Source: Streptomonospora litoralis
Lineage (GTDB): Bacteria; Actinomycetota; Actinomycetes; Streptosporangiales; Streptosporangiaceae
Reading direction: 5' to 3'
DNA: 64,000 nt
Assembly: GCF_004323735.1 (NCBI RefSeq)
Contig: NZ_CP036455.1
Location: forward strand, 3,715,101 to 3,779,100
The notes beneath the pieces were generated by a model, which made no database searches, was not told the origin of the DNA, and worked only from the letters and a program-made list of their open reading frames with translations. The stretch's first letter is position 1. Each line of letters begins with the position of its first letter. Of this stretch, positions 1-64,000 are shown one piece after another. The position numbers and the translations under genes were made by a program.

Positions 1-407
1 TGGAGCAGCGCGATGTAGGCGACGACGACCAGCAGGGTCAGGGCGGGGCCGCGCAGCACACGGCGGCTCCACTCGCCGTCGCCGCGGGCCGAACCGGTGG
101 TGGCGGTCTCCGGGGCGGGGGCGGAGCCGTCGGTGTCCGAGGCGGTGCCGGTGCCCGGTTCGGTGCCGGCGGTCGCGGCCGCCCCGGGGACGGCGGGCGA
201 GCGGAGGGCGCGCACCGTGATCGCGACGGCCAGCACCAGCAGCAGTGCGAGGACACCGCGCGGCCAGGCGGCCGCCTGGGCGGATAGCCCCAGCGTGTAG
301 GCCAGGAAGCCGAGCGAAACGGCTATCAGCGCCAGGCCGAGGATCAGGTCGGGCGACGGCGAGCGCCCTGTGCGCGCTCGGGTCGGCGATGGGGTCGAAC
401 TGGACAT
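1..407 (-). CDS. Tripartite tricarboxylate transporter TctB-family small membrane subunit (partial)
   Basis: The gene starts at the ATG at 407 and runs off the left edge, so only about 135 residues are visible. The product has a hydrophobic segment near residues 22-40 (LILGLALIAVSLGFL), a second near 51-65, a Gly/Ser/Thr/Ala-rich loop, and the start of a third membrane segment (ALTLLVVVAYIALL). This matches the TctB/DUF1468 family, the small membrane subunit of tripartite tricarboxylate transporters, which works with a large TctA permease and a periplasmic TctC binding protein. The TctC gene lies just upstream on the same strand, which supports the call; TctA would be expected beyond the left edge. 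The family assignment rests on topology and context more than on any motif. Confidence 0.7.
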   Translation of the reverse strand, partial: MSSSTPSPTRARTGRSPSPDLILGLALIAVSLGFLAYTLGLSAQAAAWPRGVLALLLVLAVAITVRALRSPAVPGAAATAGTEPGTGTASDTDGSAPAPETATTGSARGDGEWSRRVLRGPALTLLVVVAYIALL

Positions 408-615
408 GGTCGGTCTGCTCCTCACACCGGCCCCGTGGCTGCGGGCCGGGATGCGGCGGGCTGCGCGGACGCTGCGGACACGGGGACGGCAGGCCGCCTG
501 GTAATGGGTGTGCGGGACGGGCGGTGCGGGCGGTGCGGGCGCGGAGGCGCCGCCTCGGGGCGGCGCCCGCGGTCACGCGGCTCGCACCCGGCGGTTTCGC
601 GGCCGCCGAACCCGG

Positions 616-1701
616 CTAAACGGAGACCTGGGGGCCCCAGATGTACTTCCTGCCGATGCGGCGGGTGGTCTCGTCGTCCTGGGCGATCATCTTCCGGTAG
701 GCCTCGGGGGCCCGGTAGTCGACCTCCAGCCCCTGCTTGCCGAGCTCCGCGGTGTGCTCGGGGTCGGTGATGGCCTTGCGGCAGGCGGTGCTGAGCGTGT
801 CCACCAGGCCCGGATCGAGGCCGGCCGGACCGGCGATCCCGCGCGAGGACCACGACTCGACGCCGGGGAAGCCGGCCTCGGCCAGGGTCGGCACGTCGGG
901 CAGGTACTCGGAGCGTTCCGGGCTGTTCTTCATCACCGCCACGACCTTGACCTCGCCGGACTCGTGGTGCGAGGTGAGTTCGCCGACGTTGGCGAAGACG
1001 ACGTCGACGTTGCGGCCGAGCAGGTCGGAGATCCCGTCGGCGGAGCCCTCGTTGTGCAGGACGCTGAACCGCGTCCGGTACCTGTCGCTGAGGCGCAGCG
1101 AGGCGTAGTGGTCGTCGCTGCCCACTCCCGTGGAGGTGACGATCAGCTCGTTGTCCTTCGCGTGGGCCATGAGCTCTCCGATGTCGCCGAACCGCTCGTC
1201 CTCGGGGTGGATGGCGATGGCGCCGTAGTCGGTCACCTGATTGGCGATGTAGGTGAAGGAGTCGGGGCCGACCTCCTCCCGGCCCAGGCGCGGGTCGAGG
1301 TAGCCGGTCATGAAGTTCGGTGAGTTGACGAAGCCGAGGGTGTAGCCGTCGGGGTCGGCCCGCACGATCTCGTTCCAGCCTGCCCATCCTCCGCCGCCGG
1401 GGCGGTTGACGATCTGGATCTCGCCGCCGAGCCGCTCCTCCAGGAAGGGCTGCAGGATCCGGGCGCCTACGTCGGTGCCGCCGCCCGCCGCATAGGCGAT
1501 GACGACCTGGATCGGCCGCTGCGGGTATCCGCCCCCACCGCCGCTTGCCGCTCCGCAGCCGCTGAGCAGGCCCCCGGCTGCGGCGCCGGCCAGGCCGAGT
1601 CCGCCCGCGCGCAGGAAGTTCCTGCGGTCGATCGCGGGTGGTCGTGGTGGTGGCGTTGGCTTTTCGGGCACGCCGAATCTCGCCTCCTTGGAATTTGGCA
1701 T
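616..1701 (-). CDS. TctC/Bug-family solute-binding lipoprotein
   Basis: 361 residues. It is a Bug-type extracytoplasmic binding protein that would deliver a small carboxylate to a TctAB permease. The N-terminus carries a twin-arginine-like sequence (DRRNFLRAGG, residues about 25-34) followed by a hydrophobic stretch and a lipobox (LLSGC), so export by Tat and lipid anchoring are likely. The mature part has the family hallmarks YPQRPIQVVIAYAAGGGTD and NRPGGGGWAGW, followed by a typical two-lobe fold length. The start at 1701 has an AGGAG about 7 bases upstream. It is followed by tctB and preceded by the GntR regulator, all on the minus strand. The ligand cannot be read from sequence; the neighbouring enolase-superfamily enzyme suggests a sugar acid or other carboxylate. 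Confidence 0.88.
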   Translation of the reverse strand: MPNSKEARFGVPEKPTPPPRPPAIDRRNFLRAGGLGLAGAAAGGLLSGCGAASGGGGGYPQRPIQVVIAYAAGGGTDVGARILQPFLEERLGGEIQIVNRPGGGGWAGWNEIVRADPDGYTLGFVNSPNFMTGYLDPRLGREEVGPDSFTYIANQVTDYGAIAIHPEDERFGDIGELMAHAKDNELIVTSTGVGSDDHYASLRLSDRYRTRFSVLHNEGSADGISDLLGRNVDVVFANVGELTSHHESGEVKVVAVMKNSPERSEYLPDVPTLAEAGFPGVESWSSRGIAGPAGLDPGLVDTLSTACRKAITDPEHTAELGKQGLEVDYRAPEAYRKMIAQDDETTRRIGRKYIWGPQVSV

Positions 1702-1704
1702 ACC
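1688..1704. promoter_or_regulatory. Operator-like repeat overlapping the tctC start
   Basis: TTGGAATTTGGCATACC matches, in 15 of 17 positions, the reverse-strand sequence of the palindrome at 2519-2535 upstream of the GntR gene. It overlaps the start codon of the binding-protein gene, so a bound regulator could block transcription or translation there. The repeat is seen directly; its use as an operator is inferred. Confidence 0.5.
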
Positions 1705-1775
1705 TCTCCTGAGGAGCCGTGGTGAAAGGCGGCGCGTGCAGCGGGGGGTGGGGGCCGCCCCCGGTCGCGGAGGGC

Positions 1776-2474
1776 TCAGCCCTCGGTCGACTCCTGCTGC
1801 TGCGCGAGGAACTTGATCATGGTGGCCTCACCGGCTTCGAGGTGACCGATGAGCGCGGTGCGGGCCGCAGTCAGGTCCTTTCTTCCGATCGCCTCGCAGA
1901 CGTCCGTGTGCTCGCTGACGACCTCGGTCATCCGGCCCTCGTAGCCGGGCGCCAGATAGTGCCGGATGCGGTGGATCTGCTTCTCGTTGACGGCGTAGAA
2001 GCGCTTCAGCCGCGAGTTCCCGGTGAGCGAGACGATGCGCTTGTGGAATGCGTGGTCGCGCACGAGGTACTCCTCGTAGGGCCCGGGAGGGCCCGGCCGC
2101 GGCGCCTCCTCGAAGAAACCGGCGAGCTCGCCGACGATCTCCTCGTCCCAGGTCTGGGCCAGGTTCTCCAGGCCGGCCGGCTCCAGCAGCCGGCGCACCT
2201 GGTACAGCTCGCGGACGTCGTCCACGTCGAACCCGGCGACGGAGTACCGCCCCCGCACGCGCACGGCGAGGCCCGCGGACTCCAGGCTCTGCATGGCGTC
2301 GCGGATGGGTGTGCGGCTCACACCCAGCGCCTCGGAGAGCTGGCGGTCCACCAACGGGGTGCCCGGTGGCAGTTCGCAGCGCACGATGGCGCCCTCGATC
2401 GCCTCGTAAGCGGTCTCGCTCATCCGCGAGGTCTTCAGCGGCCCGTGAGCACGCATGGGGGCTAGCGCGTCCAT
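1776..2474 (-). CDS. GntR-family transcriptional regulator (FCD domain)
   Basis: 232 residues from the ATG at 2474; ATG 2456 is an alternative, and longer forms would run through the palindromic operator. The N-terminal winged helix-turn-helix of the GntR family is clear (YEAIEGAIVRCELPPGT, then LSEALGVSRTPIRDAMQSL). The C-terminal helical FCD ligand domain contains the usual acidic and histidine metal/ligand positions (DHAFHKRIVSLTGN and EHTDVCEAI). FCD regulators typically control sugar-acid or carboxylate catabolic operons by responding to an intermediate. It is encoded between the transporter and the divergent catabolic enzymes, so it probably controls both arms. Confidence 0.9.
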   Translation of the reverse strand: MDALAPMRAHGPLKTSRMSETAYEAIEGAIVRCELPPGTPLVDRQLSEALGVSRTPIRDAMQSLESAGLAVRVRGRYSVAGFDVDDVRELYQVRRLLEPAGLENLAQTWDEEIVGELAGFFEEAPRPGPPGPYEEYLVRDHAFHKRIVSLTGNSRLKRFYAVNEKQIHRIRHYLAPGYEGRMTEVVSEHTDVCEAIGRKDLTAARTALIGHLEAGEATMIKFLAQQQESTEG

Positions 2475-2514
2475 GTGACGCACGGTACATTGCGTCTCGG
2501 ACCGCAACAAGGGG

Positions 2515-2535
2515 ATTTGGAATACCAAATTCCAA
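2515..2535. promoter_or_regulatory. Palindromic operator between gntR-type gene and enolase-superfamily gene
   Basis: Two overlapping palindromes are visible: ATTTGGAATACCAAAT (2515-2530) and TTGGAAT-N5-ATTCCAA (2517-2535). The TTGG...CCAA symmetry is of the kind bound by FadR/FCD-type GntR proteins. It lies in the 141-base divergent spacer between the regulator and the enzyme gene, in a good place for autoregulation and control of the catabolic operon. Confidence 0.65.
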
Positions 2536-2615
2536 ACCGGTGATCGGGAGCACCGGGGCGCTCGCCGCTCCGGCCCCGGGACCGGCCGTTACCAGGGGAT
2601 TCGGAGTGATGGCAG

Positions 2616-3785
2616 ATGTCGGACGAGGGGACGGGCGGCCCGCGGGCGGTTGCGGTCGCGGCCGTCGAGGCGCAGGTGGCGCGGGTGCCGCTGGAGCAGG
2701 CGACGGCGTTCGCCACCCGTCGCGTCACCGCCCGGGACTACGTGCTCGTCACCGTCACCGGTGACGACGGCGTCACCGGGCACGGATTCTGCTACGCGGG
2801 CAGCAGCGGGGGCGAAGTGGTGCGCACCGCCGTCACCGAACTGCTCGCCGGGGTGCTGCTGGGGCGCGACCCGTTCCTGGTCGAGCGGATCTGGCAGGAG
2901 ATGTACCAGGAGGCGCTGCTGCACGGCCGCACCGGCTCGGTCATGCGGGCGATCAGCGCGCTCGACATCGCCCTGTGGGACCGCAACGCCCGTGCTGTGG
3001 GGCTGCCCCTGCACCGCATGCTCGGCGGCTACCGCGCCGAGACCGTGCCCGCCTACGCCAGCGGCGGCTACTACCTGCAGGACAAGACTCCCGAGGACCT
3101 CGGCGCGGAACTGGCCGCCTACGTCGAGAGCGGGTTCCGCGCCGTCAAGATGAAGACCGGCCGGTTCTCCCCCGCCGAGGAGGAGGCCCGGGTCGCGGCG
3201 GCGCGCTCGGCCGTGGGCGGCGACGTGCTGCTGATGCTCGACGCCAACAACGCCTGGTCGGACCTGCCGGGGGCGCTGCGCACCATGGAGCGCCTGGCGC
3301 CCTACGACCCGTTCTGGATCGAGGAGCCCTTCAGCCCCGACGACGTCGACAACCACGCCCGACTGGCCCGCGCCACGCCGGTACCGGTGGCCACGGGCGA
3401 GATCGAGGCGGGGCGCTGGCGGCACAAGGAGCTGCTGGAGAAGGAGGCGGCGGCCGTCCTGCAGACCGACGCCGCCGTCTGCGGCGGGATCACCGAGTTC
3501 CGCAGGATCGCGGCGACGGCCGCGAGCCACGGCGTCCCGGTGGCCCCGCACTGGTTCCACGACCTGCACGCGCACCTGGTGGCCGCCACCCCGAACTGCA
3601 CCTACGTCGAGTTCTTCCCCGACGACCGGGTGCTCAATTTCCGCCGGCTGGTCGACACCCAGCTGGAGGTGCGCGACGGCGAGCTGGTGCTGCCGCAGAC
3701 ACCGGGGCTGGGCTTCGGCTTCGACCCCGATGCGCTGGAGCGCTACACCGTCCCCGGCTCGGCGGCCACCGCGTCCGCGGCCTGA
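2616..3785 (+). CDS. Mandelate racemase/muconate lactonizing enzyme-family protein
   Basis: 389 residues, a normal length for the enolase superfamily. The capping domain (about residues 10-130) is followed by the barrel. The catalytic lysine motif KMKTG (KxK) is present, with metal ligands in LDANNAW (Asp), WIEEPF (Glu) and TGEIEAG (Glu), and a late histidine in HWFHDLH. These place it in the mandelate racemase subgroup, whose members abstract the proton alpha to a carboxylate and act as racemases or acid-sugar dehydratases. The exact substrate is not predictable. It heads a plus-strand operon with an SDR and an FAH-family hydrolase, consistent with stepwise breakdown of a sugar acid: dehydration, oxidation, then cleavage of a keto acid. 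Confidence 0.88.
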   Translation: MSDEGTGGPRAVAVAAVEAQVARVPLEQATAFATRRVTARDYVLVTVTGDDGVTGHGFCYAGSSGGEVVRTAVTELLAGVLLGRDPFLVERIWQEMYQEALLHGRTGSVMRAISALDIALWDRNARAVGLPLHRMLGGYRAETVPAYASGGYYLQDKTPEDLGAELAAYVESGFRAVKMKTGRFSPAEEEARVAAARSAVGGDVLLMLDANNAWSDLPGALRTMERLAPYDPFWIEEPFSPDDVDNHARLARATPVPVATGEIEAGRWRHKELLEKEAAAVLQTDAAVCGGITEFRRIAATAASHGVPVAPHWFHDLHAHLVAATPNCTYVEFFPDDRVLNFRRLVDTQLEVRDGELVLPQTPGLGFGFDPDALERYTVPGSAATASAA

Positions 3786-3882
3786 ACCGCGCGCCGCGCC
3801 CCGCACCCGAACACGGGCTGCGTGGCGCAGCCGGGCGCCGGCTCACCGATCAGCCGAGTTCATGTTCACCGAAAGGAGCACG

Positions 3883-4680
3883 ATGGCAGAGGACAACGCA
3901 CCGCGCCGGTCGGCGGTCGTCATGGCTGGGACACGCGGCCTGGGGCAGGCCGCCGCGGCCGAACTGCTGCGCGGCGGATACCGGGTGACCGTCTGCGGCC
4001 GCGACGGCGCACGTCTGGAGGAGGCGGTGGCCGAACTGGGCGAGGTCGCCGGGGCCGAGGCGGTCACCGGTGAACGCGCCGACGTCTCGGCGGCCGAGGA
4101 CGTCGAGCGGCTGGTGGAAGGCGCCGTCGCGCACTACGGCAGGCTCGACACGCTCGTCGTCAACGCCGGAGGTCCGCCGCCCGGCGACTTCGCCGACGTC
4201 GGCATGGAGGACTGGGACACCGCCTACGCGCTCACGCTGCGCAGCGCGGTCACCGCGATCCGCGCGGCCGTCCCGGCCATGCGCGAGGGCGGCTTCGGCC
4301 GCATCGTGATCATCGGCTCCTCCAGCGTCCGGCGCCCCATCGGCGGACTGGTGCTGTCCAACGTCTTCCGCCCGGCCCTCACGGGGCTGGTGAAGTCGCT
4401 GGCCGTGGACCTGGCGCCGGAGGGCATCACCGTCAACATGGTCTCGCCGGGCCGGATCGACACCGAGCGGGTGCAGACCCTGGACGCACGCAAGGCCGAG
4501 CGCCAGGGCACCGCCGCCGAGGAGGTCCGCAGGGCCTCGGAGTCGGCCATCCCGGCGGGCCGCTACGGCCGCCCCGAGGAACTGGGGGCGATGGTCGGCT
4601 TCCTCGCCGAGGAGCGCGCGAGCTACGTCACCGGGCAGAGCCTGCTGGTAGACGGCGGCCTCGTGCCCACCCTGCCCTGA
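3883..4680 (+). CDS. SDR-family oxidoreductase with atypical active site
   Basis: 265 residues from the ATG at 3883, which has AAAGGAG 5-6 bases upstream. The Rossmann start is present as MAGTRGLGQAAAAEL, followed by NAGG and the usual VDLAPEGITVNMVSPGRI and SYVTGQSLLVDGG segments. The catalytic YxxxK is not found: the aligned stretch reads LSNVFRPALTGLVKSLA, so Tyr is replaced by Ser and Lys by Arg, while the Ser tract GSSSV is kept. This resembles the SDR subgroup described as ketoacyl-ACP-reductase-like that lacks a full tetrad. Its activity is therefore uncertain; it may reduce or bind a substrate through a different residue set. Confidence 0.85.
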   Translation: MAEDNAPRRSAVVMAGTRGLGQAAAAELLRGGYRVTVCGRDGARLEEAVAELGEVAGAEAVTGERADVSAAEDVERLVEGAVAHYGRLDTLVVNAGGPPPGDFADVGMEDWDTAYALTLRSAVTAIRAAVPAMREGGFGRIVIIGSSSVRRPIGGLVLSNVFRPALTGLVKSLAVDLAPEGITVNMVSPGRIDTERVQTLDARKAERQGTAAEEVRRASESAIPAGRYGRPEELGAMVGFLAEERASYVTGQSLLVDGGLVPTLP

Positions 4681-4720
4681 CCCCGGTCCGCCGACCGGCC
4701 ATCCGGGGCCACCCGCACCG

Positions 4721-4767
4721 GGTGCTCCGGCCGGCGCCCCCGGCAGAGGGGCGCCGGCCGGAGCACC
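4721..4767. terminator. Perfect 20-bp stem hairpin
   Basis: Arms 4721-4740 and 4748-4767 are perfectly complementary over 20 bases, with a 7-base loop. There is no T-tract, as is common for actinobacterial hairpin terminators. It lies between the SDR and FAH genes, so it may instead attenuate expression of the downstream gene or stabilise the upstream mRNA. Confidence 0.65.
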
Positions 4768-4853
4768 GCCACGACAGCCACCCCCGCGCCGGCTCGCCAT
4801 CGCCGCCGGCTCCCCCGGTCCGCCCTCGCGGGCCGCTCGACCCTAGGAGGATC

Positions 4854-5705
4854 ATGTACCTGGCCACCGCACGCACCCCCGGCGGCGAGACGCCGGTCGT
4901 CGTCGACGAGAAGCGCGGCCTCGCCCCGGCGGCCGACGTGCTTCCCGGCGCGCCCGCCACCGTGCTGGAGGTGATCGAGCGCATCGCCGAACCGGACTTC
5001 GTGGCCGCCGTCCGCTCGGCCCCCGACTCGGTGTTCGCTCCGGTCGGCGAAACCGCGTTCGCCGCCCCCTACACGCGGCCGCGCAAAATCTGGGGCATCG
5101 GCCTGAACTACGTCGAGCACGCCTCGGACCTCACCGAAGCGGTCCCCGACGAGCCCGCGTCCTTCATGAAGGGCGACCACACGATCATCGCGCCGGGCGA
5201 ACCGATCCCGCTGCCCGCGCAGAGCGAGCGGGTGACCGCCGAAGCCGAACTGGGCCTGGTCATCGGCCGCGAGTGCCGCCAAGCCGCCGACGAGGACGCG
5301 CTCGACCACGTGTGGGGCGTGTGCACGGTCCTGGACCAGACGGCCGAGGACATCCTGGCCCGCAATCCGCGCTTCCTCACCCGCAGCAAGAACTTCCCCG
5401 GGTTCTTCGCCTTCGGCCCGGCCATCGTGCCCATGTCGGAGGCGCTGGCGGGCGCGGGCTCCATCGACGAGCTGACCGTGGCGACCCTGATCAACGGCGC
5501 GGACCACCGGGTGAACACCGTCGCGCACATGCGCTACTCGCCCGCGTTCCTGGTCGGCTTCCACAGCCGGGTGATGCCGCTGTTCCCGGGCGACATCATC
5601 TCCACGGGCACGCCGGGCGCCGTGCACATCCGACCGGGCGACGTCGCGGGCTGCCGCATCCCCGGAGTCGGCGAACTCGCCAACCCGGTCGTGCAGGGGA
5701 GCTGA
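4854..5705 (+). CDS. Fumarylacetoacetate hydrolase-family protein
   Basis: 283 residues from the ATG at 4854, with AGGAGG 4-5 bases upstream. The FAH fold is clear in the C-terminal two-thirds: KIWGIGLNYVEHA, the metal-binding AEAELGLVIG (paired acidic ligands), and PGDIISTGTPGAV. Members hydrolyse C-C bonds of acylpyruvate-type compounds or dehydrate/decarboxylate keto acids, for example 2,4-diketo-3-deoxy sugar acids in sugar-acid pathways. Sitting after an MR-type dehydratase and an SDR, the latter role is plausible. The N-terminal 70 residues form the usual small accessory domain. Confidence 0.88.
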   Translation: MYLATARTPGGETPVVVDEKRGLAPAADVLPGAPATVLEVIERIAEPDFVAAVRSAPDSVFAPVGETAFAAPYTRPRKIWGIGLNYVEHASDLTEAVPDEPASFMKGDHTIIAPGEPIPLPAQSERVTAEAELGLVIGRECRQAADEDALDHVWGVCTVLDQTAEDILARNPRFLTRSKNFPGFFAFGPAIVPMSEALAGAGSIDELTVATLINGADHRVNTVAHMRYSPAFLVGFHSRVMPLFPGDIISTGTPGAVHIRPGDVAGCRIPGVGELANPVVQGS

Positions 5706-5746
5706 CAGGCGCCGGGGACCCGTGGGCGTCCGGCCGCGACCGGTCA

Positions 5747-5797
5747 CCGGCCGGGGCAGGCGGCACAGGCCGACTGTGCGGCCGCCGCCCCGGCCGG
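5747..5797. terminator. Long hairpin after the catabolic operon
   Basis: CCGGCCGGGGC (5747-5757) pairs with GCCCCGGCCGG (5787-5797); after one bulged base GGCGGC (5759-5764) pairs with GCCGCC (5781-5786), and ACAG can pair with CTGT further in. It stands 42 bases after the FAH stop codon and is probably the operon terminator. Confidence 0.65.
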
Positions 5798-6051
5798 TCG
5801 GGCCGCGCAGAGACGCGGCGGCAGGAGCGTACCGCGCGCCCATTGCGCCGGGGCCTCGTCGTCGATCCCGGCGGCGCAGCCGGACCCGCTCGCATACATC
5901 GCGGGATGTAGGCCGGGTGCGGCGCCGAGTCGGACGCCGCCGCCCACGGCGTGGCCCTAACGTCTCATCGTGTGAAGCGGCTTCCCGCACTTCCGCCTCC
6001 CGGAGGCCGTGCGGGACACCGGAATCAGCACGCGAAGGGACGGCACGGACG

Positions 6052-6516
6052 ATGGAGAGCCGAGGCGGCGCGAAAGGCGGAGTGCGGCGGCTGGGGCTGC
6101 CCTGGTGGGGGATCGTCGGCCTGGCCGCGCTGGGGGCGCCCCGCGCGATCGCCCACGATCTGGACCTGGTGGGGCCGGCGCTGAATTCGGTGCTGGTGTT
6201 CGCGCCGGTCGTCGTGTGGATCGCCGCCGTGGTGCTGATGCGGGTGCCGCGCCCACTGCTCGCCCTGCTCGCGGTGGGCGCGGTCTACGGTGTGCTGCTG
6301 GGCGGAGTGCACCAACTGCTGTGGGCGCAGAGCTTCGCAGGTGAGCCGCCCGCGCTGGGCGGCAACCTCGCCGGCGCGCTGCCACCGGCAGTGGAGAGCG
6401 GGGTGCTGCGCGCCGCCGCGTTCCTCAGCAGCGTCGTCACCGGCGTCCTGGTAGGTGCGGCGAGCGGAGCGGCGGCCTGGCTGCTGTCCCGCGCCCTGCC
6501 GGCGCGGGCGCAGTAG
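6052..6516 (+). CDS. Small multi-pass membrane protein, unknown function
   Basis: 154 residues with about four hydrophobic segments (near 18-30, 46-64, 70-88 and 122-145) and short charged loops. The start at 6052 has a GAAGGGA some 13 bases upstream. The product resembles the membrane protein at 9175-9579: both have an LGLxALxxxR-like first segment, a second helix with VWIA(A)VV(G/V)L, a third segment rich in L/A/G, and a final segment with ALAG/AASG. No functional motif is visible. The two genes lie on either side of the amidase/enoyl-CoA hydratase pair. Confidence 0.65.
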   Translation: MESRGGAKGGVRRLGLPWWGIVGLAALGAPRAIAHDLDLVGPALNSVLVFAPVVVWIAAVVLMRVPRPLLALLAVGAVYGVLLGGVHQLLWAQSFAGEPPALGGNLAGALPPAVESGVLRAAAFLSSVVTGVLVGAASGAAAWLLSRALPARAQ

Positions 6517-6913
6517 GCACTGCCCGCCGCAGGCGGCCTTTGGCGACCACCCCGGTGCCGTGGCCTGGAAGGAGGCTCCTCCGGGCATGAGCGGACCATC
6601 CGCCGTCGAGTACGGCCAGGCTTGGACGCACGGCGGGGTCCGCCCCGGTGCCTGGCCGCCCCGCTCACATCGACGTTCGGACTGTTTTCGAACGGATGCC
6701 GATGGGTAGCCGAATTCCCAACCCGCAGGGTGCTACCCGTTGCCCTGGGGCCAGTGTGGCGGGACGCGTACCGCGGACGCGCCCCCACACGAATGCTTTA
6801 CAGGGCGGCCGCCCCCAGTGGAAGCGGGGCTTGCTCGGGCCGACCTCCGACAGTGGGGGCGCCCGGGCGGGTCCCACCGGTCGGCGTTGCGCCGCACCGC
6901 GGACCCGGCGGGA
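6517..6913. other. Convergent intergenic region
   Basis: No convincing gene is seen. The space separates two convergent genes. It contains a small CCGCC-GCA-GGCGG hairpin just after the upstream stop and a 7-bp inverted repeat GGGTAGC/GCTACCC (6704-6710 and 6732-6738). Parts are less GC-rich than the surrounding genes. Confidence 0.5.
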
Positions 6914-8128
6914 TCACGCCAGGACGCGACGCTCGTAGTCGGCGGCCGCGCGTAGGAGGGCTCCGTCGGCGCCGTGGGCGGCGACCAGTTGGAGCCCCAC
7001 CGGGCAGCCGTCCGGCAGCAGGCCCGCGGGCACGGTGATGGCGGGATGGCCGGTCAGGTTGAACAGCCAGGTCAGGCCGACGGACATCGCCTCACCCGGC
7101 CCCTCGGGGCCGTGCGGGGGGTTGGGTGTCGCTGGTGTCGCCAGCAGATCGGCGGCGGCGAGGGACTCCGCCAGGCGCGCCTCGTCGCGGCGCTCGGCCG
7201 CCGCGGCCCCGGGCGAAGGTGCCTCTCCCGACCGGGCGCGCCGCGAGTGCCACCGCGCTCCGGGGTCGGCGAGGTCGAGGCCCGCCTCCTCCACCGCGAA
7301 CCCGGCGCGCTGCGCCCACGTGTACAGGGCGGCGCCCGCCGTGCGCTCGACGCCGGGGTCGACGCTGTTGAACCCCAGATCCGCCGACCACGCCACTCGC
7401 CGGGGCGGCGCCGGGCCTGCGGCGGCCGAATCGCCACCGTCGTGCTCGTGTTCCCCCAGCACCACGCGGCGGTACAGAGCGACGTCGGCGACACAGCGAA
7501 CGATGGGGCCGCCGACGGCCAGACCGGCGGAATCGCGTGCGGGAAGCAGGCCGGTCGTCGGCTTGTACCCGATCACGCCGCACCACGCGGCGGGGATCCG
7601 GGTCGAACCGGCGCCGTCGCTGCCGGTGGCCAGCGGCACCATACCGGCCGCCACAGCGGCTCCGGAGCCGGCGGAGGAACCGCCGGGGCTGACGCCGCGC
7701 CGCCGCGGGTTGGCGGTCGGTCCCCGGTCGGTCGCACCCCAGGTCCGCCACGGCGTTCCCGGGCCCGGCACCGCCGTCGCGCCCACCGGCACCGCACCCG
7801 CGGCCATCAGCCGCCGCGCCTGGTCGGAGGCGGCGCCTTCGGTGGCCTTCACGCCGATGGGCACTCCGGCCAGCGGCAGATCGGCGCCGCGCGCCACGCG
7901 GGCGTCGACGGCGGCGGCCCGCTCGCGTGCCCACTCCGCCCAGACCTCGGTGAAGGCGTTGATTTCGACGTCCAGCCGCCGGACCGCCTCCAGAGCCCCC
8001 TCGACCGCCGCGCCCGCGGTCGTCTCCCCGCGCACGACCCGCGCCGCCACTTCCCCCGCGAAGCCCCCGCCCATACTGTGCACAGCGGCATTCTGCCCCA
8101 CCGCCGATCCGGTCCTTCGGGCGGGCAC
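6914..8128 (-). CDS. Amidase-signature family hydrolase
   Basis: 404 residues from the ATG at 8128; the internal ATG at 8074 would remove 18 residues and is an equally reasonable start. The amidase signature triad is visible: Lys in PIGVKATEG, then the Gly/Ser-rich loop GGSSAGSGAAVAAGM with the cis-Ser, and the nucleophilic Ser in LATGSDGAGSTRIPAAW. The C-terminal segment NLTGHPAITVPAG is also typical. Length is somewhat short for the family (usually 430-500). It follows the enoyl-CoA hydratase gene by 12 bases on the same strand, so the two are probably cotranscribed. Substrate unknown. Confidence 0.87.
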   Translation of the reverse strand: MPARRTGSAVGQNAAVHSMGGGFAGEVAARVVRGETTAGAAVEGALEAVRRLDVEINAFTEVWAEWARERAAAVDARVARGADLPLAGVPIGVKATEGAASDQARRLMAAGAVPVGATAVPGPGTPWRTWGATDRGPTANPRRRGVSPGGSSAGSGAAVAAGMVPLATGSDGAGSTRIPAAWCGVIGYKPTTGLLPARDSAGLAVGGPIVRCVADVALYRRVVLGEHEHDGGDSAAAGPAPPRRVAWSADLGFNSVDPGVERTAGAALYTWAQRAGFAVEEAGLDLADPGARWHSRRARSGEAPSPGAAAAERRDEARLAESLAAADLLATPATPNPPHGPEGPGEAMSVGLTWLFNLTGHPAITVPAGLLPDGCPVGLQLVAAHGADGALLRAAADYERRVLA

Positions 8129-8140
8129 GGCGACGGGAGC

Positions 8141-8983
8141 CTACTTCCCCCGCCACGTCGGAGGGCGCTTCTCGGCGAACGCGGCGACGGCGTTGCGGAA
8201 GTCCTCGCTGCCGTAGGCCCGCTCGATGATGTCGCGGTCCTCGGGGAGGTTGGCACGGCGCAGCCGGCGCACCGACTCCTTGGCCGCCCACATGCTCAAC
8301 GGGGCGTGCTCCGTGAGCGTCGCGGCCAGCTGCGCGGCTTCGGTGTCGAGGTCCTCCTCGGCGGCGATCCGGGTGACGAACCCCGCGGTGTGGGCTTCCT
8401 CGGCGGTGAGCAGCCGCGCGCTCAGCAGCATGTCCAGCGCCCGGGCCGGGCCCAGGTGGTCCACCAGCAGCGCGTGGGTGGGCATCGCCAGGCAGTTGCC
8501 CAGGGTGCGGGCGATGGGCACGCCGAAGCGAGCCGAAGGCGCGGCGACGCGCAGGTCGCAGACGGCGGCGATGACCAGGCCGCCACCGACGCAGTATCCG
8601 CGCACGGCCGCGATCGTGGGCACCTGCACCGCGGCGAGGCGCTCGACGACGGCGCCCATGCGCTGCTCGTAGGCGACGCCGTCGGCGCCGTCGGTGAACC
8701 CGGCGAACTGGCCGATGTCGGTCCCGGCCACGAAGGCGGCGTCCCCTGCGCCGGTGAGCAGCAGGACACGGATGCCGTCGTCGGCGTCGGCCCGTTCGCA
8801 CGCCTCGGCCAGACCGTCGTACATCGCCCAGGTCATGGCGTTGAGCCGGGCGGGCCGGTTGAACGTCACCGACAGCACCCCGCCCCGGGACTCCACCAGG
8901 AGTTCCGGTTCACCGCCGCCCGCCCCCGCGCCGGTCCCCGACTCCTGCGCCGATGCCGCCTCCGCCGCCGTGTCGTCGCTCAT
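8141..8983 (-). CDS. Enoyl-CoA hydratase/isomerase-family protein
   Basis: 280 residues. The crotonase fold is clear, with both oxyanion-hole segments (AGTDIGQF and RGYCVGGGLVIA). The start has GGGGAGG close upstream. The position that carries the second catalytic Glu in hydratases (after FGxP) is Ile here (FGVPIARTLGN), so simple hydration may not be the reaction; other crotonase-family reactions such as isomerisation or thioester hydrolysis remain possible. The first 25 residues are an Ala/Gly/Glu-rich tail of no known role. It heads a two-gene unit with the amidase. Confidence 0.85.
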   Translation of the reverse strand: MSDDTAAEAASAQESGTGAGAGGGEPELLVESRGGVLSVTFNRPARLNAMTWAMYDGLAEACERADADDGIRVLLLTGAGDAAFVAGTDIGQFAGFTDGADGVAYEQRMGAVVERLAAVQVPTIAAVRGYCVGGGLVIAAVCDLRVAAPSARFGVPIARTLGNCLAMPTHALLVDHLGPARALDMLLSARLLTAEEAHTAGFVTRIAAEEDLDTEAAQLAATLTEHAPLSMWAAKESVRRLRRANLPEDRDIIERAYGSEDFRNAVAAFAEKRPPTWRGK

Positions 8984-9174
8984 GTGCTGCCTCCCCTTCG
9001 GCTCACGCCTCCCACTGCGCCCGACGGCCGCTCCTGCCGCCCGCCGGTCTGCAGGGCATTCTCGCCCGAGGGGCTTCCGCCGCGGACAGCCAGGGCGGCG
9101 TTTGCGCGCCGAGGGAGGCCGTCAGCGCACCGCGGACGGCGGATGGACGCACGCGGCGCCGAGGCCGCCGCGCC

Positions 9175-9579
9175 TCACCGCTTCCGGCGGGCCCCTCCGC
9201 GCAACCGCTGGAGCAGCAGCGCGAGCAGTCCCGCCAGCGCGCCCCATACGGCATTGGTCAGCAGAACCGGCACGATCGCGATCGGGCTGGCGAGCGGACC
9301 CTGCAACTCCCCGTCGAGCGCCACCGACAGTAAACCGCTGAGCAGCATCGCCAGCACCGCGTAGGCCAGACCCGCGCAGACTAGCGTCAGCACCGGCTGG
9401 TCGACGCGGAACAGTCCCACGACGGCGATCCACACCAGCGAGACCGCGACGGTCGCGAGAACGGGGGCGGCCACGTCGACGCCCTCCACCTGGTCGGTGA
9501 CGATGTTGAGCAGCGGCCGAACCAGCGCGAGGGCCCCCAGCCCCAGCACGAGCGGCCACTGCAGTCTCCTGATGTCCAT
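9175..9579 (-). CDS. Small multi-pass membrane protein, paralogue of 6052-6516
   Basis: 134 residues from the ATG at 9579 (MDIRRLQWPL). About four membrane segments are visible, ending in a positively charged tail (RLRGGARRKR). The order and content of the segments resemble the protein at 6052-6516, suggesting an old local duplication. A longer reading frame continues upstream through the repeat region, but that part is low-complexity repeat DNA and is not counted. Function unknown. Confidence 0.65.
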   Translation of the reverse strand: MDIRRLQWPLVLGLGALALVRPLLNIVTDQVEGVDVAAPVLATVAVSLVWIAVVGLFRVDQPVLTLVCAGLAYAVLAMLLSGLLSVALDGELQGPLASPIAIVPVLLTNAVWGALAGLLALLLQRLRGGARRKR

Positions 9580-9741
9580 GGGCACGACGCTAGAAACGGC
9601 CGGGTTCCCGGCGAATCGGCCTGCGCTCTCTGCTGCGGCCGACTCGGGGCGACTCCCGGATACGTCGGCAGGCGACACCCGGCACTGCGCCCGGCCTCGG
9701 TGACCGGAGCCGGCACGCTCCGCGGGGCGGCGGACTGGACG

Positions 9742-10319
9742 GGGCGGCTGTGCGATCTTGTCGGTCTGCCGGGTGGCGTGGTCTTCACTGGAGAGCGGCG
9801 GCGGGGCGGGGCCGGCGGCCACCGGCCCCGGTGCTCGCCGGTTGGGCACCCGACGAGAGCGGCCCGGGTCCGCTGGGCGGCCTTGTGGTCTGCCGAGCGG
9901 CGGGCGGCCTGACGGGGAACGGCGGCGGCGAGGGCACCGGTGGGCCGGTTCCGCGGTCATCGGGTCGTGTGCTCGCCGGGGCCCACCCGACGAGCAGAGG
10001 CGAGGACTGCGGACGGTCGGACCCGCGGTCACCGGATCGGATGCCCGCCGGTTGAGCACCCGACGAGAGCCGCCCAGGTCCGCTGGGCGGCCTTGTGGTC
10101 TGCCGAGCGGCGGGAGGTCTGACGGGGAACGGCGGCGGCGAGGGCGCCGGTGGGCCGGCTCCGCGCCCATCGGTTCGGGTGCTCGCCGGTGGCAGCGGCC
10201 GACGAGGGCGGCTCGGGTCCGCTGGGCGGCCTTGCCGACCTGCCGGGAAGCAGGCGACCTGGGAAAGAGCGGCGGCAACGGCGGCAGTAGGCCGGGCCCG
10301 CGCTCACCGGTCCCGGTGC
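9742..10319 (+). repeat. Cluster of four diverged GC-rich hairpin repeats
   Basis: Four diverged copies of a unit are recognisable by a CTTG...GGTCTGCC-like core, with CTTG at about 9757, 9882, 10092 and 10231. Each is followed by a tract resembling TGACGGGGAACGGCGGCGG and, in most, by a GTGCTC-GCCGGTT-GAGCAC hairpin and ACCCGACGAGAGC. Spacing is uneven (about 125, 210 and 139). The same unit recurs at 34499, inverted at 35311, and in part at 49611. Apparent reading frames through it carry no coding bias. Not CRISPR, since spacing is irregular and units are too diverged. Confidence 0.65.
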
Positions 10320-10963
10320 TCGCCGGTTGAGCACCCGGCGGGGGCGGCGACGACGCCGGCGGGGCCGGGCCCGCGGTCATGCGGCCGGGTCGGGGCCACG
10401 AGATGCACGTAGGTGCGGCGGCATCAGCCTGGGTGCCGCCCCGAGGTGCCGTCCTCGCACCTCTATTCCGCTATTCGAAACAAAGCGGGGTGTTTTGCCC
10501 ACGAATGCCCGATTTCTCGGTGGGTCTGCCTCCGCGCTGCTGCGGCGAGGGCGCACGAGGCGCGCCGAATGGCGCGAAAACGCCCCCGGCGTCGACTTTT
10601 CGTGCACCTCGTGGCCGCTGCGCCCGCCGAGGCCGCCCGCAAAACGGGCAGGCCCCCAAAAGCTCGCCCCTTCGGGCGGTTGAGCCCTCGGCGGCCGCGC
10701 CCGGACGCAACCAGCGACGCGTCGTCGCCCCCGGCCCCCGATCCGGCGCACCCCCGGGACGTGTGAGCACCCCGCGACCGCGCCACACCACGCGGCCCTC
10801 CTGGCTGCGCGGGCCCGGCCGGAACACGGCGACACCCAGCCGGCCCACCGGCGCCGGTATGTCCCCTATGCCGGTCCATCCGGCGATGATCGCGAACTTA
10901 TGACCGCGGAACACGCTTTCCTGCGACCATAAGTTCGCGATAGACGGGCCAAGCCGCGCCGAG
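10320..10963. repeat. ~640-bp duplicated non-coding element, copy 1
   Basis: This stretch is closely similar to 34610-35241, in the same orientation. Conserved blocks include ATTCCGCTATTCGAAA, GCGGGGTGTTTTGCCCA, TTTTCGTGCACCTCGTGGCC, a GCCCG-CAAAA-CGGGC hairpin, and an almost invariant last 90 bases with a 14-bp inverted repeat. Indels occur that are not multiples of three and every frame is equally conserved, so it does not look like a gene. It is either a mobile or once-mobile non-autonomous element or a structured non-coding locus. Confidence 0.7.
10889..10941. repeat. 14-bp inverted repeat inside element copy 1
   Basis: ATCGCGAACTTATG (10889-10902) and CATAAGTTCGCGAT (10928-10941) are perfect inverted repeats around a 25-base centre. 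The same structure is found in copy 2 at 35167-35219, where the arms reach 15 bp. Its AT-rich arms stand out from the background composition. Confidence 0.8.
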
Positions 10964-11092
10964 CCCAACGCCGCCCCGCCGCCGCACGCGCCACCGGCGG
11001 GCACCCGATCCGACAACCGCGCGCCCGACCCCGTTGGTGCCCCTCCCCGCTGGCGCCGCGGAGCTCGGCGAAGCGCCACTAGGCTGAGCGGC

Positions 11093-11362
11093 ATGAGCGC
11101 GGAGGCGTCACTGGCGGCCGGCGCGCGGACGCGGCCGGAGTTGCTGGAGGGGCTGACCGAACGCGAGGTGGAGGTGCTCGCCCGGGTGGCGGTGGGTGAG
11201 GCCAACGCCGAGATCGGGGTCAGTCTGCACCTGAGCACCGCAACCGCGCGCACCTATGTCAGTCGGCTGCTGCACAAGCTCGGCGCGCGCGACCGATCGC
11301 AGCTGGTGATCCTCGATTACGAATCGGGCCTGGTCTCGCCCGGCGGCGCGGAGCCGTCGTGA
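11093..11362 (+). CDS. Stand-alone LuxR-type HTH protein (probable truncated response regulator)
   Basis: 89 residues. Almost the whole product is a LuxR/NarL helix-turn-helix: LTEREVEVLARVAVGEANAEIG, then STATARTYVSRLLHKLGARDR, and the usual tail QLVILDYESGLVSPGG. NarL-type response regulators are about 210-220 residues and begin with a receiver domain; none is present. The duplicated element at 10320-10963 ends 130 bases upstream, so the receiver part may have been lost there. The 3' end overlaps the convergent antiporter gene by 46 bases. It could be a functional small regulator or a remnant; no strong ribosome binding site is seen. Confidence 0.7.
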   Translation: MSAEASLAAGARTRPELLEGLTEREVEVLARVAVGEANAEIGVSLHLSTATARTYVSRLLHKLGARDRSQLVILDYESGLVSPGGAEPS

Positions 11363-12588
11363 CCGGCGTCGGAGGCGGGGGGCGGCGCCGCTCCCGAGCC
11401 TGCGGGAGCCCACTCCCGGGAGTCCACGGGCGAAAATCTGCGGGCGACGAGGACGTCGGTGGAGGAGTGCGCCAGAATCGAGATCACGATGGCCAGAGCC
11501 GCCAGGTGGAACAGCTCGTCGCTGCGGCTCAGGTCGGACTCCAGCACCAGCAGGCCGTAGACGACCGAGGCGAACCCCTTGGGGCCGAACCAGGCCACCG
11601 CGGTCGTCTCCCGCCGGCCCATGCCCGAACCGAGCAGGGCGAGCAGCATTGCGGCCGGGCGGGCGACCAGCAGCACCAGAAGCGCGAAGACCCACCCGGC
11701 CAGTGGGATCTCGGCGAGGAAGGACGGCGACATCAGCGCGCCGAACGCCAGGAGCGCGGCGAGCTTGAGCAGTTCGGCGATCGACTCCCCGAACCGGTCG
11801 AACGCCGCGCGCATCTCCGGGCTCGCCGTCGCGATGGTCACCCCCGCGGTGAAGGCGGCGAGGAACATGTTGGCGTGGGTGAGCAGGCACAGCGCCAGGA
11901 TGATCAGCCCGATCGCGAACGCGCCCAGCGGCTCGTAGCGGGTGGTCGCGCTCAGCCACGGCAGGCGCTCCAGTCCGATCCCGAGCAGGGCGACGCCGAC
12001 GCCGACGGCCACGCCCAGCCCCAGTTCGCCCGCGAGCAGCGCCGGGTGCGGCGGCTGATCCGCCGCCAGGGACAGCAGCACGACCACCACCGGCAGCGCC
12101 AGCCCGTCGTTCAGCCCCGACTCGACGTTGAGCAGGTGGCGGACGCGGTAAGGCACCCGTTCGCGTGCGACCAGCGCGGCGGCGAAGACCGGGTCGGTCG
12201 GCGAGAGCACGGCGGCGATCAGCAGTGCCTCCGGCCAGTCGAGGCCGACCAGGTAGCGCGCCAGCAGGGCGATCAGCGCGAAGGTGATGGGCATACCCAG
12301 CCCGAGGGCGCGGGCGGGCAGCCGCCAGTGGGCACGCAGGTCCTTGATGTCCAGCCGCATGCCGTCGGTGAACAGCACCGCGAACAGCGCGCCCTCGGCG
12401 AGCAGCCGTACCGAGTGGGTCCCGCCCGACAGCGGCACCAGCCCCAGGACCCCCTCCCCTAGCACGAACCCGGCGACCAGGAACACCACGGCGGTGGACA
12501 GCACCGTCCGGTGCGCGATACCCGAGACCAGCACCGCCAGGAACAGCACCACGGCGAAGGCCAGGACCAGCTCGATCAATGTCTGCAC
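11317..12588 (-). CDS. Cation/proton antiporter (CPA superfamily)
   Basis: 423 residues with about 12 membrane helices. The family core motif is present as SPTDPVFAAALV (acidic residue for ion exchange), and NVESGLNDGLALP is typical of the Na+/H+ exchanger fold. FGPKGFASVVYGLLVLE matches the conserved late-helix region. It would move Na+ or K+ against H+ across the membrane. The C-terminal tail (after about residue 390) is Pro/Ala/Gly-rich and probably disordered. It overlaps the LuxR-HTH gene tail to tail. Confidence 0.88.
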   Translation of the reverse strand: MQTLIELVLAFAVVLFLAVLVSGIAHRTVLSTAVVFLVAGFVLGEGVLGLVPLSGGTHSVRLLAEGALFAVLFTDGMRLDIKDLRAHWRLPARALGLGMPITFALIALLARYLVGLDWPEALLIAAVLSPTDPVFAAALVARERVPYRVRHLLNVESGLNDGLALPVVVVLLSLAADQPPHPALLAGELGLGVAVGVGVALLGIGLERLPWLSATTRYEPLGAFAIGLIILALCLLTHANMFLAAFTAGVTIATASPEMRAAFDRFGESIAELLKLAALLAFGALMSPSFLAEIPLAGWVFALLVLLVARPAAMLLALLGSGMGRRETTAVAWFGPKGFASVVYGLLVLESDLSRSDELFHLAALAIVISILAHSSTDVLVARRFSPVDSREWAPAGSGAAPPPASDAGHDGSAPPGETRPDS

Positions 12589-12758
12589 CTCTCAAGGCGC
12601 GGAGAGCGCCCCTGTGCGTCCTCGTCTGCCACGTCTGCGGGCGCGCCGGTCGCCCGACCGGCGCGCCCGCGCTGTCGAGGCGGGCGCCTACCCCGGAGTC
12701 CCCGCGGCCAATCGACGCGCAGGCGCCACGACCCCGGCGGGTGCAGCGGGGCGGGACC

Positions 12759-13265
12759 TCAGCCGAGGGCGTCGGCCCTGCCGGACTCGGCGGTCCCGTC
12801 CGCGGCGGCTTCGAGTACGGGGACCTCGATCTTGCGCATCGTGAACATCGCCTCCATGGCCCGCTTCGCCCGGGCGGGGTCGGGGTCCTGCATCAGCTCG
12901 CTCAGCCGGCGCGGCACGATCTGCCAGGAAAGGCCGTAGCGGTCCTTGAGCCAGCCGCACTGGCTCTCCACGCCGCCGCCCTCCAGCAGCCTCGCCCAGT
13001 AGTAGTCGACCTCCTCCTGGTCGGCGCAGTCGACGTAGAGCGAGATCGCCTCGCTGAACGTGAACTCGGGACCGGCGTTGAGGGCGATGTAGCGCTGCCC
13101 CGCCAGCTCGAAGGTCACGGTCTGCACCGACACGTCGGGGTCGGGCGCCGCCTTGCCGAGGTCGACGACCTCGACGATGCGCGAGTCGGCGAAGATGGAG
13201 GTGTAGAAGCGCGCGGCCTCCTCCGCCTGGGTGTCGAACCACAGGTGCGTCATGATCTTCTGCAT
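12759..13265 (-). CDS. PhnB-like VOC-fold protein
   Basis: 168 residues. The sequence begins MTHLWFDTQAEEAARFY and contains ITLYVDCADQEEVDYYWARL-like and KDRYGLSWQIVP segments that characterise the PhnB/3-demethylubiquinone methyltransferase-like branch of the vicinal oxygen chelate superfamily. Members are often annotated as glyoxalase-like but mostly lack a proven reaction. The last 20 residues are an extra Ala/Gly-rich tail. It appears monocistronic. Confidence 0.85.
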   Translation of the reverse strand: MQKIMTHLWFDTQAEEAARFYTSIFADSRIVEVVDLGKAAPDPDVSVQTVTFELAGQRYIALNAGPEFTFSEAISLYVDCADQEEVDYYWARLLEGGGVESQCGWLKDRYGLSWQIVPRRLSELMQDPDPARAKRAMEAMFTMRKIEVPVLEAAADGTAESGRADALG

Positions 13266-13500
13266 TTGCTGCTCCCTCTGCCGCGCGGCCCCTGCTCGGG
13301 TCCGCTGTCTGGAGGCACCGCCGACGGCACCGCGGTGCTCGATCGGGTAGACCGGCCACGCGCCCGGAAGTCATCGCCGCGCGCGGGATTCTCTCTGCGC
13401 GCCTTCCCGGCCCGCTCCGCGGGGGCACCCCCGCTCTCCCCCTACCCCGCGGCAGGAAGTGCCGACCACGACCGCCCGAGCCCACCGGCCCGCGCACGGA

Positions 13501-14001
13501 TCAGTCGATGCCGAGGCGGTGCAGCCGGACGCCGCCGAGGCGGCCGTCGGCGGCGGTGGCGGTCATGTAGGTGTGGTGGGGTTGGCGGCGGCGGTCGGTG
13601 GGCGAGCCGGGGTTGAGCAGCCGCAGCCCGATTTCGGTCGTGCTGTCCCAGGGAATGTGGGAGTGTCCGAACACCAGCACGTCGGCGTCGGAGAAGCGTG
13701 CGGCGCACCGCTTCTCCCGGCCCTTGGCCTGGCCGGTCTCGTGCACGACGGCCAGGCGCAGCCCTTCCAACTCGACCCGTGCCACCTCGGGCAGCCGGGC
13801 GCGCAGTCCGGGACCGTCGTTGTTGCCGTAGACCCCCACCACCCGGCGCGCCCGCGCCTGCAGGTCCTCCAGCGAGGCCAGGTCGACCCAGTCCCCGGCG
13901 TGGATCACCACGTCGGCCTGCGCCGCCTGGTCACAGACCTCGGCGGGCAGCTCCCGTGCCCGGCGGGGGATGTGCGTGTCGGAGATGATCAGCAGCCGCA
14001 T
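13501..14001 (-). CDS. YfcE/MJ0936-type metallophosphoesterase
   Basis: 166 residues from the ATG at 14001 (MRLLIISDTHIP). Motifs of the calcineurin-like phosphoesterase fold are all visible: SDTHIP, HAGDW, GNNDG and FGHSHIP. These bind two metals. The small size and absence of extra domains fit the YfcE group, which hydrolyses phosphodiester model substrates in vitro; physiological substrates are generally unknown. A longer upstream start is possible but adds a poorly conserved Arg-rich piece. Confidence 0.88.
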   Translation of the reverse strand: MRLLIISDTHIPRRARELPAEVCDQAAQADVVIHAGDWVDLASLEDLQARARRVVGVYGNNDGPGLRARLPEVARVELEGLRLAVVHETGQAKGREKRCAARFSDADVLVFGHSHIPWDSTTEIGLRLLNPGSPTDRRRQPHHTYMTATAADGRLGGVRLHRLGID

Positions 14002-14080
14002 GTGCGCCCAGCTTAGGCGCAGGTGCCGGGGCCGCGCACGCAGCACCCGGCACCCGCACCCCGCGGGCGCGGAGAGGCGG

Positions 14081-15274
14081 TCACCCCCGGGGCCGCACCC
14101 ACACGTGCCGCGGGTGGTGCATCATCCAGCTCCGCACCGGAGCGGCGGCCGCCGAAGGCTCGTCGAGCGCGAGGTCGGGAAAACGCTCGAACAGGCGCCG
14201 CAGCAGGACCTCCAGCTCCAGGCGGGCCAGCGGCGCCCCCAGGCACAGGTGCGGGCCGTGCCCGAAGGCGAGGTGTCCGCGCGTCTCGCGCCCGACGTCG
14301 AAGGCCTCCGCCTCATCCCAGGTCCGCTGGTCGAGCCCGGCCGCCGCATAGGCCAGCAGCAGCATCTCGCCCGCAGGGACGGTGACCCCGCCGAGCTCGG
14401 TCTCCCGGGTGGTGTAGACGGCCGGAAGGACACTCACCGAGGTGTAGCGCCGCAACACCTCCTCGACCGCCTGGCTCCAGCCCACGGTCCCCCCGGTGAC
14501 CCGGGCCAGCTGGTCGGGGTGGGCCAGCAGGGCCCGGACGGCATTGGCGGCCGCGCCCATGGTCGTCTCGAATCCGGCGATGATGAGCAGGAACAGGTTC
14601 CCGCTCAGCTCTTCGTCCGAGAGGCGGTCCTCGCCGTGGGCGGTGACCAGTGCGCTGGTCAAGTCGTCGCCGGGAGCGGCGCGCTTGCGGGCGATCAGCC
14701 TGGCGATGAAGGCGTAGGCGTCGGCGTAGACGTCGCCGTCGCTCAGCTCGAACAGGCGGCGCGCGATGCCGCCCAGGAGCGGGGCGTCCTCGTCGTCGAC
14801 GCCGAGCAGGCCGACCAGCACGCCCACGGTCAGCGGCCAGGTGACTTCGGCCTTGACGTCGACGCGGTCGCGGCCCTCCAGGGCCGAGAGCAGTTCGTCG
14901 GTCAGCTCCTCGACGCGCGGGCGCAGCGCCTCCACCCGCCGCCGGGTGAAGTGGGTCTGCAACGGGCGCCGAGAGCGGCTGTGGTCGGCGCCGTTCTTGG
15001 CCAGCAGGCTCTGCACGCCGGTCAGCAGGGTCAGCAGCGAGTCGGACACCTCGACTTCGCCGTCGCGCAGCGCCCGCCAGTTCTCGTCGGCCCTGCCGCG
15101 GACATAGGTCTCCCCGCGGTCGGCGAGGACGGTGCGCAGTTCGCGGTCGCGCGTGACGGCCAGGACGCTCAGTCCCTCCAGATCCACCCGAACAACCGGC
15201 CCAGCAGCGTTGAGCGCCCGTGCGGTGGCGTCGCGGTCGAGGTCGTCGGCGTCGATGCGGATTGCGGTTTCCAC
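14081..15274 (-). CDS. Cytochrome P450 (CYP154-like position in a P450 pair)
   Basis: 397 residues from the GTG at 15274, which has AAGGAG just upstream. Canonical P450 features are present: I-helix IAGFETTMGAAANA, the ExxR motif in AVEEVLRRYTSV, and the heme loop FGHGPHLCLGAPLARLELE with the cysteine ligand. It is a soluble bacterial class enzyme that would need ferredoxin and a reductase, none of which is encoded nearby. Its 5' end overlaps the upstream P450 gene by 106 bases in another frame, so the two are translated from one mRNA. In Streptomyces such CYP157-CYP154 pairs are often part of conservons. Confidence 0.9.
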   Translation of the reverse strand: METAIRIDADDLDRDATARALNAAGPVVRVDLEGLSVLAVTRDRELRTVLADRGETYVRGRADENWRALRDGEVEVSDSLLTLLTGVQSLLAKNGADHSRSRRPLQTHFTRRRVEALRPRVEELTDELLSALEGRDRVDVKAEVTWPLTVGVLVGLLGVDDEDAPLLGGIARRLFELSDGDVYADAYAFIARLIARKRAAPGDDLTSALVTAHGEDRLSDEELSGNLFLLIIAGFETTMGAAANAVRALLAHPDQLARVTGGTVGWSQAVEEVLRRYTSVSVLPAVYTTRETELGGVTVPAGEMLLLAYAAAGLDQRTWDEAEAFDVGRETRGHLAFGHGPHLCLGAPLARLELEVLLRRLFERFPDLALDEPSAAAAPVRSWMMHHPRHVWVRPRG

Positions 15275-16497
15275 AGGGCTCCTTGCTGTAGGGGGTCGGC
15301 GGGGGTGTAGCGGACGCGCAGCGAATGGACGCCGGCGATCACGGCCGCCGGCGCGTCGTCGGCGGTGTCGTCGGCCAGAGCCATGTCCGGTAGGCGCTGG
15401 TCGAGGCGCTGCACGGCCTTCTCCGCCATGGTCAGGGCCAAATCGCGGCCCCGTTCGGGGCAGCCGTGCTCGCCGAGGCCGAAGATCAGGTAGGAGCGGT
15501 TGGTCTCCAGGTCCAGGCGCGGATCGCGCCGCATAGCGTGCTGGGCCGGGCCGAAGCCGAGCACGAGGCAGTCGCCGGCGGCCAGGCGGAAGCCGCCCAA
15601 CTCCACCTCGCGGGTGGTGAAGCGCCCGATGAGGGTGTGCAGCGGCGGAGCTTCCCACAGCGAGGCGTTGATGGTCTCGCGGATCGTGCGCACGGAGTTG
15701 ATCTGCAGGTAGCGGTTGCGCCGGACCAGCAGGAGCCGGATCGTCTGGGCGATGGCCTGGGCGACGGGCTCGTGGGCGGCGGCGATGAGGAAGGTCAGGT
15801 TGTCGCGGACCTCCTCGTCGTCGAGGCCGTGTCCGATCAGCGCGGAGACGAGGTCCTGGCCCGCCCGCTCGCGGCGCCGCGCGATCAGGTCGTCCATGTA
15901 CCGCTGGACCTGTGCGTGGGCGTGGGCGGCGTCCTCGTCGTAGTTCCACACCCGCTGCATGGCCGTGCACACGGCCAGCCCTTCGTCCTCTTCCATGCCG
16001 AAGAGCCTGCACAGTACGAGCAGAGGCAGGATCCCGCTGTAGCGGGCCACGAGGTCCACGGCGCCGTCTGCGCAGAAGGAGTCGACGATGCGGTCGGCGA
16101 CCGCGCCGATCTCGCCGACGACGTAGCGCTCGGACATCGTGGTCAGGGAGGCCACCAGCGCCCGCCGGTAGCGCTCGTGCTCGGGCCCGTCGACGCTCCA
16201 GATGTTGCGCCGCGGTGTGTAGATCGCGCGCAGCGGCGAGGTCGCCGGAATGCGCCCGTTGTTGAAGTCGCGCCAGTGACGGACCTCCCCGGCGAAGACG
16301 TCGGGGGTGTTCAGGACGGTGCGGTGCACTTCGGGGGTGAGCATGAGCCAGCCGGAGACCCCCTCCTCCAGGTAGACCGGCGCCAGCCCGCGGGGGTACT
16401 CCGCCAGCAGCCGGTCCCAGAGGCTTGCGGGGTCGCTGAACGCGTGGGGGTCGTCGAGCCGCAGGGGGGCTGCCGGGAACTGCCGTGGTTGTGTCAT
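15169..16497 (-). CDS. Cytochrome P450 lacking the ExxR motif (CYP157-like)
   Basis: 442 residues from the ATG at 16497. The heme loop FGLGEHGCPERGRDL has the cysteine ligand, and SVDGPEHERYRRALVAS is a typical C-helix. The invariant ExxR of the K-helix is missing: the aligned stretch reads INASLWEAPPL, that is NxxL before the Trp. The I-helix AGxxT is also altered (IAAAHEPVAQ). CYP157 enzymes of Streptomyces are known to lack ExxR and to carry an xxSLW motif at this point, and they are paired with CYP154 enzymes as here. The conservon genes cvnABCD are not in the window, so this is an orphan pair. Confidence 0.85.
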   Translation of the reverse strand: MTQPRQFPAAPLRLDDPHAFSDPASLWDRLLAEYPRGLAPVYLEEGVSGWLMLTPEVHRTVLNTPDVFAGEVRHWRDFNNGRIPATSPLRAIYTPRRNIWSVDGPEHERYRRALVASLTTMSERYVVGEIGAVADRIVDSFCADGAVDLVARYSGILPLLVLCRLFGMEEDEGLAVCTAMQRVWNYDEDAAHAHAQVQRYMDDLIARRRERAGQDLVSALIGHGLDDEEVRDNLTFLIAAAHEPVAQAIAQTIRLLLVRRNRYLQINSVRTIRETINASLWEAPPLHTLIGRFTTREVELGGFRLAAGDCLVLGFGPAQHAMRRDPRLDLETNRSYLIFGLGEHGCPERGRDLALTMAEKAVQRLDQRLPDMALADDTADDAPAAVIAGVHSLRVRYTPADPLQQGALWKPQSASTPTTSTATPPHGRSTLLGRLFGWIWRD

Positions 16498-17294
16498 GGC
16501 GAGTATCGCTTCGGGTCGAGGGGACGGGTACGGGCGGCGCATGGTCGGGAGTACGCGGAGCGGGGCTGCGCGATCAAGCGGGGAAGGGCACGGTTCCGGT
16601 GCAAACGGGTCGCAGCCGCACCGCATCGGCGGGGGTGCCGGCACTCGGCGCGTCGGCGCTCGTGCCGCCGGTCGAGCAGGACATCGGACTCCAGAACAGG
16701 CAAATCCAGGCGAATACGTACTCGGAAAATCGCCGCGTTTTCCGGCGCCGCCTCCGCGAAGGCGACCATACCGCAGCGCTCCCTCGGGCACCACCGGTGA
16801 AATTCCGGCACCGGCGCCTCGCGGAGTGGCGTGGAAACGAATCGAGAAAACGGCCGACGTGGAGCGTTAAGCCCCGCGTCGGAGCGGTTCCGCCCTACCG
16901 GATCAGCCGAAGCCATGCGCAGCGATTTCTCCCTGCGAGGCGAAGTAACACCGAACGGGATTCACCTTTCGGGTACGGAACCGCGCCTAGCGGATCGGAA
17001 TTCCGGTGCCGCGAAATCCGTTTTCAACATAGCCGAGGAACGGCCTCTGACCTCGCAATTCCGCGGCGAACGCGGCCACTTCGCCCGGTTCCGCCCCGCT
17101 TGGGGAAGCCCCGTCACTGCATCGGCGCCACCCGCGGCCGGCGCGGCCTCCGCACCGACACGTGCACCGCGCGGCGACGGCGGCTTCGACCCTCGTACCC
17201 GGCGGCGCGCCGCGCCTGCGCCCACAGTCGGGCATTGACGGGCGCCCTAGGCCCGACGCAACATACATAGCGTGTCGGCCCGGTGATCCCGATG
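16498..17294. other. Long divergent intergenic region between P450 pair and cellulase
   Basis: About 800 bases without a convincing gene. It is more AT-rich in patches than its surroundings. A 7-bp hairpin CGGAAAA/TTTTCCG lies at 16723-16744. Short open frames exist on both strands but show no conserved-looking product. It must carry the promoters of both flanking operons. Confidence 0.5.
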
Positions 17295-17314
17295 CTATGG
17301 GAGCGCTCCCATAG
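17295..17314. promoter_or_regulatory. CelR-type operator upstream of the cellulase
   Basis: A perfect 20-bp palindrome centred on TGGGAGCGCTCCCA (17298-17311). This 14-mer is identical to the site bound by the LacI-family regulator CelR in front of cellulase genes of Thermobifida fusca. It sits 64 bases before the GH9 start, so cellobiose-responsive repression is expected. The celR gene itself is not in this window. Confidence 0.9.
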
Positions 17315-20152
<2,838 letters not shown>

Positions 20153-20166
20153 GGCACCGCCGCAAC

Positions 20167-20210
20167 CGGGCCGCCCCGCTCCCGCTCCTGCGGGACAGCG
20201 GGGCGGCCCG
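20167..20210. terminator. Hairpin terminator of the cellulase gene
   Basis: CGGGCCGCCCCGCT (20167-20180) pairs perfectly with AGCGGGGCGGCCCG (20197-20210). An inner CCCGC/GCGGG stem extends it. It starts 14 bases after the stop codon. Confidence 0.8.
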
Positions 20211-20408
20211 TGCCGTGCGGTGGCGGCGTCCGGCGGAAGCGCACCGCCGCGACGGTGCCGGGCCCCGTCGGTGGCGGGCGCCCGCTCGCACCCGGCCGCG
20301 GCCACATGCGGCCCCGGAGGGGGCCTGTACGAGCGCGACGGTCGGCCCGGTGAGCACCGGAGAAGCACGGCCGCGTCACTGCGGGCGCCTCCATGCGGCG
20401 AAAACCAG

Positions 20409-20439
20409 TTGACCTCAAGCTAACTTGAAGTCCTAGTGT
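20409..20439 (+). promoter_or_regulatory. SoxR-type promoter in front of the ABC exporter
   Basis: TTGACC (20409-20414) and TAGTGT (20434-20439) are separated by 19 bases, the long spacing typical of MerR-family-activated promoters. The spacer holds CCTCAAGCTAACTTGAAG (20413-20430), which matches the SoxR consensus CCTCAAGTTAACTTGAGG at 16 of 18 positions. Activation of the exporter by a redox-sensing SoxR is inferred; no soxR gene is nearby. Confidence 0.8.
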
Positions 20440-20522
20440 CGGCGGTGCCGCTGGAGCGGGGAAGCCCGCGACCGCTCCGGCGCCCTCGACAGCCGCCGAC
20501 GCAGAAGACCAGGTGATCGACC

Positions 20523-22460
20523 GTGAGCATGGAAGTCAGCGCGTGGACGTCGATGTACCACGCCGTCCACGCCCAGCGCGACCGCCGCCCGTTCTCCGCG
20601 GCGACCCTGCGCCGCATCGGCCGCTTCGCCCGGCCGCACCGGCGGGCGCTGGTGACGTTCGTGGTACTCAGCAGCGTCACCGCCGCGCTGGCGGTGGCGA
20701 CGCCGCTGCTGGCCGGTCGCGTCGTGGACGCGATCATCGAGTCCGCGCCGCTGAGCACGGTGGTGTCCATCGCCGCGGTGATCGCGGCCATCGCACTGGC
20801 CGAGGCCGGCCTGGGCCTGCTCGCGCGCTGGTTCTCCGCCCGCATCGGGGAGGGCCTGATCCTGGACCTGCGCTCGGCCGTCTACGACCACGTGCAGCGC
20901 ATGCCCATCGCGTTCTTCACCCGCACGCGCACCGGCGCGCTGGTCAGCCGCCTGAACAACGACGTCATCGGCGCCCAGCGCGCGTTCTCCGACACCCTCT
21001 CGGGTGTAGTGGGCAACCTCGTCACCCTGGCGCTGACGCTGGTGGCGATGTTCGCCCTCTCCTGGCAGATCACCCTGGTCTCGCTACTGCTGCTGCCGCT
21101 GTTCGTGCTACCGGCGCGGCGCATGGGCACCCGGCTGGCCCGGCTGGAGCGGGAGGCCGCCGACCACGACGCGGCGATGGGCACGCAGATGACCGAGCGC
21201 TTCTCCGCGGGCGGGGCGACTCTGGTCAAGCTGTTCGGCCGCCCCGAACAGGAGTCCACCGAGTTCCGGACGCGAGCACGGCGGGTCCGCGACATCGGCG
21301 TGCGCACCGCGATGGTGCAGACGATCTTCATGACCGCGCTGACCCTGGTCTCGGCGCTGGCGCTCGCCTTCGTCTACGGGATCGGCGGGTTCCTCGCGCT
21401 GCGGGGCACGCTGGAGGCGGGCGCGGTGGTGTCGCTCGCGCTGCTGCTCACCCGGCTGTACGCGCCGCTGACCGAATTGGCGGGCGCGCGGGTGGAGGTC
21501 ATGAGCGCCCTGGTCAGCTTCGAGCGGGTCTTCGAAGTGCTCGACCTGGATCCGATGATCGCCGAGCGCCCCGATGCCGTCGCGGTGCCCGAGGGCGCGG
21601 TCGGGGTGGAGTTCGACCGGGTCTCCTTCGCCTACCCCAGCGCCGACAAGGTGTCGCTGGCCTCGCTGGAGGAGATCACCGCACTGGACACCCGCGGCGG
21701 CGAGCCGGTGCTGCACGATGTGTCCTTCCGCGCCGAACCCGGCCAGACCGTGGCGCTGGTGGGCTCCTCCGGCGCGGGCAAGTCCACGATCGCCTCGCTG
21801 CTGCCGCGCCTCTACGACGCCGACGGCGGAGCGGTGCGCCTGGGCGGTGTGGACGTGCGCGACCTGTCGTCGGCCTCCATCCGCGCCACGCTCGGCATGG
21901 TCACCCAGGACGGGCACCTCTTCCACGACACGGTGCGGGCCAACCTGCTGCTCGCCCGGCCCGAGGCCGACGACGCCGAACTGTGGGACGCGCTGCGCCG
22001 CGCCCGGCTGGACGGGCTCGTGGCGGAGCTGCCGCAGGGGCTGGAGACGGTCGTCGGCGAGCGCGGCTACCGCTTCTCCGGCGGGGAGCGCCAGCGGCTG
22101 ACCATCGCGCGCCTGCTGCTGGCCCGGCCGCGGGTGGTGATCCTGGACGAGGCCACGGCCCACCTGGACTCCACTTCGGAGGCGGCCGTGCAGGAGGCGC
22201 TGGCGGAGGCGCTGGCCGACCGGACCGCGGTGGTCATCGCCCACCGGCTCTCCACTGTGCGCGCCGCGGACCAGATCCTGGTGGTGGAGGCCGGCCGAAT
22301 CGTCGAGCGCGGCAGCCACGAGGACCTGCTCGCCGCGGGAGGGCGCTATCAGGTGCTCTACCGCACCCAGTTCGCCGACTCCGCCGGCGACGGGGCGGCG
22401 GACGCGGACGGCGGCGTCCTCGCCGCGCACGGACGCGAAGACGCCGAAGCCGTCAGCTGA
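20523..22460 (+). CDS. ABC exporter half-transporter (fused permease-ATPase)
   Basis: 645 residues from the GTG at 20523 (AGGTGA upstream; ATG 20529 is an alternative). The N-terminal half holds six membrane helices (first near residues 43-65). The ATPase domain has Walker A GSSGAGKSTIA, signature FSGGERQRL, Walker B VVILDEATAHLD and the H-loop in VVIAHRLSTVRAADQ. It should work as a homodimer exporting a drug-like or redox-active compound. In Streptomyces, SoxR controls an ABC transporter of this kind, which fits the promoter seen here. Confidence 0.92.
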   Translation: MSMEVSAWTSMYHAVHAQRDRRPFSAATLRRIGRFARPHRRALVTFVVLSSVTAALAVATPLLAGRVVDAIIESAPLSTVVSIAAVIAAIALAEAGLGLLARWFSARIGEGLILDLRSAVYDHVQRMPIAFFTRTRTGALVSRLNNDVIGAQRAFSDTLSGVVGNLVTLALTLVAMFALSWQITLVSLLLLPLFVLPARRMGTRLARLEREAADHDAAMGTQMTERFSAGGATLVKLFGRPEQESTEFRTRARRVRDIGVRTAMVQTIFMTALTLVSALALAFVYGIGGFLALRGTLEAGAVVSLALLLTRLYAPLTELAGARVEVMSALVSFERVFEVLDLDPMIAERPDAVAVPEGAVGVEFDRVSFAYPSADKVSLASLEEITALDTRGGEPVLHDVSFRAEPGQTVALVGSSGAGKSTIASLLPRLYDADGGAVRLGGVDVRDLSSASIRATLGMVTQDGHLFHDTVRANLLLARPEADDAELWDALRRARLDGLVAELPQGLETVVGERGYRFSGGERQRLTIARLLLARPRVVILDEATAHLDSTSEAAVQEALAEALADRTAVVIAHRLSTVRAADQILVVEAGRIVERGSHEDLLAAGGRYQVLYRTQFADSAGDGAADADGGVLAAHGREDAEAVS

Positions 22461-22530
22461 TCGTCGCAGGCGGTGGGCGCCCCGGGCCGCGGGCACAGCG
22501 GCGGCCGGTGCGCAGTGGCGGGTGGCGGGT

Positions 22531-23178
22531 TCAGCCCTGCCCCTCCGGCTCCTCCGCGCCGGTGTAGAAGGCCGTGGTGCGCTCGGCCGCGCCGTGGGCC
22601 GCCGCCTCGTCGGTTCCGAACTCGACGCTGGCCTGGCGCCAGCGTTCGCTGCTCAGCTCCACGAAGCGCCGGCCCTCGGCGGAGCCCGTCCACCGCTCGG
22701 CTTCCGCAGGGTCGGCGGCTTCGCCGGTGGCGAGGTGCTCGGCCAGCCCGCTCAGCGCCATGTCCCAGCCCACGCCTACCGCGCCCGGACCGAACCGCTC
22801 CCACGTGTCGTCGTCGACGTGGGCGATGTGCACCAGTTCCAGGCGGGTGCCGGTGGGTTCGGCGGCCAGGCTGACCTCGATCCAGCTGACCTGGCCGCCG
22901 AACTCCCAACTGGCGGTGAAGGAGGTGGGCGCGTCGCAGCTGCCGATGGTGCCGCCCGCGTTGCCCTCCAACCGGTAATGGCCGCCTTCGCGCAGGTCCC
23001 CCGATACCGGCAGGAACCAGCGCGGAATGCGCTCGGGGTTGGTCAACGCGTCCCAGACGTCCTGGACGGACGCATCGTAGGTCTGGCCGATTGTCAGCAC
23101 CCGGGCCTCGCCGGTTTCCAGCATGCGCGTGCCCAGACGCCGGCGAACGGTACTGATCTGGTGGTCTACGTCGATCAC
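22531..23178 (-). CDS. SRPBCC (AHSA1-like) domain protein
   Basis: 215 residues from the GTG at 23178, preceded by TAAGGAG. The SRPBCC/activator-of-Hsp90 fold is indicated by TIGQTYDASVQDVWDALTNP and PRWFLPVSGDLREGGHY, and by LELVHIAHVDDDTWERFG. Such proteins form a ligand-binding cavity and are commonly encoded next to an ArsR-family regulator. Here the upstream gene is only an ArsR fragment. The C-terminal 50 residues add a helical segment of unknown role. Confidence 0.85.
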   Translation of the reverse strand: MIDVDHQISTVRRRLGTRMLETGEARVLTIGQTYDASVQDVWDALTNPERIPRWFLPVSGDLREGGHYRLEGNAGGTIGSCDAPTSFTASWEFGGQVSWIEVSLAAEPTGTRLELVHIAHVDDDTWERFGPGAVGVGWDMALSGLAEHLATGEAADPAEAERWTGSAEGRRFVELSSERWRQASVEFGTDEAAAHGAAERTTAFYTGAEEPEGQG

Positions 23179-23205
23179 GGTGGTCTCCTTACGAGCCGGC
23201 TGGCA

Positions 23206-23316
23206 TCAGTCGGGCTCGCCGGTCGACCCCAACCCCTGCCGGATGACCGCACCGGAGGTGGACTCACCCTCGGCGAGAAGTTCGGGGATCCGGCGGCGCA
23301 CGGGGTCGCCGACCAC
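23206..23316 (-). pseudogene. ArsR-family regulator remnant
   Basis: The frame reads NAFDVVGDPVRRRIPELLAEG and then AVIRQGLGSTGEPD before a stop at 23206. The first part is the typical N-terminus of SRPBCC-linked ArsR regulators (AFDVLGDPVRRRILELLAEG). Everything after the first helices, including the recognition helix, is missing, and no good start codon precedes it (TAG at 23341-23343). The coordinates run from a possible GTG at 23316. It appears to be the 5' end of a regulator fused to unrelated sequence by deletion. Confidence 0.7.
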
Positions 23317-23447
23317 GTCGAACGCGTTCCTTTCCCCAATCTACGACCGCGGCTCGGATAGGCAAGCGTTTCGTGACCCGTGTCCGGTCGGCTCGGCCGA
23401 GCCGACCGCATACCGCCACCACCCGGTGCCCGACCCCTCCAGCCAGG

Positions 23448-23464
23448 TACTACAGTCTGTCGTA
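23448..23464 (+). promoter_or_regulatory. TACTACA-N3-TGTCGTA inverted repeat at the ctaA start
   Basis: An imperfect inverted repeat ending on the A of the ctaA start codon. A closely related sequence lies on the minus strand upstream of ctaB (27169-27185). The halves resemble the TACTACA/TGTAGTA sites of BlaI/MecI-type regulators. It also contains a TACAGT that could be a -10 element, though it lies close to the start codon. Confidence 0.5.
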
Positions 23465-24534
23465 TGCGTGGTCTCCCAGCTCCGGCACCTTACACGGCCG
23501 AGGACATCCAACTGCTCAACCTTCCCCTCTGGGCGTGGCAGATCGCGCTGGCCGTGCTCGGGATCGCCGTACTGGCGCTGCTGGCCCGCACCGTGTGGCG
23601 GCCCGACACCGCCGCGCTGCGCTGGTGGGGGCTGGGCAACATCGTGGTCAACGTCGGCATCGCGGTGACCGGGGCGACCGTGCGGGTGACCCAGTCGGGA
23701 CTGGGCTGCTCGGAGTGGCCCCGCTGCACCGAGGAGAGCTTCGTCCCCGTCGACACCGGGCACAGCGCCATCAACGCCGCGATCGAGTTCGGCAACCGCA
23801 CGCTGACTTTCCTGGTGCTGGCCGTGGGCGTCATCGTCTTCGTCGCCACGCTGCGCCTGCGGCCGCGCCGCCGCGACCTGCTCGTCTACGCGACGATCAT
23901 TCCCCTCGGCGTCCTGGGGCAGGCCGTCGTCGGCGGCATCACCGTGTGGAGCGGCCTCCACCCCGCCTCGGTAGCGGCGCATTTCCTGCTGTCGATGCTC
24001 GTCGTGATCGTGGCCGTGGCCTACTACGTGCGCTGCCGGGAGCCCCGCGGGCGGCTGCGCCCGACGGCGCCGCGGCCGGTGCGGCTGCTGGCCACCGCGC
24101 TGGTGCCGCTCGGGTTCGCCCTGCTCGTGGCCGGGACCGTGGTCACCGGAACCGGCCCGCACGGCGGCGACGCCGAGGCCCAGCGCTGGTCCTTCGACAT
24201 GGTCACCGTGGCCCGCGTGCATTCCGCACTGGCCTGGGCGGTACTGCTGGGCTCGGCGGTGCTGGCGGCGGCCACCGCGCTGCGTCCCGCGCCCGCCGCG
24301 CTGCGCACGGCCGCCTGGCTGCTGCTGGCGGCCGTGCTCGGCCAGGGCGTCGTGGGCTACACCCAGTACCTGCTCGGCCTGCCCGAATGGCTGGTCGTGC
24401 TGCACGTGCTGGGTTCGGGCCTGGTGTGGGTGGCCATCCTGCGCACCTACTTCGCCACCGCCGAACGGGTCCCGCTCACCAGCGCGGCGGCTGCCCCGGC
24501 TGCTGGGGAGGGTTCGGCGGCTGCCCGGGAGTAG
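23464..24534 (+). CDS. ctaA: Heme A synthase (CtaA/COX15 family)
   Basis: 356 residues from the ATG at 23464. Eight membrane helices are visible. The conserved histidine ligands occur in HPASVAAHFLLSM, VARVHSALAW and LHVLGSG, with EFGNRTLTF in an early helix and a conserved cysteine pair in GLGCSEWPRC. The enzyme oxidises the C8 methyl of heme O to give heme A for cytochrome aa3 oxidase. ctaB, which makes heme O, lies 1.5 kb away on the minus strand. The 3' end overlaps the convergent PrsW-like gene by 59 bases. Confidence 0.92.
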   Translation: MRGLPAPAPYTAEDIQLLNLPLWAWQIALAVLGIAVLALLARTVWRPDTAALRWWGLGNIVVNVGIAVTGATVRVTQSGLGCSEWPRCTEESFVPVDTGHSAINAAIEFGNRTLTFLVLAVGVIVFVATLRLRPRRRDLLVYATIIPLGVLGQAVVGGITVWSGLHPASVAAHFLLSMLVVIVAVAYYVRCREPRGRLRPTAPRPVRLLATALVPLGFALLVAGTVVTGTGPHGGDAEAQRWSFDMVTVARVHSALAWAVLLGSAVLAAATALRPAPAALRTAAWLLLAAVLGQGVVGYTQYLLGLPEWLVVLHVLGSGLVWVAILRTYFATAERVPLTSAAAAPAAGEGSAAARE

Positions 24535-25837
24535 CCGGCGACGCGCCGCCGGGAGTGCCCGGCGCCGGAGGAGGCTGCTGGGCGGCGCGCTGCTGCTGGG
24601 CCTGGGCGATCACGTGGGCGAAGTCGGCGCGCTGCAGGAATCCGGAATCGGTCACCGCGGGCGCCCAGGCCGGCGCGACCGGCTGCTGCATCCGGCCGAG
24701 GAAGGTGGTGCGCGCCGCGTGCATCAGCGCGAGGAAGCTGTCCCGCCGCTCCTCCCACGCGGGCCGGGCGACTCCGCGGGCCAGGCGCTGGTGCAGCAAC
24801 GCAAGCTCGGTTGCGGCGAGCTGGTAGTCCTGCATGGCCTTGCGCCCGCTCTGGCCCGCGTTGCGCTGGGCCCATGTGCGCGCCTGCCGGCGGCCCGGTA
24901 TGGAGCTGAGCATCCGCACGTCCGCCGGGGTCACCAGGCCGGTCGGCACGTAAGGCGGCAGGAAGTGCGCGATCGCGGCCACCTGGCGGCGGCGGTCCTG
25001 AGCGGCCAGCACGATGATCGACACCAGTACGAAGAACAGCACCAGGTAGGCGACGCCGAAACCGATCCAGCCGAACGCGGTGGAGGCGTTCCACAGCCCG
25101 TGCAGCACCACCGCGCCCAACCAGCCCAGCACAGGCGCGAACAGCCGCCCGCCGCCGCGGTTGATGGCGGCGTAGGCGACGCCGATACCGATCATCGCGG
25201 TGTAGAGCGGGTGGCCGAACGGGGAGATCAGGCCGCGCAGCACGAAGGTGAAGCCCAGCCCGAACGCGCCCTCGCTCAAGTAGGAGCTGAGGAAGTAGAG
25301 GATGTTCTCGGTGAAGGCGAAGCCGGTGGCGACCATCGCCCCGTAGATGACGCCGTCGGTCAGCGAGTCGATCTCGTAGCGGCGCCGCCACAGCAGGATG
25401 AGCAGGACCGCGCCCTTGGCGCTCTCCTCCACCAGCGGAGCGCCCACCGCCGTCGAGATGAAGTCGCCCATCGACTGCCCGAACACCGGCACCGCTACCA
25501 ACTGCATGCCCGCCGTGTTGAGGATGAAGGAGACCACCACGGCGACCCCCGCACCCCACAGGAACGCGAAGATCAGCACCAGGCCCGGCTCCGGTTCGAG
25601 CCGGTCCAGCGTCAGGATGAGGGGCACCAGGATCGCCACCGGGATGATCGCGGCGAACAGGCTGATCAAAAACCCCACGACACCGGCGACGCCGCCGCCG
25701 GCCAGGCCCGACCACAGCAGGTAGGCGAACATGGCCAGCATGCAGAGCACGCTGACGACGATTCCGATGGTGAGTCCCACGGAGCGGCGGCCGGGCTTGC
25801 GCCCCTCCAGGATGGCTTTGGCGTCTAGTGCGGGCAT
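24476..25837 (-). CDS. PrsW-family intramembrane protease-like protein
   Basis: 453 residues from the ATG at 25837. About eight membrane helices carry the PrsW motifs: the paired glutamates in APLVEESAKG, then GFAFTENILYF, FGHPLYTAMIG and LHGLWNAS. These belong to the CPBP/PrsW type of membrane metalloprotease; PrsW itself cleaves an anti-sigma factor in Bacillus. The substrate here is unknown. A cytosolic C-terminal region (about 290-453) contains helices and ends in a Pro/Gln-rich tail. Confidence 0.88.
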   Translation of the reverse strand: MPALDAKAILEGRKPGRRSVGLTIGIVVSVLCMLAMFAYLLWSGLAGGGVAGVVGFLISLFAAIIPVAILVPLILTLDRLEPEPGLVLIFAFLWGAGVAVVVSFILNTAGMQLVAVPVFGQSMGDFISTAVGAPLVEESAKGAVLLILLWRRRYEIDSLTDGVIYGAMVATGFAFTENILYFLSSYLSEGAFGLGFTFVLRGLISPFGHPLYTAMIGIGVAYAAINRGGGRLFAPVLGWLGAVVLHGLWNASTAFGWIGFGVAYLVLFFVLVSIIVLAAQDRRRQVAAIAHFLPPYVPTGLVTPADVRMLSSIPGRRQARTWAQRNAGQSGRKAMQDYQLAATELALLHQRLARGVARPAWEERRDSFLALMHAARTTFLGRMQQPVAPAWAPAVTDSGFLQRADFAHVIAQAQQQRAAQQPPPAPGTPGGASPATPGQPPNPPQQPGQPPRW

Positions 25838-25994
25838 GGCCTCTGATCGTAGTGGTTGGCGCCGGTGCGCTGGAATCACGGAACGCTCGGTCGTCTGCGG
25901 AATCGCCGCTGTACGGGGGGTTGCTCCCAGTGCGGCAGGCGGCGGCCACTACCGGCCACCGCCTGCGGTTGACGGCTGCGGGGCCGTGCGGGCC

Positions 25995-26999
25995 TCAGCC
26001 CAGCAGTCCGGCGAGCAGCGGGTCGACGGTCACGGCGCAGAAGAGGAGCGCGAGGTAGGCGTTGGACAGATGGAAGAAGCCCATCGTCGGCAGCCTCGCA
26101 CCCGTGGCACCCGCGCGAACCCGCGCCAGCAGGCGGTGGGCCTGCACGAGCAGCAGCGCTCCCAGCACCAGGGCCACCGCCGGGTAGAGCAGCGTCGTCT
26201 GGGCGACGGGCCACAGCAGCAGCGACGTCACCACCGTCGCCCAGCTGTAGAGCACGCACTCCAGCAGCACCCGGCGCTCGGTGGCCACCACCGGCAGCAT
26301 CGGCACCTTGGCGGCCGCGTAGTCCTCGCGGTAGCGCATGGCCAGCGCCCAGGTGTGCGGCGGGGTCCAGAAGAACACCACCAGGAACAGCACGAAGGGC
26401 GCCCAGTCCAGCCGGTCGGTGATCGCGCTCCAGCCGATCAGCACCGGCATGCATCCGGCGATGCCGCCCCACACCACGTTCTGCGCGGTGCGCCGCTTGA
26501 GCAGCATGGTGTAGACGAAAATGTAGAACAGGATCGCGAAGGCCGACAGGGCCGCCGAGAGCAGGTTGACCAGCAGCGCGAACCCGGCGGTGGAGCCGAT
26601 CGCCAGCACCAGCCCGTAGATCATCGCCCCGCGCGGCGTGACGCGGGCCATCGCGACCGGCCGGCGCCGGGTGCGGCGCATCTCCTGGTCGATGTCGCGG
26701 TCGAGGAAGCAGTTGATCGCGTTCGCGCTGGCCGCCGACATGGTGCCGAAGACCAGGGTGGCCACGGCGGTACCCAGCGGCGGGACCCCCGAGGCCGCGA
26801 CGAACATCACCGGAATGGTGGTGATCAGCAGCAGTTCGATGACGCGCGGCTTGGACAGGGCGGCGTAGGCCCGCACACCGGCCATGAACGCCGCGCCGGC
26901 GGAGCCGGGGGGTCGGGCGGAGTCCTCCTCGGCCGCGGGGTTCGCCGAGGCGGGGCCGCTGTGCGGCGCCTGGTGTGGGGAACCGTCCGTCAGCGCCAT
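25995..26999 (-). CDS. ctaB: Protoheme IX farnesyltransferase
   Basis: 334 residues from the ATG at 26999; the ATG at about 27173, inside the inverted repeat, would give a longer N-terminus. The UbiA-family prenyltransferase motifs are present: [20 protein letters not shown] (first Asp-rich motif) and [12 protein letters not shown]-like/[13 protein letters not shown] (second). Nine or so membrane helices follow a 40-residue hydrophilic leader. It converts protoheme to heme O for the terminal oxidase. Position opposite tkt is the usual actinobacterial arrangement. Confidence 0.93.
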
Positions 27000-27168
27000 C
27001 AGTACCGCCGCGCGGTCGGCCCGGCCCCGGGCACCGTGGATTCGGGGGACTTCCGCATTCCGGACACTGACACGCTCAACCTCAACGGAACTCGGGGGTC
27101 TGCTCTGCTCGCCACAGCGGGGACCTGTCCGTACCGGCGGGAGCACCGCTTTCGAGGACAACCCCGTC

Positions 27169-27185
27169 AACGACATACTGTAGTA
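27169..27185 (-). promoter_or_regulatory. Inverted repeat upstream of ctaB matching the ctaA box
   Basis: On the minus strand the sequence is TACTACA-GTA-TGTCGTT, sharing 15 of 17 positions with the ctaA box. It lies about 170 bases before the preferred ctaB start. Shared control of the two heme A genes is inferred. Confidence 0.5.
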
Positions 27186-27636
27186 CTTGCCGCGGGCGCC
27201 TTCCGACGGGGTGCCCCATGCGCCGGGCCTGCCCGAACAGCTCCGCCGGGCCGTCCGGACCGGCGCGCCGCGGCGGCGCCGGTCCGCACCGCAGTGTGGA
27301 TGCAGGGTCGCACACCCGGCACCGCTGCGCACAGCCGCCACGCACTCCGGAACCGGCCGCGACCTGCGGACACCCGCGATGAGACGTGTCGGACATAGGC
27401 CCCGGAGCCGGGGGGCGATAGGCTCGCCTACGGTCGCACGTGCCACCTCCGGCGGACGTATCCCGGTCCCCGCCCGGGCCGCCGCGCGGTGCCGTCGGCC
27501 CGGCGGCCCCTCCCTCGACGCCTGTGCGCCGGCACCCGCGGGATCAGGCCACCGCGACCCTGGACCAACCACATTCGCGACCCCGGGCGACGCCTGCCCG
27601 GGTCCGCGGGATGCGCGAAAGGAGCCCTGAGCCCGC

Positions 27637-29757
<2,121 letters not shown>

Positions 29758-29778
29758 TTCCGCGGGGAAGGACTTTCC

Positions 29779-29812
29779 GGGGTGGGGCCCACAGGACGCA
29801 GGGCCCCTCCCC
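29779..29812. terminator. Hairpin between tkt and tal
   Basis: GGGGTGGGGCCC (29779-29790) and GGGCCCCTCCCC (29801-29812) pair with one mismatch. It could attenuate transcription or protect the tkt mRNA end rather than fully terminate. Confidence 0.5.
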
Positions 29813-29882
29813 GCGCGCCCCGCGCGGCGCACACAGCCACCGCTGACGGGCGGGCCACCGCAACGAGGAAGAGTGAAGCACC

Positions 29883-30989
29883 ATGACGAACCCACTGCAG
29901 ACACTCTCAGCCGAGGGCGTGGCCGTCTGGCTGGACGACCTCAGCCGGGACCGGCTGCGCTCAGGCGATCTCCACCGGCTCATCACCGAACGCAGCCTCG
30001 TCGGAGTCACCTCCAACCCGACCATCTTCGACAAGGCCCTCAAGGAGAGCGACGCCTACGACGACCAGTTGCGCGACCTCGCGCGGCGCGAGGTGTCGGT
30101 CGACGAGGCCGTGCGCTCCATCACCGGCTACGACATCCGCTGGGCCGCCGACGTGCTGCGCCCCACCTACGAGTCGACCGGCCGGATCGACGGCCGCGTC
30201 TCGCTGGAGGTGGACCCGCGCCTGGCCCGCGAGACCGAGCGGACCGTAGCCGAGGCGCTGCACCTGTGGTGGCTGGTCGACCGCCCCAACGTCTTCATCA
30301 AGATCCCGGCCACCGCCGAGGGCCTGCCGGCGATCACGCAGGCGCTGGCGCAGGGTGTGAGCGTCAACGTGACGCTGATCTTCTCGCTGGACCGCTACCG
30401 CGCAGTCATGGACGCGTTCATGGCCGGGCTGGAGAAGGCCCGCGAGAACGGCCACGACATCTCCCGCATCCAGTCGGTGGCGTCGTTCTTCGTCAGCCGG
30501 GTCGACGCCGAGGTCGACAAGCGGCTGGAGAAGATCGGCACCGACGAGGCCGACGCGCTCAAGGGCCGCGCGGCCATCGCCAATGCCCGCCTGGCCTACG
30601 AGACCTACGAGGAGGCGTTCTCCTCCGAGCGGTGGAAGACGCTGGCCGCGGCGGGCGCCGCCCCGCAGCGCCCGCTGTGGGCGTCGACGGGGGTCAAGGA
30701 CCCCTCCTACGACGACACCCGCTACGTCACCCAGCTGGTGGCACCCGGCACGGTCAACACCATGCCCGAGGCCACGCTGGAGGCGACCGCCGACCACGCC
30801 GACATCACCGGTGACACGGTGCGCGGCAACTACCCCCAGGCCCGCGAGGACCTGGAGGCGATCAAGAAGCTGGGCATCGACTACGACGACGTGACCTCCA
30901 CCCTGGAGGACGAGGGCGTCGACAAGTTCGCCAAGTCCTGGGAGGGCCTGCTCGCGCGGGTCTCCGAGCAGCTCGGCCGGCAGAGCTGA
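29883..30989 (+). CDS. tal: Transaldolase
   Basis: 368 residues from the ATG at 29883 (GAGGAAG upstream). Actinobacterial transaldolase signatures are present: [13 protein letters not shown] near residue 40, the Schiff-base lysine in [13 protein letters not shown], and [15 protein letters not shown]. It transfers a dihydroxyacetone unit between sugar phosphates. The gene follows tkt by 125 bases and precedes zwf. Confidence 0.95.
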
Positions 30990-31160
30990 GGCCGAGCGGG
31001 GCGCGGTCTCGGCCGCGCCACGCACGGGCGCCCCGGCGGGTGCCGGGCGGCACCCGCCGGACAGGCATCCGGCGCACAGCAGGCCCGGCCCTGCGGGCGG
31101 CCGCCGGCACACGGGCCGCCGCTGCGGCGCACAGCCACCACGACGACACGGGAGTCGACG

Positions 31161-32705
31161 TTGAAAGAACCGGTGATGCCGGGAGCGATCCCGAACCCGT
31201 TGCGCAGTGAACTGGACCGCCGGCTGCCCCGCATCGCCGGCCCCAGTGTGCTCGTACTGTTCGGTGTGACGGGCGACCTCGCCCAGAAGAAGCTGCTCCC
31301 CGCGATCTACGACCTGGCCAACCGCGGCATGCTGCCCCCCGGCTTCGGCCTGGTGGGTTTCGCCCGCCGCGACTGGGCCGACCAGGACTTCGCGGAGCAG
31401 GCCCACAAAGCGGTGCGCGAGAACGCCCGCACCCCCTTCCGCGAGGACGTGTGGCGCCAACTCAGCGAAGGGCTGCGGTTCGTGGCCGGCGAACTGCACG
31501 ACGACGCCGCGTTCGACGAACTGGCCCGCACGGTGCGCCAACTGGACGCCGACCGCGGCACCGGCGGCAATTACGCGTTCTACCTGTCGCTGCCGCCCAA
31601 GCTGTTCCCGACCGTGGTCAAGCAGCTCAAGCGCGCCGACCTCGCCGAGTCCGAGGACAGCGCCTGGCGGCGCGTCATCATCGAGAAGCCCTTCGGCCAC
31701 GACCTGGAGAGCGCCCAGGAGCTCAACGCGGTCGTCGACGACGTCTTCCCACCCCACTCGGTGTTCCGCATCGACCACTACCTGGGCAAGGAGACCGTCC
31801 AGAACATCATGGCGCTGCGGTTCGCCAACACGCTCTTCGAGCCGCTGTGGAACCGCAACTACGTCGACCACGTGCAGATCACCATGGCCGAGGACATCGG
31901 CGTCGGCGGCCGCGCCGGCTACTACGACGGCATCGGGGCCGCCCGCGACGTCATCCAGAACCACCTGCTGCAACTGCTTGCGCTGGTGGCCATGGAGGAG
32001 CCGGTGACCTTCAGCGCCGACGCCATCCGCGCCGAGAAGGAGAAGGTGCTCTCGGCGGTGGAGCTGCCCGCCGACCTGGCCGCCGGCACGGCGCGCGGGC
32101 AGTACGCCGCGGGTTGGCAGGGCGGCGAGCACGTCGCCGGCTACCTGGAGGAAGAGGGCATCCCCGCCGACTCCGCCACCGAGACCTACGCGGCGATGAA
32201 GCTCGGCGTGAGCAGCCGGCGGTGGGCGGGCGTGCCGTTCTACCTGCGCACCGGAAAGCGGCTGGGCAGGCGGGTCACCGAGGTGGCGCTGGTGTTCCAG
32301 CGGGCGCCGCACCAGGTGTTCAGCTCCGTCGACGTCGAGGACCTCGGGCAGAACGCCCTCGTCCTGCGCATCCAGCCCGACGAGGGCGTGACGCTGCGGT
32401 TCGGGTCCAAGGTGCCGGGCGCGGCGATGGAGGTCCGCGACGTCACGATGGACTTCGCCTACGGCCAGTCCTTCACCGAGGCCAGCCCGGAGGCCTACGA
32501 GCGCCTCATCCTCGACGTGCTGATCGGCGACCCGCCGCTGTTCCCCCGCCAGGAGGAGGTCGAGCTGTCCTGGAAGATCCTCGACCCGGTCGAGGAGTTC
32601 TGGGCCAAGGAGGGCCGTCCCGAGCAGTACGGCTCGGGCACCTGGGGGCCGGCGTCGGCCCACGAGCTGCTCGCGCGCGACGGCCGCGGGTGGAGGCGGC
32701 CGTGA
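31161..32705 (+). CDS. zwf: Glucose-6-phosphate 1-dehydrogenase
   Basis: 514 residues from the TTG at 31161 (GGGAG upstream); the ATG at 31176 is an alternative. The NADP-binding motif FGVTGDLAQKKLLPAIY, the active-site segment FRIDHYLGKETVQN and the substrate lysine in RVIIEKPFGHDL are intact. It opens the oxidative pentose phosphate branch and supplies NADPH. The cluster with opcA and pgl is standard for actinobacteria. Confidence 0.96.
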   Translation: MKEPVMPGAIPNPLRSELDRRLPRIAGPSVLVLFGVTGDLAQKKLLPAIYDLANRGMLPPGFGLVGFARRDWADQDFAEQAHKAVRENARTPFREDVWRQLSEGLRFVAGELHDDAAFDELARTVRQLDADRGTGGNYAFYLSLPPKLFPTVVKQLKRADLAESEDSAWRRVIIEKPFGHDLESAQELNAVVDDVFPPHSVFRIDHYLGKETVQNIMALRFANTLFEPLWNRNYVDHVQITMAEDIGVGGRAGYYDGIGAARDVIQNHLLQLLALVAMEEPVTFSADAIRAEKEKVLSAVELPADLAAGTARGQYAAGWQGGEHVAGYLEEEGIPADSATETYAAMKLGVSSRRWAGVPFYLRTGKRLGRRVTEVALVFQRAPHQVFSSVDVEDLGQNALVLRIQPDEGVTLRFGSKVPGAAMEVRDVTMDFAYGQSFTEASPEAYERLILDVLIGDPPLFPRQEEVELSWKILDPVEEFWAKEGRPEQYGSGTWGPASAHELLARDGRGWRRP

Positions 32706-32778
32706 CCGGCCCGGCCGCCCAGTGCGCGGCCCCCACCCGCCGCCCGCACCTTCGCACGCCCCGAGGAAGGCGACACCG

Positions 32779-33705
32779 ATGACGCTGTACCTGCCGCGCA
32801 CCACCACCTCCGAGATCACCGAAGCGCTGACGGCCGAGCGGCACAGCATCGGCGGCGGCGCACTGAACATGGTGCTGACGCTGATCGTGGTCACCGACGA
32901 GGCCGACCACTACGACGCCGTGCGGGCCGCCACCGAGGCGGGTCGCGAGCACCCCTCGCGCATCCTCGCGCTGATCCGCCGCGACCCGCAGGCCGAGCCC
33001 TACATCGACGCCGAGATCCGCCGCCCCGGCACATCGGGGCCCGGCGAGGCCGTCCTGCTGCGCCTCTACGGCGCTCTGGGCGAGCACCCGGGGTCGGTGG
33101 TGACGCCGCTGCTGGTACCCGACACGCCCGTCGTGGCCTGGTGGCCGGGCACCGGACCGGAGCACCCGGCCGCCGACCCGGTCGGGCGACTGGCCCACCG
33201 CCGCATCACCGACGCGCTGCGCGCCGCCGACCCGGTCGCCGACCTGCTCGGCCGCATCCGCAACTACGAACCCGGCGACACCGACCTGACCTGGACGCGG
33301 CTGACCCCGTGGCGCTCCCTGCTGGCCAGCACGATGGACCAGCCCTGCGGCTGGGTGGAGTCCGCCGAGGTCGCCGGCGAGGACCACTATCCCAGCGCCG
33401 ACCTGCTGGCCGCCTGGCTGTCCGAGCAGTTGGACGTGCAAGCGGAGCGCATCCTGTCCAACGGGCCGGGTATCACCGGCGCCCGGCTGATCACCGAGGA
33501 GGGCGACATCTCCCTGCAGCGCAAGGACGGCCGGGTCGCCACCCTCTCGCGGTTCGACCAGCCGACCCAGTCGGTGGCCCTCGCCCGCCGCCGGGCTGCG
33601 GAATCGCTGGCCGAGGAGCTGCGGCGGCTGGACGCCGACGAGATGTACGAGCGCACCGCCAAGCACATGGCCCGCAAGCTGGACCGCGCCGAGGAGCCGG
33701 TATGA
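32779..33705 (+). CDS. opcA: Glucose-6-phosphate dehydrogenase assembly protein OpcA
   Basis: 308 residues from the ATG at 32779 (GAGGAAGG upstream). The sequence carries the OpcA landmarks SRILALIRRDP, LLVPDTPVVAWWPG and NYEPGDTDLTWTRLTPWRSL. OpcA assists assembly or activation of Zwf in cyanobacteria and actinobacteria. Its stop overlaps the pgl start (ATGA). Confidence 0.94.
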   Translation: MTLYLPRTTTSEITEALTAERHSIGGGALNMVLTLIVVTDEADHYDAVRAATEAGREHPSRILALIRRDPQAEPYIDAEIRRPGTSGPGEAVLLRLYGALGEHPGSVVTPLLVPDTPVVAWWPGTGPEHPAADPVGRLAHRRITDALRAADPVADLLGRIRNYEPGDTDLTWTRLTPWRSLLASTMDQPCGWVESAEVAGEDHYPSADLLAAWLSEQLDVQAERILSNGPGITGARLITEEGDISLQRKDGRVATLSRFDQPTQSVALARRRAAESLAEELRRLDADEMYERTAKHMARKLDRAEEPV

Positions 33706-34484
33706 GCGCCCCCAGCGCGGTCGTGCACCACGACTCCTCACTGCTGGCCAAGGCGACCGCGGCGCGCGCCGTCACGCGCCTGGTCGACGCGCAGTCGGCG
33801 CGCGGCAGCGCCTCCATCGTGCTCACCGGCGGCGGCATCGGCATTGCGGTGCTGGCCGAGCTGGCCCGCGCTCCCGCCCGCGACGCCGTGGACTGGCGGC
33901 GTCTCGACGTGTGGTGGGGCGACGAGCGCTTCCTGCCCGCCGGCGACTCCGAGCGCAACGAGACGCAGGCGCGCTCGGCCCTGCTGGACCACATCGGAGC
34001 GGACCCCGACCGGGTGCATCCGATGCCGGCCTCCGACGGCCCGGACGGCGCCGACCCCGAACGGGCGGCGGAACGCTACGCGGCCGAACTGGCCCGCGCC
34101 GCCCGACCCGAGGACCACGCCGACGCGCCCTCCTTCGACGTGTGCATGCTGGGCATCGGCCCCGACGCCCACGTCGCCTCGCTGTTTCCCGAGCAGCCCG
34201 CACTGTACGAGCAGGAGCGCACGGCGGTTGCGGTGCACGGCGCGCCCAAGCCGCCGCCGACCAGAATCTCGCTGACCTTCCCGGCGATCGGCGCGGCGCG
34301 CGAGGTGTGGCTCATCGCCTCCGGCGAGGGCAAGGCCGACGCCGTCCGCCTCGCCCTCAGCGGGGCGGGGCCCACTCAGATCCCGGCCGCCGGGGTGCGC
34401 GGCCGCAGCCGCACCCTGTTCCTGCTCGACCGCGACGCCGCGGCCCGCCTGCCCGAGGGCATCGCGGCGCCGGGGCAGCTCTAA
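33702..34484 (+). CDS. pgl: 6-phosphogluconolactonase
   Basis: 260 residues. The start ATG at 33702 overlaps the opcA stop. Family motifs are visible: SIVLTGGGIGIAVLAEL, WWGDERFLPAGDSERNE and CMLGIGPDAHVASLFP. It hydrolyses 6-phosphogluconolactone to 6-phosphogluconate. This is the last gene of the pentose phosphate cluster. Confidence 0.94.
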   Translation: MSAPSAVVHHDSSLLAKATAARAVTRLVDAQSARGSASIVLTGGGIGIAVLAELARAPARDAVDWRRLDVWWGDERFLPAGDSERNETQARSALLDHIGADPDRVHPMPASDGPDGADPERAAERYAAELARAARPEDHADAPSFDVCMLGIGPDAHVASLFPEQPALYEQERTAVAVHGAPKPPPTRISLTFPAIGAAREVWLIASGEGKADAVRLALSGAGPTQIPAAGVRGRSRTLFLLDRDAAARLPEGIAAPGQL

Positions 34485-34498
34485 GCCGTGTTTAAGAA

Positions 34499-35345
34499 CG
34501 CCGGTCTGCTGTGCGGCCTTGTTGGTCTGCCGGGCGACGGGTGGACTTGACTGAAAAGCGGCGGCGACGGTGGCGGACGGCCGGGCCCGCGGTCACCGGG
34601 TCGGGTGACCGCCGGTTGAGCACCCGACGGGGCGGCGACGACGCCGGAGGGGCCGGGTCGGCTTTCATGCGGCCGGGTAGGGGCACGAGATGCACGTACG
34701 TGCGGCGGTCTCGGCGCCGCCCCGAGGTACCACCCTCACACCATCATTCCGCTATTCGAAAGAAAGCGGGGTGTTTTGCCCATCAATGCCCGAATTCCCG
34801 GTGGGCCGGCAGCCGCGTCACGGCGGCGACGGCGCACGACACGCGCCGAATGGCACGAAAACGCCCCCGACATCAACTTTTCGTGCACCTCGTGGCCGCC
34901 GCGCCCGCCGAGACCGCCCGCAAAACGGGCATAGCCCCCCAAAAGTCCACCCCATCGGGGGACTCCCGGCGGCCACACCCGGGCGCCACGAGCGACGCGT
35001 CGTCGCCCCCCGAACCCCGATCCGGCGCACCACCGGGCCGCGCGGGCGCCCGCGACCGCGCCCCGCCGCGCGGTCTCCACCCTGTGCGGTCCCGGTAGGG
35101 GACACGGCGACACCCAGCCGGCCCGCCGGCGCCGGTATGTCCCCTATGCCGGTCCATCCGGCGATGATCGCGAACTTATGGCCGCGGAACACGCTTTCCT
35201 GCGACCATAAGTTCGCGATAGACGGGCCAAGCCGCGCCGAGTCTGTCTGCAGGGCCGGACCCGGCGCCGTCCTCGCTGCCCGTCGTTCCCCGTCAGGTCA
35301 CCATCACCCGGCAGACCAACAAGGCCGCACCACAGCAGACCCGAC
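34499..35345. repeat. Duplicated non-coding element, copy 2, with long terminal inverted repeats
   Basis: 34610-35241 repeats 10320-10963. In this copy the outer ends are inverted repeats: GGTCTGCTGTG followed by CGGCCTTGTTGGTCTGCCGG at 34503-34534, and its reverse complement at 35311-35345 with a 3-base insertion; weaker similarity continues inward for another ~30 bases. The end sequence is itself the repeat unit clustered at 9742-10319. A 15-bp inverted repeat lies inside (35167-35181 and 35205-35219). There is no transposase frame. It could be a non-autonomous transposable element or a structured intergenic repeat. Confidence 0.7.
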
Positions 35346-35641
35346 CCGCCCCTCCCCAGGCACCGCTACCGGCGGTCCCCGCTTCCTCGACCGCGGGCCC
35401 CGGCCCGCCACCCTCCCCGGCGCCCGCTGCTCCCGGTCGATCAACCCGCCGCCGTCAATCAACCCGCCGCCCGGCCGGGGGCGGGGCCAGGGCAAGTCTG
35501 CGCAGCGGATCCAAGCCGCACGGCCCGGCCGCCCATGGCAGCCGGACCGGCACTTCTCCATCACGGCTTAGCCGGCTTCAGCCGGAGTCCGCTCCGCCCG
35601 CGCGCCGGGCGGGCAGGATCTTCGAGCCCCGGGCACAGGCC
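35346..35641. other. Intergenic tail after element copy 2
   Basis: Pro/Arg-codon-like GC-rich sequence without a convincing gene. It contains a short tandem duplication of TCAATCAACCCGCCGC-like sequence near 35436-35470. Confidence 0.4.
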
Positions 35642-35674
35642 GGCGCCCGCACCCCTGACGGGGGCGCGGGCGCC
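35642..35674. terminator. Hairpin terminator of the sugar ABC operon
   Basis: GGCGCCCGC (35642-35650) pairs with GCGGGCGCC (35666-35674), and the inner CCCC pairs with GGGG. It lies 22 bases beyond the stop of the minus-strand binding-protein gene. Confidence 0.65.
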
Positions 35675-35695
35675 GTTCGGGCGAGTGGGAGGGGG

Positions 35696-36979
35696 TCACT
35701 CGCCGCCGGTGGCCTTCTTCACCTCCGACATCCACCGCTGCGACGCCTCTTCGGGAGTGATCTCGCCGAACATCAGGTCCTCGTTGATGCGCATGGTGAT
35801 GTCGACGACATCCCCGGCGCCGATGGGCGGCGGCGGGACGGCGCCCGCGACGTCGCCTTCGATCTCGTTGAGGAACTCGGCGCTCTCCGCGTCGGCCTCG
35901 GGCAGCTGGTCCATCAACTGCTCGCGCAGATCGGTGTTGGCGGGCAGGCCGCGGTCGGCGAGGATCAGCTCGGCGGCCTTCTTGTCGTTGAGCAGGAAGT
36001 CGACGAACGTCGCGGCCTCCTCCGGGTGCTCGGTACCGGCGGAGATGGAGTAGAACATCGCGGGCTTGAAGAACGTGCCGGCCTGGGCGCTGGCGCTCTC
36101 ACCGGGGAAGCGCAGCAGTTCCAGGTCCCGGCCGGACGTCTCCTCCATGGTGCCCAGCTGGTTGGTCCAGAAGGCCGCCATGGCACCGGAGTTATCGGCC
36201 AGCACCGACTGGTCGGGGCCGCCGGACTCCAGCTCGACGCTCTTGGCGGCGCCGGGCGCGCCGTTCTCCTCGTGCAGGCTCTTGATGTGCTCCCAGTACT
36301 CGGTCATGGTGCTCTGGTCGAAGTTCAGCGCACCCTCGGCGTCGTAGAGCGCCTGCTCGCGTTGGCGGGCGTAGATCTGGAAGGACTGCTCGTTGAAGCC
36401 GGGCGTCTGGGTGCCGACGATCTCGCCGTCGGTGCCCTCCGTGATCCGGGCGGAGATATCGACGTAGTCCTGCCACGTCCAGGTCTCGTCGTCGGGCATC
36501 TCGACCCCGGCCTCCTCGAAGGCCTGGGGGTCGGCCATGATCGTGAACGCGTTGACGCCCGTGGGCACGGCGTACCGGGCGCCGTTCAGCTCGCCGCCGC
36601 CCATCACGAGTTCGTCCAGCTTGGAGGTGTCGAGCTGGTCGGAGACCTCGTTGAGGTCCAGCAGGGCGCCGCGCTCGGCGTACTCGCGCAGGTAGCGCTC
36701 CTCCTGGGTCATGATGTCGGGGGCGTCGTTGGCGGCGGCGTTGGTGGCCAGCCGGTCCCAGTAGCTCGACCAGTCGGTGTACTCACCGGTCACGTTGATG
36801 TCGGGGTGGGCCTCCTCGAAGCGCTTGATCACCTCCTGGGTGGTGGAGTGCCGGTCGTCGGCGCCCCACCAGGAGAAGCGCAGCTCGACGGTCTCGTTTT
36901 GGGATCCGCCTCCCCCGCAGGCGGTCGCGGCCAGCACCAGAGCGGCGACGCCCGCCGCCGGCTTGAGCCCTTTGCGCAT
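35696..36979 (-). CDS. Sugar ABC transporter solute-binding lipoprotein
   Basis: 427 residues. A lipoprotein signal is present (LVLAATACGGGG). The mature protein is a cluster B/MalE-like binding protein: ELRFSWWGADDRHSTTQEVIKRFEEAHPDINV near the start, DAPDIMTQEERYL, and PTGVNAFTIMADPQAFEEAG. It would capture a sugar outside the membrane for the two permeases encoded upstream. No ATPase gene is present, so a shared MsiK-type ATPase is likely, as in other actinobacteria. It is the last gene of a minus-strand operon. Confidence 0.92.
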   Translation of the reverse strand: MRKGLKPAAGVAALVLAATACGGGGSQNETVELRFSWWGADDRHSTTQEVIKRFEEAHPDINVTGEYTDWSSYWDRLATNAAANDAPDIMTQEERYLREYAERGALLDLNEVSDQLDTSKLDELVMGGGELNGARYAVPTGVNAFTIMADPQAFEEAGVEMPDDETWTWQDYVDISARITEGTDGEIVGTQTPGFNEQSFQIYARQREQALYDAEGALNFDQSTMTEYWEHIKSLHEENGAPGAAKSVELESGGPDQSVLADNSGAMAAFWTNQLGTMEETSGRDLELLRFPGESASAQAGTFFKPAMFYSISAGTEHPEEAATFVDFLLNDKKAAELILADRGLPANTDLREQLMDQLPEADAESAEFLNEIEGDVAGAVPPPPIGAGDVVDITMRINEDLMFGEITPEEASQRWMSEVKKATGGE

Positions 36980-36998
36980 AGGTCCGGTTCCTTTCGAA

Positions 36999-37871
36999 TC
37001 ACTTGATTCCGGTGGTGGCGATGCCGCGCACGAGGTAGCGCTGCCCGGCGAGGAAGAAGCCGAAGATCGGGCCGAGCGCGATCGCCGACATCGCGAAAAG
37101 CGGGCCCCACGAGGTCTGGCTCTGGGAGTCCACGAACGTCCGAAGGGCGATGGGAACGGTGTACATCTCCGGGTCCGTCAGGAAGATCAACTGGCTGAAG
37201 AAGTCGTTCCAGACCCAGATGAAGGTGAAGATCGCGGTGGTGGCCAGCGCCGGCGTGGACAGCGGCAGCACGATGCGCAGGAAGATGCGGGCGTGGCCGC
37301 AGCCGTCGATGCGCGCAGCCTCGTCCAGGTCGCGGGGCAGCCCGCGGATGAACTGCACCATGAGGAAGACGAAGAACCCGTCGGTGGCCAGCAGTTTGGG
37401 CACGATCAGCGGCCAGAAGGTGTTGATCCAGTCCAGGTTCGAGAACAGGATGTACTGCGGCACGATGACCACGTGGATCGGCAGCATGATCGTCATCAGC
37501 ATGATCGCGAAGAACAGCCGCTTGCCGCGGAACTCCAGCCGCGCGAACGCGTAGGCCGCCATCGAGCAGGCCAGCAGGTTGCCGATGATCGATCCGCCCA
37601 CCACGATCAGCGAGTTCCAGATGTAGTGGTGGAAGGGGAACTGCAGCGCGGTCCAGCCCTCGGTGTAGTTGCCCGGGACGAAGGTCTCCGGGATGAGGCT
37701 GGGGTCGCTGAAGATCTCCGCGGTGGGCTTGAACGAGCTGGAGATCATCCACAGCAGCGGATAGAGCATGATCAGCCCGAAGCCGATCAGCCCCACATGG
37801 GTGAGGAAGCGCCGACGCTGGTCGGTCTCCTTCTCCTTCGTGGCGCCGGGGGTGGGCGTCTTAGTCACCAT
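36999..37871 (-). CDS. Sugar ABC transporter permease (MalG type)
   Basis: 290 residues with six membrane helices. The EAA loop is present as DEAARIDGCGHARIFLRIVLP. The N-terminus is charged and cytosolic (TPGATKEKETDQRR). It overlaps the upstream permease gene by 11 bases and is followed 19 bases later by the binding-protein gene. Confidence 0.93.
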   Translation of the reverse strand: MVTKTPTPGATKEKETDQRRRFLTHVGLIGFGLIMLYPLLWMISSSFKPTAEIFSDPSLIPETFVPGNYTEGWTALQFPFHHYIWNSLIVVGGSIIGNLLACSMAAYAFARLEFRGKRLFFAIMLMTIMLPIHVVIVPQYILFSNLDWINTFWPLIVPKLLATDGFFVFLMVQFIRGLPRDLDEAARIDGCGHARIFLRIVLPLSTPALATTAIFTFIWVWNDFFSQLIFLTDPEMYTVPIALRTFVDSQSQTSWGPLFAMSAIALGPIFGFFLAGQRYLVRGIATTGIK

Positions 37872-38832
37872 AGAAGACCCAGTACTTGGAGGCGAGGAAG
37901 TTCACGGCCGTGAAGCCGCCGATGATCACCAGCAGCAGCCAGGCCATGGCCGAGGCGTAGCCCATCTCGAAGGAGCCGAAGCCGCTCTGGTAGAGGTACA
38001 GCGTGTAGAACAGCGTCGAGTCGGAGGGTCCTCCGGTCCCGCTGCTGACGATGAAGGCCTGGGTGAAGGTCTGGAACGCGTTGATCATCTGCAGCACCAG
38101 GTTGAAGAAGATGATCGGGGTCAGCAGCGGCACGGTCACCGAGAAGAACTGGCGGATCGAACTGGCGCCGTCGACCGCGGCGGCCTCGTAGTACATGCGC
38201 GGGATCTGGCGCAGGCCGGCGAGGAAGATGACCATGGGCGCGCCGAAGGTCCACACGTTCAGCACGATGAGGGTGCCCAGCGCGTAGTCGGGATGGGAGA
38301 CCCAGCCCGGGGCGTCGATGCCGAAGAAGGCGAGCAGCTGGTTGATGAGGCCGTCGGCGCCGAAGACGCGCCGCCACAGGATCGCGATGGCGACGCTGCT
38401 GCCGAGCAGCGAGGGCAGATAGTACACCGACCGGTAGATGGCCAGGCCGCGGACGCCGCGGTCCAGGATCATCGCCAGCGCCAGCGCCATCGCCAGCTGC
38501 AGCGGCACCGAGACGAAGACGTAAGTGAAGGTCACCCCGAGCGAGGAGTGCAGCCGCTCGTCGGTGAGCATCGTCGCGTAGTTCTCCAGGCCCACCCACT
38601 GCGGATCGCCGATGAGGGTGTAGTCGGTGAAGGAGAAGTAAAGCGAGGCCAGGATCGGGCCGATCGTGATGAACAACAGGCCGGCGAACCAGGGCGTCAG
38701 GAACAGGTAGGCGGCCAACCCGTCACGGCTGCGGCGGCCGATGCGGCGGCGCGGGCGCCCTCGCGGCGGCCGGGCAGCGGTTTCGGCGAGCTCCTCTTCG
38801 GGTGCGGCGCGCTCGCGGGTCACCCCCATCAC
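37861..38832 (-). CDS. Sugar ABC transporter permease (MalF type)
   Basis: 323 residues with six membrane helices after an Arg-rich cytosolic N-terminus. The EAA loop reads EAAAVDGASSIRQFFSVTVP. It is the first gene of the minus-strand sugar transport operon; LacI-type boxes lie upstream in the divergent spacer. Confidence 0.93.
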   Translation of the reverse strand: MMGVTRERAAPEEELAETAARPPRGRPRRRIGRRSRDGLAAYLFLTPWFAGLLFITIGPILASLYFSFTDYTLIGDPQWVGLENYATMLTDERLHSSLGVTFTYVFVSVPLQLAMALALAMILDRGVRGLAIYRSVYYLPSLLGSSVAIAILWRRVFGADGLINQLLAFFGIDAPGWVSHPDYALGTLIVLNVWTFGAPMVIFLAGLRQIPRMYYEAAAVDGASSIRQFFSVTVPLLTPIIFFNLVLQMINAFQTFTQAFIVSSGTGGPSDSTLFYTLYLYQSGFGSFEMGYASAMAWLLLVIIGGFTAVNFLASKYWVFYGD

Positions 38833-39008
38833 GCGGTCTCATCCCCGCGGATGCGCAAGCGGCACCGCCCGCAGAGCTCGGGGGCGGCCGTTCGTCGAGT
38901 GTGCATGGGCTCCACCGTCCTCAATCAGCCAGGGAGGCGGGTGTGCGGATGGGCGGCCGCCGAGCGCCGGGGCGGCACTGGGCGGGCTCCTTCCGACCGG
39001 GCTGGTAT

Positions 39009-39024
39009 TGGTAAGCGCTATCCA
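39009..39024. promoter_or_regulatory. LacI-family operator upstream of the ABC operon
   Basis: TGGTAAGCGCTATCCA has the central AGCGCT palindrome and TGG/CCA ends of LacI-family sites. It is 177 bases upstream of the permease start. Confidence 0.65.
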
Positions 39025-39236
39025 TAATGCGGATGAACGGTTTTTAACACCCCGGGAGTACGCCGTCAATGATGCTGCGCCGCCACCCGCGTGCACAAGA
39101 GCCGCCCACAGCCGCAAGAAAGCGCCTTCCACCTGGCGTTTTCCCGATAGACAAGGCGCGTACGGCAGTATGACCCACCGCACAACCACCCCCGGACCGG
39201 TACCACAACGTTTCCCGATCGTTGCTTGCGAGCACC

Positions 39237-39250
39237 GGTAACCGCTTGCC
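39237..39250. promoter_or_regulatory. LacI-family operator in the divergent spacer
   Basis: GGTAACCGCTTGCC fits the pattern GGnAAnCGnTTnCC. The region 38833-39390 otherwise holds no gene; it is the shared promoter region of the sugar transporter and the oxidoreductase. Confidence 0.6.
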
Positions 39251-39368
39251 GGCCCACCGTCCACCTCTGCGGAGCCGACTCGGCCTGTCAAGGCACTTCC
39301 GACCGGGGATTTCGCCGGAGCACGGCGTGCAGAAGCACCCCGGGCCGGCGGACACTGGACCTCGCAAT

Positions 39369-39382
39369 GGAAAGCGTTTACC
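39369..39382. promoter_or_regulatory. LacI-family operator just before the oxidoreductase start
   Basis: GGAAAGCGTTTACC fits GGnAAnCGnTTnCC exactly and lies 9 bases before the GTG start at 39391, in a position to block transcription. Confidence 0.7.
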
Positions 39383-39390
39383 GTAGGGGC

Positions 39391-40734
39391 GTGATCGAGC
39401 CCACCGCCAACGCAGAGACGTCCCCCTCCACCTCCGAACCGCGCCGGTTCGCCGTCGTCGGCACCGGCTCACGGGCACGGATGTACACCGAGGCCCTGGT
39501 CTCCACCCATAACGACGCCGCCCGCCTGGTCGCGCTGTGCGACACCAACAGCACCCGCATGGCCGCCCACAACGCCATCGTGCAGGAGCACGGGCACGAC
39601 CCCGTCCCCGCCTACGCGGCCGCCGACTTCACCGCCATGCTGCGCAAGGAGCGCGTACAGGAGGTCGTGGTCTGCACGGTGGACCGGACCCACGCCGACT
39701 ACATCTGCGCCGCGTTGGAGGCCGGCTGCGACGCGGTGACCGAGAAGCCGATGACCGCCGACATCGAGGGATGCCGGCGCATCGTCGAGACGCAGCGCCG
39801 CACGGGCGGCCGGGTGAACGTCGCGTTCAACTACCGCTTCAACCCCGTGCACGCGCGGTTGCGGGAACTCGTCGCCTCGGGCTCGATCGGCGAGATCGGT
39901 TCGGTGCACTTCGAGTGGCTGCTGGACCTGCGCCACGGCGCGGACTACTTCCGCCGCTGGCACCGCGACAAGGCCGACTCCGGCGGTCTGCTGGTGCACA
40001 AGTCCAGCCACCACTTCGACCTCGTCAACTGGTGGATCGACAGCGCGCCGACCGAGGTCTTCGCGTGGGGCGACCTGTTCTTCTACGGCGAGCACAACGG
40101 GCGCAGACGCGGCCTCGCCGCCGACTACGAGCGCGCCCACGGCGGGCGCGGCGCCGAGGACGACCCCTTCGCGCTGCACATGGGCGACAGCGAGGCGATG
40201 CGTCGGCTGTATCTGGACGCCGAGCACGAGGACGGTTACCGGCGCGACCGCAACGTCTTCGGTGCGGGCATCACCATCGAGGACGACATGTCGGTGCTGG
40301 TGCGCTACGCCTCCGGCGCCAAGCTGAGCTACCACCTGGCGGCCTACTCCCCCTGGGAGGGCTACCGGGTCGCCATCACCGGCAGCGAGGGGCGGCTGGA
40401 ACTCGACGTCACCGAGAGCCCTTACACCCCGCCGGGCCGCACCGACCGTGCCCCGGTGCGCGGCATGCCCGCTCCCAAGGAGAACACCACCGCTCGGCTC
40501 ACGCTGCGCAGGCACTGGCGGGAACCCGAACCCGTCGACGTCGCGGTCGGCGAGGGAGGCCACGGCGGCGGAGACATGCGCATGCTCGACACGCTCTTCG
40601 GCACCGACGGCGTGCAGCCGCGGCCCACGCACAGCGACGGCACGAACGCGCTGCTGACCGGCCTGGCCGCGAACGAGTCGATCCGCACCGGGCGGCCGGT
40701 GGACGTCGCGGCGCTCCTCGACGGCGGCGCCTGA
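39391..40734 (+). CDS. Gfo/Idh/MocA-family oxidoreductase
   Basis: 447 residues from the GTG at 39391; earlier in-frame starts would overlap the operator. The Rossmann motif is RFAVVGTGSRARMYTEAL, and the family motif EKPMTADIEGC gives the conserved Lys-Pro. VHKSSHHFDLVNWW holds the usual active-site histidine region. Such enzymes oxidise or reduce sugars or sugar acids with NAD(P). With the divergent sugar ABC transporter and shared LacI-type boxes, it likely acts on the imported sugar or a derivative. Confidence 0.9.
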   Translation: MIEPTANAETSPSTSEPRRFAVVGTGSRARMYTEALVSTHNDAARLVALCDTNSTRMAAHNAIVQEHGHDPVPAYAAADFTAMLRKERVQEVVVCTVDRTHADYICAALEAGCDAVTEKPMTADIEGCRRIVETQRRTGGRVNVAFNYRFNPVHARLRELVASGSIGEIGSVHFEWLLDLRHGADYFRRWHRDKADSGGLLVHKSSHHFDLVNWWIDSAPTEVFAWGDLFFYGEHNGRRRGLAADYERAHGGRGAEDDPFALHMGDSEAMRRLYLDAEHEDGYRRDRNVFGAGITIEDDMSVLVRYASGAKLSYHLAAYSPWEGYRVAITGSEGRLELDVTESPYTPPGRTDRAPVRGMPAPKENTTARLTLRRHWREPEPVDVAVGEGGHGGGDMRMLDTLFGTDGVQPRPTHSDGTNALLTGLAANESIRTGRPVDVAALLDGGA

Positions 40735-40752
40735 GAACCGCCGCACCGAGCG

Positions 40753-40801
40753 GGCCCGGCACCCGGGGCGGCCTCCCCAATGCGGGGCCGGGTGCCGGGC
40801 C
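40753..40801. terminator. Bidirectional hairpin terminator
   Basis: GGCCCGGCACCCGG (40753-40766) and CCGGGTGCCGGGCC (40788-40801) are a perfect 14-bp stem. It lies between the oxidoreductase and the convergent RAMP gene and follows the former's stop by 18 bases. A further 200 bases up to 41006 hold no recognised feature. Confidence 0.8.
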
Positions 40802-41006
40802 GTCTCCGCGTCTCGCGCAGTCGGCCGGTGGCCGGGCCGCCGCGTGGGCGGCCCGGCTTCCTCCATGCCCTCAGCGGGCGGTCTCCGCGGCTGCTCTGCT
40901 CGTCGCAGGTGCTGCCGGACGGTCGTGGTGCTATGCCCTCGAACGGGCGCACCGGAACGGTGGAGGTGCCGCGGCGCGGGTCGCGGCGCCGTTCGGATAC
41001 GCCTCC

Positions 41007-43493
41007 CTACCCGGTGTCGGCCTCGGACATCCGGGCGTGGGCGGCGAACCGTGTCTGCAGGTCGGGAAGTACGGGGTAGACGGCGAACTCGTCGAGGTCC
41101 ATGACGCGGGTCCAGCTCTCGGGCAGCCGGTGGCGCCACTGCGCGGCCAGCAGCAGCGCCTCGACGCGGCGGACCTCGCTCCAGTCGTCGGGCACGGGCT
41201 CGCCGGCGCGGAGGCTCTCCTCGCGCTCCCAGGTCAGCAGCGCCTCGCCGAACGAGTCGAGCAGCTTCTGCATGCCCTCGTCGCCCACGCAGGAGACTCC
41301 GGCGCCGGGGTCGAGCGAGGCCGCGCGCTCGGCCGGGTCGACGAGGTGCAGGGCGGGCGCGATGTGCACACTGCCGAAGCCCAGGGCCTTGCCGAGGCCG
41401 ACCTTGTGCGCGTACAGGGGTTCGGCCGGGTCCCCGCCGCCGGCGGGATTGCCCAGGTGCAGTGCCCGCAGCAGCGCACCCACTTCGGCGTCGGTGAGGT
41501 TGGTGAAGGTGATCCGGCCGTGGAACGCCAGCCCGGGGTTCACGGGTACGACGTCACGGGTGGTGGGCCCCTCGGCGACGCGGTCGGGGTGCAGTTCGGC
41601 GTAGCGGCGGGCCGACGCCGGCAGCGGGTCGTGGCGGTGCAGGTAGACCTTGTAGCCGCCGAGGCGGACGTCGCCCTCGTGCGACCAGGTCACCAGCTCG
41701 GGTGCCTGGCCCCAGGTGGACTCGGTGACCGGCTGGAGCAGGTAGTTGGCGAAGCAGCTGCGCTGCGGCGAGAGCAGCTCGACCCGCAGCGGGTGCTCCG
41801 GCCAGGCCGCCGCGGCCCTCTCGCACAGCGCCGAGCCGACCGAGACGCGTCCCCGCGCGGCCCCTCCGGCGCTCTCGCCGGGCGGCAGCAGGTCGACGTC
41901 GCCGAACAGCGCCCGGGGCACGTCGGGCGTGCGGCCGGTACCCCGGGCCCGGGCGCGCTCGCCGGTGTGGACCTCGTCGGGGACGGCGCGGCTGACGGGG
42001 TCGAACTCGCCGACGGCCACCCGGTAGCCGCCGGAGCGTCCGAAGGAGGCGACCCGGCCTTGGGACACCTGGTACCAGACCGGTTCTCCGCCTTCGCGGG
42101 CCACGGCGCCCGGACGCGGGCGCCCGGCGCCGCCGCGGCCGCCGGCGGAACCGACAGCCTCGGCGGCCGCCGGAGCCGGTGCACCGGGCCGGTCGTCGGG
42201 AAAGTTGCGGGCCTGGAACCGGGTGATCTGGTCAGCCGATTCCACGAGATGGACGAGGTGGCCGGGCACGGGCAAGCGGCGCCGCGGATCGGTGTCGGTC
42301 GGGAAGAGGTAGGCGTTCTTGCGTTCGCCCGCGACACCGGTCAGCACCAGCACACACGTATAGGCCGAGAACGCGACGTCGTCGATGCGCCCCAGGGCCC
42401 GGTCGTAGTCGTTGCGCCTGCCCCGCGCGGCCGCGCGGGAACGCTCGCCGGAGGCCCGCCGCATCGCCTGCTCGGCGCCCGCACGCTTGTTGGTCCAGCG
42501 TTCGCGCAGCCGGTCGCGGGCGGCCTCGCGGTGGCCGAAGGAGGGCTCCTCCTCCGCGGGCAGCACCGCCATGGCCCAGAACCCGGTCTCACCGACGGTG
42601 CGGCCCTGTACCTGCGGGCACAGCGCCGTGACTTCGAGGTACTGGAACTCCGGGTGGAACTCCGCGGGGATGTAGCCGCCCCGGCCGTCTGCGCCGCCGG
42701 CCTCGTGCGGAGGCAGCTCGAACTCCGGGAGGCCGGGAAAGCGCCGCAGGTCCTCGCGCAGTTCGGCGAGGCGGACCTGCAGCGGCCGTTCGACCGGCAA
42801 CGGGTGGATCTCCCAGGAGCGGGTTCGCGTGTCGCGCCGCAGAAAACCCGCCTGAACGGGTGTTCCCGGAGGGTTGGAGGGAGCGCCGTCGCGGCGGCGG
42901 TACTGCTTGTGCAGATCGCGCATGACATGGCGTGCACGCCGGTCGCTGTGGGCGGCGGCGGGCGCGCGGAAGAACAGCTGGGGGGTGTTCACGGGTCCGG
43001 TCTCGCCGCCGGTCAGCACCCGCACGGTGTTGCGCAAGAGGCCGCGCAGCGAGGCGCCGGGCAGTGCGGGGCGGCCGTCGATCGTCAGCGAGTGCTCGGG
43101 GCCGTCGTGGCGGGTGGCGCCGACGAATGCGGGAGTCAGGGTGCGTACCGTGATGTCGATCCAGCCGGTGTTGGTACCCGGGATGCGCTGGTCGTGTCCT
43201 GCCAGCAGGCGGTGCTGGGGTGTGCCGTCGCGCAGCACCGACTCCTGCAGGCGTTCGGCGGGCATGGGGCGCTCGGGCAGCGGCACCAGTCCGTAGGGGG
43301 CGAGTGCCTGGTGGTCGCGCAGCGGGTCGGGGGGTGCGCCGGGCGGGCCCGAAGCGCCGCCGCGCTCGTCGCGGCGCCTGGCGCGACCGCCGGGGGGCAG
43401 CGGTGCGGGCCGGCGCGCGGCGACGGAGGCGCGGCGGCGCGGCATGGCGGCCGGTGTGGGCCGGGGGATTCCGGACGGAGGCTGGTCGCTCAC
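41007..43493 (-). CDS. Large RAMP-superfamily protein (TIGR03986-like), type III CRISPR effector
   Basis: 828 residues from the GTG at 43493, which overlaps the upstream stop (GTGA). The first ~65 residues are Pro/Arg-rich and probably disordered. Near 112-160 it has WIDITVRTLTPAFVG followed by LPGASLRGLLRNTVRVL, the classic RAMP substrate-entry motif. Near 695 there is a glycine-rich loop, GLGKALGFGSVHI, also a RAMP hallmark. Size and motifs fit the TIGR03986 CRISPR-associated RAMP family found with Csx10 and Csx19. It probably forms part of the crRNA-binding backbone. It is the last gene of the island. The internal region (about 230-600) has extra insertions rich in Gly and Arg. Confidence 0.8.
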   Translation of the reverse strand: MSDQPPSGIPRPTPAAMPRRRASVAARRPAPLPPGGRARRRDERGGASGPPGAPPDPLRDHQALAPYGLVPLPERPMPAERLQESVLRDGTPQHRLLAGHDQRIPGTNTGWIDITVRTLTPAFVGATRHDGPEHSLTIDGRPALPGASLRGLLRNTVRVLTGGETGPVNTPQLFFRAPAAAHSDRRARHVMRDLHKQYRRRDGAPSNPPGTPVQAGFLRRDTRTRSWEIHPLPVERPLQVRLAELREDLRRFPGLPEFELPPHEAGGADGRGGYIPAEFHPEFQYLEVTALCPQVQGRTVGETGFWAMAVLPAEEEPSFGHREAARDRLRERWTNKRAGAEQAMRRASGERSRAAARGRRNDYDRALGRIDDVAFSAYTCVLVLTGVAGERKNAYLFPTDTDPRRRLPVPGHLVHLVESADQITRFQARNFPDDRPGAPAPAAAEAVGSAGGRGGAGRPRPGAVAREGGEPVWYQVSQGRVASFGRSGGYRVAVGEFDPVSRAVPDEVHTGERARARGTGRTPDVPRALFGDVDLLPPGESAGGAARGRVSVGSALCERAAAAWPEHPLRVELLSPQRSCFANYLLQPVTESTWGQAPELVTWSHEGDVRLGGYKVYLHRHDPLPASARRYAELHPDRVAEGPTTRDVVPVNPGLAFHGRITFTNLTDAEVGALLRALHLGNPAGGGDPAEPLYAHKVGLGKALGFGSVHIAPALHLVDPAERAASLDPGAGVSCVGDEGMQKLLDSFGEALLTWEREESLRAGEPVPDDWSEVRRVEALLLAAQWRHRLPESWTRVMDLDEFAVYPVLPDLQTRFAAHARMSEADTG

Positions 43494-44335
43494 GGTGCCC
43501 TCCAGTTCTCCGCATCGTCGACGGCGTCGAGTCCGACCGGCGGCGTCGGCTTGGAGCCCGACCGGTAACCGGTCAAGCGGTGGCAGGCCACCCCGACCGC
43601 TCCGGTTTCGGAATCCTCCGCCCAGTACTCTCGGACAGCGAGCCAGCACCCCACCGGAGCGGGCACTCCGCCTGCCGCGGCGGTCGCCTCGCCGTCGGGA
43701 TCGATGCCGAAGTCCTGCCAGCTCACGGGGTGGCAGGCGGTCGTGCCGGAGAGTTCGCGGCCGATGCTGAAGGGGATGTCCCCGCCGAGGTCGCGACTGG
43801 AGCGCGGGCCCGCGTGCCAGCCGCTCAGCAGGAACGAGCGGTCGCGCGGCCGCAGCCACGGCGGCAGGGAGCCGATGTCGGCGCTGTCGCGGGTCGCCCA
43901 CGCGCCCTCGCCGCCTTCGCCGATGTGGATCTGGGCCGACGGCGAGAACACCACGGCGCTGAGCAGCCGCCAACCGTCGGAGCCGGCGGGGTCCGGCGGC
44001 GGCGCCGAGAGACGGGCCGTCTGCGGGTCGGTGCAGGAGAGCCGCCACGTATCGCGCGGGCAGGCACCGGTGATGCGGCCGTCGCCGAGTTCGGCCAGCA
44101 GCCATTGCGGCTCCCCGGGAGCCTGCGCGTCCAGGTCGGTGCTGCGCCTGCCTTCGCCGAACAGCTCGGCGAGGACGGAGGCCGCCGTCTCGGGAGCGAG
44201 CGGGGAGGTGACGGCCCCGCACGGGTCGGGCGGCTCCCAGGCGGGCTCCTGCCCGGCGGTGGTCGGCGTGGTCACGGGGTGTCCTCCAGAAGGGCTTTCG
44301 CCGGTGCGCGGAGGCGGCGTGCCGGGCGGCGGCAT
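43490..44335 (-). CDS. csx19: Csx19-like type III CRISPR protein
   Basis: 281 residues; the ATG at 44335 overlaps the upstream stop (TGATG), and its own stop overlaps the next GTG start. The N-terminal 40 residues are Pro/Thr-rich. The middle has AQIHIGEGGEGAWATRDS followed by RDRSFLLSGWHAG, a layout like the short beta-rich Csx19/TIGR03984 proteins. The assignment leans on position between RAMP genes in a Csx10-containing cluster; sequence similarity is only suggestive. Csx19 is a III-D component of poorly known role. Confidence 0.5.
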   Translation of the reverse strand: MPPPGTPPPRTGESPSGGHPVTTPTTAGQEPAWEPPDPCGAVTSPLAPETAASVLAELFGEGRRSTDLDAQAPGEPQWLLAELGDGRITGACPRDTWRLSCTDPQTARLSAPPPDPAGSDGWRLLSAVVFSPSAQIHIGEGGEGAWATRDSADIGSLPPWLRPRDRSFLLSGWHAGPRSSRDLGGDIPFSIGRELSGTTACHPVSWQDFGIDPDGEATAAAGGVPAPVGCWLAVREYWAEDSETGAVGVACHRLTGYRSGSKPTPPVGLDAVDDAENWRAP

Positions 44336-46269
44336 CACGTCCCCGCCTCGGGCGCCAGTGCCTCGTGCAGGGCCGCAAGCCAGGTCTCGGCGGCCCGGCG
44401 GTCGCCGCTCGCCGGGTCGTCGACGGCGGCGATCAGGTCCACCGGGGTGCCGACGCCTGCGGGGCCGGTGCGGGTGAGGACGGCCGAGGTGGCGGTGACC
44501 CGGCCGTGGCCGGAACCGGATCCGCCGCCGACGGCGTCCATCGGGACCGTGTGCAACTCGCGGACGATGAGCGCCAGCAGGCCGCGCACCGCGTCGTCGG
44601 CGTCGGGGATGTCCAGGACGACCTCGGCGTGGCCGCCGGCGTGCACGTCGTCGGTCAGCAGGCTCGCGTCCACGGCGTCGCCGAACAGCGCGTCGATCGT
44701 GACCCGCGTGGTGCGCTGCGGGGTGCCGCCGGTGAGTTCGGCCGTCCGGCGCAACCGGATGGAGGACGCCTCCGACGCGCCGTGCGTCGTGCCGTCGCCG
44801 CCCCACCAGCGGGCGTGCAGCCGCCGTGCGGGGCTGTCGGCCGGCCAGTCCTCGACCGCGGACCCGGACTCGCCGGAGATGTCGCGCACGAGTCGCCGGC
44901 TCATCCGCTTGAAAAGGGCGAAGAGCGCGGTGTCGCCCAGGGTCGGGCGCCACTGCACCGCGCCGTCGCCCGCCACCGCCGGGCGGTGCAGATGGGCGCG
45001 GTCGACTTCGCCCAAGGCGTCCAGGCGCGGGGCCTCCCCCACGAGGAGCAGGCCGGGCTGAAGCGGGTGCGCACCGGAGGGCGCGGGGTCCAGCACCGAT
45101 TCGGTCGGGCGTTCGGCGAGCCGCAGGATGATCGTCAGCTCGTCGCGGCGCCGGTGGTCGGTGGCGTGCTCGGCCAGCGCGCGGTCGTAGTCGTCGCCGA
45201 TTCCCGCGGCAAGTGCGGGCTCGGCTTCGAGGTGCTCGTCGATCAGCGGCGCCAGTCCCGCTTCGGCGGGGGGCGCCGCCTCGGCGGAGCCGCACCGCGC
45301 GGCCGCGGCCCGGTGGGCGCGGTCGCGGCGCTGCTGCCAGGTCAGCGCGTACCAGTCGGCCCAGCCCCGCGCATCCGTCAGATCGTGCCGGCGGGTGTGC
45401 CAGCCCTCGCAGCGCACCGCTCCGTAGCCGCGCGCGGTGCGGGCCCCGATGGAGACCCCCGGGTCGGCGCCGGTTCCGGCGATCCCCTCGGCCGCGAGAG
45501 CGGCGAGGGCGAGCAGTCGGCCCTCGTGCTCGGGCTCGTCGACCTGCAGCCGCAGAGTGAGGGTGAAGACCGTGCCGGCGGGCAGGGTCTCCATCCGCCA
45601 CAGCGCTCCGGGGGCGGCCGCGCCGCTTCCGGGGTCGACGCGGTTGCCCGCACGCACGGCGATCCCGGCCTCGGGCGGCAGTTCGGCGAAGGCGTCGTCG
45701 ATGTCGAGAGCGCTGTGCCGGGAGGCGCCGGTGCCGGCCTCGGCACTGCGAGTGGCGGCCTCGCCGAACAGCTCGGCGACGGGGCCCGCACCTCCGGGGC
45801 CGAGGCGTTCGGCCAGATGGTGGCGCAGTAGACCCGCCTGGGTGGTGGCGCGCAGACGCGGGTTCCCGGTGCGCGGGTCGCGGTCGAGCGGCGCGATGTC
45901 GCCCACGGCACGAGCGGAGTCGTCCGCGGAGCCGATGTGGGTGTCGCTGTGCAGCCGCACGCGGGCGGTGAGCTCCCACAGGACGGCGGGCCCACCGGTG
46001 CCGCCTGCGGCGAAGTCGAGCAGGTCGCCGTCGGCTTCGGTGCCGGTGTCGGTCTCGGTGTCGGTGTCAGCCTCGGCGTCGCTTGCGCCCGGCTCCCCGA
46101 TGCGGGCGCCGAGCGGCGCCCAGGGGCTCGGCCTCGGGGACGCCTCCGCCTCAGCGGCCGGCGCGCCGCTCTCGGGAACGCGGCCGGGTGAGCGTGTCCC
46201 CGCGTAGCCGCCTGCGCCGCGCGGCTCCCGTCCCGCGGACCGCGCCGCGCGTCCGCCCGGCGCACTCAC
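44335..46269 (-). CDS. Double-RAMP (Cas7-Cas7) fusion, type III CRISPR effector
   Basis: 644 residues from the GTG at 46269, which has GGAAGGAGGG about 8 bases upstream; an in-frame ATG at 46518 would add 83 Arg-rich residues and is less likely. After ~90 disordered residues ending in an acidic run (EADTDTETDTGTEAD), the first RAMP domain spans about 96-300: RVRLHSDTHIGSADDSA, TQAGLLRHHLAERL and the Gly loop SIGARTARGYGAV. The second spans about 377-600, with DALFGDAVDASLLTDD and the Gly loop GGGSGSGHGRVT. Fused Cas7-like domains are a feature of type III-D and III-E effectors. The catalytic Asp for target RNA cleavage cannot be fixed by eye; D118-D119 or the DD at 539-541 are candidates. Confidence 0.8.
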   Translation of the reverse strand: MSAPGGRAARSAGREPRGAGGYAGTRSPGRVPESGAPAAEAEASPRPSPWAPLGARIGEPGASDAEADTDTETDTGTEADGDLLDFAAGGTGGPAVLWELTARVRLHSDTHIGSADDSARAVGDIAPLDRDPRTGNPRLRATTQAGLLRHHLAERLGPGGAGPVAELFGEAATRSAEAGTGASRHSALDIDDAFAELPPEAGIAVRAGNRVDPGSGAAAPGALWRMETLPAGTVFTLTLRLQVDEPEHEGRLLALAALAAEGIAGTGADPGVSIGARTARGYGAVRCEGWHTRRHDLTDARGWADWYALTWQQRRDRAHRAAAARCGSAEAAPPAEAGLAPLIDEHLEAEPALAAGIGDDYDRALAEHATDHRRRDELTIILRLAERPTESVLDPAPSGAHPLQPGLLLVGEAPRLDALGEVDRAHLHRPAVAGDGAVQWRPTLGDTALFALFKRMSRRLVRDISGESGSAVEDWPADSPARRLHARWWGGDGTTHGASEASSIRLRRTAELTGGTPQRTTRVTIDALFGDAVDASLLTDDVHAGGHAEVVLDIPDADDAVRGLLALIVRELHTVPMDAVGGGSGSGHGRVTATSAVLTRTGPAGVGTPVDLIAAVDDPASGDRRAAETWLAALHEALAPEAGT

Positions 46270-46652
46270 GTCGTCCCTCCTTCCCGCAGACGGCCCGGGC
46301 GGCGTCCACCCCGGCGAGGGAGCCGCTCCGCCGCCGGTTGCGGTGCCCGGACAGGTGCCCGTTCCCGCGACGCGGCGGCGGCAACGGGGCATGGACGCCC
46401 TCGGGCCTGAGCGCCGCGGCCTCCGCGGTGATCCGACCCTGGCGGCCCTGAGAAGTTCCTTCTCGGCCCGCAGCCGATCCGGGCGGCTCCCATCACCGAC
46501 TCGGGCGGCCTGCGCCACTCGGCGGCACCCGCCGCGCTGCCCGCCCGCGGCGCGGCGAAGCCGGGCGCGGCCGGAACATCCGCCACTGCAGGAGCCCCGG
46601 CCGAAACGGGCGCTGCTCCGGCTTCCGGTCGGCGGGAGGCGAGCGGTGTCAT
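46266..46652 (-). CDS. Small unknown protein in the type III operon
   Basis: 128 residues. Its ATG overlaps the csx10 stop (ATGA) and its stop overlaps the GTG of the double-RAMP gene (GTGA), exactly the coupling used elsewhere in this operon. The product is rich in Ala, Pro, Arg and Gly and shows no domain. This is the place where a small subunit (Cas11) might be expected, but the sequence does not look helical. Codon third-position GC is lower than in its neighbours, so it may be a decayed gene or non-coding spacer. Confidence 0.4.
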   Translation of the reverse strand: MTPLASRRPEAGAAPVSAGAPAVADVPAAPGFAAPRAGSAAGAAEWRRPPESVMGAARIGCGPRRNFSGPPGSDHRGGRGAQARGRPCPVAAAASRERAPVRAPQPAAERLPRRGGRRPGRLREGGTT

Positions 46653-48532
46653 TCGGTGCCCTCCCGGTGTGCGGTGTCGCGGACCGTCCACGCGGCGGCC
46701 GCCAGCCAGGTACTGATCAGCTGCAGCGCCAGGCGGGCCACGACCTCGGGGCGTTCGGCCCAGGACGCGGCCGCCGCGGTGGCCCCTTCGCCGCGCCGCC
46801 AGGCCAGATCGACCGGGGCGAGTGCCTGCGTGAGGGTGGCGCAGTCCGGCGCCGCGTGCTCCCACCAGGAGCGCGGGGAGCGCGCTGCGCCTTCGATCCA
46901 CCGCGGCAGCGGCAGCTCGTCGGTCCCGTGCGGCACGGCGGTGGCCTCCAGGTCCGCACGGGCGGCGCTGTGCAGCGGCGCGTGAGGGGCGGAGCGCTCC
47001 GCGTCGCCGGTGACCACCCCCGCCAGCCGGGACAGGGTGTCGGCGGCCTCGGGCGACGGCGCCGCGACGACCTCGCGCAGCCTCCCCAGCAGCGGTGCGG
47101 GCGGCAGCCGGGCCGAGCGGCGGGCGAGGTCGCGGGCGCGGGCCCGCACCGGTTCGGCCGCTGCGCGACTGAGCAGGACGTCCTGCAGGCTCGCGACCGG
47201 CGATTCACTCGGAGCGGCGGCTGCCTGGGCGCTGACCCAGTCCGGATCGACCCAGACCGGGGAGCCGTCGGCGAGGGTCACAGGCCGGATCCGGAGTTCC
47301 GTCCTCTCCGGATCCGGCGCCTGGGGGACGGCCGCGAAGCGGCGTGCCGCCTCGGGGCGCGTGGCGGCGGGGGCGTGAGCCACCGGCGCCCGCTCGGCGG
47401 GCGGACCGTGCGGCGCGGGGACCGGAAGCAGCGCCGCGGCGCCGTGGCCGTCGGCGGCGCGGCGGCCCAGCGGGTGCGCCTCCAGCTCGCGCACCTGCGC
47501 CAAGGCGATGTCGCGCAGGGCCCGCAGCCGCACCACGGAACCGGGCGCTGCGGCCCATCGCTCGGCCATGGGCCCGCGGTACATGCGGTGGTAGGCACCA
47601 GCCGCCTCCTGGTGCAGGTGGGCGCCCGCCACCTCGACGGCGCCGGGGCCGAGGAGCCGCTCGGCGGCGCGGGCGGCGGCCCGGGGCAGGGCCGCGGGAC
47701 ACGGGCGCCCGAGATCGTCGTCGATGTGCGCGGGGGCGAGCAGCAGCAGATCGCGATGCTCGCCGCGGTGCCAGGTGCCTCGCCCCGCGTCGACGCGGTC
47801 GGCGAGCAGAGCCGCGGCGGAGCCGGCGACCGGTGTGGCGCGGATGCCGCCGCCGTGCGCGCGGCTGCCGCCCGATCCGAGGGAGAGCAGGCCGTCGGCC
47901 GCGGCCAGGACCTCCCAGACCTCCCGGGCGAGGTCCTGCGCTTGTGCTGCGGATGCGGCGGTGAGCTGCCAGCGCGCCTCGAATACCTGGCCCGGTTCGA
48001 GGCTGGTGGTGAAGTAGGGCACGCCGTGCCGCCCGGCGTCACGGCGGGCCACGCCGAGGTACTGCTCGGTGCGGGTCAGCGGTGCGGCGCGCAGCGCGAG
48101 GTCGGGTGTGACATGGCCGACGAGGGTGCGGTAGGCGCTGCCGGGCGCGGCGGGTGCGGCCAGCAGGTCGGCCATGTGCTCGTCGGGGCCGCCCTCGGTT
48201 GTGCGTACGTGCCAGCAGCGCGGCGCCGGCACGGTCGCGGTGCTGCCGGAGTCGTCCTCGATCAGCGGGAACGCCGGCGCGAACCGGATGGCGCGGCCGC
48301 GCGCGATCCACGGCTCGACGAGGTCGTCGCGCCCGGCGTGGCGCAGGGCGGCGGCGAGCATGCCGCGTTGGGCGCGACCGGGGACGGCGTGGGCGGTGGT
48401 GATGCGCAGCGGGTCGTAGTCCGAGCGCACGACCAGCGACTCGGTGAGCACGTAGCGCAGCCCGAGGTAGGCGTGCACGACACCGCCCGCGCCACCGGTG
48501 CGGCCGTCGGGGTGGGGGTCGGCGATCGTCAC
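46649..48532 (-). CDS. csx10: Csx10-like RAMP protein, type III-D CRISPR effector
   Basis: 627 residues from the GTG at 48532, overlapping the upstream stop (GTGA). The N-terminal half has the Csx10 pattern: YVLTESLVVRSDYDPLRITT, then HAVPGRAQRGMLAAALRHAG (a RAMP entry motif), and a Gly-rich loop LSLGSGGSRAHGGGIRAT at about 216-233. Csx10 replaces Cas5/Csm4 as the crRNA 5'-handle subunit in III-D complexes. The C-terminal ~250 residues are helical and Ala/Arg-rich with no assigned fold; they could serve as a fused partner domain. Confidence 0.8.
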   Translation of the reverse strand: MTIADPHPDGRTGGAGGVVHAYLGLRYVLTESLVVRSDYDPLRITTAHAVPGRAQRGMLAAALRHAGRDDLVEPWIARGRAIRFAPAFPLIEDDSGSTATVPAPRCWHVRTTEGGPDEHMADLLAAPAAPGSAYRTLVGHVTPDLALRAAPLTRTEQYLGVARRDAGRHGVPYFTTSLEPGQVFEARWQLTAASAAQAQDLAREVWEVLAAADGLLSLGSGGSRAHGGGIRATPVAGSAAALLADRVDAGRGTWHRGEHRDLLLLAPAHIDDDLGRPCPAALPRAAARAAERLLGPGAVEVAGAHLHQEAAGAYHRMYRGPMAERWAAAPGSVVRLRALRDIALAQVRELEAHPLGRRAADGHGAAALLPVPAPHGPPAERAPVAHAPAATRPEAARRFAAVPQAPDPERTELRIRPVTLADGSPVWVDPDWVSAQAAAAPSESPVASLQDVLLSRAAAEPVRARARDLARRSARLPPAPLLGRLREVVAAPSPEAADTLSRLAGVVTGDAERSAPHAPLHSAARADLEATAVPHGTDELPLPRWIEGAARSPRSWWEHAAPDCATLTQALAPVDLAWRRGEGATAAAASWAERPEVVARLALQLISTWLAAAAWTVRDTAHREGTE

Positions 48533-49278
48533 ACCCCTGTTTCTCGGACAGTCCTCTCGGGGTCGATGCCGGCCCAGGTCAGCGTGCGGGTGTGGGCGTC
48601 GGCGGAGTCGGTGCCGGGGTCGTCGGCCAGCCGCGCGTCGAGCCTGCCGCGCCCGCGGCCGGACTTCAGCCCCGCCTGGGTGAAGGCGAGCGCGGCCCGG
48701 GCCAGGCAGCGCACCTCGTCGGCTGCGGGGCGGCGGGTCCAGCGCAGCGGGGCCGTCAGCCGCAGCCCGGGGTCGACGACGCGGACGGTACGCAGCCGGG
48801 CGTCGGTCGGCGCACCGTCGCCGTCGATGGCCACGCCGCTTTCGACGGAGGTGAACGCGTCGGTGACGGCGCGCACGAGGGTGTTCACAGCTCCGCCGGA
48901 CTCGGCGGAGGCGCGCTGCTCCAGCGCCCAGGCCACGGCGGCGCGCACCGGTTCGGGTGGGGTGGCGTGGCCGACGCGGAGGATGCGGCCGGGGCCGTGG
49001 CGGCGGGAGGTTCCGAAGAGGGCGTGGGCCGCGGGCAGAAGCGCGCGATCGGCGCGGACCGCGGTGACCGCGGCGTCGCGCAGCCGGGCGGCGATGCGCT
49101 GGCGGGGTAGGTAGGGCAGCCCGTGGGAGTCGGTGACCACGTCGGAGTCGGCCGCGGTACCGGCGGCACTGGCGCCGGCGAAGATGGCGGGCGCCACCAG
49201 GTCGACGAGCAGGTATGCGGGCGTATCGGCGTCGGCGGTGCCGTCGTCCGCGCGCGTGGGCGTCTCGGGCCCGGTCAC
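48529..49278 (-). CDS. Cas7/Csm3-like RAMP protein
   Basis: 249 residues from the GTG at 49278 with AGGAGG about 8 bases upstream. RAMP features are DVVTDSHGLPYLPRQRIAARL near residue 45-65 and a Gly-rich loop GLKSGRGRGRLDARL near 200. It is the shortest RAMP of the set and likely a single backbone subunit. It is the first gene after the 560-base gap that splits the island. Confidence 0.75.
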   Translation of the reverse strand: MTGPETPTRADDGTADADTPAYLLVDLVAPAIFAGASAAGTAADSDVVTDSHGLPYLPRQRIAARLRDAAVTAVRADRALLPAAHALFGTSRRHGPGRILRVGHATPPEPVRAAVAWALEQRASAESGGAVNTLVRAVTDAFTSVESGVAIDGDGAPTDARLRTVRVVDPGLRLTAPLRWTRRPAADEVRCLARAALAFTQAGLKSGRGRGRLDARLADDPGTDSADAHTRTLTWAGIDPERTVRETGV

Positions 49279-49599
49279 GGGCGCCCTCCTGCGGAGACGA
49301 CACGAAGCGGCAGCGGCGCCTCGCGCGCAGTAGAGAGCGAGTGCGCCCGGTGGTGGACGCCCGAGCGGCGTTCCTGAGTCATGGAGCTACCTGCCGTTTC
49401 AAGTGGGGTTGCGATGTCGGCGGGACGAGCAGCGCGGGCGCGCCCGGGCGGTGGGGGCCGCACCCGCGGAGTCGGTGGCGGTGTGGCCGCGGGCGGGGCG
49501 GGCGGGACAGGCGTCGCGGGTCCGCGGGGCGGCCTGGGGACCTGCAGAGTGCGGGGCGTCTCGCAGAGAAGCGGCAGCGAGGGCGGTGTGCGGTCGGGC

Positions 49600-49672
49600 C
49601 CGCGCGCAACGGCCCCGGTGCCCGCCGGTGGCACGCCCAGCGGAGGCGGCGAGGGCGCCGGAGGGCCGCAAG
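49600..49672 (+). repeat. Partial copy of the dispersed GC-rich hairpin repeat
   Basis: GGTGCCCGCCGGTGGCAC followed by GGCGGCGAGGGCGCCGGAGG resembles the hairpin and flanks of the repeats at 9742-10319 and 34610. It is preceded by CGGGCCCGCG as in the other copies. Confidence 0.5.
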
Positions 49673-49721
49673 CGCCCCGCGCGCCCGTTATTCCGCAGGG
49701 TCGACGAAACGATCATGCCGC

Positions 49722-49786
49722 TATGACGGAATCCAGCGGCGTGGGTTGGGAATTTCACCGCAACCACTTCCCCGGATTCCGTCATA
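49722..49786. repeat. 13-bp inverted repeat upstream of the second half of the island
   Basis: TATGACGGAATCC (49722-49734) and GGATTCCGTCATA (49774-49786) are perfect inverted repeats 39 bases apart. The loop can form a further GGTTG/CAACC stem. The arm shares ATTCCGTC with the core of the interspersed repeats at 54299-54612. Confidence 0.65.
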
Positions 49787-49839
49787 ACGGACTCATCGGG
49801 CGCAGTCCGCACGATCACTCCGCCTCCTTCTCCGCACGG

Positions 49840-51582
49840 TCACTCCGGCCCTTCGGGCGGGGCGAGGTGTGTCAGGGATACGTCGAGGTGCAGGTCGAGC
49901 AGGGCGAGGGCGTCGAGGAGGCGGTCGCGGGCGAAGGGCTCGGGGAGTTCCACCGGCAGGCCGAGGTCGCTGCGGCGTTCCAGTTCGGCCGCGGGGTCGC
50001 GGCCGTCCGCCAGCAGCGGCGCCAGGCGCGAGAGCAGCCAGGACCGCTGCTCGCTCGGCCCCGCGGCGCGCAGACTGCCGGGGGCGGCGGGGTCCAGGTA
50101 ATCGCGGAGGAACGTCTGGAACCCGGTTCCGGTCATGGGGAGGGCCGTGCGGCCGGGGCCGCCGTCGGCCGCTGCGCGCCCGGCCTCGCGCAGGCGGGCG
50201 ACGACGCGGGCCGGGTCGTCGAAGTCCTGCGACCAGGCCACCACGTGGTCGTCGAGCCGGTCGGCGGACCGCTTGCGGTGGGCCTTGGCCTCCTCGCACA
50301 GCGCAGCGCAGATGTCGTAGCCCACCGAGAGCGGCGCGCCGACGGGCTGGACCGCGATGCCGACTCCGGCCGACGGCACGCCGGTGGTGCGCCCGCTGTC
50401 CAGCCGCCTGGTCCACGGCGGTGTGCCCGCGCGGCGGGCCATGGCGGTGCGCGGGTCGTCGGCGGGCAGTGCCGCGGGGTCGGCGTCGAGCCAGTCCAGG
50501 GCGAACCGGGTGGCGCTCCAGGCCAGCCGGGCGTCGCAGATGACGGTGAGGTCGTCGCCGGCCACGACCACCGGCCGGACCGGTACGTAGACGGTGCCGC
50601 GCGCGCTGCGCGGCCGCAGCCGCCCGCCGGCTCCCCGCCCTTCGATGGCGGGCTCGCCCAAGCCGCCGGGCGTGCCGATGGCGGCGGCGACCGACCGGAT
50701 GAGGGCACGGGCCAGTCCCTCGGTGAGCCGGGCGATGTCGGCGGAGACGGTGCGCATGCTCGCCGCGACGTCGCCGCCGGACTCCTCGACCGCGCGGTGG
50801 TGGCGTTTGAGCAGGTCCCCAAGGCCGTTGAAGTCCAGGTGGACCACAGCCAGGCGGCTGACGTCGCCGATCTCGCGGCCGAGGTGGTCGACGTCGGTGG
50901 GCAGTTCCAGGCGCTGGGCTCCGGCGGGCGGGGCGATGCCGTGCAGCCAGGCGCGGCTGTTGGCGTCGTGCCACTGGCGGGCGCGCATGCGGGCGGTGAC
51001 GATGTCGCGGGCGGCGCGCTCGCGGACGGGACCGCGGTCGCGGGTGTGGTCGAGGAGTTCGGCGGGGCGTCCGGTGATGTCGCAGGTGGCGGTGACGCCG
51101 AGGCCCTGGACGGGCAGGTGGCCGGGCGCCGGGCGGGCGCGGGCGCTCTGCAGCGCGGCGGGCAGCAGGCGCAGCGCCTCGGCCTGGGTTTCCGGCCGCC
51201 CCGCTCGGCCGTAGGGCAGGTGCGCGGTGACGGGGGTGAGGCGGTCGGAGATGTCGCGCAGCCGGCGGGTGTAGCGGCCGGTGAAGGCGCGGGCGTGCGC
51301 GGTGGCGCGGTGCGGATCGGTGAAGGCGATGTAGAGGGCGCCCCCGGCGTCGCGCAGCACCGCGCGATGCTGTCGGGGAACCTCGGCCAGCAGCGGGGCG
51401 ACGTGCGGGCCGGCGGTGTCGGTGAGGTCGGCGACGAGGGTGGCGCGGCCGATGGCGTCGAGCAGCCGCCGCCCTTCGTAGATGAACCGCTGAATGCCGA
51501 CGAGGTCGATACCGACGAGCACGCCGCCCGAAGGTGCGCCCGTGTCGGCGCCGGGCGCGGCGGCGGCTTCGGCGGCGCTCAT
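49840..51582 (-). CDS. cas10: Cas10-family protein without HD domain
   Basis: 580 residues from the ATG at 51582 (AGGAGG upstream, ATGA overlap with the upstream stop). It starts directly with the first palm (GVLVGIDLVGIQRFIYEGRR, residues 20-39; DAGGALYIAF, 78-87). No HD nuclease domain precedes it. A zinc-site remnant ATCDITGRPAE lies near 165. The second palm has VVHLDFNGLGDLL (247-259) and VVVAGDDLTVICD (338-350), where the usual GGDD is AGDD. Both acidic residues are kept, so cyclic oligoadenylate synthesis remains possible, while DNA cleavage is not expected. The neighbouring CARF nuclease supports a signalling role. Confidence 0.85.
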   Translation of the reverse strand: MSAAEAAAAPGADTGAPSGGVLVGIDLVGIQRFIYEGRRLLDAIGRATLVADLTDTAGPHVAPLLAEVPRQHRAVLRDAGGALYIAFTDPHRATAHARAFTGRYTRRLRDISDRLTPVTAHLPYGRAGRPETQAEALRLLPAALQSARARPAPGHLPVQGLGVTATCDITGRPAELLDHTRDRGPVRERAARDIVTARMRARQWHDANSRAWLHGIAPPAGAQRLELPTDVDHLGREIGDVSRLAVVHLDFNGLGDLLKRHHRAVEESGGDVAASMRTVSADIARLTEGLARALIRSVAAAIGTPGGLGEPAIEGRGAGGRLRPRSARGTVYVPVRPVVVAGDDLTVICDARLAWSATRFALDWLDADPAALPADDPRTAMARRAGTPPWTRRLDSGRTTGVPSAGVGIAVQPVGAPLSVGYDICAALCEEAKAHRKRSADRLDDHVVAWSQDFDDPARVVARLREAGRAAADGGPGRTALPMTGTGFQTFLRDYLDPAAPGSLRAAGPSEQRSWLLSRLAPLLADGRDPAAELERRSDLGLPVELPEPFARDRLLDALALLDLHLDVSLTHLAPPEGPE

Positions 51583-53930
51583 CGGGGTGCCTCCTGACGA
51601 GGTCGGAGCCGGAGTGCGGACAGGTGGGCGTGCAGCGCGGCGCGGAACGCGGGGGTTCCCGGCTCTGCTGATACCACTCTCGGACGCCGGGTGTCCTCGT
51701 GGCCGGTGATCAGCTCGGCGGGGGGCGCGGCGCCGTCCCCCGCCGACTCCCCGTCGGCGCGCCACCAGGAGAACCAGTCGATCACCTCCAGCGCGCGCCC
51801 GGGGTCGCCGTCGCCGGGCCGGTGCAGGGCGAGTGTCAGCCCGGCGGTGCCGCAGCGCACGTTGAGCAGTGCGGCGGCGGCGAAGACGTCGTGCGCCCAG
51901 CCGCCGGCACCGGTCTCCTGCTCCACGTGCACGTCGGTGGAGGTGAAGTGGCGCAGCCGCGTGCTGCGGGGGGCGCTCAGGCCCAGGGCGCGATCGGCGA
52001 CGGTGAGGACGAGGGTGGGGCGCTGCGGCGCGGAGTACTGCGGCAGCGTCGGCGCCCCGGCGATCGCGGTCTCATCCACCCAGGCGGCGACCTCGCGGGG
52101 AGCGGCGAGGTCGCGTACGGCCTCGGCCGCGGCGTCGATGAGGGGCGCGTCGACCTGGTGCGCGGCCACTTCGCCGGCGACGGTCTCGGCGAGAGTGCCG
52201 CTCAGGAAGCGGTAGCCGCGCAGCAGGTGGTGCCATTCCACCGCGGCGGGCGGATGGTGGCCCACGGGCCCGTGGGTGCGGCAGGAGACCCGCCGGGTCA
52301 GCGGCGAGACGTAGGTGAGGCAGCCGCCGCGCTCGTGAGCGGCCAGCGCCAGACCGGTGCTCATGGCCTTGGTGCCGGTGGTGATGTCGGCGACGACGGG
52401 GGTGCCGGCCGTGCGGTACTGGTCGATCTTGGCGCGGGCGCGGCCGGCGACGTCGGCCACGTCGGCCGCGTCCACGGCGGCCTCGGCGAACTTGACCCGG
52501 TCGGGGTAGCCGTCGCGGCGCAGCCGGGAGGCGAGGCGGCGCCGGTTGAGGCGGCGGAATTCCGCGGGCTCCTCGGCGGCGAGCAGGGTGCGGCGCACCC
52601 CCGAGTCGAGCGCGGCCAACTCCTTCTCGCTCTGCCGGGTGAACAGCATGACGGCGCGCCGGGGCAGGCAGGCGCGGGCGGCGGCGAGCACCGGAAGCCG
52701 GTTGCCGCCCAATCCCAGGAGCAGCAGCGGGGCGGCGCCGGCAGCGGGGTGCGGCTCTGCACGGGGAGCGGCGGGGCATGCGGCGGGCGCGGCGCCGCGG
52801 ACCGGCGCGGGGTCGGCGGTCGGCCCCGCCGCCGCGGAGGCGCCTCCCGGCGCAGCGGTGCCGTCGGCTCCAACGGGCCCGTCGGTGTCGCCGCGGGGTT
52901 GCGGCGAGGGCGGGCGGGGCGGCGGAGCGGCGGGGAAGAAGCTCTCGATCATCCGGGCGCTGCCGAAGTCGCGGGTGAGCTCGCCGAGACTGCGCACGTG
53001 CAGCGGCGCGCCGCTGAGCTCGGGGTCGTAGGCGGCCAGCTGCTCGATGGAGCAGTCGCCCTTCGCGCCTTCGTGCACGAAGAGCACCCGGGCGGCGCCG
53101 CCGAAGGCGCGCTGGGCCTTGGTGAGGGTCCAGCCCGCCGCGTCCGGGATGTGTGCGGGGTCGCGCTTGACCTCGACGCAGAGCACGCGGTGCCGGTAGC
53201 GCACGACGAGGTCGAAGTCGCCGATGGACTCGCGCGGGCTGCGCGGGTCGGGCATGACGCGGTTGCCCACCACCTCGGCGCCGCCGACGCGGGAGAGCCG
53301 GCGCCGGAAGAGGTCCAGCACCCGCGCCTCGGCCGTGTCGCCGCTGGTGAGCGAGGCGGGTTCGCCGCGCAGCCACGCCTCCTGGGCTCCGGTGCGGTCG
53401 CCCGGGCGCAGCTCGATGCCGTGCAGCCAGGCCAGCGCGTCCACGTTGAGCGCGCTGCTGTCGATACCGGGCTCGTAGCGGGAACCGTCGGTGAACCGCA
53501 GTGTCTCGGAGGTGGCGTCGAGGTAGCTGCGCCAGCGGTGGCGATCGGGGAACCGCTCGGTGTGCAGCAGCACGGCGTGCGCGCTCATCACCTTGCTGCC
53601 GCCGGTGTAGCACAGCCGCCAGTCACCGGGCAGCTCGTCGGCGAGGGCGCCGAAGCGCTGGGCGACGGCGTGGAAGTCGAAGACGTCGGCGCCTGCGTCG
53701 AAGCGCCGCGCGGTCTCGATCGCCGGGCACAGCCGCTGGGCGGCGGCCGCGATCCGCGCGGCGCGCCGGGCGGTGTCGCTGCTGTGCACCAGGACCAGGC
53801 GCCGCGGTGCGAAGGTCAGGGCGGCCAGCAGCGCCGGGGTGGGGCTGGTTCCCGCCAGCACCACCAGTGCCGCCGGGCCGCCGCCGGCGGGATCACGGGC
53901 ATCGCCGGGGTGGTCCGCTCTCCGTCCCAT
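51579..53930 (-). CDS. Can1-like tandem CARF/PD-(D/E)XK ancillary nuclease
   Basis: 783 residues. Domains: CARF1 (about 21-150; VVLAGTSPTPALLAAL and LCYTGGSKVMSAHAV); PD-(D/E)XK nuclease (about 195-330; IGDFDLVV with D240 and VLCVEVKRD with E253 and K255); a Pro/Ala/Gly linker (about 333-398); CARF2 (about 401-545; LLLLGLGGNRLPVLAAA and DITTGTKAMSTGLAL); and a last region (about 620-783) with GAGGWAHDVFAAAALL but no ExK, which looks like a dead nuclease domain. This is the two-CARF single-chain layout of Can1, with an active Card1/Can2-like first half. It should be switched on by cyclic oligoadenylate, most likely cA4, and nick or degrade nucleic acid. It overlaps cas10 by 4 bases. Confidence 0.85.
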   Translation of the reverse strand: MGRRADHPGDARDPAGGGPAALVVLAGTSPTPALLAALTFAPRRLVLVHSSDTARRAARIAAAAQRLCPAIETARRFDAGADVFDFHAVAQRFGALADELPGDWRLCYTGGSKVMSAHAVLLHTERFPDRHRWRSYLDATSETLRFTDGSRYEPGIDSSALNVDALAWLHGIELRPGDRTGAQEAWLRGEPASLTSGDTAEARVLDLFRRRLSRVGGAEVVGNRVMPDPRSPRESIGDFDLVVRYRHRVLCVEVKRDPAHIPDAAGWTLTKAQRAFGGAARVLFVHEGAKGDCSIEQLAAYDPELSGAPLHVRSLGELTRDFGSARMIESFFPAAPPPRPPSPQPRGDTDGPVGADGTAAPGGASAAAGPTADPAPVRGAAPAACPAAPRAEPHPAAGAAPLLLLGLGGNRLPVLAAARACLPRRAVMLFTRQSEKELAALDSGVRRTLLAAEEPAEFRRLNRRRLASRLRRDGYPDRVKFAEAAVDAADVADVAGRARAKIDQYRTAGTPVVADITTGTKAMSTGLALAAHERGGCLTYVSPLTRRVSCRTHGPVGHHPPAAVEWHHLLRGYRFLSGTLAETVAGEVAAHQVDAPLIDAAAEAVRDLAAPREVAAWVDETAIAGAPTLPQYSAPQRPTLVLTVADRALGLSAPRSTRLRHFTSTDVHVEQETGAGGWAHDVFAAAALLNVRCGTAGLTLALHRPGDGDPGRALEVIDWFSWWRADGESAGDGAAPPAELITGHEDTRRPRVVSAEPGTPAFRAALHAHLSALRLRPRQEAPR

Positions 53931-54298
53931 GGGCCCATTTCACACTCTCGTGCGCCGCTCCGCGACGCTGCGGCACCGCCATCCGTGATTCCCGCAAAAA
54001 ACCAGAAACCACACTTTTCACCCCTGTGTCCGAGAGAGGTGCTGTGTCGGAGGTGATCGCCCATACGAACCATGACCCAGCCCCTCGAAGCACTCGAATC
54101 CCCACGCTAGCCCGCACCGGCCCCGGTACGGGCGAACAGGACCGCAGGCGCCTCCGCCGCCGCGGCGGCCGAAAGGAGGAGCGGTGAGACGACCACTACG
54201 GGCTTGGAACCGCACGCGGACCGCACCCGGTTCTTCCCGCCCCGACCCGGTGCCCCCGGGCCGGGGAACCGGCGGCCGCACCGGCTTCCAGCCCCGAA

Positions 54299-54612
54299 CC
54301 CGGCAGACGGGATAGCTACCGCCACCGCAGGTCTCTCGCGTCGATCAGGGAAGCCCCTATCCCGGCAGACGGGACAGCGACCGCGCAGAGCACGGCCCTG
54401 GCTGCTTCTTCGTCGTCCGAGCCCGGTTGACGGGATAACAACGCCAGTTGTTGACGGACGCTCCCCCAGGGCCGACTCCTCCCGGTAGACGGAATGGGAC
54501 CGGCACCAAGGCCCGGTCCGGGAATCGCCCCGGCCCATGCCCCGGCCCTGACAACCAACACCTGGCTCGCCTGCGAATATCCCGCCAGCCCGATCCCGGC
54601 AGACGGAATGGC
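54299..54612 (-). CRISPR. Degenerate interspersed repeats, possible CRISPR remnant
   Basis: Copies of a short core start at 54299, 54361, 54422, 54481 and 54595, with a very poor one at 54541. Spacings are 62, 61, 59, 60 and 54. On the minus strand the core is RTYCCGTCTGCCGGG, with a CCCG-N5-CGGG hairpin. Conservation beyond 15-16 bases is weak (a trailing nTCGGG-like tract). A ~60-base period, a hairpin core and a position between cas6 and the effector genes fit a decayed array; the poor outer conservation argues against an active one. Confidence 0.45.
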
Positions 54613-54739
54613 TGGCCCGGGCGCCGGGCACTCGCCCGCGCGCCGCACCGGCACAGGCGGTTCCGCAACCGAAAGGGCGCACCCGCCCCGAGACCGGAAC
54701 CGCCTGGTGACCGGCGCACCCCCGGCCCCCTCGCGCCTC

Positions 54740-55072
54740 TCAGCCGTTGCGGCGGCCCAGCGCCTTGCAGCCCACGATCGTGCCGTCGGAGGAGCGGACC
54801 AGGTCGGTGGGCACGAGCAGGTCGCTGCGCTCGGGATGGGCCAGCGCGACAGCGGAGGAGACGATGTACCAGACGCCCAGAGCGGGAGCGGGCAGCAGCG
54901 CCCGCCCGTAGTCCTCGGAGAACACCGGGATACCCCCGATGCGGCCGATCTCGCAGCGGTCGACGGCCACGCGGACCGGTTTCGCCGCCGCGGGGCAGCG
55001 GACGACGACGCGGTCATCGGAATCGAAGATCGTCACCTCGTGCGGTGTCAGGTTGACCAGCGGAACACGCAT
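54740..55072 (-). CDS. NLTPH-type small protein of unknown function
   Basis: 110 residues. It begins MRVPLVNLTPHEVTIFDSDD and has GIPVFSEDYG, YIVSSAVALAHPERSDLLVP and DGTIVGCKALG. This pattern (NLTPH start, IVSS plus RxDLxxP, and a final GxIxGCxxL) belongs to a widespread family of small proteins seen in bacteria, plasmids and phages; I know of no assigned function. It is encoded between cas6 and the interspersed repeats, on the same strand, 82 bases from the cas6 stop. Whether it belongs to the defence system is not known. Confidence 0.7.
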   Translation of the reverse strand: MRVPLVNLTPHEVTIFDSDDRVVVRCPAAAKPVRVAVDRCEIGRIGGIPVFSEDYGRALLPAPALGVWYIVSSAVALAHPERSDLLVPTDLVRSSDGTIVGCKALGRRNG

Positions 55073-55154
55073 TCTTCCCTCTCATGCCCCGAGCCGGCCG
55101 GGTGCGCCGGGCAGACCCTGCGTGCTGCGCGGCCGCCGCCCCGCGGCGCCCGGG

Positions 55155-56078
55155 TCAGTCGAACAGCAACCCGTCAAATTCCTGTTCCTGGTATTCCGCG
55201 TGCACCGGACGCGGAGACCGGGGCCGCCGGCGGTCCCGGCCTGCGGGCCGCCGCCGGCCGACTGCCGCGTCGTCGCCGGTCGTAAGTGTGTCGACGCGCA
55301 GCGCACCGAACCCCTGCGCGGTGTACTTGCCCACTCCGGTCAGCTCGACCAGCTCCAGCAGCGCACCGAAGTCGGCCGACAGGCGGCCGTCGCTGCCGCT
55401 GGGAAGCGCCAGGCGCAGCCCGCCCTCCCAGCCGAGCACCGTGCGCCCGGCCGGGCCGGAGTGCTCGGCGGCCCGGATCGGTGCGGAGTCGTCGGGCATG
55501 CGCCGCAGCCGCGCGGTGACCTCGTCGATGCGGCGCAGCCACGGCTCGGCGACCTCGCGCGGGGCGAACCGCGCCACCGCCCCGATCGCCCCGCTGCCGC
55601 TGAGCCGGCCTGAGGCGGTGCGGTGGACGACGCCGAACAGCAGCCGCGGCCCCGGCCACGCCTGGAAGCTGTCCTCGCCGTCGTAGTTGCGAGCCAGCGA
55701 GACGACCGGGCTGAGGGTGTGCAGCGCCGCCGAGCGGGCGATTCGGCGGGGCTCGGTGAGGACGGCGGTGTAGTCGCGGGCGTGCACGTCGGTGACCGAC
55801 AGCGGTTCCAGCAGGTGGTCGCCCACCCGCTGCACGCGGCCGACGAGGTCGGCCGGCTCGGTCTCGGGCGGTTCGTCGTCCAACCAGGTCAGCGACCACA
55901 CCCACAGGCGGTCGGCGAGCGGCTGCGGCCAGCCGTTCATGGCCCACTTCTTAGCCGCGCCGTGCTCGGAGTCGGGCTGCGGCCACCAGGTGTTCAACAG
56001 TCCGTGGCAGTCGACGGCGCGCACGGGCCGGGCGGCGTCGGCGTGGTCGCGCAGCACCAGCGTCCAGCGTCGCGGCAT
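55155..56078 (-). CDS. cas6: Cas6-like CRISPR RNA endoribonuclease
   Basis: 307 residues from the ATG at 56078 (GGGGGAG upstream). The C-terminal Gly-rich loop characteristic of Cas6 RAMPs is ELTGVGKYTAQGFGALRV near 245-262, and HTLSPVVSLARN is a typical central segment. Cas6 cuts the CRISPR precursor RNA within the repeat. Candidates for the catalytic His cannot be fixed by eye. The last 45 residues form an Arg-rich tail. Its presence implies the effector is, or was, supplied with processed crRNA, although no intact array is seen here. Confidence 0.75.
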   Translation of the reverse strand: MPRRWTLVLRDHADAARPVRAVDCHGLLNTWWPQPDSEHGAAKKWAMNGWPQPLADRLWVWSLTWLDDEPPETEPADLVGRVQRVGDHLLEPLSVTDVHARDYTAVLTEPRRIARSAALHTLSPVVSLARNYDGEDSFQAWPGPRLLFGVVHRTASGRLSGSGAIGAVARFAPREVAEPWLRRIDEVTARLRRMPDDSAPIRAAEHSGPAGRTVLGWEGGLRLALPSGSDGRLSADFGALLELVELTGVGKYTAQGFGALRVDTLTTGDDAAVGRRRPAGRDRRRPRSPRPVHAEYQEQEFDGLLFD

Positions 56079-56289
56079 CGTCACTCCCCCTTTGTCGCCG
56101 AGCTGCCTCGGCCGTCGTGGCGCCCGTCGGATCAGGCCCGAGCACCCATAGCTCTCGGACAGCACGTGGACGCGGCCACCGCGTTCCCGCCGCTGCGGCG
56201 CGGCGGCGGGACCGTCCGAGAGGTGTCGGCACAGCGCCGCCCGGCGACACCCCACCGTGCTCAAGCGACCAGGACGGAGCCGCCCGCGC

Positions 56290-56565
56290 ATGAGTCCCGC
56301 AGACGACCACACCGACCCGCAGAACCGCGGTGCACCGCAGCCGCACCCGCACGACTGGCTGGACGCCTACGTGCACTTCCGCCTCGCCGCCCTCGACCCC
56401 GACCTGGACGGGGTCTGCGATCCCGACGAGGCGCCCGGCGACGACGGCGCAGCGGAGCCCGCTGGGCCGCCTCCTCCCGCGCCCGAGGTCACCGCCGAGG
56501 AGTTGGCGGACCACCTGTCCGACCTGGCGCGGCGGTACCGGCGCAGACACCGGCGGGACCGCTGA
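56290..56565 (+). CDS. Small acidic protein of unknown function
   Basis: 91 residues from the ATG at 56290, divergent from cas6. The sequence is HDWLDAYVHFRLAALDPDLD followed by an acidic, Pro-rich stretch, then TAEELADHLSDLARRYRRRH. It looks like two short helices joined by a disordered loop, with a basic end. No family is recognised. It precedes the unknown Cys-containing gene on the same strand by 169 bases. Confidence 0.55.
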   Translation: MSPADDHTDPQNRGAPQPHPHDWLDAYVHFRLAALDPDLDGVCDPDEAPGDDGAAEPAGPPPPAPEVTAEELADHLSDLARRYRRRHRRDR

Positions 56566-56734
56566 AACCCCTGCTGTTCCTTGACTCCGGGCGGGCGCGG
56601 GGCCTACTTTCGTTATGACCACGTGCGTCGCCAGGGCGGCGCTTGCAGCGCCAGCCGACGTGGGTGTGTCGCCGGGCACAGCCGTCCTTCTTCTATGCAC
56701 TTTCCCGGAGGAGCTGGGGAAGAGCCTCAGCCCC

Positions 56735-57967
56735 GTGCCCACGGGGAGAAGAAGGATCTTGAGCACGCGCTGCCTGTTCACGGACCTTTTCGGTTCGACC
56801 GCTTTCCTGCACGCCGTGACCCGCGCCTTCGGCTGCGGCCGCTGCGAACCGGCGCGCCGCCGCGGCGCGCCCGAGACGCTGCAGAGCTGCGACCGCCACG
56901 CAGCCCAGTTCGACTCGGCGCTGACGCTGCTGAGCGAGCACTGCCCCTGCGAGCGGCACGGCGGCAACGCCGACGCCAAGATCACCCTCCGCATGGCCGA
57001 GGTCCACGCGGCGCTGGAGGCCGGCGAGGCCGCGCCTGCCAAGGTCCGCCGCCTGGTCTTCGCACTGCGCGACACCGAGACCGACCGGGCCTTCTCCCGG
57101 CTGCGGCTGGTGTTCCCGCAGTGGTCGGGGCGCACGCTGCGGTGCGCCTTCTCCGAGCGCCCCCGGCGCTGGGCGCGTCAGCAGACGGTCGCCGAGTGGG
57201 TCGCGCCCGGCGTCGTCGAGCAGGAGGCGCTGGCCGCCCTCGTGCTGGCCGCGGGATTCGGCCACCCGGCGGTCGACCTCCCCGACGAGCAGCCCGACGA
57301 CGGCGCCGACGCCGCCCTGCCCGGCGACCACGGCTTCACCCGGGAGTCGGGGGCCGTCCCGGTGGCCGACCGCGCGGGCCGCTCGGTCGCGGTGTGCCGG
57401 GAGCGTCCGCTGGTGTCGGTGCCCACGGCCGAGTACGTGCTGCGGAAGCTGCACGAGCTGGCCGAGGGCGTGGACCCCGGACGCGCCCGCACCACCGACG
57501 AGCTGCGCCGGGTCGGCCTGGCGGAGTCGCTGCGCGGCGTGGGCTCCGAAGACCTCGCCCGCATCCTGACCGAGGTGCTGCGCCGGCTCGCCGAGCGCCT
57601 GCCCGAGCACTTCGAACTGCTGGAGCGGGCGCGCGGCCGCGCGCGCAGCGCCCCCTACCACCCGGTCGCCGACCCCGCCCCGGCACCCGCCGCGGCCCGC
57701 CCGCCGGAGCGCCCCCGGGCGCAACCGGGGCCCGACGCGGAACGCGACTGGCTGCGCGACACCGCCTGGAGCCTGGTCACCCAGGCGCGGCGCAACCCCG
57801 TCTACTACGCCACCGACCCGGTGGCGGCCCTGGACCGGTTCCTGGACACCCACCTGCGCACCCGCGCCGAGGAGGTCCCCGCGACCTGGGCGCGGGCGCT
57901 CCACGACGACGACACCCGTGCCGACCTGCTCGACGCGCTGGTGGAACTGGTGGCGGCGGTGGAATGA
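56735..57967 (+). CDS. Unrecognised Cys-containing protein
   Basis: 410 residues from the GTG at 56735; the TTG at 56759 (GGGAGAAGAAGGA upstream) and the ATG at 56615 are alternatives, and the recognisable sequence begins near LSTRCLFTDLFG. The first 80 residues after that have a cysteine/histidine set (FGCGRCEP, LQSCDRH, HCPCERHGG) that could bind zinc. The middle is helical, followed by a Pro/Arg-rich linker (around residue 330) and a C-terminal helical domain (WLRDTAWSLVTQARRNPVYY). I do not recognise a family. It stands next to a type III island but on the opposite strand. Confidence 0.65.
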   Translation: MPTGRRRILSTRCLFTDLFGSTAFLHAVTRAFGCGRCEPARRRGAPETLQSCDRHAAQFDSALTLLSEHCPCERHGGNADAKITLRMAEVHAALEAGEAAPAKVRRLVFALRDTETDRAFSRLRLVFPQWSGRTLRCAFSERPRRWARQQTVAEWVAPGVVEQEALAALVLAAGFGHPAVDLPDEQPDDGADAALPGDHGFTRESGAVPVADRAGRSVAVCRERPLVSVPTAEYVLRKLHELAEGVDPGRARTTDELRRVGLAESLRGVGSEDLARILTEVLRRLAERLPEHFELLERARGRARSAPYHPVADPAPAPAAARPPERPRAQPGPDAERDWLRDTAWSLVTQARRNPVYYATDPVAALDRFLDTHLRTRAEEVPATWARALHDDDTRADLLDALVELVAAVE

Positions 57968-58004
57968 CCGCGGAAACGAGCCCCGCACGCCCGGCCCGCG
58001 GGAG
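57965..58004. repeat. 40-bp direct repeat, left copy, flanking vapBC
   Basis: The 40 bases from 57965 match 58905-58944 with one mismatch (A57974/G58914). The left copy begins on the TGA stop codon of the preceding gene. The two copies enclose vapBC and about 240 bases of downstream-looking debris. Confidence 0.9.
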
Positions 58005-58034
58005 GGGGCGGGCGGCCGTGGTCGCCGATCCGTC

Positions 58035-58448
58035 CTACGGAAGGTCGTAGATAGACCGTTCCTTGAGGTCAGAAACACAACGGGCGATAGCCCCGAAGTC
58101 GTTGTCGTCGTGGAGCACCGTCAAACCGTGATGTGCCGCCGTTGCGCTGATGAGTAGATCCAGGGCGGATGCGCACCGTAGCACTCCCTTCCGCAACAGC
58201 CGGTACTGCGTCGACTCAATCCACTGCCAAGCGCTCTTCGGGACTGGAGCGTCCGGATACAGGACCGAGAACATGTCGTCGATCTGCTCGTAGTGGTCGA
58301 GATCCCGGGCCGACCTGCGAAATTCCGCCCGCTGAGGGCCACAGGAGCCAATCGCCCCCGCATCGATCACCGAGGACCACGCATGTCGGCACTTCTCCTC
58401 TCTCATGACGCGCCACAACGCCGAGGTGTCTATGAGATAGCGGATCAC
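58035..58448 (-). CDS. vapC: VapC-family PIN-domain toxin
   Basis: 137 residues from the GTG at 58448, overlapping the antitoxin stop (GTGA). PIN-domain acidic residues are visible in YLIDTSALWRV (first Asp), PQRAEFRRSARD (Glu), ASALDLLISATA (Asp) and LHDDNDFGAIA (Asp). These bind Mg2+ for RNA cleavage. The gene is less GC-rich than the surroundings, suggesting recent arrival. Confidence 0.9.
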   Translation of the reverse strand: MIRYLIDTSALWRVMREEKCRHAWSSVIDAGAIGSCGPQRAEFRRSARDLDHYEQIDDMFSVLYPDAPVPKSAWQWIESTQYRLLRKGVLRCASALDLLISATAAHHGLTVLHDDNDFGAIARCVSDLKERSIYDLP

Positions 58449-58666
58449 TCCTCGGCTTCCTTCTCCGCGTTATGACGACGACGCCATCCTTCGTAGTCCC
58501 ACTCGGCTGAGAGGCGCGCATAATGTTCGAGAGCTTCGATGCGCCGATGGCGTGCGACATACTCGCGCAGAGCTTCGTTCACCATGTCCTTCTTAGTAGT
58601 CAGCCCTGACAGGCGCATGGACTCCGCCAGTGCTTCCACGTCCAGATCGATCTGAGTCAACGCCAT
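58445..58666 (-). CDS. vapB: VapB-family antitoxin
   Basis: 73 residues from the ATG at 58666 (GGAGGTG upstream). It has the short VapB pattern QIDLDVEALAESMRLSGLTTKKDMVNEALREYV, that is an N-terminal DNA-binding part, and then an acidic, Trp-containing tail that would block VapC. It is encoded immediately before vapC with a 4-base overlap. Confidence 0.88.
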   Translation of the reverse strand: MALTQIDLDVEALAESMRLSGLTTKKDMVNEALREYVARHRRIEALEHYARLSAEWDYEGWRRRHNAEKEAEE

Positions 58667-58679
58667 CACCCTCACCTCC

Positions 58680-58696
58680 ATGTATCTGATGTACAT
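58680..58696. promoter_or_regulatory. Autoregulatory operator of vapBC
   Basis: ATGTA-N7-TACAT is a perfect inverted repeat 14 bases upstream of the vapB start, where VapB or VapBC complexes usually bind. Confidence 0.65.
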
Positions 58697-58904
58697 GCTT
58701 ATTGGATGCTATCAACGTCGACTACCTCCAGGGGCGTCGGCAAGCACTCATGCCAACAGATCCCTTTAGATGCCGCCTCCCCTTCGAGCTCCGCGATCGC
58801 GGCGGCCAGGCGACGGCGGTGGCGCAATCGAGCCTTGAGCCGGCAACAGCCCCGGTGATCCTGCCGGCTCCGATGATCGCTCCGCGCACAAGCGCGGCCG
58901 TGAC

Positions 58905-58944
58905 CGCGGGAACGAGCCCCGCACGCCCGGCCCGCGGGAGTGGG
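58905..58944. repeat. 40-bp direct repeat, right copy, flanking vapBC
   Basis: Partner of 57965-58004. Between the vapB promoter (about 58700) and this copy there is no convincing gene. Confidence 0.9.
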
Positions 58945-58966
58945 CTCGGGCGGGCGGTGGGGGCGG

Positions 58967-59362
58967 TCAGCCGCGCACGGCGACGGCGTCGACCTCGAAG
59001 AGCATGCCGGGCATCGCGAGCGCGGCCACGCCCACCAGGGTCTGCGCGGGAGGCCGACTTCCCCAGATCCCGCTGATGCGGGCGGCGACGATACCGAGTT
59101 TGGCGGGGTCGTGATCGACGATGTAGGTACCCAACCGGACCACTTCCCCGTAGCCCAGCCCCACGGCGGCCAGTGCGACGCCCAGGTTCTCCAGCGCAAG
59201 TTCGACCTGGGAATCGAATCCTTCTGCGGCGACGGCTCCCTCGCCACCGGAGGCGTACTGCCCGGCGATGTGCACGGTTTCGCCCACGGCTAGGGCGATG
59301 TGACTGTAACCGAACGTCCGGGGGTCGTGGAGCTCGTCGGGGTTGACGAGGGTGTGCGGCAT
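58967..59362 (-). CDS. RidA/YjgF-family protein
   Basis: 131 residues from the ATG at 59362 (AAAGGA upstream). The Rid fold is indicated by YSHIALAVGETVHIAGQYA, QVELALENLGVALAAVG and MLFEVDAVAV. Archetypal RidA enzymes have a conserved Arg in the [C/S]xxR region before the last strand; here the corresponding stretch AALAMPGMLFEVDA lacks it, so deamination of 2-aminoacrylate is not assured. It lies 36 bases downstream of the MFS gene. Confidence 0.87.
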   Translation of the reverse strand: MPHTLVNPDELHDPRTFGYSHIALAVGETVHIAGQYASGGEGAVAAEGFDSQVELALENLGVALAAVGLGYGEVVRLGTYIVDHDPAKLGIVAARISGIWGSRPPAQTLVGVAALAMPGMLFEVDAVAVRG

Positions 59363-59398
59363 TTCCAGTCCTTTCTCGGTCACCCGGATACTGTCATG

Positions 59399-60667
59399 TC
59401 ATCGGGAGATGGTCGGGCTTGTCGCGTCCGAACGGGGCGCGGCGGGACCGTGCCCCGAATGTGAGCGGTCCGGGGCGTCGGGGCGGCGCCCGAGCGCGAC
59501 GGCGAGGGCTGCGGCGGCGGTCAGCCCGGCGGCGCACCAGAGGGCACCCGAACCGGACAGGCGGTCCACGGCCAGTCCGCCGACGGCTCCGCCGAGCGCG
59601 ATGGAGGCGTTGAAGGCGGATACGAACAGGGCGGTCGCCGATTCGACGGCGCCGGGCGCGCTTTTGATCATCCACGTCTGCAATCCCACCGAGACCCCTC
59701 CGTAGCCCAAGCCCCACAGGAGCAGCAGCACCGCTCCGGACAGGGGTGTCGAGCCGAGAGGCGAGAACGCGCTCAGGGCCGCGGTGAGCACCAGAGCGAT
59801 CACCAGCAACGCAGTGCGCGCGTTGCGCCCGGCCAGAGACCCCGCCAGGGCGTTGCCGCCGAGCTGGGCGGCTCCGAAGCCGAGCAGCAGCATGCCGACT
59901 TGGCCGGCTTCGATGCCGGAGGCCCCGGTCAGCAGCGGCCGGACGAAGGTGTAGGCGGTGAAATGCCCGGTGACGAGGAGGGCCGTGGCCGCCAATCCCA
60001 GGCGAACTCCGGCGTTTCCCGCGAAGGCCGCGCGCATTCCGGCGAAGGCAGAGGGCGGCCCTGCGGGCAGCGTCGGCACCAGCACCAGCAACAGGACCAG
60101 CGCCGCTGCGCCCAGCGCCGCCACGCAACCGAACGCGAACCGCCAGCTGACGAGGTCGCCTGCGAACGTGCCCGCCGGCACCCCGATCAAGGAGGCGGTG
60201 GAGACACCGCCGAACACCACGGCCGTGGCACGCGCGACATGGCGTTCGGGCACCAGCCGCACCGCAAGCCCGCCGGCGATCGCCCAGAAGCCGCCGATGC
60301 CCGCGCCCACGGCGACACGAGCGGCCAGCAGCACCGCGAAGGTGGGCGCCAGGGCGCTCGCGAGGTTGGCGAGTGCCATCAGCCCGATCAGCGCGGCCAG
60401 GATGGTCCTGCGATCGATCCGGCCGAGGGCCGCGGTGACCGTCGGCGCGGCGGCCGCGGCGGTGACCCCGGGCACAGTCACCATCAGCCCGGCGGTCCCC
60501 GCGGAGACGTCCAACTCGGCGGCGATCGGGGTGAGCAACCCGACGGGCAGGAGCTCGGTCGTCATCAGCGCGAAGATGCCCAGCGCCACTGCGCAGACGG
60601 CCGACCACGCCTTCAGGGGTGGCGGTCGGTTCGTGTCCTGCTCGGTGATTGCCGTCTCCGCAGTCAC
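59399..60667 (-). CDS. MFS transporter (DHA1-type)
   Basis: 422 residues from the GTG at 60667. Twelve membrane helices are apparent. The start ALGIFALMTTELLPVGLLTPIA and ARVAVGAGIGGFWAIAGGLA are typical of the AraJ/sugar-or-drug efflux branch of DHA1. It follows the Rrf2 gene by 100 bases on the same strand. The spacer includes an AT-rich stretch with repeated GGATAT/ATATCC. Confidence 0.9.
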   Translation of the reverse strand: MTAETAITEQDTNRPPPLKAWSAVCAVALGIFALMTTELLPVGLLTPIAAELDVSAGTAGLMVTVPGVTAAAAAPTVTAALGRIDRRTILAALIGLMALANLASALAPTFAVLLAARVAVGAGIGGFWAIAGGLAVRLVPERHVARATAVVFGGVSTASLIGVPAGTFAGDLVSWRFAFGCVAALGAAALVLLLVLVPTLPAGPPSAFAGMRAAFAGNAGVRLGLAATALLVTGHFTAYTFVRPLLTGASGIEAGQVGMLLLGFGAAQLGGNALAGSLAGRNARTALLVIALVLTAALSAFSPLGSTPLSGAVLLLLWGLGYGGVSVGLQTWMIKSAPGAVESATALFVSAFNASIALGGAVGGLAVDRLSGSGALWCAAGLTAAAALAVALGRRPDAPDRSHSGHGPAAPRSDATSPTISR

Positions 60668-60767
60668 GGGGCATCACCGCCATTAACCAGGATATCCAAT
60701 ATCCAGAATCCTTCCATAGTAAAGCGGGCATCGTCCGGGTCATGCGGAACGTGCGCGTAGGCGCCGC

Positions 60768-61256
60768 TCAACCGCCGGTGCGTGCGAACCAGCTGCGCGT
60801 GGCAACCGGGACCTCAGGCGACCCGCTCTCAACGTCGGCCTTGATATCGGCGAGCGTCCTGCCTGCGAGCTCTCTGCGCCAGACGAGTTCGGCCTGGCGC
60901 ATCGCGAGGTTGATCCGGCAGGGCGAATCCCCGCCGCCTCCGGCGGCCGCGGCCGGGCCGCGGTTGCGGATCTCGGTGCAGCGGAACGCCTCGTCGGAAC
61001 CTTCGATGGCCGTCACGACATCCATCAGCGTGATCTCTCCGGGCTCGCGGGCCAACCGGAATCCGCCGCTCGGCCCCGGCGTGGAGTAGACGATCCCGGC
61101 GCGGGCGAGCCGCTGCAGCTGCTTGTTCATGTAGGCGTGCGGCAGCTCGTAGAACTCCGCCAGCCGCGCGGCTCGAACGGCCCGCTCAGGACCACACCAG
61201 GCGAGGTTGAGGCAGCAGTGCAGCGCCCACTCGACGCCCTCGTTCATCGTCCGCAT
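60768..61256 (-). CDS. Rrf2-family transcriptional regulator
   Basis: 162 residues from the ATG at 61256. The winged helix is clear: RAARLAEFYELPHAYMNKQLQRLARAG and STPGPSGGFRLAR, with EITLMDVVTAIEG. Cysteines at FRCTEIRNRG and SPCRINLAM flank a Gly-rich loop in the position where IscR/NsrR-type proteins bind a cluster, though only two are in place. It probably controls itself and the MFS-RidA genes. Confidence 0.9.
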   Translation of the reverse strand: MRTMNEGVEWALHCCLNLAWCGPERAVRAARLAEFYELPHAYMNKQLQRLARAGIVYSTPGPSGGFRLAREPGEITLMDVVTAIEGSDEAFRCTEIRNRGPAAAAGGGGDSPCRINLAMRQAELVWRRELAGRTLADIKADVESGSPEVPVATRSWFARTGG

Positions 61257-61262
61257 AATTCT

Positions 61263-61277
61263 GGACTTTACATGTCC
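61263..61277. promoter_or_regulatory. Operator-like palindrome before the Rrf2 gene
   Basis: GGAC-N7-GTCC lies 7 bases upstream of the start codon, with an AT-rich centre, as for Rrf2-family autoregulatory sites. Confidence 0.5.
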
Positions 61278-61301
61278 GGGATTGTCCGTGGCAACTCGCC
61301 C

Positions 61302-61460
61302 ACCCCGCTGCGGAGCAACCTGAGAGGCGAAGACGACCTCTGGCGCATTCGAGTCGGCGACTATCGGGTTCTGTACAGTATCGATGACGGCGAACTCGTC
61401 GTCATCGCGGTGCGGATCGCTCACCGCAGCGACGTCTACCGGGACCTCGACCAGGCCCAC
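61302..61460 (+). pseudogene. RelE-family toxin, C-terminal fragment
   Basis: The frame reads LRGEDDLWRIRVGDYRVLYS then VVIAVRIAHRSDVYR, the characteristic last half of RelE/ParE toxins. The N-terminal half and an antitoxin gene are absent; the upstream sequence is the promoter region of the Rrf2 gene. It is a remnant. Confidence 0.75.
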
Positions 61461-61499
61461 GGAGCCGACGCCCTCCGTCGATCTCGGGCCACACTCTTC

Positions 61500-61534
61500 G
61501 TACACGTGTATGATTCCCTCACGAGTACGTGTAC
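61500..61534. repeat. Inverted repeat upstream of the small Cys-containing gene
   Basis: GTACACGT (61500-61507) and ACGTGTAC (61527-61534) are perfect inverted repeats with a 19-base centre, about 30 bases before the GTG start at 61565. It may be an operator. Confidence 0.5.
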
Positions 61535-61564
61535 GCAGACCCACTACCGAAGGGACGCACCGCC

Positions 61565-61864
61565 GTGGTCACCGAGGTCTTCACCCGCAAGTATTGCGAT
61601 CCGCACGCCGTCCGCGAGGAGAAGGTCGAGGCGACGGACGTCATCCAGTTCGCCTGGGAGGGCACCGTCCGCGAGGTCGACGCCTGCGACGAGTGCACGA
61701 AGGAGCACCAGGCCCGCTACGAGCCGCTGGTCGACTACTCCCAGCCGGTGAAGAAGCGCCGCACCAAGAAGTCCGAACCCAAGGCCGACACGGCGCCTTC
61801 GCCCGGCGGCGACTCCGCCCCCGCCGACTCTGCGGCGGACGCCGAGGACTCCGCGGACTCCTGA
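61565..61864 (+). CDS. Small Cys-containing protein with Lys- and acidic-rich tail
   Basis: 99 residues from the GTG at 61565 (AAGGGA upstream). The N-terminal 60 residues contain RKYCDPH and DACDECTKEHQARYEPLV, a possible zinc site, followed by a basic patch (VKKRRTKK) and an Ala/Asp/Ser tail. Similar small proteins are common in actinobacteria and are uncharacterised. It is followed at once by a terminator. Confidence 0.7.
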   Translation: MVTEVFTRKYCDPHAVREEKVEATDVIQFAWEGTVREVDACDECTKEHQARYEPLVDYSQPVKKRRTKKSEPKADTAPSPGGDSAPADSAADAEDSADS

Positions 61865-61875
61865 CCCGCTTCCGG

Positions 61876-61911
61876 CCGGTCGCCGGGCACTGGCGCACGC
61901 CCGGCGACCGG
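61876..61911. terminator. Hairpin terminator of the small Cys-containing gene
   Basis: CCGGTCGCCGGGC (61876-61888) and GCCCGGCGACCGG (61899-61911) form a perfect 13-bp stem starting 11 bases after the stop. Confidence 0.85.
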
Positions 61912-62037
61912 TCCGCCCCGACCCCGGCAGGGCTACTCGGGGGCCCCGGCCGCTCGGGCGGCTCGAACGGCCGGGCGTGCGACGCACGAGGCTGCGCCGC
62001 CGCCCGCATCCCGCGCCCCCGCGACGGGACGATACGA

Positions 62038-62077
62038 GCGGGGGAGGCCGGTGCCCCATTTCACCGGTCTCCCCCGC
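62038..62077. terminator. Hairpin terminator of the ACT-GNAT gene
   Basis: Arms 62038-62053 and 62062-62077 form a 16-bp stem with one G-T pair. It stands 25 bases beyond the stop of the minus-strand gene. Confidence 0.8.
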
Positions 62078-62102
62078 CGCTTCTCAGGATGGCTTTCTCG
62101 GG

Positions 62103-63194
62103 TCACGCACCTGCGGCTCCGGGCTCGGTCATCAGACTCGTCAGCCGGCCCGTGCGCCGGGCCGGAACGGTGCCCGCGACGGGCAGCCGGGCCTGCACGA
62201 CCCCGTCGCGCGGCAGGCCGACCGTGGCGCCCTTCCGCCGCATGATGCGCGTCATGGCCCGGTTCCCGGCCACCGTCTCCGCGCGGACCTCGGCCAACCC
62301 CCAGTCGGCGGCGACGGCGGTCAAGGCGCCGGTCAGCGCCGTGCCCACGCCCCGCTGCTGCCAGGAGTCCTCGACCAGGAAGGCGATCTCGCCGACGCCG
62401 GGGTCGAGGGTGTACATCAGGTGGGCCAGCGCGATCGGTTCGCCGCCCTTGAGCGGGCGCGCGAGCAGTGTGAGGCCGTACTCGGGGTCGCAGAACACCC
62501 CGAGCATGCGCGGGGTCAGTCGCCGCATGCTGGAGAAATAGCGTCCCCGGGTGGTCTCCGGCGAGCAGCGGGCGTGCAGCCGCTGGATCGCCTCCGCGTC
62601 CGACGCGCCGGCCTGGCGCACGTAGAGGTCGACTCCGCGGTGCGTGGCGACCGCGCCGTCGGTGGGCGCCGCGCCGGTGGGCGGCAGCACCGAGCGGACC
62701 AGGGCGTCGGCGCGGGCGGACTCGGTCCAGGTGAAGGGCTGGTCCACACGGCGCAGCCGGACCCCGCGCAGCGGGCCGACCGGCACCACCAGGGTGGTCT
62801 CGGGTTCCTCGGGGAACTCGGGCGCCGGGCGGGTGAGGTTGGTCCATCGGGCGTCGTCGGCGAGCAGCAGTTCGCCCAGCGCCTCGGGCAGCCGGTTGGG
62901 TTCGCTGCGCAGCCGGGCGGTGAGCAGGAGGGCCTTGGTGACGTCGTCGCCGACCTCGCGGGGCTGGGCGGGTACGGCCACGACCGAGTCGGTCACGCTC
63001 CGGCGGGCGACCTCGCGCAGCAGCGTGTGGTGCTCGTGCGGCACGTCCACGATGAACTCGTCCACCACTCCGGCGGCGTCGGCGTGGATGGACAGGCCGA
63101 CGATGTTGCCGCCCTGCGACGCCATCGCATCGACCAGCCCGGCGAGCCGACCGGGGCGGTCCTCGACGACGGTGCGGATGCGCCAAAGAGCCAT
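62103..63194 (-). CDS. ACT domain-GNAT acetyltransferase fusion protein
   Basis: 363 residues. Residues 1-75 are an ACT domain (RIRTVVEDRPGRLAGLVDAM and GGNIVGLSIH), a regulatory ligand-binding module often for amino acids. Residues about 190-345 are a GNAT domain: VRQAGASDAEAIQRLHARC, IAFLVEDSWQQRGVGTAL (acetyl-CoA loop QxxGxG/A) and ETVAGNRAMTRIMRRKG. It would acetylate a small molecule or protein under control of an effector bound to the ACT domain. It stands alone between two hairpin terminators. Confidence 0.88.
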   Translation of the reverse strand: MALWRIRTVVEDRPGRLAGLVDAMASQGGNIVGLSIHADAAGVVDEFIVDVPHEHHTLLREVARRSVTDSVVAVPAQPREVGDDVTKALLLTARLRSEPNRLPEALGELLLADDARWTNLTRPAPEFPEEPETTLVVPVGPLRGVRLRRVDQPFTWTESARADALVRSVLPPTGAAPTDGAVATHRGVDLYVRQAGASDAEAIQRLHARCSPETTRGRYFSSMRRLTPRMLGVFCDPEYGLTLLARPLKGGEPIALAHLMYTLDPGVGEIAFLVEDSWQQRGVGTALTGALTAVAADWGLAEVRAETVAGNRAMTRIMRRKGATVGLPRDGVVQARLPVAGTVPARRTGRLTSLMTEPGAAGA

Positions 63195-63345
63195 GCCGTC
63201 CCCCTAACCGATGGGCGCGCCGCGGGACCTGCTGCGGCCTACGGCTCTGCGCGCCGACTCCCGTACAGCATGGAATGGCGACGTTTCGGGCGTGCTACAC
63301 GCGAGTAAGTTCCGCTGACATCTCGTCGGCCGTGCGGTGCGGCAT

Positions 63346-63384
63346 GCCCCGGCCTCCCCCGCTGCGAGCGGGGGAGGCCGGGGC
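63346..63384. terminator. Perfect 18-bp hairpin terminator after hutI
   Basis: Arms 63346-63363 and 63367-63384 are perfect complements with a 3-base loop. It touches the hutI stop codon. The core GGGGGAGGCCGG is shared with the terminator at 62038-62077. Confidence 0.85.
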
Positions 63385-64000
63385 TCAAGGGCGGCCCGCC
63401 ACCAGCTCCCCGTCCTTCCAGACGGCGGCGACCTGCGGCACCCCGGGCCGATAGGCGAGGTAAAGCGGATTGGGCGCCTCCAGCAGCACCATGTCGGCGC
63501 GGGCGCCCGCCGCCAGGTGCCCGACGTCGTCGCGGCGCAGGGCGGCGGCGCCGCCGGCGGTGGCGGCCCGCAGCGCCTCCTCCGGCGACATGCCCATCTC
63601 GCGCACGGCCAGCGCGATGCACAGGGCCATGCTGGAGCTGAAGCAGGAACCGGGGTTGCAGTCGCTCGCCAGGGCCACCCGGGCCCCGGCGTCGAGCAGG
63701 GCGCGCGCGTCGGGGTAGGGCTGGCGGGTGGAGAAGTCCACCCCGGGCAGCAGGGTCGCCACCGTCGCCCGCCCCTCGGCGGCGGAGTCGGCCAGGGCGG
63801 CGACGTCGTCGGCGGTGAGGTGGGTGCAGTGGTCCACGGACGCGGCGCCGGCTTCCACGGCCAGCCGCACTCCGGGGCCGGGGCCGAGCTGGTTGCCGTG
63901 CACCCGCGGCGCGAGGCCGCGCCGCCGTCCGGCCTCCAGGACCCGCCGCGCCTGCTCCTCGTCGAAGGCGCCGCGCTCGCAGAACACGTCGATCCACCGG
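63385..64000 (-). CDS. hutI: Imidazolonepropionase (C-terminal part)
   Basis: About 205 residues are visible; the 5' end lies beyond the right edge. HutI features are clear: [20 protein letters not shown], the metal/catalytic region [24 protein letters not shown], and [17 protein letters not shown] with [16 protein letters not shown]. The enzyme opens the imidazolone ring in histidine breakdown. Confidence 0.93.

What the first reader, a model, noticed from the sequence alone, without database searches (positions are those of the whole stretch)
41007..56078. A signal-type type III-D-like CRISPR island without adaptation genes
Seen: cas6-like, CARF nuclease, cas10, three RAMP genes besides csx10, a csx19-like gene, most joined by 4-base overlaps on one strand. 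No cas1/cas2, no HD domain, no intact array. Known: Csx10 and Csx19 mark subtype III-D. Inference: the system detects RNA and acts mainly through a cyclic oligoadenylate second messenger. The gene set and order, with a fused double RAMP and a very large RAMP, may be an undescribed actinobacterial variant.
Basis: partly seen in the sequence, partly recalled or inferred. Interest (0 to 1): 0.85.

Follow-up and report, generated by a model that had tools for sequence, protein, structure and literature searches.

The report
Type III CRISPR with frozen array
This actinobacterium carries an RNA-sensing CRISPR system with an alarm molecule and its off-switch but no nearby genes for learning new targets, and beside it a small repeat-spacer array whose spacers have hardly changed between species, which suggests guides that are fixed rather than acquired.

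Summary
The gene island is real: cas6, a Crn4 ring nuclease, a CARF-PD(D/E)xK-CARF effector, cas10 (no HD found, cyclase motif AGDD kept), a single cas7, a cas5-like gene, a double cas7, csx25 and a TIGR03986 RAMP, all on the minus strand. Cas10, the double Cas7 and the single Cas7 have the Synechocystis III-Dv complex as nearest solved relatives: a III-D-like system with III-Dv's Cas7-Cas5-Cas11 fusion split. It is not unknown: PADLOC-DB holds close models named 'IIIh'; the published III-H is another system, whose tests this one fails.

New: the island does hold an array. Five degenerate 18-nt hairpin repeats (54299-54612) lie about 60 nt apart between crn4 and the CARF gene. The same array, spacers included, is in 6 of 6 genomes of the genus and in two further genera. 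Invariant columns: repeats 72-94%, spacers 51-71% (the first only 26% if its insertion is counted), flanks 20-25%, fourfold sites 26-30%. Folding energy is no better than shuffles. No convincing target was found; the best lead is 17 nt complementary to trpS mRNA. Best reading: cOA-signalling III-D-like system with a frozen, selected array of fixed guides; guide function, strand and targets are untested.

The parts
55155..56084 (-). cas6 (about 309 aa)
   Evidence: PADLOC Cas6 E 2.7e-134 and Cas6_IIIh E 1.5e-112; orthologue in 7 of 7 further array-bearing loci
54740..55072 (-). crn4 ring nuclease (110 aa; PADLOC Unk_01)
   Evidence: AlphaFold2 model pLDDT 92.4; Foldseek best match 9r7b Crn4, E 5.1e-10, 36% identity; T9, H11, R93 invariant in 17 of 17
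54595..54612 (.). array repeat R1
   Evidence: strand of transcription unresolved
54499..54594 (.). spacer S1 (96 nt here, with an insertion of about 55 nt that 4 of 8 species carry)
54481..54498 (.). array repeat R2
54440..54480 (.). spacer S2 (41 nt; 29 of 41 columns invariant in 8 species)
54422..54439 (.). array repeat R3
54379..54421 (.). spacer S3 (43 nt; 22 of 43 invariant)
54361..54378 (.). array repeat R4
54317..54360 (.). spacer S4 (44 nt; 25 of 44 invariant)
54299..54316 (.). array repeat R5
51579..53930 (-). CARF-PD(D/E)xK-CARF effector, Can1-like (783 aa)
   Evidence: PADLOC CARF4--CARF_PDDEXK_CARF E 6.9e-213, Can1 E 4.7e-75; motifs kept; no solved relative found by sequence
49840..51582 (-). 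cas10 (about 580 aa), no HD found, AGDD
   Evidence: PADLOC Cas10h E 2e-156; nearest solved 8s9t_C, E 6.7e-10; AGDD in 20 of 20 rows
48529..49278 (-). single cas7 (249 aa), counterpart of the Cas7 part of III-Dv Cas7-Cas5-Cas11
   Evidence: PADLOC Csm3 E 2.7e-60, Cas7_IIIh E 5.5e-41; 8s9t_A residues 26-210, E 1.5e-4
46649..48532 (-). cas5-like (627 aa), probably Cas5 plus Cas11 (inference)
   Evidence: PADLOC Cas5_IIIh E 3.1e-217; no solved relative by sequence
44335..46518 (-). double cas7 (Cas7-2x-like); true start uncertain, conserved part from about 46000
   Evidence: PADLOC Cas7_IIId E 4.9e-38; 8s9t_D Cas7-2x E 1.2e-10
43490..44335 (-). csx25 (csx19-like)
   Evidence: PADLOC Csx25 E 6.5e-73; Csx19 profile below cut-off
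41007..43496 (-). TIGR03986 RAMP (Cas7-insertion-like); start uncertain
   Evidence: NCBIfam 256.8 bits over cut-off 161.35
56615..57967 (+). divergent conserved neighbour, PADLOC Unk_06, function unknown
   Evidence: E 7e-167; present beside all 8 array-bearing loci and the full-length relatives without array; fold model poor

Best explanation
A III-D-like effector (Cas10; split Cas7 and Cas5; Cas7-2x; Csx25; Cas7-insertion) with a complete cyclic-oligoadenylate circuit. On pairing of its guide with a matching RNA, Cas10 would make cyclic oligoadenylate, which would bind the two CARF domains of the PD-(D/E)xK nuclease and switch it on; Crn4 would destroy the messenger and reset the cell; the Cas7 aspartates would cut the target RNA. 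The guides come, at least in part, from a short array between crn4 and the CARF gene, cut by the neighbouring Cas6 at the hairpin repeats. The repeats are degenerate and the spacers are conserved between species and genera, so the array is frozen and under selection: fixed guides instead of adaptive memory. Shown here: gene content, motif conservation, fold of Crn4, regular spacing, conservation of spacers above flanks and fourfold sites. Inferred: messenger chemistry, processing by Cas6, loading of these guides, any target.
For: Gene content. Nearest solved relatives of Cas10, double Cas7, single Cas7 all in 8s9t. AGDD and the palm D-x-N kept in 20 of 20 Cas10 rows (some rows are close relatives). 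Effector: CARF motif 1 seen in 16 of 18 rows, PD-(D/E)xK and CARF motif 2 in 17 of 18; the rest are fragments or begin later. Crn4 fold and T/H/R (residues from passages of PMC12830947). Array: repeat spacing 58-66 nt for R2-R5 in 8 of 8 species and 60-62 nt for R1-R2 in 4 of 8; found in 6 of 6 genomes of the genus and in G121 and G402, each with the operon; the S4-R5 pattern in 4 of 394 genomes of the class, all carriers, reversed control 0 in every listed row. Invariant columns: R 13-17 of 18; S2 29/41, S3 22/43, S4 25/44, S1 25/45 outside its insertion; flanks 26/128, 54/250, 30/118; fourfold sites 45/149 and 15/58. Eight folds of the R3-R5 part have z from -0.55 to 0.57, so the conservation is of sequence, not of an unusually stable whole-RNA fold. 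III-Dv of Synechocystis has spacers of 34-46 bp (passage); S2-S4 are 41-44 nt.
Against: The 8-nt stretch after the hairpin on the operon strand is not alike between repeats, unlike a usual crRNA tag; on the other strand a tag-like ATAGC is alike, but there the fourth hairpin pair breaks in 14 of 40 copies. The core was found by a fixed pattern, so its presence in all 40 copies is partly by construction. S1 with its insertion is no better conserved (25 of 96) than the flanks. RNAalifold finds 18 of 142 pairs with a change on both sides, chiefly in the outer stems, with an unfavourable covariation term, so some local structure is possible. No convincing target. The 11 full-length relatives in genus g3 have the operon without this array nearby, so the effector does not need it there. 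No expression data.
Confidence: 0.55

Rival explanations
1. The repeat region is a regulatory or scaffold RNA rather than a guide source: repeated hairpins that bind Cas6 (or another RNA-binding protein) and tie Cas6 level to expression of the CARF-cas10 operon downstream.
For: It lies in the 809-nt gap just upstream of the CARF gene on the operon strand. Hairpins pair better on the operon strand (pair 4: 25 Watson-Crick and 14 G-U of 40; on the other strand 14 of 40 broken). Outer stem of R1 shows paired changes (AU in 3, GC in 2 sequences).
Against: Whole-fold z-scores near zero in 8 of 8 folds. A 60-nt period with whole conserved intervals is more than hairpins alone need. No match to a known RNA family: one sub-threshold hit, 21.9 bits against 44.5.
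Confidence: 0.3
2. A creTA- or scaRNA-like ectopic array: crRNA-like RNAs with degenerate repeats that steer the effector to a host transcript, as control or addiction rather than defence.
For: Repeat degeneration is described as common to ectopic repeats and as making them stable against recombination (abstract and passages of PMC9458426). S1 is complementary over 17 contiguous nt (19 of 21) to the coding strand of a tryptophan--tRNA ligase gene in G000 and G395; 4 of 6 genomes of the genus carry that 21-mer.
Against: S1 and trpS do not change together: in G395 S1 differs from its own trpS at three places. The reversed control pattern gave 10 matches of up to 3 mismatches in the same 6 genomes, against 16 outside the array. 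No conserved match of any spacer in the own locus. No toxin RNA was looked for. The papers seen describe it for other CRISPR types.
Confidence: 0.2
3. A decayed array, a relic without function.
For: Degenerate repeats; no adaptation genes beside it.
Against: Spacers keep 51-71% invariant columns over 8 species in 3 genera, against 20-25% in flanks and 26-30% at fourfold sites. A relic would not.
Confidence: 0.04

Closest known systems
Type III-Dv complex of Synechocystis PCC 6803 (PDB 8s9t; PMC11026444)
   Same: Same set of subunits: Cas10, Cas7-2x, Cas7/Cas5, csx19-type small subunit, large Cas7 with insertion; nearest solved relatives of three subunits
   Different: Cas7 and Cas5 are separate genes here; Csx25 stands where Csx19 stands; no adaptation genes or 56-spacer array beside it; the ancillary proteins are a CARF-PD(D/E)xK-CARF nuclease and Crn4, not Csm6 and Csx1
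PADLOC-DB 'IIIh' models (Cas10h, Cas5_IIIh, Cas6_IIIh, Cas7_IIIh)
   Same: E 2e-156, 3e-217, 1.5e-112 for Cas10, Cas5, Cas6: clearly the same protein clade
   Different: Only profile names were seen; no paper describing this clade was found
Subtype III-H of the 2025 classification (PMC12669027)
   Same: Name only; both lack adaptation genes
   Different: III-H has an inactivated palm, an active HD, no conserved Cas7 aspartates and no CARF genes (section 7); here the palm motif is kept, no HD was found, and a CARF nuclease and ring nuclease are present
Crn4 ring nucleases (PMC12830947)
   Same: Fold, T-x-H motif, arginine, association with type III-D
   Different: Here beside a Can1-like effector; the paper's passages name Csm6-2/CorA and Can2
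CreTA and other ectopic degenerate repeats (PMC9458426)
   Same: Degenerate repeats, conserved spacer, beside cas genes
   Different: Type III-D-like effector, five repeats, no target promoter or toxin found

Membership tests
CRISPR-Cas subtype III-D | csx10-type cas5 | tested here: inconclusive
   PADLOC Cas5_IIIh only; no NCBIfam or Pfam match at E up to 10 and 1; that a Csx10 model is in those libraries is recalled, not checked
CRISPR-Cas subtype III-D | TIGR03986-type RAMP | tested here: met
   256.8 bits, cut-off 161.35
CRISPR-Cas subtype III-D | csx19 or its counterpart | tested here: met
   Csx25, labelled CAS-III-D, E 6.5e-73; Csx19 itself below cut-off
III-Dv variant | Cas7-Cas5-Cas11 fused in one protein | tested here: not met
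   Two genes, 48529-49278 and 46649-48532: hence 'III-Dv-like', not a member
Published subtype III-H | Inactivated Cas10 palm | tested here: not met
   AGDD and D-x-N in 20 of 20 rows
Published subtype III-H | Active HD in Cas10; no CARF genes | tested here: not met
   No HD found; CARF nuclease present
Cyclic-oligoadenylate signalling | Cyclase motif, CARF effector, ring nuclease encoded together | tested here: met
Cyclic-oligoadenylate signalling | Messenger made and bound | not testable with these tools
   Needs biochemistry
CRISPR array | Repeats at regular spacing beside cas genes | tested here: met
   58-66 nt for R2-R5 in 8 of 8 species
CRISPR array (adaptive) | Spacers differ between strains and species | tested here: not met
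   Spacers conserved over 8 species in 3 genera
CRISPR array | Near-identical repeats with a constant tag | tested here: not met
   18-nt core only; tag constant on neither strand beyond 5 nt
CRISPR array | Transcribed and cut into guides | not testable with these tools
   No RNA data
CreTA-like module | Spacer partly matches a local promoter of a toxic RNA | tested here: inconclusive
   No conserved local match; toxin RNAs not searched for

The most novel reading that the evidence does not exclude
A hard-wired, innate type III sensor: a III-D-like complex that has given up adaptation and carries a frozen set of four guides kept by selection across genera, to detect one class of conserved transcript (of a widespread parasite or of the host itself, trpS being the one weak lead) and answer with a cyclic-oligoadenylate alarm.
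Probability: 0.3. Interest if true: 0.85.

Novelty: new variant of a known kind. Interest (0 to 1): 0.6.

Why it matters
CRISPR arrays are normally the fastest-changing part of a locus. An array whose spacers are conserved between species and genera, next to a complete signalling type III system without adaptation genes, would be a case of CRISPR turned into a fixed recognition system. The conserved spacers make the question testable: they name four guides whose targets can be looked for. The protein side also joins Crn4 (described in 2025) to a Can1-like effector, and clears up a name clash between PADLOC 'IIIh' and published III-H.

Tried and rejected
Structured RNA as the whole answer: eight folds of 140-145 nt have z near zero; RNAalifold shows 18 of 142 pairs with paired changes but an unfavourable covariation term. 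I did not build a covariance model.

Known RNA family: one sub-threshold Rfam match.

Target searches. Genus patterns, up to 3 mismatches: S4 gave four single matches outside the array over 6 genomes; S2 one; S3 two, both in the own genome; S1 sixteen outside the array against 10 for the reversed control, among them the trpS site. Phages: no match at E up to 1; plasmids: one weak match, E 0.3. Viral contigs: the S4 16-mer in 27 stretches against 2 for the reversed pattern, the S2 18-mer in 5 against 0; the reversed patterns are poor controls (the first holds CTAG), and the flanks of the 27 and 5 matches fit the spacer no better than shuffled flanks (0 of 27, 0 of 5), so I do not count them as targets. 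Own locus: no match shared by most species; one 14-mer in S3 is shared by 2 of 8; no shuffle control was run there. Two short matches of the region next to R1, not of spacers, occur elsewhere in G395.

Coding repeats: spacing is not a multiple of three and frames break. A short plus-strand ORF with a conserved ribosome-site-like sequence ends in R5 in 6 of 8 species but its residues are hardly conserved.

Unknown neighbour 56615-57967: model pLDDT 57, not searched further. Cas5-like and Csx25 profiles found no solved relative.

Arrays beside the g3 relatives: a scan for exact 13-mers 45-130 nt apart found no array-like series, but would miss degenerate ones.
Full report
Setting. The window lies in a 5.8-Mb genome (C1:3715101-3779100).

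Genes. All on the minus strand: cas6 55155-56084, crn4 54740-55072, CARF-PD(D/E)xK-CARF 51579-53930, cas10 49840-51582, cas7 48529-49278, cas5-like 46649-48532, double cas7 44335-46518, csx25 43490-44335, TIGR03986 41007-43496. PADLOC names most of them Cas10h, Cas5_IIIh, Cas6_IIIh; TIGR03986 passes its NCBIfam cut-off; the single and double Cas7 match several Cas7 models. Profiles of aligned orthologues hit the Synechocystis III-Dv complex for Cas10 (E 6.7e-10), double Cas7 (1.2e-10) and single Cas7 (1.5e-4, to the Cas7 part of Cas7-Cas5-Cas11); the cas5-like and Csx25 profiles hit nothing solved. Passages of PMC11026444 give the III-Dv gene set: the same list, with Cas7 and Cas5-Cas11 fused there and split here. 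That the cas5-like protein holds a Cas11 part is inference.

Signalling. Cas10 keeps AGDD and D-x-N in 20 of 20 aligned rows, one of them only about 28% identical over its matched part. The effector keeps TGG(S/T)K in 16 of 18 rows and DFD...ExK and the second CARF motif in 17 of 18; the missing ones are fragments or start later, and a few rows come from the same genome. The 110-residue protein, called Unk_01 in PADLOC, models at pLDDT 92.4 and matches Crn4 (7 of 7 structures with E at most 0.001 are Crn4). Passages of PMC12830947 name T13, H15, R112 as key residues and call the family Unk01 earlier; T9, H11 and R93 are invariant here in 17 of 17; that R93 is the same arginine is inferred from spacing. 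Cas7-type aspartates are kept in most rows of the single and double Cas7 but not in TIGR03986; I did not align them to the solved sites.

Not published III-H. Section 7 of PMC12669027 (read in full) says III-H has an inactivated palm, active HD, no Cas7 aspartates and no CARF genes. This system has the opposite of what could be tested. Searches for a paper on the PADLOC clade found none (the library lacks most subscription papers).

The array. Five hairpin repeats, core CCCGG(C/T)NGACGG(G/A)A on the plus strand, stand at 54299-54612. R2-R5 are 58-66 nt apart in 8 of 8 species; R1-R2 is 60-62 nt in 4 and 104-119 nt in the other 4, which share an insertion. The region is found by BLAST in 6 of 6 genomes of the genus; a two-hairpin pattern over 297 genomes of the family gives 14 with a match, 8 of them this array (6 of the genus, G121, G402) and 6 single unrelated matches, with no control match in any listed row. 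G402 carries the whole operon. An S4-R5 pattern over 394 genomes of the class hits 4, all carriers. The single repeat with 3 mismatches allowed is not rare (38 matches in the own genome, control 21), so the evidence rests on the series and on conservation, not on one repeat.

Conservation. Over 8 species, invariant columns: R1-R5 14, 13, 17, 15, 17 of 18; S1 25 of 96 (25 of 45 outside its insertion), S2 29 of 41, S3 22 of 43, S4 25 of 44; left flank 26 of 128, right flank 54 of 250 and 30 of 118; fourfold sites of cas6 45 of 149 and of crn4 15 of 58. One flank (L029) was cut at an arbitrary place. Spacers are thus held by selection about as a functional RNA would be, but their folds are no better than shuffles on either strand.

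Strand. On the operon strand the fourth hairpin pair stands in 39 of 40 copies, on the other in 26 of 40. On the other strand the bases after the hairpin (ATAGC) are alike between repeats, as in a crRNA tag, and resemble the end of the repeat of the other arrays of the genome. The strand is left open.

Where the array is missing. Twelve genomes labelled g3 carry the system (11 complete, one on a short contig), with crn4 and the effector downstream of TIGR03986 instead, and no such array in the fetched stretches. Of 19 genomes with the system, 15 have a Cas1 match somewhere, so guides from other arrays are possible in most; 4 of the g3 genomes had none at that sensitivity. In the own genome a Cas1 lies between two arrays of 61-nt period at C1:15-34 kb; that these are type I-E is recalled from the repeat.

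Targets. None convincing. The best lead is S1, complementary over 17 contiguous nt to a gene that NCBIfam models name tryptophan--tRNA ligase (below their full-length cut-offs because only 144 residues were given); S1 and trpS do not change together, and matches of this quality are frequent in the control. Matches in viral contigs do not extend.

Judgement. The protein side is a III-D-like signalling system, nearest to III-Dv, already in PADLOC: about 0.9 sure. That the repeats are a frozen array giving guides: about 0.55.

Noticed in passing
56615-57967 (+): Divergent gene (PADLOC Unk_06, E 7e-167) with conserved N-terminal cysteines, beside the system in both arrangements; function unknown, model poor.
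   Followed up: partly
58035-58696 (-): VapBC-like toxin-antitoxin pair (PIN and VapB_antitoxin) between two 45-nt direct repeats, 57965-58009 and 58901-58945, 96% alike; the first begins at the stop codon of the Unk_06 gene.
   Followed up: no
G000:C1:15000-34000 (L028): Two ordinary CRISPR arrays with 61-nt period in the same genome, near the only Cas1 match.
   Followed up: partly
54170-54187 (+): A ribosome-site-like AAGGAGGAGCGGTG on the plus strand is conserved; the ORF after it ends inside R5 in 6 of 8 species.
   Followed up: partly
54021-54040: Motif CTCTCTCGGACA upstream of the CARF gene; in g3 relatives it stands as an inverted pair around the likely cas10 promoter and before crn4: perhaps an operator.
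   Followed up: no
49806-49854: A 25-nt unit twice in tandem, at the cas10 end of the 561-nt gap before cas7.
   Followed up: no
L032-L043, between cas6 and cas10: A small ORF on the opposite strand seems shared by the g3 relatives (read by eye).
   Followed up: no
L044 (G019), 9289-16881: A distant relative in another family, with cas10 (AGDD), cas7, double cas7, TIGR03986 and a reversed crn4.
   Followed up: no
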